DNA of 64,000 nt from the NCBI GenBank assembly GCA_009838035.1, contig VXSK01000028.1:62001-126000 (forward strand), written 5' to 3'. Made by a program: the position numbers and the translations under genes. This DNA comes from Gammaproteobacteria bacterium (lineage in GTDB: Bacteria > Pseudomonadota > Gammaproteobacteria > Steroidobacterales > Foliamicaceae). Under the pieces are notes generated by a model. It was not told the DNA's origin, searched no databases, and saw nothing but the letters and a program-made list of their open reading frames with translations. Below, piece by piece: positions 1 to 64,000 of the stretch (position 1 is its first letter; each line of letters begins with the position of its first letter).

Positions 1-1
1 G

Positions 2-139
2 GACGGGCATATCGGCCAGGGCAAGGAAAAGGCGCGCAGCTACCTGCACGAAAATCCGGACGTTGCCGAGGAACTGGAAGCGCAGATCCGGGGCGCCGAA
101 AAAACAGCGGAGGAACCGGTAGAGGCTGCGAGTGCCTGA
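2..139 (+). CDS. recA: RecA recombinase, C-terminal 45 codons (5' end outside window)
   Basis: The reading frame entering from the left edge ends at a TGA at 137-139. It carries DGHIGQGKEKARSYL followed by an acidic Glu/Ala-rich tail, which matches the end of the RecA core (GQGKDNAR in E. coli) and its variable acidic C-terminus. RecA is the ATP-dependent strand-exchange protein and SOS co-protease. Only the last 45 residues are visible, so no catalytic motif can be checked. Its last codons overlap the GTG start of recX by 8 bases, implying translational coupling with its regulator. Confidence 0.9.
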   Translation, partial: DGHIGQGKEKARSYLHENPDVAEELEAQIRGAEKTAEEPVEAASA

Positions 140-596
140 ACGTACGGCCGGCTCCGACGGCCTGCTGGATACCGCGCTTCGCCTGCTGGCCAGGCGCGAG
201 CATTCAATGCGGGAATTGCGTGCCAAATTGAGATTAAGGGGCCACGAGGCCTCGGCGATCGAGGCCGTACTGGAGGAACTGGCGGGGCGCAATCTGGTCA
301 GCGACGAACGTTTCGCCGAGGCTTTTCTGCGCTCCCGGCTGGAGCGCGGGCAGGGCCCCCTCAAGATTCGCGCGCAACTGAAGGAGCGGGGCGTGGATGC
401 GCCATTGGTCGACGCGGTCCTGAAAGAAGCGGAAGTCGATTGGGACCTGCGCGCCGCGGCCGCGCGCAGCCGCCGCTTTGGTGAACCGCCACCCGGGAAT
501 CGGGAGGACATGGCGCGCCAGGCGAGATTCCTGCGGGGGCGCGGGTTTTCCGAGGGGCAGGTGGCGCGCGCCGTACTGAACGAAACCGTGCGATGA
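132..596 (+). CDS. recX: Regulatory protein RecX
   Basis: This 154-aa protein has the three-helix repeats typical of RecX: LLARREHSMRELRAKLRLRG near the N-terminus, then LVSDERFAEAFLRSR and a C-terminal FLRGRGFS unit. RecX caps RecA filaments and inhibits RecA activity. Length fits the family. The GTG start at 132 lies inside the end of recA, and the stop overlaps the alaS start (ATGA), so recA-recX-alaS is tightly packed. That gene order is standard in gammaproteobacteria. No csrA follows alaS here, unlike in enteric bacteria. Confidence 0.93.
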   Translation: MPERTAGSDGLLDTALRLLARREHSMRELRAKLRLRGHEASAIEAVLEELAGRNLVSDERFAEAFLRSRLERGQGPLKIRAQLKERGVDAPLVDAVLKEAEVDWDLRAAAARSRRFGEPPPGNREDMARQARFLRGRGFSEGQVARAVLNETVR

Positions 597-3223
597 AGAC
601 TGCCGAGATACGCACTTCCTTCGTGGAGTTCTTTACCGGGCGCGACCACCGGCATCTGCCCGGTTCGCCGCTGGTGCCGCACAATGATCCCACGCTGCTG
701 TTCACCAATGCCGGGATGGTGCAATTCAAGGACATCTTCCTCGGCCGCGAGCAGCCGCCGCACCCGAGGGCCGTGACCGTGCAGCGCTGCCTGAGGGCCG
801 GGGGCAAGCACAACGACCTGGAAAATGTCGGTTACACCTCTCGCCACCACACTTTTTTCGAGATGCTGGGCAATTTCAGCTTCGGCGACTACTTCAAGCG
901 GGAGGCCGTCCGCCTGGCCTGGGAATTCGTCACCGGGGACCTGGGCCTGCCGCCCGAGAAGCTTCTCGTTACCGTCTACGAGGACGATGACGAGGCGGCG
1001 CATTGCTGGCGCGAGGAGGCCGGGATCGATGATTCGCGGATCATTCGGCTGGGCGGTTCCGGCAATTTCTGGTCGATGGGCGATACCGGTCCCTGCGGCC
1101 CCTGCTCGGAGATCTTCTACGACCACGGACCGGACGTGGCCGGCGGCCCGCCGGGCAGCGCCGAGGAGGAAGGCGACCGCTTCGTGGAAATCTGGAACCT
1201 CGTGTTCATGCAGTCCGACCGCGACGCCGAAGGTCATCTCACCGACCTGCCGAAGCCGTCGGTGGATACCGGCATGGGGCTGGAGCGCACGGCCGCCGTG
1301 TTGCAGGGCGTCGGCAGCAACTACGAAATCGACCTGTTCCGCGACCTGATCGCCGCCGCCGCCGAAATCACGGGCACGGATGATCATGGATCCAACGCGC
1401 TGAAAGTCATTGCCGATCATGCCCGCGCCGCGGCCTTTCTCGTGGGCGACGGCGTTTTTCCGTCCAATGAGGGCCGCGGTTACGTACTGCGCCGCATCAT
1501 TCGGCGCGCGCTGCGCCACGGTCACGATCTGGGCGTCAGCGATGCCTTCCTTTACCGGATGCTGGGACCCATCGAAGAGGCGATGGGCGCGGCCTTTCCG
1601 GAACTGGCGGAATCGCGCGAGCTGGCCGAGCGGGTGCTGCGTTCCGAGGAAGAGCGGTTCGCGGCGACCCTGGAGCAGGGAATGCGCTACCTGAACCGGA
1701 CTCTGGAGGACGTGCGCGACGGGGTGATTCCGGGCGAAAAGGCCTTCGTCCTGTACGACACCTATGGTTTCCCCGTGGACCTCACCGCCGATATCGCGCG
1801 CGGGCGCGGCCTTGCCGTGGACATGCCCGGTTACGATGCCGCGATGGCCCGGCAACGCGAGCGATCCCGCAGCTCTTCCGGCATGAGCGCGCAGCAAAAC
1901 GATCCGTCCGGGGGCGAGGGCGTCTCGCCCTCAATTTTCCCCGAGAGCGAGTTTACGGGGTACGAGCGCCTGGAGAATTCCGCCCGCGTGATCGGGATCC
2001 GTATTGACGGGAAGGAAGCGGAGCAGGTGGGCGGGGGCGCGAATGCGGCGATCGTGCTGGACCGCACGCCGTTCTATGCCGAAAGCGGCGGGCAGGTAGG
2101 CGACACGGGAGTACTGGCCGGACCGGGACTGCGCTTTGAGGTCCAGGACACGCAGCAGACATCGGCAGGACGCGCGCACATCGGCGTGATTGCCGAGGGG
2201 ACGCTGAGCGTGGGCGACGAGGTGACCGCCACGGTGGACTCCGGGCGCCGCCGGGACATCGTTCTGAACCATTCGGCCACGCACCTGATGAACGCGGCGC
2301 TGCGCAATGTGCTGGGGAAGCACGTGGCGCAGAAGGGCTCCCTGGTGGCGCCGGGCCGCCTGCGTTTCGATTTCTCGCATTTCGAAGCGGTGTCGCCGGA
2401 AGACCTGGAGCGCATCGAGGACGAAGTCAACGAGCAGATTCGCGCCAACGAGCCGGCCGTGACCACCGAGATGCCGATGGATGAGGCGATCGAGGCCGGC
2501 GCCTTGTCGATGGCCGGCGAAGACTATGCCGAAAAGGTCCGGGTGCTGAAGCTGGGCGATTACTCCATGGAACTGTGCGGCGGTACGCATGTGGGCCGTA
2601 CCGGCGACATCGGACTGTTCGCCATCGTGTCGGAATCCTCCGTCGCCGCGGGCGTGCGCCGCATCGAGGCGCTCACGGGTGCGGGGGCCTTCGAGTGGGT
2701 GCGCAACCTGCGTCACCGGATGGGCCGTTTGGCGGGACTGCTCAAGGGCGGCGCCGACGATTCGGAAGAAAAACTGAGGGCGCTGATGAAGCGCGCCCGG
2801 GAACTCGAAAAGAACCTCGCGCAGGCGCGGGCGCGCCTGGCCGAGGGCGGTGGCGCGGCGTCCGTGCCGGTCAGGAAAATTTCCGGCATTAGTCTCGTGG
2901 CCATGCAACTCGATGGCGACGCCGACATGGAAACGATGCGCAACGCGGTGGACCGCTACCGGGATCGATACGAGCCGGCAGTGGTGGTTCTCGGCACTCG
3001 CGATGGCGGCAAGGCGCGGATCGTCGCCGGTGTGAGCAAGGGCGTCCAGGATAGCGTGCCGGCGCGCGATCTGGCTCGGGCCGTCGCGGAACGATTGGGC
3101 GGCAAGGGAGGCGGACGGGCCGACTTTGCGCAAGGCGGCGGGCCAGACGGCGAGGAACTCGAGCGGGCGCTCGAAGGCGTGCCGGAATGGCTGGAGGAAC
3201 GCCTCGGCGAAACCGCCGGCTAG
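593..3223 (+). CDS. alaS: Alanine--tRNA ligase
   Basis: Full-length AlaRS of 876 aa, the usual length. The N-terminal class II catalytic domain begins with the family's TAEIRTSFVEFF and includes FTNAGMVQFKD and GDTGPCGPCSEI. The editing domain has NHSATHL around residue 559 and CGGTHVGRTGDIG around residue 662, supplying the zinc-binding His/Cys residues that deacylate mischarged Ser- and Gly-tRNA. The C-terminal part is the glycine-rich C-Ala/DHHA1 domain. The enzyme charges tRNA-Ala in the cytoplasm. Its ATG overlaps the recX stop by 4 bases. Confidence 0.98.
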   Translation: MKTAEIRTSFVEFFTGRDHRHLPGSPLVPHNDPTLLFTNAGMVQFKDIFLGREQPPHPRAVTVQRCLRAGGKHNDLENVGYTSRHHTFFEMLGNFSFGDYFKREAVRLAWEFVTGDLGLPPEKLLVTVYEDDDEAAHCWREEAGIDDSRIIRLGGSGNFWSMGDTGPCGPCSEIFYDHGPDVAGGPPGSAEEEGDRFVEIWNLVFMQSDRDAEGHLTDLPKPSVDTGMGLERTAAVLQGVGSNYEIDLFRDLIAAAAEITGTDDHGSNALKVIADHARAAAFLVGDGVFPSNEGRGYVLRRIIRRALRHGHDLGVSDAFLYRMLGPIEEAMGAAFPELAESRELAERVLRSEEERFAATLEQGMRYLNRTLEDVRDGVIPGEKAFVLYDTYGFPVDLTADIARGRGLAVDMPGYDAAMARQRERSRSSSGMSAQQNDPSGGEGVSPSIFPESEFTGYERLENSARVIGIRIDGKEAEQVGGGANAAIVLDRTPFYAESGGQVGDTGVLAGPGLRFEVQDTQQTSAGRAHIGVIAEGTLSVGDEVTATVDSGRRRDIVLNHSATHLMNAALRNVLGKHVAQKGSLVAPGRLRFDFSHFEAVSPEDLERIEDEVNEQIRANEPAVTTEMPMDEAIEAGALSMAGEDYAEKVRVLKLGDYSMELCGGTHVGRTGDIGLFAIVSESSVAAGVRRIEALTGAGAFEWVRNLRHRMGRLAGLLKGGADDSEEKLRALMKRARELEKNLAQARARLAEGGGAASVPVRKISGISLVAMQLDGDADMETMRNAVDRYRDRYEPAVVVLGTRDGGKARIVAGVSKGVQDSVPARDLARAVAERLGGKGGGRADFAQGGGPDGEELERALEGVPEWLEERLGETAG

Positions 3224-3279
3224 CGCCCGCGGGCTTTCCGCGCAATACAATGGGGTCGTTTCGGCCCGGATCGAATGAT

Positions 3280-4422
3280 ATGAGCCTGTTGCGGGATCAG
3301 CCCAGCTTCACGCTGGGCGTCGAGGAGGAATACCTCCTGGTGGACGCGGAAACACTCGAGTTGGCGGTGGACCCGCCGGCCGGATTCATGCCGGCCTGCC
3401 AGGAACAGGTCACGGGGCAGGTCGTCAACGAACTCATGCGGGCCCAGGTGGAGACCGCCACCAAGGTATGCGCGGACGTGGCGGAAGTGCGCCGGGAACT
3501 GACCCGGCAGCGGCGGGAAATCAATGCGGTGGCCGAGCAGTTCGGGATGCGGATCATCGCCGCTTCCACGCATCCCTCGGCGCTGTGGCGCGACCAGAAG
3601 CAGACCCCGTCGCAGCGCTATGTGGCGCTGCAGAAGGAGATGCAGGCCACCGCCAGGCGCATGCTGATTTGCGGGATGCACGTGCACGTGGGCATCGAGG
3701 ACAAGGACCTGCGCGTGGACCTGATGAACCAGTTCCGCTATTTCCTGCCGCATCTGCTCGCACTCAGCAGCTCCTCGCCGTTCTGGGAGGGTGACGACAC
3801 CGGCCTGAGCAGCTTTCGGCTGACCATTTTCTCCGGCTTGCCGCGCACCGGCCTGCCGGAAGAGTTCAACGGCTGGAGCGATTACGAGCGCCACATCGAG
3901 ACCCTGGTGCAGGCCAATGTCATCGAGGATTCCTCGATGATCTGGTGGGACGTACGGCCCAGCGCGCGCTTTCCGACGCTGGAGACGCGCATTTTCGACC
4001 TCTGCACTTTCGTGGAGGACACGGTATGCATGACGGCCTTTACCGTCTGCCTGATCCGCATGCTGTGGCGCCTGCGGGTAAGCAACAGCCGCTGGCGCAG
4101 CTACAACCTGTTGCTGCTGGAGGAAAACCGCTGGCGGGCGATGCGTTACGGGCCGACCGACAGCCTGCTGGACTTCGGCAGGGGCGAGATGGTGCCGTTT
4201 TCCGACTTGCTGGACGAGCTGATCACGATGGTTCGCCAGGACGCGGAGTTCTTTGATTGCAAGCAGGAAATCGAACACGCGCGCACGATTCTCGAGCGCG
4301 GCACCAGCGCCAGCCTGCAACTGGCCGCCTATCGCCGGGCCCTGGATGAAGGCGCCAGCGAACAGGAAGCGCTGCGCGAGGTCGTGCGCTTCCTGGTCGA
4401 GGCCACGATGGATGGCTGCTGA
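3280..4422 (+). CDS. Carboxylate-amine ligase, glutamate-cysteine ligase 2 family (YbdK-like)
   Basis: A 380-aa GCS2-family protein. It begins FTLGVEEEYLLVDAETLEL and carries ADVAEVRRELTRQRR, GMHVHVGIEDKD and WWDVRPSARFPTLETRIFD, all typical of YbdK-type enzymes. These form gamma-glutamyl amide bonds with ATP; E. coli YbdK has weak glutamate-cysteine ligase activity, so the true substrate is open. I take the ATG at 3280 because it puts the conserved FTLGVEEEY about 10 residues from the N-terminus; an in-frame upstream start at 3187 would lie inside alaS and add a non-conserved leader. The end overlaps dusA by 11 bases. Confidence 0.9.
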   Translation: MSLLRDQPSFTLGVEEEYLLVDAETLELAVDPPAGFMPACQEQVTGQVVNELMRAQVETATKVCADVAEVRRELTRQRREINAVAEQFGMRIIAASTHPSALWRDQKQTPSQRYVALQKEMQATARRMLICGMHVHVGIEDKDLRVDLMNQFRYFLPHLLALSSSSPFWEGDDTGLSSFRLTIFSGLPRTGLPEEFNGWSDYERHIETLVQANVIEDSSMIWWDVRPSARFPTLETRIFDLCTFVEDTVCMTAFTVCLIRMLWRLRVSNSRWRSYNLLLLEENRWRAMRYGPTDSLLDFGRGEMVPFSDLLDELITMVRQDAEFFDCKQEIEHARTILERGTSASLQLAAYRRALDEGASEQEALREVVRFLVEATMDGC

Positions 4423-5401
4423 TACGTCGTCGTTTCCCGCCGCCTGCCGGGTTTCGGTGGCGCCCATGATGCAGCGCACCGACCGGCACTGCCGCTATTT
4501 CCACCGGCTGCTCGCGCCGGGGGCTGGCCTGTACACGGAGATGGTGCATGCGCAGGCCGTCATCCATTCCACCGACGGTCGCTTCCTGAGCCATCATCCC
4601 GCCGAGCGGCCCCTTGCTCTGCAACTCGGAGGCAGCGAACCCGAAACGCTGGCGGAAGCGACGGCGCTTGCCACGCAGGCGGACTTTGACGAGATCAATC
4701 TGAACGTGGGCTGTCCCAGTTCCCGCGTCAAAGCCGGCCGTTTCGGCGCCTGCCTGATGCATGAACCGGAACGCGTGGCGGATTGCGTGCGCGCGATGCG
4801 CGGGCGGGCCGGGGGCCGGCCCGTCACGGTCAAGACTCGCATCGGCACCAATCACCGGCAGGAGTTTTCGCATCTTCTGGCGTTCGCGCGGGCGATGCAG
4901 GAAGCGGGAGTCGCTGCCCTGATCGTGCACGCCCGCATCGCCGTGCTTGAGGGCCTGTCACCCAAAGAGAATCGCAACGTGCCGCCCTTGCGCTACGAGT
5001 TTGTTTACCGGCTGAAGCAGGCCATGCCGGACCTGCCCATCGTCATCAATGGCGGTGTGTGCGCCAGCAGCGAGATTGCGTCGCACCTGCAATGCGTCGA
5101 CGGCGTGATGCTTGGCCGCGCCGCCTACTCCAATCCCTGGCTCCTCACCGCGCTGCCCGGCGCGCCGCGGCAGCGGAGGACCCGGGTTCAGGTCGTTACG
5201 GCCATGGTGGAATACGCCCGGCGCGAGGAGCAGACCGGAGTGAGGCTCGGTGCCATCACGCGTCACATGGCCGGCCTTTATTCGGGCAAACCCGGCGCCG
5301 GCGACTGGCGGCGTACCCTGGCGCGGCATGCGTCGGCGCCCGCGGGCGAGGCACGCGTACTGCTTGACTGCGTTCCCGATCGCTTGCGCTACGCCGCCTG
5401 A
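4412..5401 (+). CDS. dusA: tRNA-dihydrouridine synthase A
   Basis: A 329-aa FMN-dependent TIM-barrel enzyme that reduces uridines in the tRNA D-loop. DusA-type signatures are VSVAPMMQRTDRHCRYF at the N-terminus, YTEMVHAQA, and NLNVGCPS with the catalytic cysteine at residue 101, followed by GRFGACLM. Further on are VIVNGG-like VINGGV and DGVMLGRAAYSNPW, the phosphate-binding end of the barrel. The ATG at 4412 lies within the last codons of the upstream ligase gene, so the pair is probably co-transcribed and translationally coupled. It converges on pckG, with 26 bases between the two stops. Confidence 0.95.
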   Translation: MAADTSSFPAACRVSVAPMMQRTDRHCRYFHRLLAPGAGLYTEMVHAQAVIHSTDGRFLSHHPAERPLALQLGGSEPETLAEATALATQADFDEINLNVGCPSSRVKAGRFGACLMHEPERVADCVRAMRGRAGGRPVTVKTRIGTNHRQEFSHLLAFARAMQEAGVAALIVHARIAVLEGLSPKENRNVPPLRYEFVYRLKQAMPDLPIVINGGVCASSEIASHLQCVDGVMLGRAAYSNPWLLTALPGAPRQRRTRVQVVTAMVEYARREEQTGVRLGAITRHMAGLYSGKPGAGDWRRTLARHASAPAGEARVLLDCVPDRLRYAA

Positions 5402-5427
5402 GGCGGCCGGGAAAGTGGGACGCTGGC

Positions 5428-7170
5428 CTAGCCCAGGGCGGCGGCTACGCGGGCGCGTTCGGCGGAGAGTTCGGCGGGTACGCGGTCGCCGTATTGGGCG
5501 AGGTACTCGGCGATTTTCCTCATTTCCTCGCGCCAGCCTGCCGTGTCCACGTCGAGCAGATCGTCCATGGCCTCGGGAGCGATATCGAGCCCCTGAAGGT
5601 TGAGGTCCTCGCGCCGCGGCAGATTGCCCACCGGCGTTGCGCGCGCATCGGCCCGTCCCTTGCGCCGCTCAAGAATCCACTGGAGCACACGCAGGTTCTC
5701 GCCGAATCCGGGCCAGAGGTACTCGCCCGCCTCGTTCTGCCGGAACCAGTTGACGTGATATATCCCGGGTAGCCTGTCGCTGCGGCCGCTGAAACTCAGC
5801 CAGTGCTTCCAGTAGTCGGCGAAGTTGTAGCCGCAAAACGGCTTCATGGCCATCGGGTCGCGCCGCAGTCCGTTGTCGGAGTCGCTGGATGCGGCCGTGG
5901 ATTCCGAAGCCATGGCGGCGCCCATCAGCACGCCGTGGCGCCAGTCGCGCGCCTCCATGACCAGCGGCGCCAGCCTCGCCCGGCGCCCGCCGAAGATCAA
6001 CGCGGATAGGGGCACGCCCGCCGCGTGTTCGGCCATGGGCGAATAGCTGGGATTGCATTGCGCCGAGACGGTGAAGCGGGAGTTGGGGTGCGCGGCCTTT
6101 TCACCGCTCTTGATCGGTTCTCCCTTCCAGTTCAGCACCGGGACGCCGAACTTGCGGCCTTCCCACCACGGCTCCTTTTCGCTGCTCAGCCCCACATTGG
6201 TGAAGATCGCGTCCCGCTGGAGCATCTCGAAGGCGTTGTTGTTGGTGTCGCGGTTGGTGCCGGGTACCACGCCGAAATAGCCGGCTTCCGGGTTGATGGC
6301 GCGCATCACGCCGTCGTCGTCGAGATGCAGCCAGGCGATGTCGTCGCCGACGGTCCGGACCTGCCATCCGGGAAATTGCTTCGGCGGAATCAGCATCGCC
6401 AGGTTGGTCTTGCCGCAGGCCGAGGGAAAGGCAGCCGCGACATAGTGCTTCTCGCCCGCCGGATTCTCGATCTCCACGATGAGCATGTGCTCCGCCAGCC
6501 AGCCTTCCTGGCGCGCCTGCCAGCTTGCGATGCGCAGGGCGTGACATTTCTTGCCCAGCAGCGCATTGCCGCCATAGCCGGAACCGTAGCTTCGGATGCT
6601 CAGTTCCTCCGGGAAATGCATGATGTAGCGCCGCTCGGGATCGAGTTCGCCGATCGAGTGCATCCCCTTCACGAATTTGCCCTCGCGTTCGATTCGATCA
6701 AGCGCCTGTGCGCCCATGCGTGTCATCAGGTACATGTTCACCGCGACGTAGGCGCTGTCGGTGACCTCGATCCCGCAACGCGCATACGGCGAGTTGATCG
6801 GTCCCATACAGTAGGGAATCACGTACATCGTGCGCCCCTGCATGCAGTCCTCGAACAGCCCGTCCAGCATCCGGTGCGCCTCGTTCGGGGCCATCCATTT
6901 GTTGTTGGGGCCTGCGTCCTCGCGATCCGCAGTGCAGATAAAGGTGAGGTTCTCTACCCGGGCCACGTCGGAAGGATCGGAGCGATGCAGATAGCAATCC
7001 TCGAACTGCCCGTCGTTTATGGGGATCAGCCCGCCATCGCGCACCAACTGCGCTACGAGCGCATCGTATTCTTCCCGGGAGCCGTCGCACCAGTGAACGC
7101 GGTCGGGCCGCGTAAGGCGAGCAACCTCCTCCACCCACTGACGGGCGCTGGAAGCAGTATTGGGAATCAC
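5428..7170 (-). CDS. pckG: Phosphoenolpyruvate carboxykinase (GTP)
   Basis: A 580-aa GTP-dependent PEPCK, converting oxaloacetate plus GTP to PEP for gluconeogenesis. Key motifs are the P-loop with the reactive cysteine FPSACGKTN (residues 248-256, Cys252), the metal/GTP segment GDDIAW (275-280), and INPEAGYFGVVPGTN. Length and order match bacterial and animal GTP-PEPCKs rather than the ATP-type found in E. coli. It is a monocistronic-looking gene, convergent with dusA and divergent from radA with about 130 bases between the probable starts. A gluconeogenic enzyme fits an organism living on peptides and organic acids. Confidence 0.97.
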   Translation of the reverse strand: MIPNTASSARQWVEEVARLTRPDRVHWCDGSREEYDALVAQLVRDGGLIPINDGQFEDCYLHRSDPSDVARVENLTFICTADREDAGPNNKWMAPNEAHRMLDGLFEDCMQGRTMYVIPYCMGPINSPYARCGIEVTDSAYVAVNMYLMTRMGAQALDRIEREGKFVKGMHSIGELDPERRYIMHFPEELSIRSYGSGYGGNALLGKKCHALRIASWQARQEGWLAEHMLIVEIENPAGEKHYVAAAFPSACGKTNLAMLIPPKQFPGWQVRTVGDDIAWLHLDDDGVMRAINPEAGYFGVVPGTNRDTNNNAFEMLQRDAIFTNVGLSSEKEPWWEGRKFGVPVLNWKGEPIKSGEKAAHPNSRFTVSAQCNPSYSPMAEHAAGVPLSALIFGGRRARLAPLVMEARDWRHGVLMGAAMASESTAASSDSDNGLRRDPMAMKPFCGYNFADYWKHWLSFSGRSDRLPGIYHVNWFRQNEAGEYLWPGFGENLRVLQWILERRKGRADARATPVGNLPRREDLNLQGLDIAPEAMDDLLDVDTAGWREEMRKIAEYLAQYGDRVPAELSAERARVAAALG

Positions 7171-7300
7171 TCCGGTTATGTAACCGTTCGGCGCGTGAAG
7201 AGCGCAAGAATATACGATTTACGCCTCCGGGTGGGCGCCTATGGCGATAATGGCAGTTTCCCCAAAGAGTGTCCGCCCCCACCGGGACAGTGTCAAACCA

Positions 7301-8656
7301 GTGAAGAACGCCTTGTACTTTTGCTCCGAATGCGGGGCGGAGAGCCTCAAGTGGCAGGGGCAATGCGGGGCCTGCGGCGCGTGGAACACGCTGCGCGAGG
7401 CGCCCGCCGCACCCGCACGCTCGGGAGGGAAATCCCGCAAACCCGCCGCTGCCGAGGTGGTGCGACTGAACGAAGTGGCCGCGCAGCCGGGCCAGCGCAT
7501 GCCCACGGGACTGGCCGAGTTCGACCGGGTCCTGGGCGGCGGCCTGGTGAAGGGTTCGGTCGTGCTGCTCGGTGGCGATCCCGGGATCGGCAAGTCCACC
7601 ATTCTTCTGCAGGTGGCGGGCGGCAATCCGGCGAGCGCGCAAACGCTCTACGTAAGCGGCGAGGAGTCACTGGAGCAGCTTTCCCTGCGTTCGCGGCGGC
7701 TCGGACTTGCCGACGCCGGCGTGCGCGCCATCGCCGAGACATCGCTGGATGCCGTGCTTGCGGCGGTCGAGGCGGAACGGCCTGCATGGCTGATCATCGA
7801 TTCCGTGCAGACCCTGAGCCTGAACGACGTCAATTCCACGCCCGGCTCGCCGGTGCAACTGCGCGAATGCACGGCCGCGCTGGTGCGGCTGGCCAAGACC
7901 CGCGGAATCGCCGTTACCCTGGTGGGGCATGTGACCAAGGAGGGCCAGATCGCCGGACCCCGCATGCTGGAGCACATGGTGGACGTGGTGCTGTATTTCG
8001 AAAGCGAGTCCGGGAGCCGGTTCCGCGTGCTGCGGTCGGTCAAGAACCGCTTCGGCGCGGTCAACGAACTGGGCGTGTTCGTCATGGACTCCGCGGGGCT
8101 GAAGCAGGTGCGCAATCCCTCGGCGATCTTCCTGACCGGCCGGCAGCAAGGTGCGCCTGGAAGCGCAGTTACGGCAAGTCACGAAGGCACCCGGCCGATG
8201 CTGCTGGAAGTCCAGGCGCTGGTATCGGACGCCGGCGCCGGCATGGCCCGCCGCGTCAGCCCCGGCATGGATCACAATCGCCTGGCCATGCTGATGGCCG
8301 TGCTGGCGCGGCATTCCGGCGTGGCGGCCTACGAGCGCGACGTATTCGTGAACTATGTCGGCGGCCTGCGTATCGGCGAAACGGCCGCGGACCTGGCGGT
8401 TGCCGCGGCAATATGGTCCAGCGTTCGCGACCAGCCCCTGCCCGACGGTTTGGTGCTGTTCGGCGAACTGGGGCTGTCGGGCGAAGTCCGGCCTGCGCCG
8501 TACGGGGAAGAACGACTGCGTGAAGCCGCCAAGCTGGGTTTCAAGCGGGCCCTGATTCCTTCGGCCAATCGGCCGCGCGAGCCGATACAAGGCATGAAAG
8601 TTACAGGCGTCAATCGTCTCGGCGAGGCGCTGGACGTCCTCGGACGCACCTCGTGA
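7301..8656 (+). CDS. radA: DNA repair protein RadA
   Basis: RadA is a RecA-like ATPase/helicase that drives branch migration of recombination intermediates. The protein has an N-terminal C4 zinc finger (Cys8, Cys11, Cys22, Cys25 counted from this start), a Walker A GGDPGIGKSTI, the RadA-specific KNRFG motif in VKNRFGAVNELG, and a C-terminal Lon-protease-like domain ending near LDVLGRTS. I chose the GTG at 7301 because it places the zinc finger at the usual distance from the N-terminus, giving 451 aa. In-frame ATGs at 7241 and 7250 would add up to 20 residues and cannot be excluded. Confidence 0.93.
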   Translation: MKNALYFCSECGAESLKWQGQCGACGAWNTLREAPAAPARSGGKSRKPAAAEVVRLNEVAAQPGQRMPTGLAEFDRVLGGGLVKGSVVLLGGDPGIGKSTILLQVAGGNPASAQTLYVSGEESLEQLSLRSRRLGLADAGVRAIAETSLDAVLAAVEAERPAWLIIDSVQTLSLNDVNSTPGSPVQLRECTAALVRLAKTRGIAVTLVGHVTKEGQIAGPRMLEHMVDVVLYFESESGSRFRVLRSVKNRFGAVNELGVFVMDSAGLKQVRNPSAIFLTGRQQGAPGSAVTASHEGTRPMLLEVQALVSDAGAGMARRVSPGMDHNRLAMLMAVLARHSGVAAYERDVFVNYVGGLRIGETAADLAVAAAIWSSVRDQPLPDGLVLFGELGLSGEVRPAPYGEERLREAAKLGFKRALIPSANRPREPIQGMKVTGVNRLGEALDVLGRTS

Positions 8657-8684
8657 CCGGTTTCGACGCGGTCGCGGGCCGGTG

Positions 8685-9602
8685 ATGGACTGGCTCGAGG
8701 ACTTCATTGCAAGGCACAGGCTGCCGTCGGACTATGCCGAGGCCGTCGGCATGGTCGTTGTTCCGCTTGCCAAGCGCCTCTGCGACTCTCATCGGCTCAA
8801 CGGGCAACCGCTGATTGTCGGCATCAGCGGGGCGCAGGGTTCGGGCAAGACTACGCTGGCGTTGGTTCTGAGTGACTGGCTGGAGCGAGAGTTGGGTCTG
8901 GCAACGGCGTGCCTGTCGCTTGATGGTTTGTACCTGCGCAAGGCCGAGCGACGGGAATTGTCCCGAAACGTGCACTCGCTGCTCGAAACGCGCGGTGTTC
9001 CGGGCACCCACGACGTTGCGCGGGCGGAGGATCTGCTCGATTCGCTTATCGACACGGATCATGAACGGACCGTTGCCTTGCCGGTGTTCGACAAGGCGCT
9101 CGATGATCGTGCGCCAGCCAGCCAATGGCCGGTAGTCAACGCACCGGTCGATGTCGTCCTGTTCGAGGGCTGGTGTGTGGGAGTGCGGCCACAACCGCCG
9201 GGGGCACTCGACGAACCCGTGAACGCGCTGGAAGCCGAAAGGGACCGCTCGGGACGATGGCGCCTTTACGTCAACGAACGCCTGCGGACCGATTACGCCA
9301 GCCTGTACGGGAGGCTCGACTTGCTGGTCATGCTGCGCGTCCCGAACTTCGAAAAAGTCCTCGAATGGCGCCGGCTGCAGGAAAAGAAGCTCCGTCACCG
9401 CCTTCGCGGCGAGTCCCGCATACGGGCAAAGCCGCCGGGGATGTCAGACGGGGAGATTGCGCATTTCGTCCAGCATTACGAGCGGCTGACGCGCCATATG
9501 CTGAAAACGATGCCGGATTACGCGGACGCGGTGATCGACGTCGACGAGAGCCACCGCATGACCGGGATCAGCTGGCGGGAACGGTCACCCCGGCGGGACT
9601 AG
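8685..9602 (+). CDS. P-loop kinase of the glycerate/uridine kinase type
   Basis: A 305-aa protein with a Walker A motif GISGAQGSGKTT near residue 48, then SLDGLYLRKAERREL and VVLFEGWCVGV, which resemble the D-glycerate 3-kinase (plant GLYK, yeast Tda10) branch of the phosphoribulokinase/uridine kinase superfamily. A small-molecule phosphotransferase is well supported; glycerate as substrate is inference by family. The ATG at 8685 is used; a GTG one codon earlier is possible. It follows radA by 28 bases, and its stop codon overlaps that of the convergent yaaA gene. Confidence 0.8.
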   Translation: MDWLEDFIARHRLPSDYAEAVGMVVVPLAKRLCDSHRLNGQPLIVGISGAQGSGKTTLALVLSDWLERELGLATACLSLDGLYLRKAERRELSRNVHSLLETRGVPGTHDVARAEDLLDSLIDTDHERTVALPVFDKALDDRAPASQWPVVNAPVDVVLFEGWCVGVRPQPPGALDEPVNALEAERDRSGRWRLYVNERLRTDYASLYGRLDLLVMLRVPNFEKVLEWRRLQEKKLRHRLRGESRIRAKPPGMSDGEIAHFVQHYERLTRHMLKTMPDYADAVIDVDESHRMTGISWRERSPRRD

Positions 9603-10372
9603 ATAGGGTCGCGAATGAAAGTAGGTTGGTCGCGGGTGGAGCGCTCGGGATCGTAGCGGTAGCCGGCCTCGGAGAATTCCAGCAGGCCCTTGGCGAAGCG
9701 CATGCGCCGCTCGATGATGAAGCGCGCCATCATGCCGCGCGCCCGCTTGCCGAGGAAACTCACGAAACGGTACTTGCCGCTGCGGAAGTCGAGGAAACGC
9801 GGGGAGATGACCCGACCGCCCACGTTCGAAAGATCCACCGCGCTGAAGTACTCCTTGGACGCCAGGTTGACCAGCACCGGCGTGCCGCTGGCTTCCACCG
9901 CTTCCCGGACGGAATCCGTCAGGCGGTCGCCCCAGAAGTCGTAGAGGTTGGAACCGGCAGCCGTGCTCAAAGGCGTGGACATCTCCAGGCGGTACGGCTG
10001 GATCAGGTCCAGCGGGCGCAGCACACCGTGCAGACCGGAAAGAATGCGCAGGTGGCGCTGCGCCCAGCCAAGATCGCGTCCCGAAAACTCCCAGGCGCGC
10101 AGGCCCTGGTAGGCGTCGCCGTTGAAAGCCAGGACCGCCGGGCGGGCGTTCCTTCGGCTGAACGGCTGCTTCCAGGCCGAGTAGCGATCGACGTTCAGTT
10201 CCGCCAGCTTGTCGCTGATGCCCATCATGTGCGAGAGCCCTGGGGCCTTGAACTCGCGCAAGCGCTCCACCAGGCTGGCGGAATCTTCAAGGAAATCCGG
10301 GATGGTGTGTCGGCCGCGCGGCAGGCGCGACTCAAAATCGAGTGACTTGGCGGGGGACAGGATGGCGAGCAT
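9599..10372 (-). CDS. yaaA: Peroxide stress protein YaaA (UPF0246)
   Basis: The 257-aa protein starts MLAILSPAKSLDFES and includes SDKLAELNVDRYSAW, AFNGDAYQGL and VNLASKEYFSAVD, all UPF0246 hallmarks. In E. coli YaaA lowers intracellular free iron and limits oxidative DNA damage under peroxide stress, and the family has DNA-binding activity. The gene starts 2 bases after the end of the CorC/HlyC-like gene on the same strand, so the two probably form an operon. The 3' end overlaps the convergent kinase gene by 4 bases. Confidence 0.93.
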   Translation of the reverse strand: MLAILSPAKSLDFESRLPRGRHTIPDFLEDSASLVERLREFKAPGLSHMMGISDKLAELNVDRYSAWKQPFSRRNARPAVLAFNGDAYQGLRAWEFSGRDLGWAQRHLRILSGLHGVLRPLDLIQPYRLEMSTPLSTAAGSNLYDFWGDRLTDSVREAVEASGTPVLVNLASKEYFSAVDLSNVGGRVISPRFLDFRSGKYRFVSFLGKRARGMMARFIIERRMRFAKGLLEFSEAGYRYDPERSTRDQPTFIRDPI

Positions 10373-10374
10373 TT

Positions 10375-11685
10375 CTAGATTCCGGTTTGTGTGGCGGATG
10401 TCGGGGGATCGGCCGGCACCGTGGCCTGCATGACGCGCACGCGATCAACGGCGTTTTCGGACGTTTCCAGCACTTCCATCGGAAAACCGCCCAGTTCCAG
10501 ACATTGTCCCTGTTGCGGAATATTACCCAATTTGTCCAGGATCAGGCCGTTGAGCGTCTTGGGGCCATAGGTCGGCAGGCGCCAGCTCATGCGGCGGTTC
10601 AGCAGCCGTATGTTGGCGCCGGCGTCCACCAGCCAGCCGCCGTTGCCGTCCGGCTGAACCTCGTTCTCATCCGCTTCCTGCGAACTGTCGCCGATAAGGC
10701 CGCCGGAAATTTCGTGCAGCAGGTCCTGCACGCTCACAAGGCCCTGGATGTCGCCGTACTCGTCCACGACCAGGGAGCTTGCGCCGCCGCCGCGGCGAAA
10801 GTCGGAGAACATTCGGGTAAGCGAGGTGTGCTCGAACACGTAGTGCGGCGTTTCGAGGAAATTCTCGAGACGGCGGCGATTCAGGCCGTTGGAGCCGTTG
10901 GCCTGAAACAGCTTGCGCACGTGCAGCATGCCCGCCACGTTGTCCAGTTGCCCGCGGTAGCACGGGAGTACGGAGTGGCTGCTGGCCCGAAGCTGTCGCA
11001 CGACCTCCGGCCATTCCTCTTTCAGGTCAATGCCCTCGATCTCGCCGCGCGGCGTCATGATGTCCTCGATGGTCAGCGCTTCAAGTTCCAGCACGGCCAG
11101 CAGCATCTGCCGGCGGCGGTTGGGAATGCGGCCGCCGGACTCGGTAACCAGCGTGCGGAGTTCCGCCACGGTGAGTTCCTGCCCCTCGTCCCTGTCCGGG
11201 CGCGTTCCGGTCAGGCGCACCAGGAACCCGGCTATCAGGTTGACGGACCAGACGATCGGCCCCAGCAGCTTCTGCAGCGGGTGGTAGATGCGGCTGGCCA
11301 CGAGCGCCAGTCTTTCCGGCCGCGCCGCCGCCCATGTTTTCGGCGTGATCTCGGCGAAGACCAGCACGATCAGCGTCAGCAGTATCGTTCCGGCCAACGC
11401 ACCCATCATGCCGAAGACACGCAGGAAAAGCAGCGTCCAGATGAACGCGGCGAAGAAGTTCACCAGGTTGTTGCCGAACAGGATCAGCCCGAGCAGCCGG
11501 TCGGGCCGGGTCAACAGCCGTTCCGCAAGCTGCGCGCCGCGATGCCCTTCGCGGGCGCGATGCCTGAGCTTGTACCGATTGACCCGCATAAGCGCGGTCT
11601 CGGTGCCGGAGAAAAAGGCCGACAGGGCCAGCAACAGAAAGAAGATGCCCAGCAGGGCAGGTAGTGGGATGTCGTCGCTACTCAA
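10375..11685 (-). CDS. CorC/HlyC-family membrane protein (DUF21, CBS pair, CorC_HlyC domain)
   Basis: A 436-aa integral membrane protein. The N-terminus has the DUF21/CNNM transmembrane region with the typical FFSGTETALMRVNRYKLRH segment. Next come two CBS repeats (DIMTPRGEIEGID; GLVSVQDLLHEISG), then a C-terminal CorC/HlyC domain (DGNGGWLVDAGANIRLLNR, GLILDKLG). It resembles E. coli YfjD. Relatives are linked to Mg2+/Co2+ efflux or resistance; transport here is inferred from the family. It lies directly upstream of yaaA on the same strand. Confidence 0.9.
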   Translation of the reverse strand: MSSDDIPLPALLGIFFLLLALSAFFSGTETALMRVNRYKLRHRAREGHRGAQLAERLLTRPDRLLGLILFGNNLVNFFAAFIWTLLFLRVFGMMGALAGTILLTLIVLVFAEITPKTWAAARPERLALVASRIYHPLQKLLGPIVWSVNLIAGFLVRLTGTRPDRDEGQELTVAELRTLVTESGGRIPNRRRQMLLAVLELEALTIEDIMTPRGEIEGIDLKEEWPEVVRQLRASSHSVLPCYRGQLDNVAGMLHVRKLFQANGSNGLNRRRLENFLETPHYVFEHTSLTRMFSDFRRGGGASSLVVDEYGDIQGLVSVQDLLHEISGGLIGDSSQEADENEVQPDGNGGWLVDAGANIRLLNRRMSWRLPTYGPKTLNGLILDKLGNIPQQGQCLELGGFPMEVLETSENAVDRVRVMQATVPADPPTSATQTGI

Positions 11686-11866
11686 AACGAGTTACGAGGT
11701 AGCCAAACACGCCGGCTAGGAGAACATGAGCGGGCGGCCGATGTCAAGTATTCATGCCGGGAGAGCGGGCGTCCCGCCCTCGTCGCAAGTGCGTCGGGGG
11801 CTGTGATATGTTCGGCAAGGATTTGACGCTCCGATGTCTGTCAACAGGGGGCGATTGGGGGAGACT

Positions 11867-13279
11867 ATGATTACGCGGCGCAATGTGCTGAAGACCGGGA
11901 TCGGCGCGGCGGGAGCTGCCGGCGCTGCTGCGGCGCTCGCGGCCCCGGCGCCCGCAGCGGCGGCGGAACTCAGGCCCAACAATCTTGCCGAGCGCGTCAA
12001 GCGTGTGCGCGCGGGGCCGCTGATGAACCTGGAGCAGGCCTACCGGGTGATGGAAGAGGAACAACTCGACGGCCTGGTGCTGGCCGAGCCGATCAATGTC
12101 TTCCATCTCACCGGCCACTGGGGGTCGCTGGCGAAGATGGGCTACCCGGCGCCAGCATATGCGCTGCTTTCGAAGGACCAGCGTCAGGCGCCCGGCCTGG
12201 TGATGGCTCAGTTCATCTACTACTACACGTACGCCGACGGCTATTTCGACTTTCCGCTGCAGACATGGCTGTTTTCCGGGTGGGACCGGCGCCTGCAGAA
12301 CGACGACAGTAGCGGACAGCCGGGTGGGGAGCCTCCGGCGAACCCGGCCTATATCTTCGAGGACAAGGGCGAGGTCGATCTGCGCGAGATTGAAGTGCGC
12401 CGGCGCAGCACGCTGCACGCTGCCCTGTCGGAACACAAGCTCAGCGCGGATGCGCGATGGGCGCTGGTCAATGCTGTCAAGGGCATGGGTCTGGACCGCG
12501 GCCGGATCGGCGTGGATCACGTGGTCGTAAACGCGATATTCGAGACCGCGGGACTGGATGCCGTTCCGGTTTACGCGGACCGGTCCCTGAGGCGCATCCG
12601 GGCGATCAAGTCGCCGCGCGAAATTGAATTGATGACCTTCTCGGCACAGGCCAATGCCGAGGCCGCTCTTGTGGCGGCCCGGGCGGCCCGCGCCGGTGCC
12701 ACCTACCAGGAACTACGGGCCGCGTTCTTTTCCGAGGCCGCAAAGCGCGGCAACCTGGGCGTGTTCATGCAGGTGGATACGATCGGCGCGGAAACCGGCG
12801 ACGGCGAGTTTCACGAAGGACAGGCGTTTCAGATCGATTGCGTCAGCCACGGTTTTCACTACCACGGCGATTACGGTCGCACCGTCTTCCTGGGCGAACC
12901 CTCACGTTCCATGAAGCAAGCCACGGACGCGATCGCGCTGGGTTGGGACGCGATCATGGAAGCGCTGCGTCCCGGATTGCGCTATTCCGAGATCCGCCCC
13001 ATCGGAATGGAAGCGATCAGGAAGGCCGGCCACGACCTGGATGTGGCGTTCACGCCGCACAGCGTGGGCCTGATGCACACCGACGATCCCGGGCGGGCCG
13101 ACAGCCCGTTCTACGTCAAGGAAGACGTGGTGCTGGCGGAAAACATGATCATCAGCATTGACTGCCCGGTGCGCAACGTGGGCCTGGGCGGTTCCGCCCA
13201 CCTGGAAGACCTGACGCTGATCACCGCCGATGGCGGCGTTCAGATCAACGACATCGGCGACCGCGTGATCGTCGTTTGA
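11867..13279 (+). CDS. Tat-exported M24 family metallopeptidase (Xaa-Pro peptidase-like)
   Basis: A 470-aa M24 'pita-bread' peptidase. The N-terminus MITRRNVLKTG followed by an Ala-rich stretch is a twin-arginine leader, so the enzyme should act in the periplasm. Candidate dinuclear-metal ligands are the Asp residues in QIDCVSHGFHYHGDYGRT, the His in HSVGLMH, the Glu in AENMIISID and the Glu in GSAHLEDLTLI. The family hydrolyses Xaa-Pro or related peptide bonds. ATG 11867 is preferred because a purine-rich GGGGGAG sits just upstream and it starts the Tat motif; an in-frame ATG at 11834 adds 11 residues. The 181 bases before it show no clear promoter. Confidence 0.9.
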   Translation: MITRRNVLKTGIGAAGAAGAAAALAAPAPAAAAELRPNNLAERVKRVRAGPLMNLEQAYRVMEEEQLDGLVLAEPINVFHLTGHWGSLAKMGYPAPAYALLSKDQRQAPGLVMAQFIYYYTYADGYFDFPLQTWLFSGWDRRLQNDDSSGQPGGEPPANPAYIFEDKGEVDLREIEVRRRSTLHAALSEHKLSADARWALVNAVKGMGLDRGRIGVDHVVVNAIFETAGLDAVPVYADRSLRRIRAIKSPREIELMTFSAQANAEAALVAARAARAGATYQELRAAFFSEAAKRGNLGVFMQVDTIGAETGDGEFHEGQAFQIDCVSHGFHYHGDYGRTVFLGEPSRSMKQATDAIALGWDAIMEALRPGLRYSEIRPIGMEAIRKAGHDLDVAFTPHSVGLMHTDDPGRADSPFYVKEDVVLAENMIISIDCPVRNVGLGGSAHLEDLTLITADGGVQINDIGDRVIVV

Positions 13280-13325
13280 GCACTGCCTGGCGATTGCCGT
13301 CGTGCTTTGCTGGCCGCCATCCGTC

Positions 13326-15815
13326 TCAGGGATGATCTCCGTAGTGGAAGCGGAGCCGCCAGGATGTCAGGGAACCGGTATCGTCGGGCGCCAGATCCAC
13401 GACGTTGATTTTCCATTCTCCGTTCGGGTTCTCTCCGTAGAACGCGTTGCTCAGCAATCGCCACTCGAATAGCCCCGGAAACTGGTTCAGCAGAACATTG
13501 AAGGGTGGATTCACGATACTCTCGGTGCCGCCCGGTGAAGTGATCGTTACGCCCAGATCGGCGCTGTAGCTGTGGTCCACGCTGATTTCGAGAGTGACGG
13601 CCTCGATGTTCGCCCAATCGGGTAGTTCGCTCACGGTGAGCGTGTCCGTAACGCCGCCGCCCGCTTCATCCGGAATGGGCAGCGGCTGGTCGCCGCTGTC
13701 CGGCGGGAACCAGCGGGTTTCCTCGAACGTCCCCAGACCGTCGGGCGTGTAGTCGGCCGCCAGGGCCACGGCGTCATCAAGCGCGATCGCTCCGAACCCG
13801 TACCAGTTGTGGTAGTGATAGCCGGCGGCATTCTCCTGCCAGGCATGCTGGGCGACGTACGGCTGGCCCTTGAAGGCGGCCCGGACTTCCGCCCGGCCCG
13901 GATCGATTCTTCGGGCCGTGGTTGCGAGAATGTGCTTGACGTCCCGCCAGGTCAAACCCGGATTCACTCCCAGCATCGCCGCGATCGCGCCGGCCGCGGA
14001 GGGCGCAGCGGATGACGTGCCGCCGAAATTAGCCATGTAGTCACCGTTCGGATTAAGCGTCCGGTTGTCGCCCAAAGGATCCTCGGAGGAGTTGAATCCC
14101 GCCTCGCTGCCCTGCTGATCGGCCGTGATCATGGCGGGGTGCTCGGCGCCGTCCTCGCCGCCGGGCGCAACGACCCACAGATTGGCGCCCGCGTTCGAAT
14201 AAGACGACTTCCTGTCCGCGGCGTTGAAGGCGCCGACATTGATCAGGTAAGGAAGATTTTGATCGGGATCGGCGTTGCTGGCAAAACATCCGATTTCCGC
14301 ATTGAGCGGATGCGGCGCGCCGCAAAAGCTGAACTCGTTGCCCGCCGCCTTGACATAAAGCGCCCCCCGGCCGGACCGAAGCTCGCTTGTTCCCATTTTC
14401 ACGAGCCGCTCAAAATCCTCGTCGGAATTCGAAGGCGAATCCGATCCGAAGCTCATGTTGAAGATGTCCGCGCCGGCCGAATCGGGTTGGTTGTCGCTCG
14501 CCCCGAGGCTTCGCAGCAAGGCCGGTCCCAAATCCAGCACATTGGCCGTTGCGGGATTGAACCCCCGGATGCTTATCTCCGGCGCCACCCCGCGGCCGCC
14601 CAGGCCGTTATTGGCCACGGCTGCCGCAACGCCCGCGACGCCCGTTCCATGATCGCCGTGTATGTTCACGTTGAACGGATCGGTGGGCGACGCGCCTGAG
14701 CTCTGTTCCCATCCGAAGTGATACGACTTGCCTGCCTCGACGTTGGCCATCAGGTCGGGATGGCAGATTTCCAGTCCGGAGTCCACCACGGCCAGCTTGA
14801 CCCCGGCGCCATTCCAACCGTTCGCAATCGCTTCGGTCATTCCCAGATCGGCGCCGGGGACGCCCGGATTTCGCGAGAATGCTCTCTGTCCGGTGTTTTG
14901 CAAGTGCCATTGTTCCGCGAACAATGGATCCGGCCCCACCCCGTCAACGGTTTGCGCGTCGCCCCCGCACCGCGTCACAACCTTGCCTTGCGCATCCGTC
15001 GCAAACGAGAAAAATCCCGCTTCGCCGCCTTCCGGCACGACCGCGTCCGGGTACACCCGGATGTAGTAGTGTCCGTTCGGCGCCAGGCGGTCCAGCGGCA
15101 ATCGAAACTCGTAGGGTTGAAGAAAAACCGGAATTTCCGGATCGAACGGCGGAATATCCAGGGCGCCGACAGGGTTGCCGCCGCCGGCAAAGTTCCTGTC
15201 GCTTGACCACTCCGCGATCAGGCGGGAAGACGACTCGCCCGCGTCCAGGAGCAGTACCACGAAATCAAACGACGTCTCCGTGACGGCGAAACTGAAGGGG
15301 AGGATGCCCGGCTCGAAGCTTGACTCGTCAGGAGTCTTGTCGATTTGCGCCGCCTCTCCGTCGACGACCGTAATCGTGATACTGGACGCCGATCCGGGTT
15401 GGGCGGTTCCCCTGATGGTCCCGAGGCTGATCGTGATAGTTTCGTCTCCTTCCGATTCAAAGTCCCGAAAAACATCCACAGTCATACTGCCGCCAGCAGC
15501 CGCTGGGGGCACGACGATGGAGTCGGAACTGGCCACGTAATCGTAGTCCCGGGTGGCCGTGCCCGAGAGGAGGAGCGGTACGACCAGACCGCGGTGCTCC
15601 CTGGAATTCACTCCAACGGTAACCGTAACCTTCCGGTTGTCGGCTTCGGGGATTTCGGCCGGCGACGGCGCCACCAGCGATACGACTACCTGCGGATCGG
15701 ATCCGCCGCCCCCGCACGCGCCGAGAAGGAGGCAGGCGGCAAGCGCACCGATCCGGAATGCCGATCCAGCCGGGTCAGGTACTCCAGCAGGAACAGCCGG
15801 CCGCGCTATCGCCAC
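13326..15815 (-). CDS. S8 subtilase lipoprotein with Calx-beta and P domains
   Basis: An 829-aa surface or periplasmic protease. From the GTG at 15815 it has a lipoprotein leader ending in the lipobox LLLGAC, followed by a Gly stretch. Then comes a Calx-beta-like domain (DYDYVASSDSIVVPP, FESEGDETITISL) and a linker. The subtilase domain has Asp345 (AVVDSGLE), His389 (HGTGVAGV) and Ser601 (GGTSSAAP). The C-terminal proprotein-convertase P domain (VDHSYSADLGVTITSPGG, NPNGEWKINVVD) resembles kexin-type proteases. The frame stays open upstream but that stretch is the out-of-frame shadow of the preceding gene. The start overlaps the stop of the small secreted protein by 10 bases. Confidence 0.9.
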   Translation of the reverse strand: MAIARPAVPAGVPDPAGSAFRIGALAACLLLGACGGGGSDPQVVVSLVAPSPAEIPEADNRKVTVTVGVNSREHRGLVVPLLLSGTATRDYDYVASSDSIVVPPAAAGGSMTVDVFRDFESEGDETITISLGTIRGTAQPGSASSITITVVDGEAAQIDKTPDESSFEPGILPFSFAVTETSFDFVVLLLDAGESSSRLIAEWSSDRNFAGGGNPVGALDIPPFDPEIPVFLQPYEFRLPLDRLAPNGHYYIRVYPDAVVPEGGEAGFFSFATDAQGKVVTRCGGDAQTVDGVGPDPLFAEQWHLQNTGQRAFSRNPGVPGADLGMTEAIANGWNGAGVKLAVVDSGLEICHPDLMANVEAGKSYHFGWEQSSGASPTDPFNVNIHGDHGTGVAGVAAAVANNGLGGRGVAPEISIRGFNPATANVLDLGPALLRSLGASDNQPDSAGADIFNMSFGSDSPSNSDEDFERLVKMGTSELRSGRGALYVKAAGNEFSFCGAPHPLNAEIGCFASNADPDQNLPYLINVGAFNAADRKSSYSNAGANLWVVAPGGEDGAEHPAMITADQQGSEAGFNSSEDPLGDNRTLNPNGDYMANFGGTSSAAPSAAGAIAAMLGVNPGLTWRDVKHILATTARRIDPGRAEVRAAFKGQPYVAQHAWQENAAGYHYHNWYGFGAIALDDAVALAADYTPDGLGTFEETRWFPPDSGDQPLPIPDEAGGGVTDTLTVSELPDWANIEAVTLEISVDHSYSADLGVTITSPGGTESIVNPPFNVLLNQFPGLFEWRLLSNAFYGENPNGEWKINVVDLAPDDTGSLTSWRLRFHYGDHP

Positions 15816-16363
15816 TTGATTCTCGGCCCGGAGAGCCGGATGGTCGCCTTGTGCCGGCCGGGACCTCCCGCCAGTTTGGCTATGGCGTCGAGAGGATGGA
15901 CGGCTTCCGGCAGGTAGATGATCGCAAAGCCGAGTTTCCCGAAGAAATCGGCTTCTTCGGCGCCGAGGACAGTCTTGGCGGACTCCAGTTGACGCTCGCT
16001 TGAGAGCTCGACGCGAATGCTGGGAAGCAAGCGCGCAAAGGATCGACGCGAGGGATCGAATGCGATCCGGGAGAATGGGCCCTGCAATGCAGTAGCTGCC
16101 CGGTAGGTCTCGCCTGCGCAATGCACCACATGCACCCTGAGGGAACGCGTCTCGTACGAGGATCCGGTGACCATGCACGCTTGCGACTGCACATACCCGG
16201 ATGCCGTGGAAGACGGCAGCAAGACAACTTCCCGGTTTTGCGCAATAACAGCCTGAAAACCAGGGGGTACGTCCGCTTGCGCTTCCGAGGGAATGCCTGC
16301 GGCGACCGCGAGCAGGCACCAGGACAGGAGAAGTGGCGCCGACAGTCGTGATCGGGCGGTCAT
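15806..16363 (-). CDS. Small secreted protein upstream of subtilase, possibly propeptide-like
   Basis: A 185-aa protein with a cleavable signal peptide (hydrophobic LLLSWCLLAVAAG, probable cleavage near AQA). I do not recognise a named family for the N-terminal half. The last 60 residues (KLGFAIIYLPEAVHPLDAIA, then a short basic end) have the beta-alpha-beta look of subtilisin I9-type propeptides, where such a segment precedes the catalytic domain. It overlaps the protease gene by 10 bases, so the products are probably made together. A role as a foldase or inhibitor acting in trans is inference only. Confidence 0.65.
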   Translation of the reverse strand: MTARSRLSAPLLLSWCLLAVAAGIPSEAQADVPPGFQAVIAQNREVVLLPSSTASGYVQSQACMVTGSSYETRSLRVHVVHCAGETYRAATALQGPFSRIAFDPSRRSFARLLPSIRVELSSERQLESAKTVLGAEEADFFGKLGFAIIYLPEAVHPLDAIAKLAGGPGRHKATIRLSGPRIKWR

Positions 16364-16381
16364 TTTTCCCCTGAGTCTGCG

Positions 16382-16402
16382 AGGGGGGCATCCTGCCCCC
16401 CT
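16382..16402. terminator. Perfect 9-bp GC-rich hairpin between receptor gene and protease pair
   Basis: AGGGGGGCA, a 3-base loop TCC, then TGCCCCCCT form a perfect 9-bp stem. It lies 26 bases past the stop of the TonB receptor gene (minus strand) and just before the small secreted protein. No T-tract follows on either strand, so it may be an imperfect terminator, a transcript-stabilising hairpin or a member of a dispersed hairpin family: the core GGGCAGGATGCCC recurs at 47764-47776. Confidence 0.5.
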
Positions 16403-16427
16403 GTCAAGGAGTCTTTTCCGCTGGGGA

Positions 16428-19043
16428 CTAGAAGTCCCAGACGGCTCTCAGGTAGTAGTAACCGCCGTTGTACCCAAAGGGCGAGGTGTCCGGCCAGATG
16501 AGCCCGGAAGTATTGGACCGCTCCTCGGGATACTCGTCGAGAATGTTCTCCGCGCCCACGATCAAACGCACGGCGTCATTGAACTGGTAGCCGACCTCGA
16601 CGTCCACGACGGTGCTCGCGTCCACGTCGAAGTAATTGCTGCCGTCATCGAGCGTGAACTCTTCGTAGCCGCCGTAGTAGCGCACGCGGGCCAGCAGGTC
16701 CCAGCGGTCCTGCGAGTGACTGAAGGAAAGCGTAAAGCGGTTGGAGGGCGTATTCCCCTCCAGTTGGGTGACCCGCTTGTCGTTGATCACGTCCGGGTCG
16801 CGCTCGTCCACCGTGGTATCGGTCCAGTTGGCCGCCAGGCTCAGATTCGTCTCGCCCATGCCGAAGTCCAGGGGATAGGTGGCGACCAGGTCGATGCCCT
16901 GGGTGGTAGTGGTGAAGTTGTTGGTGTAGAACCGCACTGCGGTAAAGGCCTGGGCATCGGCCACTCCCGCGGCCAGCAGCTGTTGAATATTGGCTGCTGA
17001 AAGGATTTTCTCCGAGCTTCTTGCGATCCTGTCCTCGACCTCGATGTTGAAATAGTCCACCGTGATGTCGAGCGCGTCCAGCTGGATGACCGCGCCCACG
17101 GTGAGGTTCACGGCTTCTTCCGGCGTGAGCGGCTGAGCGCCCACGATGGCGGCCGCCGGGTGGGTGGGCGGCAAGGTGGCCTCATCGGCGAGCATGCCGC
17201 CGGTAAATGCCGTGGTCACGTTCAGGATGTTCGCCTGGCCCACCGTCGGCGCGCGGAACCCGGTGCTGGCCGCCGCGCGCAGGGAGACCGTTTCGCTTAC
17301 GTCAAGACGCCCCGCCACCTTGCCGTCGAAGGTGTTGCCGATATCGGCATGGTCCTCGTAGCGGCCGGCCACCTGGAACGTGAACGTGTCGGTAACTTCG
17401 ACTTCCACGTCCCCATAGGCGGCGTAGCTGTTGCGGCCGAACTCGCCGGCCAGCCGCGGCCCGAAACCGGTGAACCCGTTGGACCCGATTCCGAAGCCCT
17501 GCTGGGCCAGCCCTCCGGGGCTGTCGTCGAGGAACCAGGAGTTCTCGTCGCCGCTTTCCACCTTGAATTTCTCCCGGCGGTGCTCTACGCCCATCGCGAT
17601 ATGCGCGGGCAGATCGCCGATCGTCATGTCCCTGGTGACGTCGAAGTTAACCGTGTAGTCGGTTTGCGTGTACGAGCCCGGGAAGTAATTGATCGGGATT
17701 TCCGTCCGCTGGCCGTGCGGCAGCTTGGCCAGCAGTTGCGGGTTGATGGTGTGGCGCATCGTGAAGTCGACATCGTTCACGCCGAACACGGCGCTGGCGT
17801 CGAACGACCAGTCGCCGATCAAGTCGCCTCGAACCCCGAATGCCGCGGAGTAGTCGGTCAGAATGCCGCCGAACCTTGGAACGAAGCCGCCGGGAAACGC
17901 CGAAATGAAGGAGAAGCAATCGGGGTCGGCCTCAACCGCGGCAATGTCGCCGGGATTGGCCACATTGTTCATGATGCGAATGGGCGGGCATGCGTGGTCG
18001 TCCAGAATCCCTCCGGGGGACAGGTCGGCGACCTTCACGGTGTCGTACGTTACGCCGTCAATCGTGACTTCGGGACCGGCGAAGACGCCGCTGCGGGTGT
18101 GCGGATTACGGAAGTAGAACCCGCCTTCCATCTTGCGCTTGGCGAAGTTTCCGAACGCGTAGGCCTCGCGCCCGCCACCGAGATCGAGCCCGAGATTGGC
18201 GAACATCTTGTAGTCGTACTCGAATTCCGGCGCGCCCCACACCATGACGTTGGGATGGAACACATGCGGATAGTTCGGATCCGGGATGTACGGGTTGCCT
18301 GCGTCCACCAGGCCCTGGGCGTCGGTGCGCTGCACCGAGCGGTCGGTGGGGTCGGACTGCTTGTACTCGAAGCTGAAATTCGCGAATCCGTTGGAGGTGA
18401 GCGGAAGCCCGAAGTTGGCCGCGACGTTTACGGCGTCGCCATCGCCTTCGAAGTAGGTTCCGTATTTCGCGGTGATCGTGCTCCCTTCGGCGTCGTCCCT
18501 GAGCGTGAAGTTGATCACGCCCGCGATGGCGTCCGAACCGTATTGCGACGCCGCTCCGTCGCGCAGGACTTCGACGCTCTTGATCGCAATGGCCGGGATC
18601 GCGGAGAGATCGGGACCCTGCGAGCCGTCGGCCACGCCGTTGCCGAGAAAGGTGATGACCGCGGCGCGATGGCGGCGCTTGCGATTGACCAGCGCGAGGG
18701 TCGAATCGGGAGGCAGGCCGCGTAGCCGCGCCGGCCGGATCAGCGTGGCCGCGTCGTTGATGGCCTGCTGATCCACGTTGTAGGAAGGCACCAGGGCCGA
18801 AAGCAGGGCGTCCATGTCGGTCGGTCCCTGACTGCCGAGATCGTCGCCGCCGATGTAATCGACCGGCACCAGCGAATCCGTCGCCGACCGTCCTTCGCGG
18901 CGGCGCGTTCCCAGCACCACGATTTCGTCAATCGCGCCGGAGGCAGCCTCTGCTGCCTCCTCCTGGGCCGTGGCCGGAGCCGTTGCAAGGACGCCGACGA
19001 GCGGCAGGGAAAGGGCGAAGGAAAGTACTGAAAGACGTTTCAT
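16428..19043 (-). CDS. TonB-dependent outer-membrane receptor
   Basis: An 871-aa receptor with a signal peptide (cleavage near ATAQ), a TonB-box-like IDEIVVLGTRRRE, a plug domain (STLALVNRKRRHRAAV, SVEVLRDGAASQYGSD, AIAGVINFTL) and a large beta-barrel ending in the terminal aromatic YYYLRAVWDF. The NRKRRHRA plug signature marks a proteobacterial subgroup whose ligands are mostly unknown. Neighbours are an exported dipeptidase divergent from it, and a subtilase downstream on the same strand. This suggests uptake of peptides or peptide-like compounds, by inference. About 120 bases separate it from the divergent dipeptidase. Confidence 0.92.
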   Translation of the reverse strand: MKRLSVLSFALSLPLVGVLATAPATAQEEAAEAASGAIDEIVVLGTRRREGRSATDSLVPVDYIGGDDLGSQGPTDMDALLSALVPSYNVDQQAINDAATLIRPARLRGLPPDSTLALVNRKRRHRAAVITFLGNGVADGSQGPDLSAIPAIAIKSVEVLRDGAASQYGSDAIAGVINFTLRDDAEGSTITAKYGTYFEGDGDAVNVAANFGLPLTSNGFANFSFEYKQSDPTDRSVQRTDAQGLVDAGNPYIPDPNYPHVFHPNVMVWGAPEFEYDYKMFANLGLDLGGGREAYAFGNFAKRKMEGGFYFRNPHTRSGVFAGPEVTIDGVTYDTVKVADLSPGGILDDHACPPIRIMNNVANPGDIAAVEADPDCFSFISAFPGGFVPRFGGILTDYSAAFGVRGDLIGDWSFDASAVFGVNDVDFTMRHTINPQLLAKLPHGQRTEIPINYFPGSYTQTDYTVNFDVTRDMTIGDLPAHIAMGVEHRREKFKVESGDENSWFLDDSPGGLAQQGFGIGSNGFTGFGPRLAGEFGRNSYAAYGDVEVEVTDTFTFQVAGRYEDHADIGNTFDGKVAGRLDVSETVSLRAAASTGFRAPTVGQANILNVTTAFTGGMLADEATLPPTHPAAAIVGAQPLTPEEAVNLTVGAVIQLDALDITVDYFNIEVEDRIARSSEKILSAANIQQLLAAGVADAQAFTAVRFYTNNFTTTTQGIDLVATYPLDFGMGETNLSLAANWTDTTVDERDPDVINDKRVTQLEGNTPSNRFTLSFSHSQDRWDLLARVRYYGGYEEFTLDDGSNYFDVDASTVVDVEVGYQFNDAVRLIVGAENILDEYPEERSNTSGLIWPDTSPFGYNGGYYYLRAVWDF

Positions 19044-19088
19044 TAGTTTGTACCCCCGGTAAGAAACAATGTATCAGAACAACGCGTA

Positions 19089-19100
19089 ATGGTACACCAT
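19089..19100. promoter_or_regulatory. Short palindrome in divergent receptor/dipeptidase promoter region
   Basis: ATGGT-AC-ACCAT is a perfect 12-bp palindrome in the 120-base space between the divergently transcribed TonB receptor and M19 dipeptidase. Its position would allow one regulator to control both genes. I could not place convincing -35/-10 pairs around it, so the operator role is tentative. Confidence 0.25.
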
Positions 19101-19163
19101 GGCTTTGCGCCGTGATTGCTGTATTCTTTTGGCCGTTTCCGGCGCGGGACAGGGGCGCAGGCC

Positions 19164-20420
19164 ATGAAGCAAAGGGGCGGTTGGACCGTAGCGATATTGA
19201 TGGCGGGATTATTTGCAGGCGCCGCCGGCGCTGATACCGAAGAGGACCTGCGGGTACTTGCACGGACCATCCACGAGCGGGTGATCGCCATCGATACCCA
19301 CGTGGACATCCCGCCGGATTTCGGCACGGAGGCTTACGATCCGGCGCGGGCCAAGCCGCCCGGCCAGCAGGTGGACCTGCCGGGCATGGAGCAGGGCGGG
19401 CTGGATGCGGCGTTCTTCATCGTTTTCGTGATGCAGCGCGAGCGCAGCGAGGCCGGCTACGCCCGCGCGATCGCCGACGCCTTCGTCAAGTACGCGGCCA
19501 TCCGCAGGATGACCGACGTCGACCACTCCGAACGCATCGGGCTGGCGCTTACCGCCGCGGACGTCCGCCGCATACACGCCGAAGGCCGCCGCGTGGCGCT
19601 GATCGGCATCGAGAATGGCTTTTCAATAGGCCGCCACGTGAACCTGCTCGATGTCCACTACGCGTCCGGGGCGCGTTACCTGGGCCTGGTGCACAACGGC
19701 CACAACGACATCGGCGATTCCGCCGTCCCCAACCTGGCGCTGGGCGAGCCCAGGTCGGAACATGGCGGACTGAGCGAGTTCGGCCGCGCGGTGATCCGGC
19801 GCGCCAACGAACTGGGGATCATGGTGGACATATCCCATGCCTCGGAGGCCACGGCGATGGATGCGATCGAAGCGTCCGAGGCGCCGGTGATCGCCTCGCA
19901 CTCGGCCGCCAAGGGCGCCTTCGCGCATGCGCGCAACCTGAGCGACGAAGCGCTGCTGGCGATGCGGGACAACGGCGGCGTGGTGCAGATCGTGGCCTTC
20001 GATTCCTACCTGCGCGAGACTCCGCCGGAAAAGATCGAGGCCATGGGCGCGCTGTACCGGGACATGAGTCTAAGGAATGCCGGCGATTTCGCCCGCATGT
20101 CCACCGAACAGCGTGAAAACTACTACTCGCGCCTGAGTGAAATTACCCGCATGCCGCCCCGCGCGTCGGTGAAGCACCTCGCCGATCACATCGACTACGC
20201 GGTCGGGCTGATCGGGATCGACCATGTGGGGATTTCGTCCGATTTCAACGGCGGAGGGGGCATCGAGGGTTGGGACAACGCCGGCGAAACCCTCAACGTT
20301 ACGGTGGAACTGGTGCGGCGCGGTTACTCCGAGGAGCAGATCGCCAGACTCTGGGGTGGCAACCTGCTCAGGGTGATGGAAGCGGTCGAGTCGGTCGCGG
20401 CGGGATTACAGGGGGAGTGA
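19164..20420 (+). CDS. Exported membrane dipeptidase (M19, renal dipeptidase family)
   Basis: A 418-aa M19 metallodipeptidase, hydrolysing dipeptides including D-amino-acid or dehydropeptide substrates. Starting at ATG 19164 it has a signal peptide (WTVAILMAGLFAGAAGA). Likely zinc ligands are in IDTHVDIP, the Glu of IGIENGFSIGR, the His of IASHSAAKGAFAHARN and the Asp of VGISSDFNGG. An upstream in-frame ATG (19116) would add 16 residues that spoil the signal peptide, and GGGGC precedes the chosen start. It diverges from the TonB receptor gene. Its last 15 bases overlap the convergent xseB. Confidence 0.93.
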   Translation: MKQRGGWTVAILMAGLFAGAAGADTEEDLRVLARTIHERVIAIDTHVDIPPDFGTEAYDPARAKPPGQQVDLPGMEQGGLDAAFFIVFVMQRERSEAGYARAIADAFVKYAAIRRMTDVDHSERIGLALTAADVRRIHAEGRRVALIGIENGFSIGRHVNLLDVHYASGARYLGLVHNGHNDIGDSAVPNLALGEPRSEHGGLSEFGRAVIRRANELGIMVDISHASEATAMDAIEASEAPVIASHSAAKGAFAHARNLSDEALLAMRDNGGVVQIVAFDSYLRETPPEKIEAMGALYRDMSLRNAGDFARMSTEQRENYYSRLSEITRMPPRASVKHLADHIDYAVGLIGIDHVGISSDFNGGGGIEGWDNAGETLNVTVELVRRGYSEEQIARLWGGNLLRVMEAVESVAAGLQGE

Positions 20421-20687
20421 TCCGCCTCCGCCGTTTTCGCCGTCCGGTTTCCTGAGCGTCTTGGGGTCGACGTCCTCCAGCATTCCATCGCTCAGGACCT
20501 GAACCTTCTGCTCGGCTTCCTTGAGCACCTGCTGGCAACGGCGCGTCAGCTCCACCCCTCGTTCGAACTGCCTGATCGCCTCGGCCAGGGGCAGGTCGCC
20601 CTTTTCCAGGTTGATGACGATCTGCTCCAGGTCCTTGAGCGCCTGCTCCAGGCCCTGGACGCCTTCGGTCGCTTTCTCGTCACTCAT
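20406..20687 (-). CDS. xseB: Exodeoxyribonuclease VII small subunit
   Basis: A 93-aa acidic helical protein with the XseB core ALKDLEQIVINLEKGDLPL, EAIRQFERGVELTRRCQ and LKEAEQKVQVL. XseB binds the large subunit XseA to form the single-strand-specific nuclease ExoVII. The C-terminal tail is Gly-rich and probably disordered. In many gammaproteobacteria xseB precedes ispA and dxs; here no isoprenoid gene follows, and the gene ends inside the convergent dipeptidase. Confidence 0.93.
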   Translation of the reverse strand: MSDEKATEGVQGLEQALKDLEQIVINLEKGDLPLAEAIRQFERGVELTRRCQQVLKEAEQKVQVLSDGMLEDVDPKTLRKPDGENGGGGSLPL

Positions 20688-20792
20688 TCCGGCAAGCTCT
20701 CCATGGCCGCATTGTAGCCTCGCGGGGGGATTGCACTTCGATCCCGCCCCTTTGTGTGCCTTCCTCTCGTGGGAGGCGGCATCCCGGGGGCT

Positions 20793-21227
20793 CTAGCGCA
20801 TGTTTTCCTCGGCTCGCTTCGCCAGCTCTTCCGGCGAAAGGGTTTCCTGGTGCGTCGCGATGCACCAGGTGTTGCCGGTCGGGTCCGTTACGACGGCGTT
20901 GCGGTCGCCGTAGAACATGTCCTGCGGCTCCTGAAAGGACTGTGCCCCCGCCTTGAGCGCCTGCGCGTAGCTGGCGTCGGTGTCCGGCACATAAATGTAG
21001 AGCATGCAGGGCAGCGCCGGGAAATCCTCCTGCGCCCTGCCCATCATTACGTACGAGTCGCCGATCAGGACCTCCGCGTGCCCCGTCTTGCCGTCCTGGT
21101 TGGGGACCCGCTCCTTTTCCTCGGCGCCGAATGCCGCCGTGAGGAAGTCCACGAGTTGGTCCACGTCTTCAACGACCATGTACGGCGTTACCGAACCGTA
21201 ACCCTCCGGAATGTAATGCACAGCCAT
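20793..21227 (-). CDS. VOC family (glyoxalase-fold, PhnB-like) protein
   Basis: A 144-aa protein of the vicinal-oxygen-chelate fold. Features are VTPYMVVEDVDQLVDFLTAAFGAE, HAEVLIGDSYVMMG, and DPTGNTWCIATH near the C-terminus, as in PhnB/YdcJ-type VOC proteins. The metal ligands and substrate are not predictable; relatives include resistance proteins and epimerases. ATG at 21227 is chosen because a good Shine-Dalgarno (GGAGAAGGGC) sits just before it, and a longer reading to 21314 adds a non-conserved leader. It diverges from katG across the inverted repeat. Confidence 0.85.
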   Translation of the reverse strand: MAVHYIPEGYGSVTPYMVVEDVDQLVDFLTAAFGAEEKERVPNQDGKTGHAEVLIGDSYVMMGRAQEDFPALPCMLYIYVPDTDASYAQALKAGAQSFQEPQDMFYGDRNAVVTDPTGNTWCIATHQETLSPEELAKRAEENMR

Positions 21228-21346
21228 TAAGCCCTTCTCCTTTTCACATTTGCGCTTGTACGTTTGCCCGGTCAACGAGGGTACCGATTCCCACGAATTT
21301 CGACAACTCCCCAAGCCTCCGAGGCACGGGGGCCGGCAGTCCCGGA

Positions 21347-21456
21347 GCCCTGTTCTCCGCCCCTTCCCCCGCGGGGGCGTCGGGGGCAGGAAGCCCCCGC
21401 CGAGCGTCAGGACGACTTTATGCGTCCCCCGCGGGGGAAGGGGCGGAGAACAGGGC
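21347..21456. repeat. 31-bp perfect inverted repeat with inner hairpin
   Basis: Arms at 21347-21377 and 21426-21456 are perfect reverse complements (31 bp) around a 48-base spacer. Inside the spacer CGGGGGC (21381-21387) pairs with GCCCCCG (21393-21399) over a 5-base loop. It occupies the 364-base gene-free gap between the divergent VOC gene and katG (21228-21591), so any promoter for either gene lies around it. No coding potential fits the arms. It could be a REP-like element, a small non-autonomous mobile element or an RNA stem in a leader. Confidence 0.9.
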
Positions 21457-21457
21457 G

Positions 21458-21505
21458 CACCCGAAGAAAAAGGAGCGCAGAACCAGGCTCACCCGAAGAA
21501 AAAGG
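21458..21505. repeat. Two 16-bp direct repeats upstream of katG
   Basis: CACCCGAAGAAAAAGG occurs at 21458-21473 and again at 21490-21505, immediately after the 31-bp inverted repeat and about 90 bases before katG. The 32-base period is three helical turns, so tandem binding of a regulator is conceivable. I see no OxyR- or Fur-like sequence that would tie it to peroxide control. Confidence 0.6.
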
Positions 21506-21540
21506 CGAACGATTGAGGCTAGAATATCGAGAGCGCGTGA

Positions 21541-23724
<2,184 letters not shown>

Positions 23725-23801
23725 TCCGGGCGGCGTTGGGACAGCACACCAGAGACGATAGGGCCTGAATTAGCGGATAGTTCCCGGGATACGGCACTGA
23801 C

Positions 23802-25685
23802 ATGAAGGCCGCCTATCGCGCTGACGACATTGAAGTCCTCAGCGGCCTTGACCCTGTCCGACGCCGGCCGGGGATGTTCACCGATACGGCGCGTCCCAAC
23901 TACCTCGCCCACGAGGTGATCGACAACAGCGTCGACGAGGCACTGGCCGACCGCAAAAAGTGCGATCGCATCGACGTGACGCTGCACGGGGACGGTTCGC
24001 TGGCCGTGGAGGACAACGGCCGCGGAATGCCGGTGGACGTCCACGAGGAAACCGGACTGACGGGCGTGGAGCTGATCCTGACTCGCCTGCACGCCGGGGC
24101 CAAGTTCTCGCGCCGTCAGTACCGTTATTCCGGCGGCCTGCACGGCGTGGGCGTGTCGGTGGTCAACGCCCTCTCGACCCGCCTCAAGGTGCGGGTGCGC
24201 CGCGACGGGAGCGAGTGGCACATGGAATTCGCCGGCGGCGAGCCCCAGCGGGCGCTGGAGGCTGTGGGAACCGTCGCGAAAGCCAATACCGGCACCTGGA
24301 TCCGGTTCTGGCCGGATCCCCAGTACTTTTCAAAAGCCAGTTTTCACCTGCCGTCGCTCAAACGGGTATTGCGCGCCAAGGCGCTGCTCTGTCCGGGGCT
24401 GACCGTATCGCTGACCACGGAGTCCGATGGCGCGCAGGTGAAGTGGCGCTACGAGGACGGTCTGGCCCAGTATCTGCAGGAAGAACACGGCGAAGGCGAA
24501 CGGCTGCCTGACGAGCCGCTGCGGTTTTCCCAGCTCGATGACGAGGAGCGTACGCTCGATTGCGTCGTGCAATGGGCCGAAGACGGCGCCAAGCGGGTCG
24601 AGGAAAGCTACGTCAACCTGGTGCCCACGCCGCGCCACGGCACGCATGTCAACGGTCTCCGCACCGGACTGACCGAGGGTTTGCGGGAATTCTGCGAATT
24701 TCACAAGCTGCTGCCGCGCGATGTGAAGATTTCGCCTCCGGACGTGTGGGACGGGGTGAACTTCGTGCTCTCGGTGAAGCTCGCGGAGCCGCAGTTCTCC
24801 GGGCAGATGAAGGAGTCGCTGGCGTCGCGGGACTGCGCCGGTTTCGTGGCCGAGGCCGTGCGCGGCGGCATGGCGCTTTGGCTCAACCAGCACTCGGAGC
24901 TGGGCGAACGGATCGCGAGGCAGGCGATCGCGGCGGCCCAGCGCCGGCTCAAGGCCGCCCGCAAGACGCCGCGGCGCACGCCGGTGTCGGGACCGGCTCT
25001 GCCCGGCAAGCTGGCCGACTGCGCCAGCACGGCGCCGGACGAGTGCGAGATTTTTCTGGTCGAGGGCGATTCCGCCGGGGGCTCCGCCCGCCAGGCGCGG
25101 CGCCGCGAATACCAGGCCATTCTGCCTCTGCGCGGCAAGATCCTGAACACCTGGGAAGTGGATTCGGCGGATCTCGACTCGTCTCAGGAGGTGCATGACA
25201 TCGCGCTGGCGCTGGGCATCCAGGCGGGCGATCCGGACCTGGGTAATCTGCGTTACCACCGCGTATGCATACTGGCGGACGCCGATTCGGACGGGCGGCA
25301 CATCGCCACGCTGATCTGCGCCTTGTTCGCCCGGCATTTTCCTGCGCTGGTGCGCGGAGGTCACGTGCACGTGGTCATGCCGCCGCTTTACCGGCTCGAT
25401 GTAGGCAAGGAAACGCACTATGCGCTCACCGAGGAGGAGCGTGAATCGCTGATGCGCCGCTTTGCCAAACGCAAGGTTGCCGTGACCCGCTTCAAGGGCC
25501 TTGGCGAGATGAGCGCGAAGCAATTGCGCGAGACCGCCATGGAGCCGGACACCCGCCGGCTGATCCGGCTTCAAATGGATGAAGCGGAAGATGCGTACAG
25601 GGTGCTCGACATGCTGCTGGCGAAAAAGCGCGCCGCGGACCGCCGGGCCTGGCTGGAAGACAAGGGCGACCTCGCCGCGAGCTGA
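23802..25685 (+). CDS. parE: DNA topoisomerase IV subunit B
   Basis: A 627-aa GHKL ATPase subunit close to E. coli ParE (630 aa). It has IDNSVDEAL (Mg-ATP Asn), the ATP-lid segment [17 protein letters not shown], and the Toprim region [19 protein letters not shown] with DADSDGRHI. The short length, without the GyrB insert, and the ParC-type partner immediately downstream separate it from GyrB. With ParC it decatenates daughter chromosomes. The stop and the parC start share one base (TGATG), so the two are translationally coupled. Confidence 0.97.
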
Positions 25686-27940
25686 TGACCGGACCGCAAC
25701 TGACGCTGGTGCCGCGCGAGAACGCCGAAACGCGGCCGCTGGCCGAGTACGCGGAGCAGGCGTACCTGGACTACTCCATGTACGTCATCCTGGACCGCGC
25801 GCTGCCCCATCTGGCCGACGGTCTCAAGCCGGTGCAGCGCCGCATCGTCTATGCAATGAGCGAACTGGGCCTTGCAGCCACCGCCAAGCCGCGCAAGAGC
25901 GCCCGCACGATCGGCGACGTGATCGGCAAGTTCCATCCGCATGGCGATTCGGCCTGCTACGAGGCGATGGTGCACCTGGCGCAGCCTTTCGCCTATCGCC
26001 ACCCGCTGGTGGACGGTCACGGCAACTTCGGCGCAATCGACGATCCCAAGTCCTTCGCCGCCATGCGCTACACCGAGGCGCGCCTTACCGCGTACGCGCA
26101 AACGCTGCTGGCGGAACTGGGCCAGGGCACGGTCGACTGGACCGACAACTTCGACGGCACGCTCAAGGAGCCCGAACTCCTACCTGCGCAGCTGCCCAAT
26201 GTGCTGATCAACGGGTCCACCGGAATTGCGGTCGGCATGTCAACGGATATACCTCCGCATAACCTTCGAGAGTTGGCCGTCGCGCTGGAGAGGATCGCCG
26301 CGCGGCCGAAATTGCATTACGACACGCTCGCCGGCCTGATCCCGGGGCCCGATTTCCCGACGGGCGGTGAACTGATCACGCCGGCGGCGGAAATCCAGGA
26401 GATCTACAGGAAGGGGCAGGGCGTGTTCAGGGTTCGCGCATCGTGGAAGCGCGAGCAGGACGTTGTGGTGATCCACGAATTACCGTGGCAGGTATCCGGG
26501 AGCCGCGTGCTCGAACAGATTGCCAGGCAGATGCAGGCCAAGCGCCTGCCGATGCTGGAGAACCTGCGCGACGAGAGCGATCACGAGAACCCGGTGCGCC
26601 TGGTGCTGGTGCCCCGTTCCGCGCGCGTGGACGTCGATGCGCTGATGGCCCACCTGTTCGCCACCACCGACCTGGAGCGGTCCCTGCGGGTGAACCTGAA
26701 CGTCATCGGCGAGGACGGCCGACCGCGGGTCCGCGACCTGCGCGGCATGCTGGTGGAATGGCTGAAGTTCCGGCGCGCCACGCTTCGCCGCCGCCTGAAG
26801 CATCGCGAAGACCAGGTGTCGACTCGCCTGCACGTCCTGGAGGGCCTGATGATCGCCTATCTCAACCTGGACGAGGTCATCGCCATCGTGCGTTACGAGG
26901 ACAATCCCGGGACGCGCCTGATGGAGCGATTCAGGCTGAGCCGCGAGCAGGCCGAGGGCATTCTGAACATCCGGCTGCGCAACCTGGCCCGCATCGAGGA
27001 AGAGAAGCTGCTGGCGGAGCAGGAAGAACTCGAGGTCGAACGCGAGGTGCTGCGCGCGACGCTGGCGGACAAGGCAAAGTTCGACAAGCTCATGATCGCG
27101 GAATTACGCAAGCTGGCCGAGGAGCATGGCGACGAACGCCGGACGCGGATCGTGGACGATGCCGCGCCGGCGGCGGCATACCAGGAGGAGGACGTGACTC
27201 CGGCCGAGCCGCTGACCGTCGTGCTGTCGCGCCACGGCTTCGCCCGCGCCGGCAAGGGCCATGAACTGGACAGCGCGGCCCTGAGTTTCCGTCCCGGAGA
27301 CGAACTGCTCTGCGATCTGCAGTGCAAGTCGAATCAGCAGGTCGTGTTCCTGAGCAGCGAAGGGCGCGTCTATACGCTCCCGGCGCACAGCCTGCCCTCG
27401 GCGCGCACGCACGGCGAACCGCTGTCCAGCCGATTCAACGTGGCGGACGGAGAGCGCTGGAGCGGCGTGATGGGGGGCGATCCGGGGTCGCGATGGCTGG
27501 TATGCGGAACCCGCGGGCACGGGTTCGTCGCATCGACCGCAAAGCTGTTTTCGCGTTCGCGCGCCGGCAAGGCGTTTCTGAACCTGGCCGAAGACTCCGA
27601 GCCGCTGCTGCCGGTCTCCGTGCTCGATTCACCGTGCCGCGTTGCCGTGGTGTCAGGCGACGGGCGCCTGCTGCTGTTCGGCGTCGACGAACTGCCGGAG
27701 TCGGCCGCCGGCCGCGGAGTGCTGCTGATCGGGCTGAAGAACGGTGAACGGCTGGCCGCGGCGACGATCGTCGGGCCGCGCGACCGGCTGATCGTGCATT
27801 GCGGGGAACGCAAGATGACGCTGCGCGGCAAGACGCTGGAGAGCTACCTGGGCAAGCGCGCGCTGAGGGGCCGCATGCTGCCGCGCGGCTGGCAGAAAAA
27901 TGTGACCATGCTGGCGCGCGATCCGTTCCGGGGCGGATAA
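25685..27940 (+). CDS. parC: DNA topoisomerase IV subunit A
   Basis: A 751-aa breakage-reunion subunit, matching E. coli ParC (752 aa). The N-terminus has [20 protein letters not shown] and the quinolone-resistance region [15 protein letters not shown]. The active-site Tyr is in [12 protein letters not shown]. The C-terminal half is a ParC-type beta-pinwheel without the GyrA box. The Ser in HGDSACYEA keeps the quinolone-sensitive form. Coupled to parE. A weak hairpin (GGATA/TATCC) near 27934-27950 may attenuate downstream reading. Confidence 0.97.
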
Positions 27941-27976
27941 TATCCGGCCCAGCACACTGATCAGGGAAAGTGGCAA

Positions 27977-29500
<1,524 letters not shown>

Positions 29501-29527
29501 CGCGGCGACATTCGGGGGGCATTGCAA

Positions 29528-31540
29528 ATGTTGATCATTACCCAGGAATCTTGGCATGCGGATGCCACCGGCGCACGGCTGCTCAGCCTGGCCGAGGCTG
29601 CCTCCCTGCAATTCGGCGACATCGGCGGCTCCTTGTTGCTGTTGCCGCTGGGGGAGGCCGACTGGGAGCAGCCGCGCCCCGAACGGGAGTTGCTCGCCGA
29701 GGCAGGCGCGGCGTCGAACTTTCATGGAATCTACATCGCCGGCGCCGTGCCGGTGCTGGCGGCCCATTCGGACGAGCCGCAAACGGTGGGTTTCGTCGTG
29801 GGCCCCGACGGCAACACGGCCCTGCGCGTTCCGAAGATCACACCCGACTTCATCGAAGGATTCACCGACAGCGCCTGCGAACTGGGCAGGCCCGCCGATC
29901 TGCCGGTGCTGGACACGCCGCTGGGCCGGCTGGGCATTCTCACCGGCGAGGACATCCTGTATTCGCACTACGCCCGGGTGCTGACCTACAACGGCGCCGA
30001 AGTGATCCTGAACCCCTGCCGAGAGCGTCGCGACGCCGGCTTCGAAAGCCGCCTGCGCGCGCGCCGCACCCGCGCCTACGAGAGTTCCGCTTACGTGGCG
30101 GTCGCCACCCCCCACGCGCAGCTGTCCGGCGACGTGAACGTGCGCCTGCCCTGCGCCTCCGCTCTCTACCTTCACGACCAGCAGACGGTAGAGGAGGCCG
30201 GCCAGGGCGAGAGTTTTCTCAAGCCCGACTTCAGCATCGAGTTTCTGCGCCGCAAGCGCTCAACGCTGTTCATGAACCAGCCCGTGTACATGCGCAGCAT
30301 GCTCTACGCGCCCGGCTACCTGCAGGCGGCCGCTGCCGACCAGGCCGCCGCGCGGGAAATGCCGCAGACCCGCGACGGATGGAGCGAAGAAGCCGGCCGG
30401 CGGATCGCGGCGCAGGCGCAAGCCAACCGCATCGACGGGCCCACCGAGGACCAGTACTCGGCGCTGCTGGTCCAGAACGAGTTCCGCGTGATTCACATGG
30501 ACACGCCAAACCCCGAAGAAATCCTCAGGCAGAACCTCGACGAAGCCATCGGCCTGGCCGCACGCAGCGCCTTTATCCCCAATGTCCGGCTGGTGTGCTT
30601 TCCCGAATTCTTCATGACCGGCTCCGGCGGCTTCGGCAAGCGCACGCCCAAGACCCTGGAGCGCATCGCGATCACCTATCCGGGGCCGGAGACGGACGTG
30701 TTGAGCGAATTCGCGCAGAAGAACCACGTGTACGTGGCCGGCTCGACGTTCGAGAAGGACCCGCGCTTTCCCGAGCGGGTGTTCAACTCCGCTTTCATCC
30801 TCAACGATTCCGGCGACCTGATCCTGCATTACCGCAAGCTGCATTGCGCCGACATCTGGGGGCAGTTGCCCGACACGACACCCGGCAGCATCTACTCGCG
30901 GCTGGTCGAGGAGCTCGGCTACGACGCGCTGTTCCCGGTGGTGGACACCCCGCTGGGCAAGCTCGCCGCCATGGTGTGTTTCGACCACACCGTGCCGGAG
31001 ACGGCGCACATGCTGGCGAAACGCGGCGCGGAAGTGATCATTCACTGCACCTCCGATCCGCACGGCGCCGGCCGCCGGCCGTGGGAGGAGTGCCGCATGA
31101 CCCGGGCCCACGACAACGGCGCCTATATCCTGGCGCCGCGCCCGGGCGGCGAGTACTTCGACCCGCATGCCGTGCATCCGGGCACGTTCCTGCGCGGTTA
31201 TACGCGCATCATCGGCTACGACGGCCGCCTGCTCGGCGAGGCCGACACCTCGGGCAAGGTGAGCTTCCAGGCCAACCTGGACCTGGCCGAGCTGCGCCGC
31301 TATCGCGCCAAGGCGTCCGCCAACATGCTGATCTGGGACGAGCCGCGCAGCTACGTGGACTGGTACGAACAGGGCCACGGCCTGCCGGGCGACTTGTGGG
31401 CCGGCGACCCGCAGGACAACCCGTACGCGAATTTCGCGGCGATGAAGGACTCGCTCGAACGCTTCTACAAGGAAGGAATCTACCTGCGCCCCGGGTCAAC
31501 GCGAACCGGCGCCGAAACCGACGCCCGCAGCCTAATATAA
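29528..31540 (+). CDS. Tandem-domain carbon-nitrogen hydrolase (nitrilase superfamily), N-domain degenerate
   Basis: A 670-aa protein about twice the usual nitrilase length. The C-terminal domain keeps the full Glu-Lys-Cys triad: Glu360 (VCFPEFFMTG), Lys437 (HYRKLHC) and Cys484 (AAMVCFDHTVPE), followed by AKRGAEVII. The N-terminal domain has the same fold pattern (LGILTGEDILYSHYARVL, YNGAEVILNP) but its cysteine position is Gly140, so it should be inactive and may be structural. The product should hydrolyse an amide or nitrile in the cytoplasm. ATG 29528 follows a run of Gs; a TTG two codons upstream is possible. The stop lies inside the -10 box of the tRNA promoter. Confidence 0.88.
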   Translation: MLIITQESWHADATGARLLSLAEAASLQFGDIGGSLLLLPLGEADWEQPRPERELLAEAGAASNFHGIYIAGAVPVLAAHSDEPQTVGFVVGPDGNTALRVPKITPDFIEGFTDSACELGRPADLPVLDTPLGRLGILTGEDILYSHYARVLTYNGAEVILNPCRERRDAGFESRLRARRTRAYESSAYVAVATPHAQLSGDVNVRLPCASALYLHDQQTVEEAGQGESFLKPDFSIEFLRRKRSTLFMNQPVYMRSMLYAPGYLQAAAADQAAAREMPQTRDGWSEEAGRRIAAQAQANRIDGPTEDQYSALLVQNEFRVIHMDTPNPEEILRQNLDEAIGLAARSAFIPNVRLVCFPEFFMTGSGGFGKRTPKTLERIAITYPGPETDVLSEFAQKNHVYVAGSTFEKDPRFPERVFNSAFILNDSGDLILHYRKLHCADIWGQLPDTTPGSIYSRLVEELGYDALFPVVDTPLGKLAAMVCFDHTVPETAHMLAKRGAEVIIHCTSDPHGAGRRPWEECRMTRAHDNGAYILAPRPGGEYFDPHAVHPGTFLRGYTRIIGYDGRLLGEADTSGKVSFQANLDLAELRRYRAKASANMLIWDEPRSYVDWYEQGHGLPGDLWAGDPQDNPYANFAAMKDSLERFYKEGIYLRPGSTRTGAETDARSLI

Positions 31541-31541
31541 T
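31536..31541 (+). promoter_or_regulatory. Consensus -10 box (TATAAT) for tRNA-Arg
   Basis: TATAAT at 31536-31541 is a perfect -10 element placed 10 bases before the tRNA. It is followed by a GC-rich discriminator (CCGCGGC) typical of growth-controlled stable-RNA promoters. The -35 region is poor. The TAA stop of the nitrilase gene is part of the box. Confidence 0.7.
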
Positions 31542-31551
31542 CCGCGGCTGC

Positions 31552-31629
31552 GCGCCCGTAGCTTAGCCTGGATAGAGCATCTGGCTACGAACCAGAAGGT
31601 CGGGAGTTCGAATCTCTCCGGGCGCGCCA
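31552..31629 (+). tRNA. tRNA-Arg (anticodon ACG)
   Basis: A complete cloverleaf: acceptor stem GCGCCCG/CGGGCGC, D-arm beginning TAGCTTAGC, anticodon stem TCTGG/CCAGA with loop CTACGAA (anticodon ACG, read as ICG after deamination), and T-arm GGGAG-TTCGAAT-CTCTC. The 3' end is discriminator G plus an encoded CCA. The sequence closely follows bacterial tRNA-Arg(ACG), with a D-loop one base longer than in E. coli. It decodes CGU, CGC and CGA. Confidence 0.97.
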
Positions 31630-31689
31630 TATTCCCAGAGTCAACTCCGGCACGCAGCTTGCGACATCAGTCCACTTAGGAGGAAAGTC

Positions 31690-31986
31690 TTGACCATCGC
31701 AGGAAGAATCAGGCACCTGACGCGGATCGGCCTTTCGCACATGAATGAAGCGATCCTGGACGTGTTGTTTCATGCCCACGGAAAACCGGCCGGGCTTACG
31801 GCTGCGCAAATTCACGAACGGATGGGACTGGGCGAGGACTTTGGAAACCCGCCCCACGGCGTCGTAGAGGGCTTGCTTTCCCACCTGGAGGGCGCGGGCA
31901 GCGTCATATCCGATTCAACCCGTGCCCCGGATGGTGAAGTCACCTGGCGGCTGAAGGAACAGGAATACGCTCAGCGTTGCGACTAG
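31690..31986 (+). CDS. Hypothetical small protein, winged-helix-like
   Basis: A 98-aa protein starting at TTG 31690 behind an excellent Shine-Dalgarno (AGGAGGAAA). I do not recognise a family. The pattern of a helix, TAAQIHERMGL, a second helix GVVEGLLSHLEGAG and a strand pair ending DGEVTWRLKE resembles a winged helix-turn-helix domain, so DNA binding is possible. It stands 60 bases downstream of tRNA-Arg and 78 bases before the next gene. An internal ATG after about 17 residues is a weaker start with no comparable ribosome-binding site. Confidence 0.6.
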   Translation: MTIAGRIRHLTRIGLSHMNEAILDVLFHAHGKPAGLTAAQIHERMGLGEDFGNPPHGVVEGLLSHLEGAGSVISDSTRAPDGEVTWRLKEQEYAQRCD

Positions 31987-32031
31987 TTCCAACAGGCCCC
32001 GGGGCCGCTGTGCGGCATGGGCGGCCGCGTG

Positions 32032-32037
32032 TATACT
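32032..32037 (+). promoter_or_regulatory. Possible -10 box upstream of the methyltransferase cassette
   Basis: TATACT lies 26 bases before the 128-aa gene, directly before its ribosome-binding site (GGGAGGGG). The -35 region is not recognisable. If used, it would transcribe the 128-aa gene, the methyltransferase and perhaps the TonB receptor. Confidence 0.35.
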
Positions 32038-32063
32038 CGAATCGCGGAGTGGGAGGGGTTTAT

Positions 32064-32450
32064 ATGACCGACAATCCCGGCTACACGGCCGATTTCATCA
32101 AGTCCGACACGGACCAGGCCACGTTCATGAAGGATCCGGCGATGGATCATCTGATGACGGCGCTGGTGTCGGTGAGCACCGAGATCTGGGCGCAGGCCCG
32201 GCGCATGAAGATCATGGAGCGATTGCTGGAGGACCATGGGAAGGTGACGCGCGAGATGATCGAGGGTTACATGCCGAGCGCGGAGGAGGAGGCGTCCTGG
32301 CGTGCCGAGCGCGACAGTTTCATCGAGCGGACGTTCGGTTCGATCACGGTGGGGCATTCGGGCGAGGGCCAGCCGATGATGGAGTTCCGCAACCGGTCGG
32401 CCCCGGAGGGTCCGACGAATCGCGCCGGCATGGGAGGTGACCAGTCATGA
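32064..32450 (+). CDS. Hypothetical 128-aa protein of the methyltransferase cassette
   Basis: I do not recognise a family. The protein is acidic, mostly helical and lacks a signal peptide or membrane segment. A central stretch (DHLMTALVSVSTEIWAQARR, then a helix ending LLEDHGKVT) looks like a packed helical bundle. The ATG at 32064 has a strong GGGAGGGG site; the frame is open further upstream but without conserved features. Its stop overlaps the ATG of the methyltransferase by 4 bases, so it is co-translated and may be a partner subunit. Function unknown. Confidence 0.75.
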   Translation: MTDNPGYTADFIKSDTDQATFMKDPAMDHLMTALVSVSTEIWAQARRMKIMERLLEDHGKVTREMIEGYMPSAEEEASWRAERDSFIERTFGSITVGHSGEGQPMMEFRNRSAPEGPTNRAGMGGDQS

Positions 32451-33622
32451 TGAACCGACGCACGATATTGGGGTCCCTGGCCGCGGCCTTTTCGGCCACG
32501 GCGGCTACGCGCAAGGCAAGCGCGTCCACGGCCGCACCGTCTTCCTTGCCGCTCGACATCGAGCCGCGCGGCACCGTGGGCATACAGGAGCGCATGCCCA
32601 GCCTGGACCTGGAGAGCCGGCACGAGTTCCTGACCGGTTTCAGGGCCTGGACGCAGGGACCGCTGGGCAGGGCCGCCGAGGAACGGGCCAATGCCATTTT
32701 CAAGGCGAAGGGCATTGATCCCGAGGGCGACGTTCCGCTGGAGCAGGTCCAGGCGGCCCTTGAGGGCGACCCGATCGTGGGCGCCAGCGTTCGCTACTGG
32801 ATCACCGGTCAGCAGCATTGCTGGAAGCTGGTTGCCGACGAATTCCACGCCAACGCCGACGCCTACATGGCCGAGCTGGACGCCGCCGAAAAGGCAGGTC
32901 CGGGCTCGGTGACGCTGGATCCCGATTTCAAGGTTCCGGAATACGCTTCCCACGAAATTCACATCCAGCCGGGCGGATATGTGGGTGATCCCTTCGCCGG
33001 CTACATTTATCACTACGGCACCAATCACTTCCGTATGGGCAACGAACAGGACCAGCGGCAGAAGCTGGTCGCCTCCACGGCGGAGCCACCGGAAGATGGC
33101 CGCTTCAAGCGCATTCTCGACCTGGGCTGCGGTCCGGGCCGGCTGACCGTTGCGCTCAAGGACCGGTTCCCGGACGCGGAAGTCTGGGGCATTGACGTTT
33201 CCGGACCGATGGTCCGCTACGCGCACATGCGCGCGGCCGACCTCGGCAAGGAAGTGCACTTCGTTCAGGGCCTGGCCGAAGACACCGGTTTTCCGGACGG
33301 CCATTTCGACCTGGTGTATTCCTACATCCTGTTTCACGAAGTGCCTGCTTCCGTCACACGGGCGATCGTGAAAGAGGTGCACCGGATTACCCGCCCGGGC
33401 GGTGTGTTTCAGTCCGGCGATTTTCGGGCCGATCAGCGTCCGCCCACCCCCTATCGCAGTTTCCGCCGCTGGTGGGACTACCGCTGGAACAACGAGGTCT
33501 GGCGCAACGAATTCCAGGACATGCATTTCGGCAAAGAAATCGCCAGGGCCGGATTTACCGTGCGCAATTCCAAAAAAGGCCTTGGATTTCTCGGGTCCCT
33601 GCGCGCAACGCGCAACGCCTGA
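32447..33622 (+). CDS. Class I SAM methyltransferase with Tat-like leader
   Basis: A 391-aa protein. The first residues MMNRRTILGSLAAAFSATAA look like a twin-arginine leader. A 190-residue region of unknown type follows. The Rossmann domain has motif I ILDLGCGPGRLTVAL near residue 223, then VWGIDVSGPMVRYA, and HFDLVYSYILFHEVP and RITRPGGVF as later motifs of class I methyltransferases. Export would be odd because S-adenosylmethionine is cytoplasmic; either the leader is not cleaved or the domain has a new role. It overlaps the 128-aa gene and is followed by a TonB receptor 52 bases downstream. Confidence 0.85.
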   Translation: MMNRRTILGSLAAAFSATAATRKASASTAAPSSLPLDIEPRGTVGIQERMPSLDLESRHEFLTGFRAWTQGPLGRAAEERANAIFKAKGIDPEGDVPLEQVQAALEGDPIVGASVRYWITGQQHCWKLVADEFHANADAYMAELDAAEKAGPGSVTLDPDFKVPEYASHEIHIQPGGYVGDPFAGYIYHYGTNHFRMGNEQDQRQKLVASTAEPPEDGRFKRILDLGCGPGRLTVALKDRFPDAEVWGIDVSGPMVRYAHMRAADLGKEVHFVQGLAEDTGFPDGHFDLVYSYILFHEVPASVTRAIVKEVHRITRPGGVFQSGDFRADQRPPTPYRSFRRWWDYRWNNEVWRNEFQDMHFGKEIARAGFTVRNSKKGLGFLGSLRATRNA

Positions 33623-33674
33623 ACACCTGATCATCCGCCATTTTTTCGATCCCATGAGACCGGGAGGTCTTCTC

Positions 33675-36074
33675 ATGAAAAACCGCTGTAAAGCAATTCC
33701 CATTTGCCTGGCCGTAGCCGCGGCAATCCTGTTCGGACCTGCACAGGTCAATATCGCCGTCGGCCAGGAGGCCCAGCTGGAGGAGATCGTGGTCACCGCG
33801 CGCAAGCGCGAAGAGGCGATCCAGGACATCCCGCTGTCCATCACCGCGTTCACCGCGGAGGAGTTGCAGAAGCGCAGCATCCAGGACATGCGCGACGTCG
33901 CGTTGTTCACCCCCGGATTCAATTTCGAGGACTTCGGCGGCTCCGGCGGGACCACGCCGGTCGTACGCGGCACCACCCAGGTGTCGATATTGCAGTCCGG
34001 CGAGCAGAACGTGTCGGTTTTCTTCGACGGCGTATATCTGCCGCGCAGCTATGTGACCGACCTCGGCTTCGCCAACATGGAGCGAGTCGAAGTGGTCAAG
34101 GGCCCGCAAAGCGCCCGCTACGGTCGCAACGCCTTCATGGGCGCGATCAACTACATTCCCAGAAGGCCCGGCGATGAGTGGGACCTGCAGGGGCAGGTCG
34201 TCGCTGGCAATCATTCGCGTTATGACTACGCCGGCACGGTGTCCGGCCCGATTGTGCCCGGCCTGATTTCGGTACTTGCCGGATACGACTACTCGGAGTT
34301 CGACGGCACCTGGAAGAATACGCACCCCTACGCCGATATTGATTTCAAGCAAGGCAGCAACGACCGGCTGGGCGGGCACGAGCGCGCGGTGGCCAGCCTG
34401 GCCCTGCGCATTACACCCGGTGATGCACTGACCATCGACCTTGCCTATTACGACTACGATTTCGACAGGGAACACCGGGCCCAGAACTTCTTCGCCGAGC
34501 TGGGTGCGGACAGCCACTTCCTGAACTGCGGCCAGTGGAATCCGGATGTTCGCCCGGCGGGGCGGCCCGGATTCGGCTATGGCGGCCGCTGGTGGCGGCT
34601 CTACTGCGGCGAGCTCTGGGTGGACGTCATCCCCAGCGACCCGAGAGGATACGCGCGGCAGTTGAACGCGCAGTTCACGCGGGGTTCGGTCAACTGGGCC
34701 ATCAATGATTCGATCGCCGTGGAATACATATACGGCCGACTGGAGGCGGATTCAAAGACCCTCGGTTACAAGGACCTCCTGCCGGGTTGCCCGTTCGCCA
34801 CCCCGCCGTTGCCTGGCTGCGTTTTTGAAAGCGGCCCCATAGGCGACTTCGAAGTGGATTCCCACGAGATCAGGGTGTCCTGGGACACCGGCGGACCGTT
34901 GCGGGCCGCCGCCGGATACTTCTACACAAAGAGCCGGGATGCCTATATCGCCAACTTCAGCACCATGTGGCCCTTGAATGCGGCGCCCACGGAGCCGATT
35001 GACATTCTGGACCGGTCGGCATTCGTCGTCTACGTGCCCCTGAGGGATCTTCTGAACAGGAACAAGACAACCTCGCCGTTTGCCGAGATCAGCTACGCGT
35101 TCATGGACGGGCGCGCGCGCATCGGCGCGGAGGTGCGCTACTCGAGTACCGACAAGTTTGAGGGCAATCGGCCATCCGAGGGGCTGGACGGAAATCTGGT
35201 ATTCGCGGGCGTGGTGCTGGAGGACGAGTTCTCCTCGTTCACGCCGCGGGTCACGCTGGAGTACGATCTCAGCGACGACCGGCTGCTGTTCGTTTCGCTC
35301 GCCAAGGGAGTCAAGCTGGGCGGTTTCAATGCCTCATCCGTTCGGGAGGAGGACCGCACCTTCGACGAGGACCAGAACTGGACCTACGAAATCGGCTCCA
35401 AGAACATCCTTCTGGACGGGCGGCTGCGCCTGAACGGATCGCTGTTCTGGATCGATTGGTCGGACGTGCAGATCAGGGCGCAGGACCCGGGCAACCCCGC
35501 CGACCTGTCGCTTTCGCTTACCGCCAATCTTGGGGACGTGAGCTCCAAGGGTTTCGAATTGGAGGCCGCCTATGCGATTTCCGAGAATCTGACCGTCAGC
35601 GGGTCCGCCTACTACGGCGACGCCAAGTACGAGGAAGGCACTTTCGACAAGCGTTGGGGCGGGCTGCCCTCGGTTTGCGACGATATCGTGTGCCCGATCG
35701 ACGGCCACGTGGGCGGCAATCAGATGCAGCGCCAGTCGAAGTGGCAGGCGACATACGGGGCCGAATGGCGTGACCAGCTGGCTTTGGGCTTTGCCGAGGA
35801 GTACTACATCCGCATCGATGTCGCATACCAGTCGAAGCAGTACGCCGACGCGATGAACCTGGCCTGGGTGCCCGAGCGCAACATCGCGAACGCCAGCATC
35901 GGCGTTATCGGGCGCTGGTACGAGGCGCGGCTCTGGGCCCGCAACCTGTTCGATGAACTGTACGTGTCCGGCGCCACAGTGGGCGTCCCCAACAGGCAAT
36001 ACAACGCATACCTGGGCGAGCGCCGCACCTTCGGCCTGACGTTCGTCGCGAACTTCGACACCTTCACGGACTGA
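33675..36074 (+). CDS. TonB-dependent outer-membrane receptor
   Basis: A 799-aa receptor. From ATG 33675, which has GGGAGG seven bases before it, there is a signal peptide (ICLAVAAAILFGPAQV) and then a TonB box LEEIVVTARKREE. The plug domain contains PLSITAFTAEELQKR, VEVVKGPQSARYGRNAF and AINYIPRRPGDEW. The barrel ends in the usual C-terminal region YLGERRTFGLTF. This type (VTARKREE, QDIPLSI) is common in sphingomonads and marine gammaproteobacteria, with hydrophobic or aromatic ligands often proposed. It follows the Tat methyltransferase and may serve the same pathway. Confidence 0.92.
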   Translation: MKNRCKAIPICLAVAAAILFGPAQVNIAVGQEAQLEEIVVTARKREEAIQDIPLSITAFTAEELQKRSIQDMRDVALFTPGFNFEDFGGSGGTTPVVRGTTQVSILQSGEQNVSVFFDGVYLPRSYVTDLGFANMERVEVVKGPQSARYGRNAFMGAINYIPRRPGDEWDLQGQVVAGNHSRYDYAGTVSGPIVPGLISVLAGYDYSEFDGTWKNTHPYADIDFKQGSNDRLGGHERAVASLALRITPGDALTIDLAYYDYDFDREHRAQNFFAELGADSHFLNCGQWNPDVRPAGRPGFGYGGRWWRLYCGELWVDVIPSDPRGYARQLNAQFTRGSVNWAINDSIAVEYIYGRLEADSKTLGYKDLLPGCPFATPPLPGCVFESGPIGDFEVDSHEIRVSWDTGGPLRAAAGYFYTKSRDAYIANFSTMWPLNAAPTEPIDILDRSAFVVYVPLRDLLNRNKTTSPFAEISYAFMDGRARIGAEVRYSSTDKFEGNRPSEGLDGNLVFAGVVLEDEFSSFTPRVTLEYDLSDDRLLFVSLAKGVKLGGFNASSVREEDRTFDEDQNWTYEIGSKNILLDGRLRLNGSLFWIDWSDVQIRAQDPGNPADLSLSLTANLGDVSSKGFELEAAYAISENLTVSGSAYYGDAKYEEGTFDKRWGGLPSVCDDIVCPIDGHVGGNQMQRQSKWQATYGAEWRDQLALGFAEEYYIRIDVAYQSKQYADAMNLAWVPERNIANASIGVIGRWYEARLWARNLFDELYVSGATVGVPNRQYNAYLGERRTFGLTFVANFDTFTD

Positions 36075-36136
36075 CCGGAGCGCGTCTTTTATCCGTCGGC
36101 CCGCCGTTCCCCGCGAGCTCGGGTGCGGCGAGCTGA

Positions 36137-36820
36137 ATGGGAACTGCAACCGGCATACATCTGGTCCTGTTCGATATTGACGGGACGCTGGTCGACTCGG
36201 ACGAGTTCGACTCGGAGCTGTACGTGCAGGCCGTCCGGGAAGTTCTGGGGATAGAGATCGGCGACGACTGGTCCGCGTACCGCAACGTGACCGACGGCGG
36301 GATCCTGGATGAAATCATCGACAACGCGGGGCTGACGGACGGTCGGCGTCGCATACACGCGGAGGTCAAGGCCGTCTTTGCCGGCCTGGTCTCGGATTAC
36401 CTCGACGAAAGGGAAGGCCAATTGCCCGAAATCGAAGGCGCCGGAGCCTTTATGACCGCACTCGAGTCACATCCGGAAGTCTCGATGGCGCTGGCCACGG
36501 GAGGCTGGGAGGAGACGGCGCGGATGAAGCTTCGCGCCGCCGGACTGGATCGCTACTGCCTCCCCCTCGCCTCGGGTTCGGACGCCCTCACCCGCACTGA
36601 AATCATGCAAATCGCCGAGAAACGCGCGCTTGACGGCCGAAAGGCGAGCCGGCGGACGTACTTCGGCGACGGCATCTGGGACAAACGGGCCAGCGAGGAA
36701 CTGGGCTACGACTTCATCGCCATAGGCGACAAGGTGCAGCACAAAGCCCAGTACCCCGATTTCCGTGCCAAGGCGGCCATACTCAAGGCATTGAGATTGC
36801 GCACACCCGCCGGAACCTGA
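36137..36820 (+). CDS. HAD-superfamily hydrolase
   Basis: A 227-aa HAD phosphatase with motif I FDIDGTLVDSD (Asp13 nucleophile, Asp15 acid/base), motif II ALATGG, a Lys region (DGRKASRRTYFGDG) and motif IV FGDGIWDKRAS. The helical cap of subfamily I lies between motifs I and II. It probably dephosphorylates a small metabolite in the cytoplasm; substrate unknown. It starts 62 bases after the TonB receptor and could share its transcript. The convergent gene on the other strand ends 10 bases away. Confidence 0.87.
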   Translation: MGTATGIHLVLFDIDGTLVDSDEFDSELYVQAVREVLGIEIGDDWSAYRNVTDGGILDEIIDNAGLTDGRRRIHAEVKAVFAGLVSDYLDEREGQLPEIEGAGAFMTALESHPEVSMALATGGWEETARMKLRAAGLDRYCLPLASGSDALTRTEIMQIAEKRALDGRKASRRTYFGDGIWDKRASEELGYDFIAIGDKVQHKAQYPDFRAKAAILKALRLRTPAGT

Positions 36821-36830
36821 GTGCAGTTCT

Positions 36831-38156
36831 CTAGCTCGACCTGCCCTGGACGGGAGGCCGCCGGCCGATTACGTTTCCCTCAAGGTCGAACAGAAGCAAG
36901 TCGATGGCCGCTTCACTCGGGAGATAAAGGACAACCGAGTCGGTCCTGACTGCCTCCATTCGATCGTAGGCGATTTCGTCCGCCCGTTCCGCGTTTCTGG
37001 CCTCGATAATGCAGGCCGTTTTGCGGCACTCGGGGACGGCCACAGTCACAGCGCGCCGGCGGCCCGACATATTCATCCAGCCCGGGCGGCCATTGACGAA
37101 TCGGGTGCGGGGGGAAAGCACGCGCAGGTCGATGCCCGCGCCGATCTGCATTGGTACTCCACCTCTGGACAACAGAACGACCGGGTTGGCGCCTGCCAGA
37201 CCCTGCCGTTCGGCCTCGACTCGCAAGACGTGCTCAAAGTCAGGCTCCGAGCGTTCGCCAAGCAGCGTCTGGTCGACAGTCAGCGGATCGATGCCCGCCA
37301 TTTCGCGCACGAAGTGCGCCATGGGCTCCCACGAGGATGTGGGCTGCTCCTGCAGATGGGCCCAACCGCAATGAACCAGCACTTTCGCATCGGGGTCCTT
37401 TGAAAGGGTCCCGTCCAAGAGATTGCGTGCCTGCCAATAGTCGCGGCGGGCCTGTGCGCTGCGGGAATCGGCCGTGTTCTTCTGACTGCCCCGGATCTCA
37501 TAGCCCACGATCTCGTACCCGAGGGCAAGCGCATGCCGCAACATTTCCGCGAACACCACGTCGCGCACGTAATAGCCCGAGTTCTTGGTGGGATAGCCGC
37601 GCGCGTTGATGTCGTCCCCCGGCCACACCGCTTCGACGGCAAGGTAGCGAAAGCCTTGCCGGTACAGGGGACGCAGCAGTGACAGCGTGAGCAGCCTGTC
37701 GCGTGAAACGTGATGGCGTTCATTGACCATGATCATCTGGTGGTCCGACGAACGCTCAAGGATATGGGCGATCGCGTTTGCGGCCTTGATTTCAGGTGCT
37801 ACGCCCCGCGCGGGACCGGTCTCCACTGCGTCATCGCTGGGCCTGCGGTAGTTGCTGTCCCAATAGTCAAGCGCTTGCGCGTGGTTCCCTGCAAAGGACT
37901 CGAGTTGCGCACGCATCTGCCTGTAACTGGCGAAGCTCCCGCAGACGCGCTCAAGACTTCTGAACTGCTTGAGCGGAGCCCACACGTGCTCTTCGATCCC
38001 GGTCAGCGCGCGGCGAGTCAGGTCATCACAAGCGGCTGCCGGGCCGGAGCCCGGGAGTGGTTCATCACCCAGCGCGCTATTGCATGAAATCGACAGCGCT
38101 AAGGCTGCACAGGTGCATATTCGCAATAACTCGGGCAAACTCGTGCAGTTCTCCAT
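36831..38156 (-). CDS. Secreted protein of unknown function, faintly ChaN/erythromycin-esterase-like
   Basis: A 441-aa protein with a signal peptide (ICTCAALALSI, cleavage near SALG). The middle part, MVNERHHVSRDRLLTLSLL followed by QGFRYLAVEAVWPGD, resembles the GE-H...R...L and 'ALE' pattern of ChaN/TIKI- and EreA-type hydrolases, with His/Glu residues that could bind metal. Sequence HCGWAHLQEQ later adds another His. The match is weak and function is not established. ATG 38156 is chosen for the signal peptide; the frame runs open well upstream without conserved sequence. It is divergent from the beta-lactamase-fold gene with almost no space between. Confidence 0.7.
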   Translation of the reverse strand: MENCTSLPELLRICTCAALALSISCNSALGDEPLPGSGPAAACDDLTRRALTGIEEHVWAPLKQFRSLERVCGSFASYRQMRAQLESFAGNHAQALDYWDSNYRRPSDDAVETGPARGVAPEIKAANAIAHILERSSDHQMIMVNERHHVSRDRLLTLSLLRPLYRQGFRYLAVEAVWPGDDINARGYPTKNSGYYVRDVVFAEMLRHALALGYEIVGYEIRGSQKNTADSRSAQARRDYWQARNLLDGTLSKDPDAKVLVHCGWAHLQEQPTSSWEPMAHFVREMAGIDPLTVDQTLLGERSEPDFEHVLRVEAERQGLAGANPVVLLSRGGVPMQIGAGIDLRVLSPRTRFVNGRPGWMNMSGRRRAVTVAVPECRKTACIIEARNAERADEIAYDRMEAVRTDSVVLYLPSEAAIDLLLFDLEGNVIGRRPPVQGRSS

Positions 38157-38189
38157 ATGAGAGACAGATACCTTATCGCAGGACGACGC

Positions 38190-39485
38190 ATGGAACGGGA
38201 CAGGGGCATTGAACCTGTAGGAGGAGGGCTGCGAGCTCTTGTCCTGCTGTTCTGCGCGGTTGCGGTCACCGCGCAGGCGCAGACGCCTGAGGAGTTCTTT
38301 CCCGGACGGCTGATGTTCTCGCCGGAAGAGGAGGCGCTGTACATGCAGCGCTACGAGAAGGCGCAGGTTCGCAGGACCGCGGACGAAATTTACGTTGATC
38401 GGGAAACGATGGCCGGCGCCGATGACTGGGCGCCGCTGCCGGCTGCCGCTGATGCGGAGCGAACGATTTCGGTGCAGGCCCTGGACGGTGCGGAACGCTA
38501 TGCGGAGATCAACAACTCCAACGCGTTCATCGTCTGGCGCAACGGGAAGATCGAGCGGGAAACCTATTTCGGCGGTCACACGCGCACCTCGCCGATCAAC
38601 TCCTTCTCCCTGGCCAAGCAGGTCACGGCGTTCGCCATCGGCCGGGCGCTCATGCTCAACAACATTGCGTCGCTCGATCAGCCGGTGGCCGATTTCGTGA
38701 CCGAATGGCAGGGCGATCCCTGGCGGGAGAAGATCCTGGTCCGGCATTTGCTGGACATGCGCGCGGGCTTTTATCCGCAGGTTCCGCCGCAGGGCCCGAC
38801 CGACCTGATCTCACGCACCTTCCTGCATCCGCGCCACGACGAGATCATCGTGGCGGAATACCCGGTCATCGACGAACCCGGCACGCGATACGAGTACAAC
38901 AACGCCGCCGGCGACATGGTCGCGGTGCTGATCGAGCGCGCCACCTCACGCCGGTACGCGGAGTTCGTGAGCACGGAAATCTGGCAGAAGATCGGCGCCA
39001 TGGGCGGTGCGGTCTGGGTGAACCGGCCCGGCGGTACGGCGCACTCCGGCTGCTGCATGCTGGCGCCCGCCGAAAACTTCCTGAGGCTGGCGATCGCGAT
39101 GCTCCGGGACGGCGATTGGGAGGGCGAGCGGCTGTTGCCGGAGGGTTACGTCGAGGAAATGATCACGCCCACCCGCGAGAACCCGTACTTCGGCCTGAGC
39201 ATCTGGGTGGCCGGGCGATATACCGGGCGCCGCGGTTTCGCCAACCCGGACCGCGGCATGCCGGAGATCCTGCACGGCGAACCTTATCTCGCGGCCGACC
39301 TCTACCTGTTCGACGGCAACGCCAACCAGGTTGTTTACGTCGTTCCCTCCCAGGACCTGGTCATCCTGCGCACCGGCCTGGCGCCGCCGCGCGACGAGAC
39401 CACCGAGTGGGACAACAGCGTTCTGCCCAACCTCATCATGCGCGGCATCGTCAGGGATCAGCGGCCGTCCGCGCCGCAGCGCTAG
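38190..39485 (+). CDS. Exported serine hydrolase, beta-lactamase fold
   Basis: A 431-aa penicillin-binding-protein-like hydrolase (class C beta-lactamase family). A signal peptide (LVLLFCAVAVTAQAQ) precedes the domain. The catalytic motif is SLAK with Ser140 and Lys143, the YxN motif is YNN in YEYNNAAGD, and the third motif is HSG in GTAHSGCCM. Relatives include esterases and D-aminopeptidases, so resistance should not be assumed. ATG 38190 has an AGGA site six bases upstream; an in-frame ATG at 38157 abuts the divergent gene's start codon. The 3' end overlaps the convergent PepSY gene by 35 bases. Confidence 0.88.
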   Translation: MERDRGIEPVGGGLRALVLLFCAVAVTAQAQTPEEFFPGRLMFSPEEEALYMQRYEKAQVRRTADEIYVDRETMAGADDWAPLPAAADAERTISVQALDGAERYAEINNSNAFIVWRNGKIERETYFGGHTRTSPINSFSLAKQVTAFAIGRALMLNNIASLDQPVADFVTEWQGDPWREKILVRHLLDMRAGFYPQVPPQGPTDLISRTFLHPRHDEIIVAEYPVIDEPGTRYEYNNAAGDMVAVLIERATSRRYAEFVSTEIWQKIGAMGGAVWVNRPGGTAHSGCCMLAPAENFLRLAIAMLRDGDWEGERLLPEGYVEEMITPTRENPYFGLSIWVAGRYTGRRGFANPDRGMPEILHGEPYLAADLYLFDGNANQVVYVVPSQDLVILRTGLAPPRDETTEWDNSVLPNLIMRGIVRDQRPSAPQR

Positions 39486-40608
39486 TCAGCCGACTTTTTC
39501 GCCTGCGCCACCACAAGAGAAACCCGGTCGCGAACAGCGCCGGGAAGAACACGCCCGCAATAAACATGACCCAACGGCCGGGCAAACCGGCTATGGCGCC
39601 GCTGTGCAGGCTTGCGGCAAAGTCGGCGGAAAGCAATGACGCCCATGTCGGTGCGGCAGGGGCGGACAGACGGATGATTTCACCCGTGTACCGATTGACG
39701 AAAACCGTCGTTTGCTTCGAGACCGCGTTTTCTCCCGGAGGGAAGACCCGTATCAGGAAGAAAGGCTGAGGCCCCAGGGGGCGAAGAATGAAACCCAGCC
39801 AGGAACCAGGCACGGCCTCCAGTGCGGCATCGGCAGCGTCCTGCCAGGGGATGGTCGGTGGCGGACCGCCCGCTGGCGCCCGCATCGGCGGGCCGGCATT
39901 CTCCGGCGCGGACTGCGGCGCCGAGGGTGGCGCGGCTGCAGGCGCCGGAGGACCGATCTGCGGCGCGGTCAGCTTCCAGACAATGGGCGGAACCGTCACC
40001 GCGGAGAGAAACAGGAAGGCGAACATGTAGACCCCGCCGAGGTTGTGCAGGTCGCGAATGACGCGACGCGAACCGCCATCCCACTTCACCGAAAGAGCTC
40101 CCGGCAGACGCTTCTTTCCGGGCCACCACAATGCCAGTCCCACGATGAACATGGCCATCAACAGGAGCGACAACAGGCCGAGTGCGTTCTCGCCGACGCC
40201 GCCAAGCGTCAAATCGCCGTGCAACCTTCGGATGAGCGCCAGGGACGACAGGCTGGAGCGTTCCCCAACGATTTCGGCGGTGAACGGATCGACAAACACT
40301 TGTCGTTCGTTGCCGCCGGCATTCCGAAGCGTAACCGTGAGCGTTCTGCCCGGAGCATCGTCCAGGCGCGTGACATGGGCAGGCTGCCAATCCGGATAAG
40401 TCCGGGCGGTTCGGGAGGTGATCTGATCGAGCGGTAGTCGAAGTCCCTGTATCTCGGCGCTGTAGAGATCCGGATTCAGTGCGACATCAAGTTCATCCTC
40501 AAAAACGAGCAGGGAACCGGTAACGCCGACCAGAACAATGACGAGCCCGGCCGCAATCCCCGACCATCGGTGGAACGCGAGAAGGGCTTTCTTCGTACGC
40601 GCCTTCAT
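39451..40608 (-). CDS. PepSY-associated transmembrane protein
   Basis: A 385-aa inner-membrane protein with four evident membrane segments: GIAAGLVIVLVGVTGSLLVF, LGLLSLLLMAMFIVGLALWW, MFAFLFLSAVTVPPIVW, and VMFIAGVFFPALFATGFLLW. The first begins in the typical FHRWSGIAAGL of PepSY-TM proteins. The periplasmic parts carry the PepSY repeats (VFVDPFTAEIVG, VFVNRYTGEIIR). A Pro/Ala-rich linker of about 35 residues sits in the second periplasmic loop. Such proteins often accompany TonB receptors and act in iron reduction or release; that role is inferred. ATG 40608 is preferred over an upstream TTG. The DUF3604 gene ends 17 bases upstream. Confidence 0.88.
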   Translation of the reverse strand: MKARTKKALLAFHRWSGIAAGLVIVLVGVTGSLLVFEDELDVALNPDLYSAEIQGLRLPLDQITSRTARTYPDWQPAHVTRLDDAPGRTLTVTLRNAGGNERQVFVDPFTAEIVGERSSLSSLALIRRLHGDLTLGGVGENALGLLSLLLMAMFIVGLALWWPGKKRLPGALSVKWDGGSRRVIRDLHNLGGVYMFAFLFLSAVTVPPIVWKLTAPQIGPPAPAAAPPSAPQSAPENAGPPMRAPAGGPPPTIPWQDAADAALEAVPGSWLGFILRPLGPQPFFLIRVFPPGENAVSKQTTVFVNRYTGEIIRLSAPAAPTWASLLSADFAASLHSGAIAGLPGRWVMFIAGVFFPALFATGFLLWWRRRKSRLTSAAARTAADP

Positions 40609-40625
40609 GCGCCGCAATATCCGCG

Positions 40626-42623
40626 CTAGTCTCCGCCCGGCGGCAGGTACCAGATGGGCGAGGTCCAGGCCATTTCCTGGATGGTCTTGGGCGCATCGTT
40701 ATCGCAGGCGTCCGGACGTTCATCCGCCGGCAGGGCGACGCATTGCGCCCAGCTCCAGCGCAGGGTGGGCACTTCGACCGCGCGCAGGTAGTAGTACGAA
40801 GCCTCGGTGGGGTCGAACTCCGGGTCCTCGAACACCGCGCACAAGTCCACCGATCCCGTGCCGCTCCACACCCCCGTTTGCAGGTCCACCTCGCCTTGCT
40901 GGTTCTCCCGGCCAGCCACGTCGAACACCTTGTAGTGGGCCTGGCCGCCGTCGTCGATCCACCCCTTGATCACCTGGAGCTTCTGCAGTTGCGCAGCGTG
41001 CTTATCCTGCAGCGCGCTCACGAAGAGTTGCGGCGCGGCTCCGGCAGGCCCGCCGCTCAGGTCGCCGCCCATCGGGATGCCACGGGCATAGCCGTGCGCC
41101 GCCCTGTCGTCCAGTTCGCAGGCGCTCTCCTCGAAGTCCCAACCCGCGAACAGCCGGGGTTCGATACGCGTTCCGGTGGTGCCGAACACCTCCTTGCGAC
41201 GCAAGGACTCGAAGATGGCGTCGCGTGAATTCTCCACAGCCCATACGCCGGCCAGACCGCCCGGATTGGAAATCAGCCCGAAAGGCGAGCTTCCGCGGTC
41301 GGACAGCCGGGTCTCGAAGTCGGTCTCCGGCGCCAGGTGCCCCGGCCAGCTGTGCTCATGCGTGTCGCCGGCCGTGGAAATGTGCCCGTCCGTGGAGGCG
41401 ATCACGCCCATCTTGTAGGAATTGACGCCGATCACGGCCTGGTCCTGCAAGCCGGTCAGGAGAACGCTGCGGAAGAAGTCGTTCTTCGAAATGCAGCCGA
41501 AGCGCACAAAGCCGCGGATGCCGATTTCCCCTTCTTCGCAAAACCGCACATCGGTCGGCTCGCCGAAGAACGACACCGCTTCCCGCCCGACGCTGCGCAC
41601 CTGCTCCTGCTCGCACAGTTCGTCCTCGGCGCCGAGAATGTTCGGCAGCCCGTTGAAGCACTCGGAATTGCCCTTGTGCTGGAACACCTCCATGACCGGT
41701 TCCATGGCGTTGCGCAGTTCCGCGATTTCGCGCGCCGTGTCGCTCGACTCGAACCGGGAAATATAGGACGGAAACATGGCGCCCGAGCTCAGGTTGGAGT
41801 TGTGCGGGATCGCCAGCACGTCGCATCCTTCGACGCCTTCCAGGCACTGCTCGGTCAACTGCTCCCACAATTCGATGTCGGTGGGCGATTCGATGTAGGA
41901 AATCGCGTATTCCGGCACCCGGTCATTGCGGAAGATGACATTGCGGTGATAGTTGTTGCTCCTGGGTGTGCCCGTGTGTTCGTAACCCACGAAAGTTGTG
42001 AAGCGGCAGGCCGAGGTACGGTCGTAGGCCGCTTCGGCCATGTCCCGGGTGCTCTGCCACAGGGAAAGAGAGGCCTCGAGGCACTCGGAGCCGTCTTCGC
42101 CGCAAATGTCCGTCACGCGCTCGGGGTCTTCGCTGATGACAATGCGAATGAAGGGCGACAGCCCCTCTCCGCTTTCGCCGCGCAGGAACCGGCAGGAGTT
42201 GGCGTTGTAGGCCTCGCTCTCTTCATCGAAACAGAGCTTCATTTCGCCGAAAAACTCGGAGTGGTCGGTGACCGCCGCAAAGTCCAGCGGACGCTCGAGT
42301 TTCTGGGTCATCACCACGCTGCCGTCCTCGGCGTAGGGCGGGATCGGAATGGCTTCGCCTTTGGCGAATCGGTACGCGTCGGCCGGAGTGGTTCTCGTGC
42401 CCAGCGGGCGGGCGTCGTAGGAGTAGGCGGTGTGGATGTGCAGGTCGCCGAAGTACGCATTGCGATTGGCGTTTCGGTCGATGCAGACTTCCCTGTCCTC
42501 GGTGTACGTCACGAGGCTTGCACCCGGTGACCCCTGTCCGGCTTGCTGGGCGCAACCGGAAACAAGGAATACGGCCATCAGCAAGGCAGTATGAGCCTGG
42601 CACGGCACTGGTTCACGACGCAA
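40626..42623 (-). CDS. DUF3604 lipoprotein (PHP-like)
   Basis: A 665-aa DUF3604 protein with a lipoprotein leader (LLMAVFLVSGC). The start of the domain, AYFGDLHIHTAYSYDARPLG, has the HxH metal-binding pattern of PHP-type phosphoesterases, and FAAVTDHSEFFGE and IGVNSYKMGVIASTDGHIS add further metal-ligand candidates. Function is unknown; DUF3604 proteins are abundant in marine bacteria. The TTG start at 42623 is used because GGGAGA sits seven bases ahead; a GTG at 42608 would give a shorter leader. It lies upstream of the PepSY gene on the same strand, 17 bases apart, suggesting an operon. Confidence 0.87.
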   Translation of the reverse strand: MRREPVPCQAHTALLMAVFLVSGCAQQAGQGSPGASLVTYTEDREVCIDRNANRNAYFGDLHIHTAYSYDARPLGTRTTPADAYRFAKGEAIPIPPYAEDGSVVMTQKLERPLDFAAVTDHSEFFGEMKLCFDEESEAYNANSCRFLRGESGEGLSPFIRIVISEDPERVTDICGEDGSECLEASLSLWQSTRDMAEAAYDRTSACRFTTFVGYEHTGTPRSNNYHRNVIFRNDRVPEYAISYIESPTDIELWEQLTEQCLEGVEGCDVLAIPHNSNLSSGAMFPSYISRFESSDTAREIAELRNAMEPVMEVFQHKGNSECFNGLPNILGAEDELCEQEQVRSVGREAVSFFGEPTDVRFCEEGEIGIRGFVRFGCISKNDFFRSVLLTGLQDQAVIGVNSYKMGVIASTDGHISTAGDTHEHSWPGHLAPETDFETRLSDRGSSPFGLISNPGGLAGVWAVENSRDAIFESLRRKEVFGTTGTRIEPRLFAGWDFEESACELDDRAAHGYARGIPMGGDLSGGPAGAAPQLFVSALQDKHAAQLQKLQVIKGWIDDGGQAHYKVFDVAGRENQQGEVDLQTGVWSGTGSVDLCAVFEDPEFDPTEASYYYLRAVEVPTLRWSWAQCVALPADERPDACDNDAPKTIQEMAWTSPIWYLPPGGD

Positions 42624-42746
42624 GCGCTTTTCTCCCGGGACCCCGGTCGGGAAGGGGTTTCAATATAGTTTCGCACAGTCGCGGCCACTCGGCGGCGCGA
42701 CGATTGGTCTATCCTGCGCATCAATGAGGACGGGAGGATTCGTTTT

Positions 42747-43325
42747 GTGACTTCATTCCTTGAGCGCATCGGGACCGGAAAGTATCGCGCCAATCCACGG
42801 TTCCGGTCCGGATTCCCGGTGATCCTGGCGCTCTTCGTTGCCGCGTGTTCTCAGGAACTGCCGTCACGGCCGGCGGAATCGATCGACCTTCAACAGTACG
42901 TTGAACCCGGGTGGTTTCTCCGCCCGCCCGGGGTCGAAAGTGAAGTGTCCTGCGACGGAGCGCTGCAGGTGGCCAAATGCTGGCTGACATTGGATAACAG
43001 GCAAGGATGCACGGTCTGGCAGGAGGAACCCCTCGCCGGCGGCGCAACAGTCAGCTGGTCCGGGAAATGTGAGGACGGACGGGCCAACGGTGAAGGCATA
43101 CTCACCATCGCATGGCCCAACCTCTGGCATCGCGGATCCGATAGCGTCCATGAGGGTGAGATAAAAAACGGCAAAAGGACCGGCCACTGGGTCTTGCGCC
43201 ACTCTTTCCTTACGGAGCAGGGCGAGTACCGGCAGGGCCAAAGAATCGGACCCTGGGAAATCAGCAGTCCGAGCGGCTGGAGCATTACGGAGCGCTACAT
43301 GATTCGGGGGCCCATTTCCGAATAG
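42747..43325 (+). CDS. Lipoprotein with MORN-like repeats, unknown function
   Basis: A 192-aa protein with a leader ending in the lipobox LFVAAC. The C-terminal half has G-x-W/Y repeats such as GEIKNGKRTGHWVLRH and GEYRQGQRIGPWEIS, which resemble bacterial MORN-type motifs. Several Cys residues (VSCDGAL, AKCWLT, QGCTVW, GKCEDG) could form disulphides. The GTG start at 42747 follows GGGAGG. It diverges from the DUF3604 gene across 123 bases, in which I find no convincing promoter pair. Confidence 0.72.
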   Translation: MTSFLERIGTGKYRANPRFRSGFPVILALFVAACSQELPSRPAESIDLQQYVEPGWFLRPPGVESEVSCDGALQVAKCWLTLDNRQGCTVWQEEPLAGGATVSWSGKCEDGRANGEGILTIAWPNLWHRGSDSVHEGEIKNGKRTGHWVLRHSFLTEQGEYRQGQRIGPWEISSPSGWSITERYMIRGPISE

Positions 43326-43368
43326 TGCTGAGCAAGTGTTCCGGTCGCTCGCGTAGACTTGCCGCGTT

Positions 43369-43971
43369 ATGAAATTTCACTCCCAAGACTACTTTGTCGG
43401 CGAGCAGGCCGATCAGACTCCGGTCCCCGACCAGTTCGAGGCCGGTCCTTTCAGAAAATCCCGGCCTCCGGAACCGCTGCGGTTCGAGGTCAACATGGTG
43501 GCCGAGGCGCACGGCAAGCAGCAGAAGACGGGCACCGTGCAGGTCAATATTCCCGGCTTCAGCCCGGTCACGCTGTACTGCGACGAGCAGCCGCCCGTGG
43601 GCGACGACCAGGCCCCGCCGCCGCTGGCGTTCTTCACCGCCGGCATCGGGTTCTGCCTGATGACGCACATGACCGACATCCTCAACACCCGCAAGATCGA
43701 GGTGACCTCAATGCGCCTGGAGCAGCGGGTCCGGTTCATGACCACGCTCGGGACCATGCGCGAACTCGGCCATCGCACGACCGGCGAGACCGAAAAGGTG
43801 GAGACGCACGTCATCATCGACAGCCCCGAACCGCCGGAAAGGATTCAGGCCCTGCTGGAGGAAGCCGAAAGTTCCTGCATGGCCCACCATGCGCTGCGCA
43901 ATCCCATCCCCTGGTCGACGCGACTCGTGTATAACGGCGTTGAAATCGATGCCCGGGACAGCGCCGAGTAG
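43369..43971 (+). CDS. OsmC family protein
   Basis: A 200-aa OsmC-fold protein. It has the two redox cysteines of the family in TAGIGFCLMTHMTDIL and ESSCMAHHALRNP, with a central beta-rich domain (GKQQKTGTVQVNIPGF). OsmC/Ohr proteins are thiol peroxidases for organic hydroperoxides. The extra N-terminal 40 residues and the MTHM segment point to the wider OsmC group rather than classical Ohr. It is followed after 2 bases by an alpha/beta hydrolase, most likely the same operon. Confidence 0.88.
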   Translation: MKFHSQDYFVGEQADQTPVPDQFEAGPFRKSRPPEPLRFEVNMVAEAHGKQQKTGTVQVNIPGFSPVTLYCDEQPPVGDDQAPPPLAFFTAGIGFCLMTHMTDILNTRKIEVTSMRLEQRVRFMTTLGTMRELGHRTTGETEKVETHVIIDSPEPPERIQALLEEAESSCMAHHALRNPIPWSTRLVYNGVEIDARDSAE

Positions 43972-43973
43972 AT

Positions 43974-44789
43974 ATGCATGGCTTTGCAGGAATTTCCAAC
44001 GAACTGACGATTCACTATGTGTCCCTGGGGCAGGGCCGGCCCCTGGTGTTCATTTCGGGCTGGACCATGGACACGGGGGCTTTCCGCGAGAACCTGGGAC
44101 CGTTGTCGGCGGACTTCCGGGCGATTGCTTACGATCCGCGCAGTCACGGAAAGTCATCCCGGACCGAATCCGGACACGATTACAGGCAACACGGGGCGGA
44201 CCTGGCGGCCTTTCTGGACGAGCTGGAACTCAAGGATGTCGTGCTGCTCGGCTGGTCGGCCGGCGTCTGTGCCGCCTACTCCTATTTCGAGCAGTTCGGA
44301 TACGGAAACGTTCGGGCGTTCGTCAATATCGACCAGCCACCCAAGGCGGCCCGGGAAACGCCCGCCGACTGGGGCATCAACTCGCGGGAACAACTGGCGC
44401 AATTCGAGCAGTTCATGGCCTCGCCGCAAAGGGAGGAGTTCGCAAGAATGGCCGCCCCGACCATGTTTCTCAACCAGCCTGTCGAAGCGGCGTTTGTCGA
44501 GGAATTCGTTGCCAGCTCGATCAGCACGCCGCAACCCGCCGCTTCGCTGTTGCTGCGGGAAGTGAACCTCAGCGACTACACGGAGACCGCCAGGGAAGTG
44601 GCCACGCGCCTGCCGGTGCTGCACGTCGTCAAGGAAGAGCATGGCCAGGCCGCCCGGCGCTGGATCGACGCCAACGCGCCGCAGATTGAACTGTACGTGC
44701 TGGGCGCGCACATGATGTTCCTGGAGTTCCCGGCGCAGTTCAACGCCGCCGTCACCCGCTTCCTCAAAGCGCATCTGCCACCGGCGTAG
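43974..44789 (+). CDS. Alpha/beta-fold hydrolase
   Basis: A 271-aa cytoplasmic hydrolase. The nucleophile elbow is GWSAG with Ser95, the oxyanion region is ISGWTMD, and the catalytic His lies in VLGAHMMFLEFP. The catalytic acid is probably the Asp or Glu near VVKEEHG. It resembles non-haem haloperoxidase/esterase-type alpha/beta hydrolases; substrate unknown. The ATG is 2 bases after the OsmC stop. Confidence 0.9.
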   Translation: MHGFAGISNELTIHYVSLGQGRPLVFISGWTMDTGAFRENLGPLSADFRAIAYDPRSHGKSSRTESGHDYRQHGADLAAFLDELELKDVVLLGWSAGVCAAYSYFEQFGYGNVRAFVNIDQPPKAARETPADWGINSREQLAQFEQFMASPQREEFARMAAPTMFLNQPVEAAFVEEFVASSISTPQPAASLLLREVNLSDYTETAREVATRLPVLHVVKEEHGQAARRWIDANAPQIELYVLGAHMMFLEFPAQFNAAVTRFLKAHLPPA

Positions 44790-44830
44790 CTGCTTATCGA
44801 AAAATTGGGCGGAAACATCGTGTTTTCGGC

Positions 44831-44875
44831 TTGCAATGCGGAGGTCAACTTCGCATAATCTGGTCATTCTGGTCA
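44831..44875 (+). promoter_or_regulatory. Promoter and repeat operator of the VapBC-type pair
   Basis: TTGCAA (44831-44836) and CATAAT (44854-44859) form a -35/-10 pair with 17-bp spacing. Overlapping the -10 and start region, TCTGGTCA occurs twice in tandem (44859-44866 and 44868-44875), framed by AATCTG/CAGATT. Antitoxin-toxin complexes usually repress their own promoter through such repeats. The antitoxin ATG is 31 bases after the -10 box. Confidence 0.6.
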
Positions 44876-44889
44876 GATTTATCCGGGAA

Positions 44890-45144
44890 ATGACAAAGAA
44901 CTGGCAGGTTCAGGAAGCGAAGGCGCGATTCAGCGAACTGGTGCGCAGCGCCGATTCCAGTCCGCAGACGATTACGGTGCATGGCCGCCGGGCTGCCGTG
45001 GTGCTATCGGCCGACGACTATGACCGGCTGAGGGACAAGCGCGGCAAGCCCGCCCTGACCGAGTTTCTGCGCGATTCTCCGCTTGCCGGCGTGAAGCTGG
45101 ACCTGGAGCGCGACCGCTCCCTGCCGCGCAAAAGTCGGCTGTGA
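44890..45144 (+). CDS. Antitoxin, Phd/YefM family
   Basis: An 84-aa antitoxin with the Phd/YefM N-terminal DNA-binding pattern WQVQEAKARFSELVRSA and VHGRRAAVVLSADDYDRL. The basic C-terminal tail should bind the toxin. ATG 44890 is chosen because it begins the conserved WQVQEAK domain; upstream in-frame codons would overlap the promoter. Its stop overlaps the GTG of the toxin by 4 bases. Confidence 0.9.
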   Translation: MTKNWQVQEAKARFSELVRSADSSPQTITVHGRRAAVVLSADDYDRLRDKRGKPALTEFLRDSPLAGVKLDLERDRSLPRKSRL

Positions 45145-45557
45145 GTTTTCTGATCGATACCTGTGCGCTGTCGGAGCTGACCAGGAAAGATCCTGCGCCG
45201 CTCGTGACCGAGTGGTTTGACGGCACGCCGGCGGAATCACTCCACGTGAGTGTTCTTTCCTTCGGTGAAATCCGACGTGGGGTGGAGCGTCTGCCGGACA
45301 GTCGCCGGCGGTCACGCATTTCGGCCTGGCTGGAGAACGAGTTGCCGGCGTGGTTCGAAAACCGCGTTCTGCCCATCGACGGCAGCATCGCAGACGAATG
45401 GGGCAGGCTGACGGCGCGTTTGAAAAATCCGCTTCCCGCAATCGATGGGCTGATTGCCGCGACTGCCCTGTGCCGGCGGTTAACCGTCGTGACCCGCAAT
45501 GAGTCTGATTTCGCGCCCGCGGGTGTTGCAATCCTTAACCCCTGGCGCCAACGCTGA
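45141..45557 (+). CDS. PIN-domain toxin, VapC/FitB type
   Basis: A 138-aa PIN-domain ribonuclease. Acidic residues for metal binding are the Asp in FLIDTCALSEL, the Glu in SFGEIRRGVE, and the Asp in AIDGLIAATAL plus a later Asp in TRNESDFAP. It would cleave RNA when freed from the antitoxin. Translation starts at GTG 45141, inside the antitoxin stop (GTGA), a normal arrangement for such pairs. Confidence 0.92.
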   Translation: MSFLIDTCALSELTRKDPAPLVTEWFDGTPAESLHVSVLSFGEIRRGVERLPDSRRRSRISAWLENELPAWFENRVLPIDGSIADEWGRLTARLKNPLPAIDGLIAATALCRRLTVVTRNESDFAPAGVAILNPWRQR

Positions 45558-45639
45558 ACAGCCGGAACGATATACTTTGTGGGCGGGGCGCGTTTGAGAA
45601 TTCGGACGTCGGAATCCTTCAGCCGGAACCCAGTGAACC

Positions 45640-46833
45640 ATGGCCAAAGTCTATGTAATTGGCACCTTTGACACCAAGGAAGCGGAACTTACGTACGCGG
45701 GCGAATGCCTGCAGTCAGCCGGAGCAGCCGTACTTCTGGTGGACGTTTCGACAGGGTCCCCATCGGATGCCGCGGACGTTCCCGCCGGGGACGTCGCCCG
45801 ATGTCACCCGGGCGGCGAATCCGCGGTGCTGGGCCAGTCAGATCGGGGCACAGCCGTCGCGGCGATGGGCGAGGCATTGTCCAACTACCTGATATCCCGC
45901 GACGACATCGGCGCCGTGCTTGGGCTCGGCGGGTCGGGCAACACCGCCATCGTTACTGCGGCCATGCGGACGCTACCCGTAGGGGTGCCGAAGATCATGG
46001 TCTCGACCATGGCTTCCGGCGATGTTTCCGCTTATGTGGGCCCTAACGATATCGCGATGATGTACTCGGTGGTGGATATCGCAGGCCTGAACGCCATATC
46101 CCGGCAGGTCATCGCCAACGCGGCGTACGCAGCGGCCGGGATGGCGCTCAACAGGGCGGAATCTGGCGAATCCGCGCGACCCGCACTCGGTTTTACGATG
46201 TTCGGGGTGACGACGCCGTGCATCACGGCCATACGCTCGGCGCTGGAGGCGGATTTCGAGTGCTTCGTCTTCCATGCTACGGGGACCGGCGGCCAGTCGA
46301 TGGAAAAACTCGTCGATTCGGGCTTGCTGGGGGGCGTCTTCGACATCACAACGACCGAGGTGTGCGATTACCTGGTGGGCGGCGTTCTTCCCTGCACGCC
46401 GGACCGCTTCGGCGCGGTGATCCGCACCGGGGTCCCGTACGTGGGGTCGGTGGGCGCTGTCGATATGGTCAATTTCGGCGCCCGCGAGACGGTACCGGAG
46501 AAATTTCAATCGAGGCGGCTTCATGTTCACAACCCGCAGATCACCCTGATGCGCACGACCGCCGGGGAGAACGAGGCCATCGGCGCATGGATCGTGGAGA
46601 GGCTCAATCGAATGACAGGGCCCGTGCGTTTTCTGCTACCGCTCAGGGGAGTGTCCGCAATCGACAAGGAGGACCAGCCGTTCCATGACCCGGATGCCGA
46701 CGAGGCCCTGTTCAACGCGATACGCAATGGCTGGACAAACGCGCCGAACCGGCAGCTGGTCGAGGTGGACGCACACATCAACGACGACGTGTTTACCCGG
46801 GAGGCGCTGCGCCAATTTCGGTCCCTGGGATAA
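45640..46833 (+). CDS. UPF0261 (Tm-1-like ATP-binding domain) protein
   Basis: A 397-aa UPF0261 protein. It starts KVYVIGTFDTKEAEL and has LGLGGSGNTAIVTAAM, VPKIMVSTMASGDVSAYVG and DIAMMYSVVDIAGLN, all conserved in the N-terminal half of the tomato Tm-1 protein, which binds ATP. Its enzymatic function in bacteria is unknown. In plants and fungi this domain is fused to a TIM barrel of the PEP-hydrolase family; that domain is encoded separately here at 49932-50765. The 3' end overlaps the start of the LamG-like lipoprotein. It follows the toxin gene by 82 bases. Confidence 0.9.
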   Translation: MAKVYVIGTFDTKEAELTYAGECLQSAGAAVLLVDVSTGSPSDAADVPAGDVARCHPGGESAVLGQSDRGTAVAAMGEALSNYLISRDDIGAVLGLGGSGNTAIVTAAMRTLPVGVPKIMVSTMASGDVSAYVGPNDIAMMYSVVDIAGLNAISRQVIANAAYAAAGMALNRAESGESARPALGFTMFGVTTPCITAIRSALEADFECFVFHATGTGGQSMEKLVDSGLLGGVFDITTTEVCDYLVGGVLPCTPDRFGAVIRTGVPYVGSVGAVDMVNFGARETVPEKFQSRRLHVHNPQITLMRTTAGENEAIGAWIVERLNRMTGPVRFLLPLRGVSAIDKEDQPFHDPDADEALFNAIRNGWTNAPNRQLVEVDAHINDDVFTREALRQFRSLG

Positions 46834-47741
46834 GAACCCTCGCCCGCGCCTGCGCCTGCCTGCTGGCCCTGCTGTTGACGGCCTGCACCGTTACGGGCGG
46901 CCAGGAGCCGTCGCTGCGGGCAGCCGGTAACGGCGCCATCCCGGCAGCGGGACTGCTGGTGGACCTGGACGCGGACCGGGACGTGACGCTGGAAACCCGC
47001 CCCGACCTGGCCGGCGAGGGCCACAGGATGGGCGAAGTGTCCGCATGGGGCAACCAGGTGAAGGGCGGGAAGATCATTTATTTTCGCAACTTCCGTCCCG
47101 GCGGCAGGCCCGCTCTTCGCGGGCCCGTGGCGGAACTCAACGGGCATCACGCCATCGTCTTCGACGAGGACGAACTGGTCAACAGCGCCGAGGATGCGCT
47201 GGATCATCTGACCACGGGCAGCGGGTTTACCTGGGCGGCGGTGATCGCCGGCCACCGGCAGGTTCCCACGCGCGCCCCCTACAAGGACGTCAACGCTTTC
47301 TTCGGAAATCTCAAGAACGGCCCCGAGTTCGAGGGCGTATGGGCGGGATTCGACGACGACAACGCGGTGAGCATGAACCCCCGCAATTCCAGGTCGTTCG
47401 GAACGTGGAACCGGGACAACCCCAAGCTCACGGGGCCGAGGCTCGAGGAAGGCCGTTTCCACGTCGTGGCGGGCCGCCTGGGGGCGGGCAGGGGCGCCGT
47501 GATGGCGGAACTGTTCGTCGATCAGCCCACGGCGGTGGACAGGGCGCCGTTTGAGGTCGTCCCGGAAGCGGACCCGTCAAAACTGGCGATCGGACAGGAA
47601 CGCGAAGCCCTGGATCATCCCGGCAAGGAAGCGTTCAACGGCGAGATCGCGCGCATGCTGATCTGGGAAAGGCCCTTGTCCGATCCGGAGCTGGCATCCG
47701 TTATTCGCCATCTCAAGTCCAGGTATGGCGTTGGCGACTGA
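46815..47741 (+). CDS. LamG-like lipoprotein with probable non-canonical start
   Basis: A secreted lipoprotein with a concanavalin A/LamG-like domain: FTWAAVIAGHR, then RFHVVAGRLGAGR and a C-terminus of FNGEIARMLIWERPLSDPEL typical of this fold. The lipobox LLLTAC and a basic n-region (RTLARACAC) lie in frame upstream of the first conventional start (TTG 46875), which would remove the leader. No ATG, GTG or TTG exists farther up. I therefore use ATT 46815, ten bases after a GGGAGG site; ATA 46830 or a frameshift from the overlapping UPF0261 gene are alternatives. Probably binds carbohydrate. Confidence 0.7.
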   Translation: MSVPGIRTLARACACLLALLLTACTVTGGQEPSLRAAGNGAIPAAGLLVDLDADRDVTLETRPDLAGEGHRMGEVSAWGNQVKGGKIIYFRNFRPGGRPALRGPVAELNGHHAIVFDEDELVNSAEDALDHLTTGSGFTWAAVIAGHRQVPTRAPYKDVNAFFGNLKNGPEFEGVWAGFDDDNAVSMNPRNSRSFGTWNRDNPKLTGPRLEEGRFHVVAGRLGAGRGAVMAELFVDQPTAVDRAPFEVVPEADPSKLAIGQEREALDHPGKEAFNGEIARMLIWERPLSDPELASVIRHLKSRYGVGD

Positions 47742-47763
47742 CTGAATCCTCCCGACTGCTCGG

Positions 47764-47776
47764 GGGCAGGATGCCC
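47764..47776. terminator. Small hairpin between convergent genes
   Basis: GGGCA-GGA-TGCCC forms a 5-bp hairpin in the 41-base space between the convergent LamG-like and DUF1080 genes. The 13-base core is identical to the core of the hairpin at 16382-16402. No T-tract follows, so a bidirectional terminator is only possible. Confidence 0.4.
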
Positions 47777-47782
47777 ACACGT

Positions 47783-48655
47783 TCAGGGTAATGCGCCGGA
47801 TGAGTCCGCGTGCCGTGGGGTGTGCCGGCGGATGAACCGCCCGCCAATGTCCGGCTCCGTCTTGAGTTCCCGGACCGTGATGTCCTTGAATTGCACGGCC
47901 ATTGCCATGTCCCGGTGTATCTGCAACGAAAAAGCGCCCTTCAGCGAGCGGCTGGCCTCGTCGTTGTCGATTGCCTCCAGCGTCACCATTCCATTGAGCG
48001 CGTGGATGAGGCGGTTGCCGTAGGCGATCACGATTTGTTCGTTCCATTCGGGATGGTGTCTTGCCTGGGCCATGATTTCGGTCTTTGAGTTCACTGTGCC
48101 GGTAACCCGTCGCTCGAAGGTTTCCGCTGACGGGTCCGCGGCGGCGAAGATCTCGACCGTTTCACCGTACAGCGCCAGCAGTTCACGCGCCTCGTCCTCC
48201 CACAGCATGGCAAAGGTCCGGTCCGCGTGCGTGGTCACGATGTTCGCCTGGTAGCCGCGAACGACAAACGGTTCCCCTTCTATCCTGCGGCCCCGGTATT
48301 GCAGGCCGGAATTGCCGATTTCGGTAAGAAAGCGGTACTTGAGCCGGGCTTCGAAATTGGCAAACGTCCCTTCCCGAATGAGGTAGGTGTTTTCCTCGAG
48401 CGGGATGTCCGTGCGGCCCGTGATCGCGCCGTCGATCACGGACCAGTACCGGCTGTCGCCCGACCAGCCATCGAGGGACTTGCCGTCGAACAGAGAGATT
48501 TCTCCCGGGGCTGCAGGTTCCTTCCGCGCCGATTCCGACTGGCCCGCCGCCGGCCAGGCCACGAGGATTGCCGCTAATAGCGCGCCTGGATAAATCGCGA
48601 TGGCGGCCAGCCCCAGCAGGTCGACGGGGCGGGCACGCCGGCGGTCATCGTCCAC
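47783..48655 (-). CDS. DUF1080 (3-keto-disaccharide hydrolase-type) exported protein
   Basis: A 290-aa protein with an N-terminal membrane/signal segment (ALLAAILVAWPAAGQ) and a DUF1080 domain: ISLFDGKSLDGWSG, YWSVIDGAITG, FANFEARLKYRFL, GNSGLQYRGRR and FKDITVRELK at the end. DUF1080 members are concanavalin-like and some hydrolyse 3-keto-glycosides, consistent with the sugar-related neighbours. GTG 48655 is used, directly after the ThuA-cupin stop; an earlier GTG at 48682 would overlap it by 25 bases. Confidence 0.87.
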   Translation of the reverse strand: MDDDRRRARPVDLLGLAAIAIYPGALLAAILVAWPAAGQSESARKEPAAPGEISLFDGKSLDGWSGDSRYWSVIDGAITGRTDIPLEENTYLIREGTFANFEARLKYRFLTEIGNSGLQYRGRRIEGEPFVVRGYQANIVTTHADRTFAMLWEDEARELLALYGETVEIFAAADPSAETFERRVTGTVNSKTEIMAQARHHPEWNEQIVIAYGNRLIHALNGMVTLEAIDNDEASRSLKGAFSLQIHRDMAMAVQFKDITVRELKTEPDIGGRFIRRHTPRHADSSGALP

Positions 48656-48657
48656 GG

Positions 48658-49899
48658 CTATTCGCCGATGACTTCCCGCCACGCCGAGTCGAAGCTGATT
48701 GCGAGCACCGCCTTGGTGTCGCCGATGTTCGTTGCGTTGTGATAGACGCCCTTGGGAATGCTGACCGTGTCCCCGGCCTTCATCTCCACCGTGACGTCGT
48801 CCATCGTGTGCAGGATATGGCCCTCGACCACATGCAGCACTTCATCGCAATTGGGATGGTAGTGCCTGGGGTTGGATTTGCCGACGTCGACGATCGCGAT
48901 TCCGGTAGTAAGAACATCCGTATTGCCCATGGGCCCCGTGACGTGCCAGTCGATTCGCCCCCAATCGAGTTGCATCACGGAGTATTCCTCGGCCGTCATC
49001 ACTGCGGACACCGTGAACGGGTCTTTTCCATGCCGTGGATTGAGCAATTTCGCCGCGAGCGCCGGGTCGGCGCGCGTTGCTACGCCTGTTTCCGGAATCT
49101 CGACGCGGCTTGCCCAGGCGATTCCATTCAGCAGCAGCGTCCGTACCCCCGGCACGTCGAAAGCGGACAGTTCGTTGCCGCCCGTAAAGGCAAACGAGCG
49201 TCCGCCATCGGCCCGTTCGTAGGTCCAGGCAGCCACTCCCTGCCGCGGCTCCGGAGCTTCGGCATTCGCCGCGCCTGAAAGGGGCACGATCTTTCCGGTT
49301 ACAACTGGCCGTACCCGCTCGGATTCATTGTCGAAGTCCAGCGGCGGATAGGCCTCGTCAACGTAAGCGATTTTCCCGACGCCCCGGCTTGCGGGATGAT
49401 CGTTTTCCGTGGCGCTTACCGAGAAAAACGCATGCGCCAGCCCGCCGTCGGCGGGGAGGGTGCCGCCGAACCAGCTCCTGAGCGAGGGGCGCAGCGCCTC
49501 GTCATTGGTGAAGGCCGCATGATGGACCGACACCAACGACCCCCCATCGGACACAAAGCGGCTGACCGCGGAGCGTACGGCAGCGTCCTGAAGAGGGTTT
49601 TCCCGCCGGCCGTCGAAGTACATCACCAGCGTTGTCGCCGCATCGAGGGAAGTTTCTTCGGTCCATCCGAACGGAAAGGCCTCGACGTGGAGTTCCGTTC
49701 CTTTTTCAAACGCGCCGGATTCCGTGATCATGGTTTCCAGCGCGCGTACGCCCGAGAAGAACTCATGTACGCCGTGCCCCTGACTGGTTCTTGCGCCAAG
49801 GATTACGATCCTGGTTTGATCGTCTTCGGCAAACCCGGGCGCGAACGGGACCAGCAACACGAGGGATAGCGCGATCCTGAAGTGCTTGATAAATGACAT
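48658..49899 (-). CDS. Exported ThuA-cupin fusion protein
   Basis: A 413-aa protein. A signal peptide (ALSLVLLVPFAPGFA) is followed by a ThuA domain, the glutamine-amidotransferase-like fold seen in trehalose/disaccharide operons (VILGARTSQGHGVHEFF, DGGSLVSVHHAAFTN, AAWTYERADGGRSFAFTGG). The last 110 residues are a cupin barrel with metal ligands in HYHPNCDEVLHVVEG and PKGVYHNATN. The ATG at 49899 follows AAAGGAAAC. It sits between the DUF1080 gene and the PEP-hydrolase-type gene on the same strand with short gaps, forming one operon. Substrate likely a keto-sugar or similar, by inference. Confidence 0.87.
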   Translation of the reverse strand: MSFIKHFRIALSLVLLVPFAPGFAEDDQTRIVILGARTSQGHGVHEFFSGVRALETMITESGAFEKGTELHVEAFPFGWTEETSLDAATTLVMYFDGRRENPLQDAAVRSAVSRFVSDGGSLVSVHHAAFTNDEALRPSLRSWFGGTLPADGGLAHAFFSVSATENDHPASRGVGKIAYVDEAYPPLDFDNESERVRPVVTGKIVPLSGAANAEAPEPRQGVAAWTYERADGGRSFAFTGGNELSAFDVPGVRTLLLNGIAWASRVEIPETGVATRADPALAAKLLNPRHGKDPFTVSAVMTAEEYSVMQLDWGRIDWHVTGPMGNTDVLTTGIAIVDVGKSNPRHYHPNCDEVLHVVEGHILHTMDDVTVEMKAGDTVSIPKGVYHNATNIGDTKAVLAISFDSAWREVIGE

Positions 49900-49931
49900 A
49901 GTCGTTTCCTTTGTTTTGTAGGGTTGGGGGG

Positions 49932-50765
49932 TCAATCGGCCAGAGGGAGATTTTTGAAGGCCTCGACCTGGCCGGATATGGCCCGCTCGGTAGGCAGCCT
50001 TTCGATGCTGGAAGCGCCGAAAAATCCATTGATTCCGGGAAGCATGCGCAGAGCGGCGCCGACGGCGTCAGGCTCGTCCAGCGGCCCTCCGTGCGCGATC
50101 ACAATGACGTCTTCCCGCACGCTCCGGCCGGCTTCCGCGATTTCCATGACTTTGCGTACGGAATCTTCCAGCGTGCTCGCCACCGTGGCGCCGATGCTTC
50201 CCGCCGTGGTGAGGCCGAGATGCGCCACCAATTGGTCGGCGCCCGCTTCGGTCATCGCCCGGGCTTCATCGGCATTAAAAACGTACGGCGAAGTGAACAG
50301 GTCCAGGTCATGGGCCTGCGAGATCATTTCCACTTCCTTGTCATACCCCATTCCGGTGCCTTCCAGGTTGGCCCGGAAGTTGCCGTCTATCAGCCCCACC
50401 GTGGGGAAGTTCTGAACGCCGGCAAACCCCATGTCCTTGAGCTGGCGCAGGAACAGCGGCATGTTCCTGAACGGGTCCGTGCCGCAGACGCCGGCCAGCA
50501 CGGGCGTGTCCCGCACCACGGTAAGCACTTCGGCCGCCATTTCGACCACGATCGCGTTGGCGTCCCCATACGGCATCAGGCCCGCCAGCGAACCCCGGCC
50601 GGCCATGCGGTAGCGCCCGGAGTTGTAGATGATGATCAGATCGGCGCCGCCGGCCTCCGCAAACTTTGCCGAGATCCCCGTTCCGGCGCCGCAGCCGACA
50701 ATCGGCCTGCCGGCGCTGATCTGCCCTTGCAGCCTTGCGACAATTTCTTTTCGCGCAATCGACAT
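49932..50765 (-). CDS. Phosphoenolpyruvate hydrolase-family TIM-barrel protein
   Basis: A 277-aa PEP mutase-like TIM-barrel protein. It has [59 protein letters not shown] and [13 protein letters not shown], which define the family found as the C-terminal half of Tm-1. Family members are annotated as PEP hydrolases, but the reaction is unproven. ATG 50765 has AGGAGG seven bases upstream. It lies in the minus-strand operon with the carboxylesterase (23 bases upstream) and ThuA-cupin genes. Its natural partner UPF0261 is on the other strand 3.1 kb away. Confidence 0.9.
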
Positions 50766-50788
50766 ATGCAATCCTCCTTCGCTGCCGC

Positions 50789-52498
50789 CTACAGAAACAG
50801 GTCGACGATTTCCGCATCCGGATTGTTACGGACCCCGCTGACATCGTCGAAAATCATGGTGGGTCTGGTAGCGGCGCCGTACTGTGGCCAATCCGGCAAT
50901 CCCGGAGCATTCGGGTCGCCCCCCGCAGCGAACTGCGACCAGTAACGGGTCATCAACTCGGACAGTGCGCGTGGCCGCTCCCCGCCGCCGGTCTGTTCGG
51001 CAACTCTCTCCGTGTTGGCGAACACGAAGGCGATATCGCTGGTGTGGTAGGCGCGCGGGCGCCCGTCGAACAGGTCGGTGCGCCAGTCGAACAGGTAGTT
51101 GAATACCCTGCGGTCCTGTACGGCGCTGGCGCGGTTGCAATACTCGACGGCGGACAGCCGGAACCTGCGGGTCAAAAGCACCGACAGCACATCGACCGGC
51201 CGCCATTCGGCATCGGTCTTTCGCGCCGCCTCGATGGCGGCATCCGTCCGGCCGTGCAGTTCCGGTTCCAGCTCTTCCTTCAGTCCCGACCAGGACAATC
51301 CCTCAAGATGCGGATTGTTTCCGCTGGGCGAGATTTCGTTGCGCGTGCTGCCGCAGATGAGCGGAATGTTCGCGGCTTCGGACATGGCCGCGGTCGAGCC
51401 GGGCTGGTGAGGAAGAGACGGCGTCCCCGCGGTGGGCTGGTAGCGCCAGGAGCGCCCCGCCCAGCGGGACGTCTCGATCCCTTGCACCCGGACCGCGTCG
51501 CTTGCCGCCTTCGCGGCCCGCAGGAACTCTCCGACCGACAGTTCCCTGAGTCTGCGCACCGATCCTGCGCCGGGCGGCAGATCGAGGACGCGCAGGATTT
51601 CCCGGGTGAGCCTGGATGCGGTTTCCTGGTCGTGCACCTCAAGACGTGCACCGCTTTGAATGACCGCCCGGTGAAACAATCCGGACGCCTCGGGCATGGC
51701 CAGCAGGACGCTGATCTTGTAACCGCCTCCGGACTGGCCGAAGAGGGTGATGTTGTCGGCGTCACCGCCAAATCTCTCGATGTTGGCGCGCAGCCATTTC
51801 AGCGCGTCGACCAGGTCCAGGATTCCGGCGGCCGGCGACTCGGAGAACGATTCACCCATATCGGTATAGAAATCCGTGTATCCCAGCGCGTCGATGCGGT
51901 GATTGAGGCTCACCACCACCACGTTCCGGCGCCGGGCGAGATTTTCCCCGTCGCAACTCAGGAATTCCTGGCTGCTGCCCCTGCGAAAGCCCCCGGGGTG
52001 CAGCCACACCATCACGGGCCTCCTGGTTTCGCGGGCGACCGGGGTCCAGATGTTCAGGCGCAAACAGTCTTCCATCGCATCGCTGGGCTGTCCGTTCGGT
52101 GCGAGAAACCGGAACACGTCGTGGGCGCGGTCGCGGCTGTCCTCCGGGATCACGGGGCAAATCGGGCCGTAGTTCAATGCCCGGCGGATCCCGGTCCAGG
52201 GTGTCAGGGCCGGGGCCCGGGCAAAGCGGAAATTGCCCACCGGCGGGTCCGCGTAGGGCACGCCCTTGTAGATGGCCACGCCGCCGCTCTCGTATCCCCG
52301 GAGCTTTCCGGCGGTCGTCTCGACCGCGGCGGGATTGGTGCGGAGCTGCCCGGCGGCGCGATTCGGTGGATCGAAGGCGGCATCGGCGCCACCTGGTGCG
52401 GCCGTCGCGACCAGCGGCGCCGCGACGGCGGCCGCAACGACTTCCCGGCGGCTGAAACCTGCGCCTTTGCTTTGCTGATGAGCCTGCCTGGGGGGCAT
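50789..52498 (-). CDS. Tat-exported type B carboxylesterase
   Basis: A 569-aa carboxylesterase. The Tat leader contains [15 protein letters not shown]. The esterase domain has [29 protein letters not shown], the oxyanion motif VWLHPGGF, and the nucleophile Ser256 in [10 protein letters not shown]. The catalytic Glu and His follow in the C-terminal half ([10 protein letters not shown]). Such enzymes remove acyl or acetyl groups from glycosides and other esters. It starts 12 bases after the sulfatase on the same strand, so it is probably co-transcribed and acts on the same substrate. Confidence 0.92.
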
Positions 52499-52510
52499 CG
52501 CAATGGGGGA

Positions 52511-53947
52511 TCAGTAGGGAACGCGCATCGGTGCGTCCGGGCGCTTGTCGAGAGGATCGAAGAGGCGGACATTGCGTCCCAGGCGATCGTAATCGCCCAT
52601 GTCCGCGCGAACGGACTCGGCGAAACCGAGCAGATTGGCCACGATGTCCGGATGCTCCCGGGACAGGTCGTAGCGTTCGCCGAAGTCGCTCATGAGATCA
52701 AAAAGCATGGGACTTTCGATCGCCGCCGCGTCTTCGGGGTCTACATGATCCGACGGCGTCAGCGGCGCCACCCAATCGGGGTCCCGGGGGCGCGGAAGAT
52801 GGAGCTTCCACCTGCCCTGCCGCACGGCCTGGAGATGGGTCCACAGGAAGTAGGCAAAGTCATTGCGCGGGCTGCGCTCGGAATCGCCGTTGATGAAACC
52901 GCTGCTGTCCAGCCCGTCAATGACCCGGTCCGAGGGAATCGCCGCGTTCGCCAAGGCGGCGAAAGTGGGGAAGAAATCCTGCAACCCCATGATCTCGGAA
53001 CTGGTTCGACCGGGTGCGATCCTGCCGGGGGCCCAGATTACGCAGGGTACGCGGAACCCTCCTTCCCAGGCGGACGCCTTGCCGCTGCGGAATGGGCCCG
53101 CCGAACCGCCGTCTTCGCGCTTGACGATCCAGGGGCCATTGTCGCTGGTAAACACGACGTAGGTGTTGTCCGCCAGGCCCAGCCGCGCGACCTCGTCGAC
53201 GATCCGGCCGACATGGAAATCCAGTTCCTCGATGGTGTCGCCGTAGAGTCCGCGGGGCGATCCTCCGCGGAATTCTGCGGATGCATCCAGCGCGACATGG
53301 GGCATGTTCGGGCAGAAGTACACGAAGAACGGCTTGTCCGCGCTGCTCCTGATGAATTCGATGGTTTCGTCGGCATAACGCTTCGGCAGCGCCGCCTGAT
53401 CGGGCGCCTTTTCGATCATCCGTCCGTCGCGCAGCAGGACGATATCCTCGGGCCAGTCGTTGCTCGCGGGCGTGCCGAAGTGAACGTCGAATCCCTGCGA
53501 CGGCGGCAGAAGTTCGGTTTTCCAGCGGTTGTTCGAGTGGCCGCCCAGCCCCCATTTGCCGATCATTGCGCTGGTATACCCGGCCGGCCGCAGGACCTCG
53601 GCAAGCGTGATCTCACGGTCGTGAAGCACCGTGTGGCGGCTCTTCGTATTGCCGGGTTCGGCCACGCGTATCGGGTAGCAGCCGGTCATCATCGCCGCGC
53701 GCGCGGGGCCGCAGAACGGCTCCGCATACATGCAGGTCAGCTTCAGCCCCTCGGCGGCGAGTGCGTCTATGCGGGGCGTTCGGATGTTCGGCGAGCCGAA
53801 CGTGCCGACATCGCCGTAACCCAGGTCGTCGGCGAGTATCAGAACGATGTTCGGCGGCGGTCCGGACCACGCGCGAGGCGCCGCCAGGGCCGGCAGCGCA
53901 GCGCCGATTCCTGCTTTCAGCATTGTGCGCCGGGTAATCATGGGCAA
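52511..53947 (-). CDS. Tat-exported sulfatase
   Basis: A 478-aa type I sulfatase. The leader has the Tat pattern ITRRTMLKAGIGAALPAL. Calcium ligands begin at ILADDLGYGD (Asp40, Asp41). The modification site is Cys79 in FCGPARAAMMTG, the C-x-P-A-R form converted to formylglycine. Later motifs GKWGLGGH and FTSDNGPW are present. No formylglycine-generating enzyme is visible here. The TTG start at 53947 has GAGGA seven bases upstream; ATG 53941 is 13 bases from it. Leader and ribosome-binding site are nearly identical to those of the GH116 gene. Confidence 0.93.
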   Translation of the reverse strand: MPMITRRTMLKAGIGAALPALAAPRAWSGPPPNIVLILADDLGYGDVGTFGSPNIRTPRIDALAAEGLKLTCMYAEPFCGPARAAMMTGCYPIRVAEPGNTKSRHTVLHDREITLAEVLRPAGYTSAMIGKWGLGGHSNNRWKTELLPPSQGFDVHFGTPASNDWPEDIVLLRDGRMIEKAPDQAALPKRYADETIEFIRSSADKPFFVYFCPNMPHVALDASAEFRGGSPRGLYGDTIEELDFHVGRIVDEVARLGLADNTYVVFTSDNGPWIVKREDGGSAGPFRSGKASAWEGGFRVPCVIWAPGRIAPGRTSSEIMGLQDFFPTFAALANAAIPSDRVIDGLDSSGFINGDSERSPRNDFAYFLWTHLQAVRQGRWKLHLPRPRDPDWVAPLTPSDHVDPEDAAAIESPMLFDLMSDFGERYDLSREHPDIVANLLGFAESVRADMGDYDRLGRNVRLFDPLDKRPDAPMRVPY

Positions 53948-54016
53948 CCGCGGGTCCTCGAACCGATCAGCACAATTGCGCTAAACCTGCACTACTCTAA
54001 TAAGTTTGGGAGGCGC
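53886..54016. repeat. 131-bp direct repeat, copy A (before the sulfatase)
   Basis: This segment matches 56725-56855 base for base over 131 positions with 9 mismatches, about 93% identity and no gap. It spans the last codons of the GH116 gene, the 49-base intergenic space, and the first 20 or so codons of the sulfatase leader. The two genes therefore share ribosome-binding site, TTG start and Tat leader sequence. Confidence 0.92.
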
Positions 54017-56786
54017 CGACAAGCGCGGACGACTGGATGCGCAATTCCAGGGCATCGCCGGCCGACAATCGAATGGGCATGTCGAAGCGCACCAGGCAAT
54101 CCTGGCCATTGCTGCTTACCATTGCATGGCCCATTGATGTGACTACGCTAGCGGCAGTCTCATTGGAACGTGTGCGCAGCGCCATGGTTCGCAGCTTGAG
54201 CGTGCCGTGGTTGACAGTCAGCTGCACGGCCAGCGCGGCTCCGGCGCGCCGTTGTTCGAAGCTGCCCCAACCCTCGGGCGCCGTGAAAGCCGCCTTGAAA
54301 TTGCCGTCCTGCGCAAGGCGGGGCTTGAAGCCGATATGCTGCCGGGGGCCGTCAATCTCGTATCCGCACAAGGCCAGGAATATCCCGTACGCCGACATGG
54401 CGCGGGAGTAGTGGTCCGAGCACTCGATCTCGTTGTAGGGGTTTCTTGCCTTTGGCCGATAGCGATCGTGCACGGCCCGCGTTATCGCCAGGCCCTTCTC
54501 CAGCAGGTCCGGCTGCGCGTCGCTCTCCCAGATCATGTGCCCGGCGAGCTGGTATTCGAGGCCCTGAAAGCAGGTATTGAAATACGCGAACTGCCAGTTG
54601 TCCTTCCACGTCTCGGGCGGGCCGCCATTGGGCCAGGTGCATGTGAGCACGCCCGCATCGCCCACCAGTGCATAGGGGTTGCCGCGGTGACGCGGGTCTT
54701 TGATCGAGGCTTGGTAGCGGCCCACGTCCGGGCAGAAGTTATGGTCCCAGATGCGGGCCAGGGCCCGGCGAATCATGCCGCCGTCGAAAAGGCGGCCCAG
54801 TCGCAACTGAAACGCCCACCACTGGCCGATCACCTGGTCGATATGGCAGCCATCGCCGAGCCCGATCTCGCCGGGTAGTGAAGGATCTTCCTCCTGGACG
54901 AAATAGCCGAATTCGGTGCGAAAAAGAGCGGCGATGCCTCTGCGTCCCTGATCGGCGATGGCACGGCACCTGCGGGCGAAATCATCGTCGCCCACGGTTT
55001 CGGCCATGCGCTCGCCGGCCGCCAGCGCCGCAACGTACAGCGACGCGAAGGCCGGCACCTTTCCGTACCAGCTCGCATCCAACGTGTTGGACTGTTGGCC
55101 GCCCGGGATTCCGTCCACACGTCCGTCGCGGGCGTCCGTAGCGATCAGGAATTCGATCGCTTTTCGCGTCTTCGGCCAAACGCGGTTCAGGAAGCCGTCG
55201 TCCGAGCTCATCTGGTGCTCGCGCAAGGTTCGCAGGACCACTCCGGCTTGTCCGTCAATGGCGACCGAATCTTCGAACTCGGCGCGCGAACGGACCCCGC
55301 CGTCGGTGCGGAAAGCGATGCCGTAATCGGTGCGTTCCCTCAAATCACGCTCTAGCGACGGGAACAGCCGGGCGACCGCCTGCGCATAGTGCCAGACATG
55401 CGTGCAGGTGCCGGGACAGCAGCCCACGCCCTCCCAGCCCCAGAACCGTCCGTTCTCGAATCGGATCGAGGTGTTGGTCTGCAGTGCGTTGACCGAATTG
55501 AAGCAACGTTCCAGAAGCCAATGGGGCAGGGTGCTGTCGTACCAGGTATCCCGCCAGCGCACGGTAGCCTGGCGGAGTTGGAGTTTGTCCTCGGCCAGGC
55601 TCCGGGCGGCGTCCGCCGCATTGCCGAAACGGTTCACATACCAGCGCCTGGCCCTGGCCTGCGGGAAGGCGCGTTGATTGCTGTCCCAGGTCCTGGCCTG
55701 AAGACGGAGGTTGGGGAAATGCCAGGCGACGACGAAATCGCAGTCGTGAGAATCTCCCACGGTCAGGTTGAACCGGCTGGACAGGCCCGCTATCGCCGGG
55801 GACCAGGGGTGCGACTGATAGGGCTCGGCTTTGGATCCTTCGCCGCCGTCGCGTTGCAGGAACGCATACGTGGCGGCGCGGGCCTGAGGATCGCTGCAGG
55901 CAAGCGCAAAGGACCCGAAGTCCGGGAGGTCCTCGATCGGGGGCTGATCTCGCTCCGTTAGCTGGCTTCCGGTGAGAACGCGGCCCAGCACGCCGATACC
56001 GTTTTCCAGGCGGAAGACACGGTTTTCCAGCGGAGCGTCATTTCGATGGGCGTTGTAACGGAGCGCCGGGTTCTCGAACCATCCTTCGATCCCGCCCTCG
56101 AGATTTTCGGAGCCGGTATTGCGGATGCGATAGCGAAGCAGGACCGCCGGCCGCGAGGAGTGATTGGCCTCCAGCGGAACAAAGGGCGTCATGGCCTTGA
56201 GATCGACCTGGATGCCGGCCGGGCCGGATCGGTAGCGGACATGCGCCATCGGGGCGGTTCCGGTGAAGGCGATATCGCTGAAACCGGTATGGTCCAGCGG
56301 AAATCTTGCCTCCGAGCCGTTCCGGCGGATAACCAGCGCGAATCCCTGTTCAAATCGCCAGGGGCTGTCTGCCTGTGTCGGAGGTTCGAGGAAATTGGCC
56401 CCGTCTCTCTCCCTTAGCCGGCCGCCGCGCAGATTCGTATGCTTGCCCGGCTTCAGGGTGGAGGGCACCACGCCTTCATGGGCCTGATTGAAAATATCCC
56501 AGCACCATAGCTTCCCGTCGCCTCCCAGGTACACCGTGCCGGCGCCGATTCCGCCGATCGGCATGCCGACGTATCGCTGTTCGTCCCAGGTCCGATAGAC
56601 TCGCGCCGTTCCCCGTTCGGAAAGGCGGTCAAGCCATTCCCGGCTGAGTTTCTTGTCCAGCGGCACACTTCGCAGCTCCGCGGGGAAGGGACCTGCGAGT
56701 ACCGCGGCGGGCCGCGTCAGTGAAAGGGCCGGCAGCGCAGCGCCGATTCCTGCCTTCAGCATGGTGCGCCGGGTAATCATGGGCAA
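53997..56786 (-). CDS. Tat-exported GH116-family glycosidase (glucosylceramidase/beta-glucosidase type)
   Basis: A 929-aa protein with the leader ITRRTMLKAGIGAALPAL. The N-terminal beta-domain starts with VYRTWDEQRYVGMPIGGIGA, a GH116 signature. The (alpha/alpha)6 catalytic domain carries WEGVGCCPGTCTHVWHYAQA with Glu452 as likely nucleophile, IDGQAGVVLRTLREH, and NTLDASWYG with Asp570 as likely acid/base. GH116 enzymes cleave beta-glucosides or beta-xylosides, including glucosylceramide. TTG 56786 is supported by GAGGA seven bases upstream. It lies upstream of the sulfatase and esterase on the same strand, 49 bases apart. A remnant of a paralogue sits upstream. Confidence 0.9.
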   Translation of the reverse strand: MPMITRRTMLKAGIGAALPALSLTRPAAVLAGPFPAELRSVPLDKKLSREWLDRLSERGTARVYRTWDEQRYVGMPIGGIGAGTVYLGGDGKLWCWDIFNQAHEGVVPSTLKPGKHTNLRGGRLRERDGANFLEPPTQADSPWRFEQGFALVIRRNGSEARFPLDHTGFSDIAFTGTAPMAHVRYRSGPAGIQVDLKAMTPFVPLEANHSSRPAVLLRYRIRNTGSENLEGGIEGWFENPALRYNAHRNDAPLENRVFRLENGIGVLGRVLTGSQLTERDQPPIEDLPDFGSFALACSDPQARAATYAFLQRDGGEGSKAEPYQSHPWSPAIAGLSSRFNLTVGDSHDCDFVVAWHFPNLRLQARTWDSNQRAFPQARARRWYVNRFGNAADAARSLAEDKLQLRQATVRWRDTWYDSTLPHWLLERCFNSVNALQTNTSIRFENGRFWGWEGVGCCPGTCTHVWHYAQAVARLFPSLERDLRERTDYGIAFRTDGGVRSRAEFEDSVAIDGQAGVVLRTLREHQMSSDDGFLNRVWPKTRKAIEFLIATDARDGRVDGIPGGQQSNTLDASWYGKVPAFASLYVAALAAGERMAETVGDDDFARRCRAIADQGRRGIAALFRTEFGYFVQEEDPSLPGEIGLGDGCHIDQVIGQWWAFQLRLGRLFDGGMIRRALARIWDHNFCPDVGRYQASIKDPRHRGNPYALVGDAGVLTCTWPNGGPPETWKDNWQFAYFNTCFQGLEYQLAGHMIWESDAQPDLLEKGLAITRAVHDRYRPKARNPYNEIECSDHYSRAMSAYGIFLALCGYEIDGPRQHIGFKPRLAQDGNFKAAFTAPEGWGSFEQRRAGAALAVQLTVNHGTLKLRTMALRTRSNETAASVVTSMGHAMVSSNGQDCLVRFDMPIRLSAGDALELRIQSSALVGASQTY

Positions 56787-56855
56787 CCGCGGGTCCTCGA
56801 ACCAATCAGCAAAATTGCGCTAAACTTACTTTACTCTAATAAGTTTGGAAGGCGC
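56725..56855. repeat. 131-bp direct repeat, copy B (before the GH116 gene)
   Basis: Counterpart of 53886-54016, 122 of 131 positions identical. It covers the start and Tat leader of the GH116 gene, its upstream spacer, and the last codons of the GH116-like remnant. The conserved block ends within those last codons; beyond it the two copies diverge to roughly 60-65% identity at the protein level. Confidence 0.92.
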
Positions 56856-56925
56856 GGGCAAGCGCGACCGTCCGGACGCGTAATGCCAGCGCGTCTCCGG
56901 TCGAAAAATGGAAGGCGGCGGCTCT
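56836..56925 (-). pseudogene. C-terminal remnant of a second GH116 gene
   Basis: Read on the minus strand toward the stop at 56836-56838, these 30 codons end in STGDALALRVRTVALA and then FQTY, against SAGDALELRIQSSALVG and SQTY at the end of the intact GH116 protein (13 of the last 22 residues identical). An in-frame stop at 56926-56928 closes the fragment upstream. The rest of the gene is missing; the plus-strand fucosidase gene starts 118 bases farther on. Confidence 0.7.
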
Positions 56926-57042
56926 TCACGGGCATTTCTATAGAATGGCCCGCACCGGCATCGACCGGGGAACCGGGCCTGCTGTTTCTTTGCCGAGCGC
57001 CCGACGGCACCATCGCTACGCAGGATATTCCGGAGATCACTC

Positions 57043-58371
57043 ATGTCCGCCACAAATCTTTCCTTACCGAATCCGGATTCCGAGAGGAAGAACTGGTTCA
57101 TTCATGACCGTTTCGGAATGATCATTCATTTCGGTCTCTACTCGCTCCACACGCAAGGCGCCTGGTACCGGAGCCGGCAGGAATTGCCCCACGAGCACAT
57201 TCTGAAGTACTTCAATCAGTTCAACCCCGACCTCTATGACCCTGGGGACTGGGCCCGGCGAGCCCGGCGCGCCGGCATGACCCACATGACACTGACCTCC
57301 AAGCACCACGACGGCTTTTGCCTCTGGCCGACCAAAGAAACCGATTTCAACGTAAGCAACACACCCTACGGCAGGGACCTCATCGGTCCATTTGTCGAAG
57401 CCTGCCGCGCAGAGGGCCTGAAGGTGGGCCTCTACTACTCCCTGATCGACTGGAGCCACAGGGATTTCGCGATCGACCCCTTTCATCCCCTGCGCAACAT
57501 CGAAGACCTTGAAAGCTACAACGCGAAGTGCGACGTTGCGCGCTACCAGGCGTTCATGAAGGCCCAGGTCACGGAACTGTTGACTCAATACGGAGAAATC
57601 AGCCATTTCTTCCCGGATTTCAGCTATCCGCGGGCGACGCATCGGGGCGTGTCCGGCAAGGGGCGCGATTACTGGGACAGCGAAGGGCTGCTCGCACTCG
57701 TGCGGGAGCTGCAGCCGAACGCAATTGTGAACAACCGGCTGGATCTGCTGGATCTTGAAGCCGACTTCTACACGCCCGAGTGTTTCGTGCCTCATGAAGC
57801 GCCACTGCGAAAGGGCCGGCCGGTCGATTTCGAGTCGGCTTTCACCATGTCCGAGCGGTGGAGCTACAACCGCGACGAGGAAAGTTGGAAAAGCCCGCAT
57901 CAACTGATTCGGGTTCTGGTCGACATGGTCTCCATGGGCGGCAATCTGATGATGAACGTCGGCCCGACGGGACGGGGCATCCTGGACAAACGGACCATGG
58001 CGGCGCTTGACGTTTATGCGGACTGGATGGAACTGCACGCGCGTTCCATATACGGATGCGGGCGGTCCCCGTTCCAGGCGCCAAAGGACTGCCGGCTGAC
58101 GCAGAACGGCAATCGGGTGTATGTGCATCTGTTCAGTTGGCCCTACAAGCACCTTTACCTGGAGGGTCTGGGGGGCAAGGTCGCCTATGCGCAACTGCTG
58201 AACGATGCCAGCGAAATCACCTGGCTGCCGCCCGGCAGGCGCGTGCTCGGAGAAGGCGAGGGGCTGCAGGGACTGGATCAGGACGACTTGCCCCACGACA
58301 TTCTTGTCCTGCAGCTTCCACCCGTGAAACCGCCGGTTGAAGTGCCGGTCATCGAACTCGTTCTGAAGTAG
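57043..58371 (+). CDS. GH29 alpha-L-fucosidase, cytoplasmic
   Basis: A 442-aa GH29 enzyme. It has MIIHFGLYSLHTQGAWYRSR, LTSKHHDGFCLWPT (residues 83-96), KVGLYYSLIDWSH and the nucleophile region FFPDFSYP with Asp192. Most relatives read WFDFSYP at that place, so the inserted-looking Pro is a small oddity. LMMNVGPTGRG follows near the end of the barrel. No signal peptide, so it should act on imported oligosaccharides, releasing L-fucose. CCGGAG stands eight bases before the ATG. It converges on the TonB receptor gene, with a shared terminator. Confidence 0.92.
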   Translation: MSATNLSLPNPDSERKNWFIHDRFGMIIHFGLYSLHTQGAWYRSRQELPHEHILKYFNQFNPDLYDPGDWARRARRAGMTHMTLTSKHHDGFCLWPTKETDFNVSNTPYGRDLIGPFVEACRAEGLKVGLYYSLIDWSHRDFAIDPFHPLRNIEDLESYNAKCDVARYQAFMKAQVTELLTQYGEISHFFPDFSYPRATHRGVSGKGRDYWDSEGLLALVRELQPNAIVNNRLDLLDLEADFYTPECFVPHEAPLRKGRPVDFESAFTMSERWSYNRDEESWKSPHQLIRVLVDMVSMGGNLMMNVGPTGRGILDKRTMAALDVYADWMELHARSIYGCGRSPFQAPKDCRLTQNGNRVYVHLFSWPYKHLYLEGLGGKVAYAQLLNDASEITWLPPGRRVLGEGEGLQGLDQDDLPHDILVLQLPPVKPPVEVPVIELVLK

Positions 58372-58386
58372 GCGACCGAAATAAAG

Positions 58387-58414
58387 GACGGCCTCGCGTA
58401 GCTGCGAGGCCGTC
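58387..58414. terminator. Bidirectional hairpin terminator
   Basis: GACGGCCTCGC, a 6-base loop, then GCGAGGCCGTC give a perfect 11-bp stem between the convergent fucosidase (stop at 58371) and TonB receptor (stop at 58438). A-rich sequence (AAATAAAG) precedes it, which is a T-rich tail for the minus-strand transcript. Confidence 0.8.
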
Positions 58415-58437
58415 AGCCCAAGGGGACGGGTTATGGG

Positions 58438-61119
58438 CTAGAAGGTCGTGCGGACACCGAAGAAGTAGCGGCGTCCGAAGTTGAAATAGTCGCGGATTCT
58501 TTCCGGTATTCCAAGGTAGCTCTGCACATCCTCCCCGGTGATGTTCTTCGCCTCGAAGGACACCTGCCAGTTTTCGAAGAGGTCGTAGGCGATACGTCCG
58601 TCCAGTTGTCCGTAGCCTTCGACATACCGCGGCAGCCCTCCGTTCCCGTTGGTGCGCTGCAGGAAGTCGTCGCGGTAGTTGTAGGCGAGCCGGGCGCTGA
58701 TGCGATTGGCTTCGTAGAACCCGATCAGGTTGTAGGAACTCTCGGAAATACGCTCCAGACCGACGCGATCCCCCGTGAACGAGTTGGTATTTTCCGTGTC
58801 GTCATCGATCAGGGTAAGGTTGGCGACAACGCCGAATCCATTGTCCCAGGCCTGCTGGAAGCCCAGTTCAAGCCCCCGGAGCTTTCCGCCCGAACCGTTT
58901 ATCGGCCCCACGATATCGAATTCCTCGGGAAATCCCGGCACCATGGCTTTTTCACCTGTCAGGCCGGAACTGAAGAACGATTCGATGTCCATATGGAACA
59001 CCGTGGCGGAGACCCCGCTGTTGTCGCCGAAGTAGTATTCCAGAGCCAGGTTGATATTGGTGGAGCGGAATGGATCAAGGAATGCGTTGCCTCCCCTGAC
59101 CGTAAGCTGGCTTGGATTGACGGTTCCGCGAGGCGCAAGTTCATCCGCCTCGGCGCGGAACAGGGTCTTCGACGCGGCGAACCGGACGATCAGGTCGTCC
59201 CGGACCTCCCAGCGGACGTTCAGGCTGGGCAGGACGTCGCTATAGGAGTTCTCCAGGTGGATCTGGGGAAGCAGATAGCCCTGCCCGGTAAAGGCATCGC
59301 GCACCGTCGCCGCGGGATCAGGCGTCACGCCTTCCGCGTCGGCGGTAATTTCGGTCTCCACCCAGCGAACACCGACGTTGCCGGACAAGGGTCCGTTGGA
59401 GAAATTCATCTGCACATACAACGCCGTCGTCGATTCTCCGATCAGCGCGGTGTCCGGCGCGTTGGGCAGGAAATCGTGCTGGGGCGGCAGGAACTCGCGA
59501 TTGAGAACGTCCTTGTTCGGGAAAATGAGGTTTCCGACCTGCTGTCCCGGCATCTGGTCACCGTAGTCGCTGACGCCGAGGTGGGCGGCGGTTGTGTGAA
59601 CCGCGCTGTTCGGATCGGTGAAATGCTGGTCCAGCGGGGTGAGCGAGAAATTGATGAAATTGCTGCGCGCCCTGGCGCCGAAGACTCCGGCAAAGTACTC
59701 GGCGTCCGCGTAACGAATGCCCGCTTCCACGTCATCGATAAAGTCGTTGTCGTCGAATTCGAAGGAGGCGCTGAACCGGTATTGCGTGTCGTCCTGCTCG
59801 TTGGAGGTCTTCGATCGGCGCACGCGCCACGCTTGCCAGCCGTCGGTTGAAGTGGGATTGGCAACGAAATCGCCCAGCGGCATGGAAGACGGCACCCCGG
59901 ACGCAAGGTCGGTGCCGATCACCAGACCGCGGTGGCGGATTCCGGTATGGTCGAAATCTCCGCCCGATTCGGATTCGGAATACCCCAGGTCGCCTTCGAA
60001 AGTCCAGGGACCCGAGGTCCATGTGCCGTTCAGGCCGCCCATCATCACATGCGCGTCGGTGGAGAGGAAGAGGTTGAATATGTTCATGAAGCTGGTGCCC
60101 GGAACAATACTCGCCCCGATAATGGTTCCGCTGGAGGTGGTCTGGACCGTCGAGGCGTCCAGTGTCCGGCCACCGCCGAGACGGGTCAGTCCGACCATGG
60201 ACACCTGCGTTGAAACTTCCTTGCGACTGTTGTAGAGCAGGTCGCCCTTCAATTCAAAGTTGTCGTTAGGCCGCCACTGAACTGCTGCGGTGGCGCCCGT
60301 CCTTTCCGACGGCACCACCCAGAGTTCATATCGGGATGCCCGCGGGCGCCAGAATTGCTGGCCTCCGGAACAGCGTGCGTTGTAGGTGGCGTCCACGCAG
60401 TCGAACCCGTCCGTGGTGAAGCCGTCCTGCCGGTTGTCGCGTTCCTCGTAGTGTGCGGTCAGCATGATGCCCATGGTTCCGTCCGCTGAGGTATTGCTGA
60501 TCGATCCCGTAATCCTGGGCAGGTTCTCGTCAAGCAGGTCGGCATAGACCAGTTGAGCGCTCGCCGCGGCGCGAAATCCACCGCCGTTGTCGAAGGGCAT
60601 GGCGGTTGTCACGTCGACATGACCGCTCAGCGAGCCGTCGATATCGCTGGCGGCCGAAGACTTGACGACACTCAGGGAGGAGACGAATTCGGAGGGCAGA
60701 TTGCGAAAGTCCACGCCGCGCTCGCCGAAGCCGGTAGCAAGGACTGCCCGACCGTTGACAAACGTCCGGCTGGTGTCCGGTCCCAGACCGCGGATACTGA
60801 TGAAACTGCCTTCACCGAAAGCGCGGCCGCTTCGATCGATCTGCACGCCGGTCACCCGCTGCAGTGATTCGGCCACGTTTTCGTCCGGGAACTTGCCGAT
60901 GTCTTCCGCGGAAATGCTGTCGATGACCTGGTCTGCGTTTCGTTTTGCCTCGAGCGACCGCTGCAGTGATCCGCGGATGCCGGTCACCACGATCTCTTCG
61001 ATGGCCTCGTCGTCGGAATCGGACTGGGCCGCTACGGTTCCCGCGCCGAATGCAAGTCCCGCTGCAATGGCAATCATCCAAACAGATTGCAATTTGTTCG
61101 CTACATATGGTGTGCTCAT
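58438..61119 (-). CDS. TonB-dependent receptor, carbohydrate type
   Basis: An 893-aa receptor. The leader is WMIAIAAGLAFGAGTVAAQ. Next comes IEEIVVTGIRGSLQRSLEAK, then ISAEDIGKFPDENVAESLQR and GVQIDRSGRAFGEGSFISIR, the plug signature of receptors in Xanthomonas and Caulobacter carbohydrate loci. The barrel ends NFGRRYFFGVRTTF, with a terminal Phe. It should import an oligosaccharide or glycoside across the outer membrane. ATG 61119 is chosen for the leader. It is divergent from the ABC permease genes, over a 317-base regulatory region. Confidence 0.93.
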   Translation of the reverse strand: MSTPYVANKLQSVWMIAIAAGLAFGAGTVAAQSDSDDEAIEEIVVTGIRGSLQRSLEAKRNADQVIDSISAEDIGKFPDENVAESLQRVTGVQIDRSGRAFGEGSFISIRGLGPDTSRTFVNGRAVLATGFGERGVDFRNLPSEFVSSLSVVKSSAASDIDGSLSGHVDVTTAMPFDNGGGFRAAASAQLVYADLLDENLPRITGSISNTSADGTMGIMLTAHYEERDNRQDGFTTDGFDCVDATYNARCSGGQQFWRPRASRYELWVVPSERTGATAAVQWRPNDNFELKGDLLYNSRKEVSTQVSMVGLTRLGGGRTLDASTVQTTSSGTIIGASIVPGTSFMNIFNLFLSTDAHVMMGGLNGTWTSGPWTFEGDLGYSESESGGDFDHTGIRHRGLVIGTDLASGVPSSMPLGDFVANPTSTDGWQAWRVRRSKTSNEQDDTQYRFSASFEFDDNDFIDDVEAGIRYADAEYFAGVFGARARSNFINFSLTPLDQHFTDPNSAVHTTAAHLGVSDYGDQMPGQQVGNLIFPNKDVLNREFLPPQHDFLPNAPDTALIGESTTALYVQMNFSNGPLSGNVGVRWVETEITADAEGVTPDPAATVRDAFTGQGYLLPQIHLENSYSDVLPSLNVRWEVRDDLIVRFAASKTLFRAEADELAPRGTVNPSQLTVRGGNAFLDPFRSTNINLALEYYFGDNSGVSATVFHMDIESFFSSGLTGEKAMVPGFPEEFDIVGPINGSGGKLRGLELGFQQAWDNGFGVVANLTLIDDDTENTNSFTGDRVGLERISESSYNLIGFYEANRISARLAYNYRDDFLQRTNGNGGLPRYVEGYGQLDGRIAYDLFENWQVSFEAKNITGEDVQSYLGIPERIRDYFNFGRRYFFGVRTTF

Positions 61120-61225
61120 GGTTGTCTGAACTCCCTGAAAATCGCCTCGCCGGCTCGCTGTCAACCGGCCCCGAGCGGAGTCCGCGGCAGATTCATCCTG
61201 ATCGTCCCCGTATCCGCGATACCCT

Positions 61226-61254
61226 CTTATATCAGGAATGCAAACTTTTTGCAA
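61226..61254 (-). promoter_or_regulatory. Promoter of the carbohydrate TonB receptor
   Basis: On the minus strand TTGCAA (61254-61249) and TATAAG (61231-61226) are separated by exactly 17 bases, a good sigma-70 pair. The expected start near 61219 gives a leader of about 100 bases before the receptor ATG. Confidence 0.65.
61239..61253. promoter_or_regulatory. Palindromic operator candidate TGCAAA-CTT-TTTGCA
   Basis: TGCAAA and TTTGCA form a perfect 6-bp inverted repeat around CTT, overlapping the -35 box of the receptor promoter. Its shape resembles operators of LacI-family sugar regulators (TGnAAn...nTTnCA). No regulator gene is in the window. Binding here would repress the receptor and could also affect the divergent permease genes. 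Confidence 0.5.
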
Positions 61255-61436
61255 TAGTATCGATTTACTAGAATTATCACGGTCCGCGACGAGCCGCTCT
61301 GTTCCAAGAAAGATGTTCGATTGCAGTAGTATTCAAACACGGGCGGGATTTTCCCTTTCCCGGCGCGAAAGCGGTTCTGAAGTCTGGGAATCTTGTCTTC
61401 AAGCGCAGGAGACACTACCGTCTTGATGCAATTCAA

Positions 61437-62336
61437 ATGAAAACAGCAGTTACAGGCCCGTTCGCGCCGGGGATTCCGCAGCGGTCGACCGCCGCGCTGG
61501 TCACGCTGTTTCTTTGCCCCGGCCTGCTCATCTACACCGTTTTCATGGTCTGGCCCGTGGCGCAGGCCGCGATGTTCAGTTTCTTTGACTGGAACGGATT
61601 CGGCTGGCCCACCGATTTCACCGGATTTCGCAATTTCGTCAGCGTTCTGAACGATCCCCTGTTCTGGAAGGCCTTCGGCAACAATCTCTACCTGATTGTC
61701 TTCATGATGGCCACGGTGGTGCCCGTCGCGCTGGGGCTGTCGGTGGTGATCGCCCGCAGGATCCCGTTCGCGATCACGTTCCGGCTGATTTTCTTCCTGC
61801 CGTACGTGCTCGCCGACCTGACCGCCGGTCTGATCTGGCGCTACCTGCTCGACGGAGACTACGGAGTGCTTTCGGAAATCAGCCTGTTCGGACTGGACGA
61901 AGCCTATGTGCTGGCCAATCCGCAACTGGCGCTTACGGCAGTGGCGGTGGTGATGGTGTGGAAGAGTTTCGGCTTCCACCTCATCCTGTTCGTGGCCGGA
62001 CTGCAGCAGATCGACCATTCGCTCTATGAGGCCGCCGAGATCGACGGCGCGGGCCCGTTCCAGAAGCTGACGAGAATCACCATCCCGTTGCTGGCCCCCA
62101 CCATCGCGCTTTCCGGGTTCTTCGTGGTGATCAGTTCCATCCAGGCCTTCGACATGATCATGGCCATGACCACAGGCGGGCCCTCCCGGTCCACCTCAAC
62201 CATGGTGCACTACCTGTACGCCGACGGCATCGCGAGCATGCGGATCGGATTCGGCTCCGCCATCGGCGTGGTCATCTTCTTCATCACCCTGGCGTTCTCT
62301 GCGACCTACCGGAAGTTGAGCGGCCGATATGCCTGA
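61437..62336 (+). CDS. Sugar ABC transporter permease, MalF type
   Basis: A 299-aa inner-membrane permease with six likely membrane segments, starting at VTLFLCPGLLIYTVFMVWPV. The EAA loop that contacts the ATPase is EAAEIDGAGPFQKLTRITIP. It belongs to the CUT1 (MalF/UgpA) group, importing oligosaccharides. The second permease overlaps it by 8 bases. No binding protein or ATPase is visible here; they may lie beyond the window. Confidence 0.94.
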   Translation: MKTAVTGPFAPGIPQRSTAALVTLFLCPGLLIYTVFMVWPVAQAAMFSFFDWNGFGWPTDFTGFRNFVSVLNDPLFWKAFGNNLYLIVFMMATVVPVALGLSVVIARRIPFAITFRLIFFLPYVLADLTAGLIWRYLLDGDYGVLSEISLFGLDEAYVLANPQLALTAVAVVMVWKSFGFHLILFVAGLQQIDHSLYEAAEIDGAGPFQKLTRITIPLLAPTIALSGFFVVISSIQAFDMIMAMTTGGPSRSTSTMVHYLYADGIASMRIGFGSAIGVVIFFITLAFSATYRKLSGRYA

Positions 62337-63213
62337 AGGGAATCCGATTACCGTCCGGGATTCCGCAGCGGCAGGGCGCGCACCGGGCCGGCGCGTCGAT
62401 GTGGGCCGCGTGCTGGTCTATGCGGTGCTCTCCGTGTTCGCGCTGGTCGTGCTGGTGCCGCTGGTGGCGACCGTGCTCGGAGGCTTCAAGACGCTGGGGG
62501 ACTTAAGGGTCAATCCGCTGGGCCTGCCCAGCGCCTGGGTCTGGAGCAATTACGGCGACATCCTGCTGAGCGCGGATTACTGGGTCATGCTCAGGAATTC
62601 GCTGGTAGTGGCCTTCCTTGCGGTCGTGTTCACGATCCTGGTCGCGTCCATGGCCGCGTTCGCGTTTTCGCAACTGCGCTTCTTCGGCTCGAAGTTCCTG
62701 CTCGGGTACGTGGTCATGGGCCTGATGTTTCCCACCGCAACGGCCATTCTTCCGCTCTTCATCCTCATTCGCGACCTGGGGCTCATGGACAGCCATATCG
62801 GTCTGGTGCTGCCCAAGGTTGCCGGCGGCATTTCGGTGGCCGTGGTCCTGTTCGCCAATTACTTCAGGAACCTGCCCGGGGAGCTGTTCGACGCGGCCTT
62901 CGTGGACGGTTGCGGCTACTTCCGGTTCTACTGGGAGATCGTATTGCCGCTGTCGGGGCCGATCATCGCAACCGTTGCGATCATAAACTTCGTGGCAAGC
63001 TGGAACACCTACTTTTTGCCGATGGTCCTTCTGAGCACTCCCGAACTCTTTACATGGCCGCTGGGCCTGATGGACTATACCGATGAGCGGGGATCGGACT
63101 GGCAGATGATCTGCGCCTTCGTGACGCTCACCATGCTGCCGATGATCGTTGTGTTCCTGGCCGCGCAGCGGCACGTCATCTCGGGCCTCACCTCAGGCGC
63201 CGTGAAATCGTGA
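62329..63213 (+). CDS. Sugar ABC transporter permease, MalG type
   Basis: A 294-aa CUT1 permease partner. It has membrane segments such as VYAVLSVFALVVLVPLVATV and an EAA-type loop DAAFVDGCGYFRFYWEIVLP, where the second Ala-Ala and Gly positions are kept. It starts inside the end of the MalF-type gene (ATG at 62329), so the two are coupled. Together they form the membrane channel of the importer that would receive product from the TonB receptor across the periplasm. Confidence 0.94.
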   Translation: MPEGNPITVRDSAAAGRAPGRRVDVGRVLVYAVLSVFALVVLVPLVATVLGGFKTLGDLRVNPLGLPSAWVWSNYGDILLSADYWVMLRNSLVVAFLAVVFTILVASMAAFAFSQLRFFGSKFLLGYVVMGLMFPTATAILPLFILIRDLGLMDSHIGLVLPKVAGGISVAVVLFANYFRNLPGELFDAAFVDGCGYFRFYWEIVLPLSGPIIATVAIINFVASWNTYFLPMVLLSTPELFTWPLGLMDYTDERGSDWQMICAFVTLTMLPMIVVFLAAQRHVISGLTSGAVKS

Positions 63214-63248
63214 GGCGTTCGGTGCAACTGATCGTCTCAACCGTGGGC

Positions 63249-63275
63249 GGCCGTCCTGCTTGACAGGAGTCGGCC
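63249..63275. terminator. Imperfect hairpin after the permease genes
   Basis: GGCCGTCCTG pairs with CAGGA-CGGCC around a 5-base loop and a 2-base bulge, 36 bases after the permease stop. No T-tract follows. It contains TTGACA at 63260-63265, a -35-like sequence without a good -10 at the right distance; TATACT at 63305-63310 lacks a good -35. A promoter for the dehydrogenase gene is therefore likely in 63214-63346 but not resolved. Confidence 0.35.
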
Positions 63276-63346
63276 ATACTCTTAAGTTGCTGCAAGTGAA
63301 CAGATATACTGTAAAAGTCGGCGCTGTAAGGAGCAGTTTCTGACGC

Positions 63347-64000
63347 ATGGCGGGCCAATACTCCACGGATCTATTCAGGCTCGATAACCGGGTGGCGCTG
63401 GTGACCGGCGCAGCCAGCGGCATGGGCCTGCGCGCCGCCTACGGGCTTGCCGACGCCGGCGCCCACGTCGTGGCCGCGGACGTGAATTCCGGCGGCCTGG
63501 ACGAGGCCGTGGCCGCAATGCGGGCCGAGGGTTACCGCGTGACCGGCGCAGTGGCCGACATTTCGGACCAGGAGCAGGTTGCTCAGATGGCGGAAACAGC
63601 CGAAAGCGTGTCCGGCCACGTGGATGTGCTCGTCAATTGCGCCGGTATAGGCGCACGCGGCGTGGCCAGGGACTATCCGCTGGAACTGTGGCGGAAGGTC
63701 ATACACATCAATACGCGCGGCAGCTTTCTGTGCGCCAGGGCGGTGGCGCCCGGGATGATTGCGCGGAGAAAGGGTTCGATCATCAATATCGCTTCCTGCG
63801 CCGCTGCCGTCGGATGGCCGGGCAGCGTGGGTTACCAGGTCAGCAAGGCGGGACTGGGTCAGATGTCCCGCAGCCTGGGAGTCGAGTGGGCGCCGTACAA
63901 CGTGCGGGTCAATTCGATTGCACCCGGATCCGTGGATACGCCGCAAAACCAGCAGGAAGAAGCGCGGGAGCCGGAGTATTTCGCGGAACGCCTGCGGCGA
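63347..64000 (+). CDS. Short-chain dehydrogenase/reductase (3' end outside window)
   Basis: The first 218 codons of a classical SDR run off the right edge. It has the nucleotide-binding motif VTGAASGMG, an acidic residue after beta-2 (VAADVNS) favouring NAD, NCAG, the catalytic Ser in INIASCAA, and YQVSK holding Tyr and Lys. PGSVDTP follows. SDRs oxidise sugars or sugar lactone precursors; L-fucose dehydrogenase is one known role, and the neighbouring fucosidase makes that worth considering, but sequence alone does not show it. Confidence 0.92.
   Translation, partial: MAGQYSTDLFRLDNRVALVTGAASGMGLRAAYGLADAGAHVVAADVNSGGLDEAVAAMRAEGYRVTGAVADISDQEQVAQMAETAESVSGHVDVLVNCAGIGARGVARDYPLELWRKVIHINTRGSFLCARAVAPGMIARRKGSIINIASCAAAVGWPGSVGYQVSKAGLGQMSRSLGVEWAPYNVRVNSIAPGSVDTPQNQQEEAREPEYFAERLRR

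Follow-up and report, generated by a model that had tools for sequence, protein, structure and literature searches.

The NDM-1 carbapenemase is a 5′ chimera with aphA6. In bacteria, tandem duplication or deletion can also fuse a gene to adjacent expression signals, an event known as promoter capture (PMC11111574, with reference to Anderson and Roth, 1978, and to Li and Bock, 2019). Here we analyze a 64,000-nt stretch of gammaproteobacterial DNA (the window), in which one twin-arginine (Tat) leader stands before two enzymes, a sulfatase and a GH116 glycosidase. The likeness to promoter capture (PMC11111574) is that the join point of a duplication or deletion sets a neighboring expression signal before a gene. 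In this locus, however, the captured piece adds a ribosome-binding site (RBS), a start codon and a Tat signal peptide, which makes it a translational and export-leader fusion. In addition, the event is an old one that has become fixed across species, and no selected activation is apparent.

Both this locus and NDM-1 have the start region of one gene joined to the rest of another. The donor of the NDM-1 start is an unrelated resistance gene, whereas here it is a neighbor in the same operon, and the two copies persist next to each other. In polysaccharide-use loci of Colwellia (L026) and Pontiellaceae (L050 and L054), tandem arrays of GH116 genes involve the same family, often near sulfatases. 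The copies in those arrays are largely intact, whereas in the window no more than a 24-codon tail of the extra copy survives and the leader is common to a sulfatase. For natural signal-peptide capture in bacteria, a limited search of the open-licence literature returned nothing directly comparable.

A repeated start region in front of two enzymes

The features of the locus are as follows, in window coordinates.

52511–53947, minus strand: type I sulfatase gene with a Tat leader (PF00884, 7e-55; open reading frame)
53886–54068, minus strand: repeat copy A, 183 nt, made up of the 24 final codons of the intact GH116 gene, the 49-nt spacer, the RBS and start, and the sulfatase Tat leader (alignment)
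53886–53947, minus strand: leader-coding part of copy A, beginning TTG-CCC-ATG, MPMITRRTMLKAGIGAALPAL; matches copy B at 60/62 sites, the two changes being synonymous (alignment)
53948–53996, minus strand: GH116–sulfatase intergenic spacer, 49 nt, containing GAGGA; matches copy B at 43/49 sites (alignment)
53997–54068, minus strand: native GH116 C-terminal codons within copy A, LSAGDALELRIQSSALVGASQTY followed by the stop (sequence)
53997–56786, minus strand: GH116 glycosidase gene, PF12215 and PF04685/DUF608, 929 aa (Pfam)
56725–56907, minus strand: repeat copy B, 183 nt, holding an orphan GH116 3′ remnant, the spacer, the RBS and start, and the GH116 Tat leader (alignment)
56836–56907, minus strand: orphan remnant, 24 codons left from a lost GH116 gene, FSTGDALALRVRTVALARAFQTY followed by the stop; further stops lie in frame a few codons before it (sequence; identical in four species)
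56908–57042, no strand: region between remnant and GH29 gene, without recognized residual GH116; 134/135 conserved (cross-species comparison)
57043–58371, plus strand: divergent alpha-L-fucosidase (GH29) gene bordering the remnant (PF01120, 5e-71)

The sulfatase gene starts 49 nt past the GH116 gene, and both are on the minus strand. In addition to the PF00884 domain, the sulfatase sequence contains the active-site motif CGPARAAMMTG, a C/S-x-P-x-R...TG motif of type I (formylglycine) sulfatases, and the genome encodes FGE-family homologues, so that a maturase is available. The GH116 protein exceeds the Pfam cut-off for both Glyco_hydr_116N (PF12215, 1e-32) and DUF608 (PF04685, 4e-25). The mature proteins are unrelated by their Pfam families, in agreement with the sequence-only reading of the window that preceded this analysis. 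The region from 47577 to 64000 resembles a sugar-use cluster, with a TonB-dependent receptor, GH29, GH116, sulfatase and carboxylesterase genes; two open reading frames at 61437–63213, sugar-ABC-permease-like by eye, belong to the same cluster.

The initial reading had matched 53886–54016 to 56725–56855, and alignment reproduced this match, gapless and identical at 122/131 positions. The true ungapped match is longer, extending over 183 nt (53886–54068 and 56725–56907) at 87% identity, with 23/183 sites differing (E = 6e-62, within-window comparison). The next best match to the repeat within the window is only 16 nt. Read in the sense of transcription, the repeat consists of the GH116 end with its TAG stop, the 49-nt spacer with GAGGA, TTG-CCC-ATG and the leader. 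One boundary is at the junction of leader and mature sequence and the other in the interior of the GH116 3′ end. The conserved block had been described as taking in the end of the coding sequence upstream. This holds for copy A, where a complete gene ends, but in copy B the corresponding stretch is an orphan 3′ remnant of GH116.

The start region is the same in both copies: TTG is followed by an in-frame ATG two codons on, and GAGGA lies 7 nt before the TTG and 13 nt before the ATG. TTG is a plausible start codon, with the ATG as the alternative. The n-region of Tat signal peptides has the consensus S-R-R-x-F-L-K (PMC7317946). Both leaders carry TRRTMLK in this region, conforming to S/T-R-R-x-F/L/M-L-K, and the putative h-region, AGIGAALPAL, looks suitable by eye. 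Based on these motifs, both enzymes are predicted to be Tat-exported.

DNA, peptide and pattern searches of the window's own genome found no third copy of the repeat or the leader, giving two copies in total. The extra copies before other genes that would mark a mobile or shuffled leader cassette are absent from this genome, which argues against a general shuffling of leaders. The sole similar start in the genome belongs to an open reading frame at window position 11867, M24 peptidase-like by eye, whose leader MITRRNVLKTGIGAA is close to the repeated one (36/45 nt). It has no upstream sequence in common with the repeat, and we did not retain it as evidence of a genome-wide module; it is possibly a Tat leader typical of the lineage.

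Upstream of the surviving GH116 gene there is no other GH116 gene, just the last ~24 codons of one, in copy B. This 3′ end lies directly upstream and on the same strand, the arrangement of a tandem-duplication relic. Between the remnant and the GH29 gene we found several stops and neither residual GH116 body nor an open frame. The orphan tail and the window's GH116 share an extra C-terminal extension of ~12 residues, ending in QTY, that relatives do not have, so the tail derives from a copy that arose in this lineage. A sigma-70 consensus scan of the remnant–GH29 region gave no promoter match. Copy B together with the region upstream of it varies unusually little across species, with 1 difference in 318 nt, against ~12 expected from the GH116 body in G001 (P ~1e-4). 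This constancy would fit a constrained promoter or 5′ leader, and the region at 56908–57042 probably holds divergent promoters.

Probable duplication route and possible direction of leader transfer

We think it probable that an old tandem duplication, local to the GH116–sulfatase operon, left the two copies as its scar and that the extra GH116 was lost afterwards; this estimate covers both directions of leader transfer. By this inferred route of duplication and deletion, the duplicated unit would have begun in the mature region of GH116 and taken in the 3′ end of that gene, the spacer and the Tat leader of the next gene. The join point would then fuse the RBS, start and Tat leader to GH116 mature sequence, placing one leader on two unrelated enzymes. 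Most of the extra GH116 would then be deleted, with ~24 codons of its 3′ end remaining upstream of the surviving gene. Afterwards, selection for translation start and Tat export would hold the leader while the remnant drifts.

GH116 genes are prone to tandem duplication, as seen in Colwellia L026, of the neighboring clade, which has a tandem pair 76% identical over 2459 nt, and in L050, where three tandem GH116 genes (3758–11580, up to 80% DNA identity) are followed by a sulfatase. Tandem GH116 pairs were seen only in more remote lineages. An intermediate with two intact GH116 genes and the shared leader was not found among 97 relatives. Such an intermediate would be supporting evidence rather than a strict requirement, and intermediates can be lost.

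The question of which enzyme gave the leader was approached with a sulfatase tree of 70 rows and a GH116 tree of 43 rows. The window sulfatase belongs to a 100/99 set whose seven other members have no recognizable Tat motif, although some of the seven, being internal domains of longer open frames, say little of leaders. The signal sequences of its closest relatives (L137–L140) lack an RR motif, and no closer sulfatase relatives were found in the class at 1e-95. The window GH116 belongs to a 100/100 set in which the six other members are all RR-leadered, each with a preceding Cys-rich extension. Because this extension is present in all six clade mates and absent here, the leader of the window GH116 is changed. 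Many GH116 proteins of Bacteroidota, Planctomycetota and Gammaproteobacteria (L025–L048 and others), including 25/43 rows of the tree, have a Cys-rich extension with CCxxxxxC and GCCxP repeats immediately ahead of the twin-arginine motif. It might bind metal in the cytoplasm before Tat export.

Judged by these trees, both leaders are derived in their families, and the direction of transfer is therefore only a lean. We slightly favor transfer from the sulfatase to GH116, because the orphan tail of copy B belongs naturally at copy A and because the Cys-rich extension has been lost. The opposite direction draws on the usual presence of Tat leaders in GH116 proteins and on the non-Tat kin of the sulfatase, whose own Tat leader was perhaps acquired too. 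In that case a tandem GH116 array, built of three copies or by two successive duplications, would have supplied the leader. The downstream GH116 would have been deleted from the leader onwards and its leader fused to the sulfatase (Sec to Tat), and the upstream copy cut to its tail. The GH116 relatives are indeed mostly RR-leadered (71 among those listed), the sulfatase nests among seven non-Tat rows, and an array of GH116 genes followed by a sulfatase exists in L050. This direction, however, requires more duplications and deletions and leaves unexplained why the window GH116 lost an N-extension found throughout its clade. Within the estimate given above for tandem duplication, it has a substantial share, but taken alone it is a minority possibility.

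Alternatively, an ectopic copy made in one step could have been limited to the 183 nt spanning the GH116/sulfatase junction, replacing the GH116 5′ end by template switching or by one-sided recombination via similar Tat leaders. Such a copy would require the fewest events and would leave a nearly identical footprint with no tandem intermediate; beyond ~24 codons, nothing recognizable of a second GH116 remains. Replacement nevertheless needs upstream homology or repair, of which none is visible, and related GH116 loci do show tandem duplication. We consider this route unlikely. It is similarly doubtful that RBS, start codon and Tat leader passed as a module in a single step between the unrelated neighboring enzymes, with the sulfatase moving from Sec to Tat; if so, both enzymes of the degradation operon would be exported folded by the same machinery.

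Age and uneven divergence of the two copies

The pair is found in four congeneric genomes (G000, G001, G006 and G007), with a constant spacing of 2839 nt in loci that are 95.5–98.5% identical. Orthologous copies are 99–100% identical between species, whereas copies A and B of any one genome share 87% identity. The same pair and spacing in four genomes, together with this difference in identity, show that the duplication predates these species, is no assembly error and is not undergoing homogenization. This GH116 is absent from five other congeners and from the rest of the order sample, the exception being a 33%-identical GH116 in G068. Across the four species, the sulfatase with copy A (52514–54068) diverges less than 54069–58000: the sulfatase by 0.1–1.7%, the GH116 body by 0.8–3.7% and GH29 by 1.8–4.5%.

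Divergence between copies A and B is graded along the repeat. They differ at 2/62 sites in the leader, both synonymous, at 6/49 in the spacer and at 15/72 in the GH116 tail, where 10 amino acids are changed and 4 codons differ synonymously. The leader is thus more alike than the flanking GH116 C-termini, as first noted from the sequence (2/62 versus 15/72, Fisher p = 0.003). Selection on the leader and RBS/start beside a drifting dead remnant explains this gradient, and one duplication date is enough.

The higher identity of the leader block had earlier been taken to suggest recent duplication, gene conversion or leader shuffling. Recent duplication or ongoing conversion could keep the leaders alike, and one variant base (53915, in G001 copy A) does equal the other copy, but it is the only such match among just three sites that vary across species in the copies. 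The spacer and tail, however, equally open to conversion, have not been homogenized, the leader changes are synonymous, and the 87% identity within each genome against 99–100% between orthologues also speaks against both. We regard both as very improbable. An assembly artefact, a concern for a window taken from a 31-contig draft, can be dismissed, as four separate assemblies carry both copies in the same arrangement and spacing, one of them on an 890-kb contig, and the copies differ at 23/183 sites. The sequence-only reading therefore stands on duplication, and one enzyme probably did take its leader from the other; recency, conversion and general shuffling are unsupported.

The event is of a known kind with an unusually legible record, an ordinary local duplication fossil and no mobile module. 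Selection next to a decaying remnant is enough to give high local identity over a leader; neither recent duplication nor gene conversion is needed. The locus offers a well-preserved natural case in which ordinary local duplication carried an export leader from one protein to an unrelated one, and what was discarded of the duplicated gene can still be seen.
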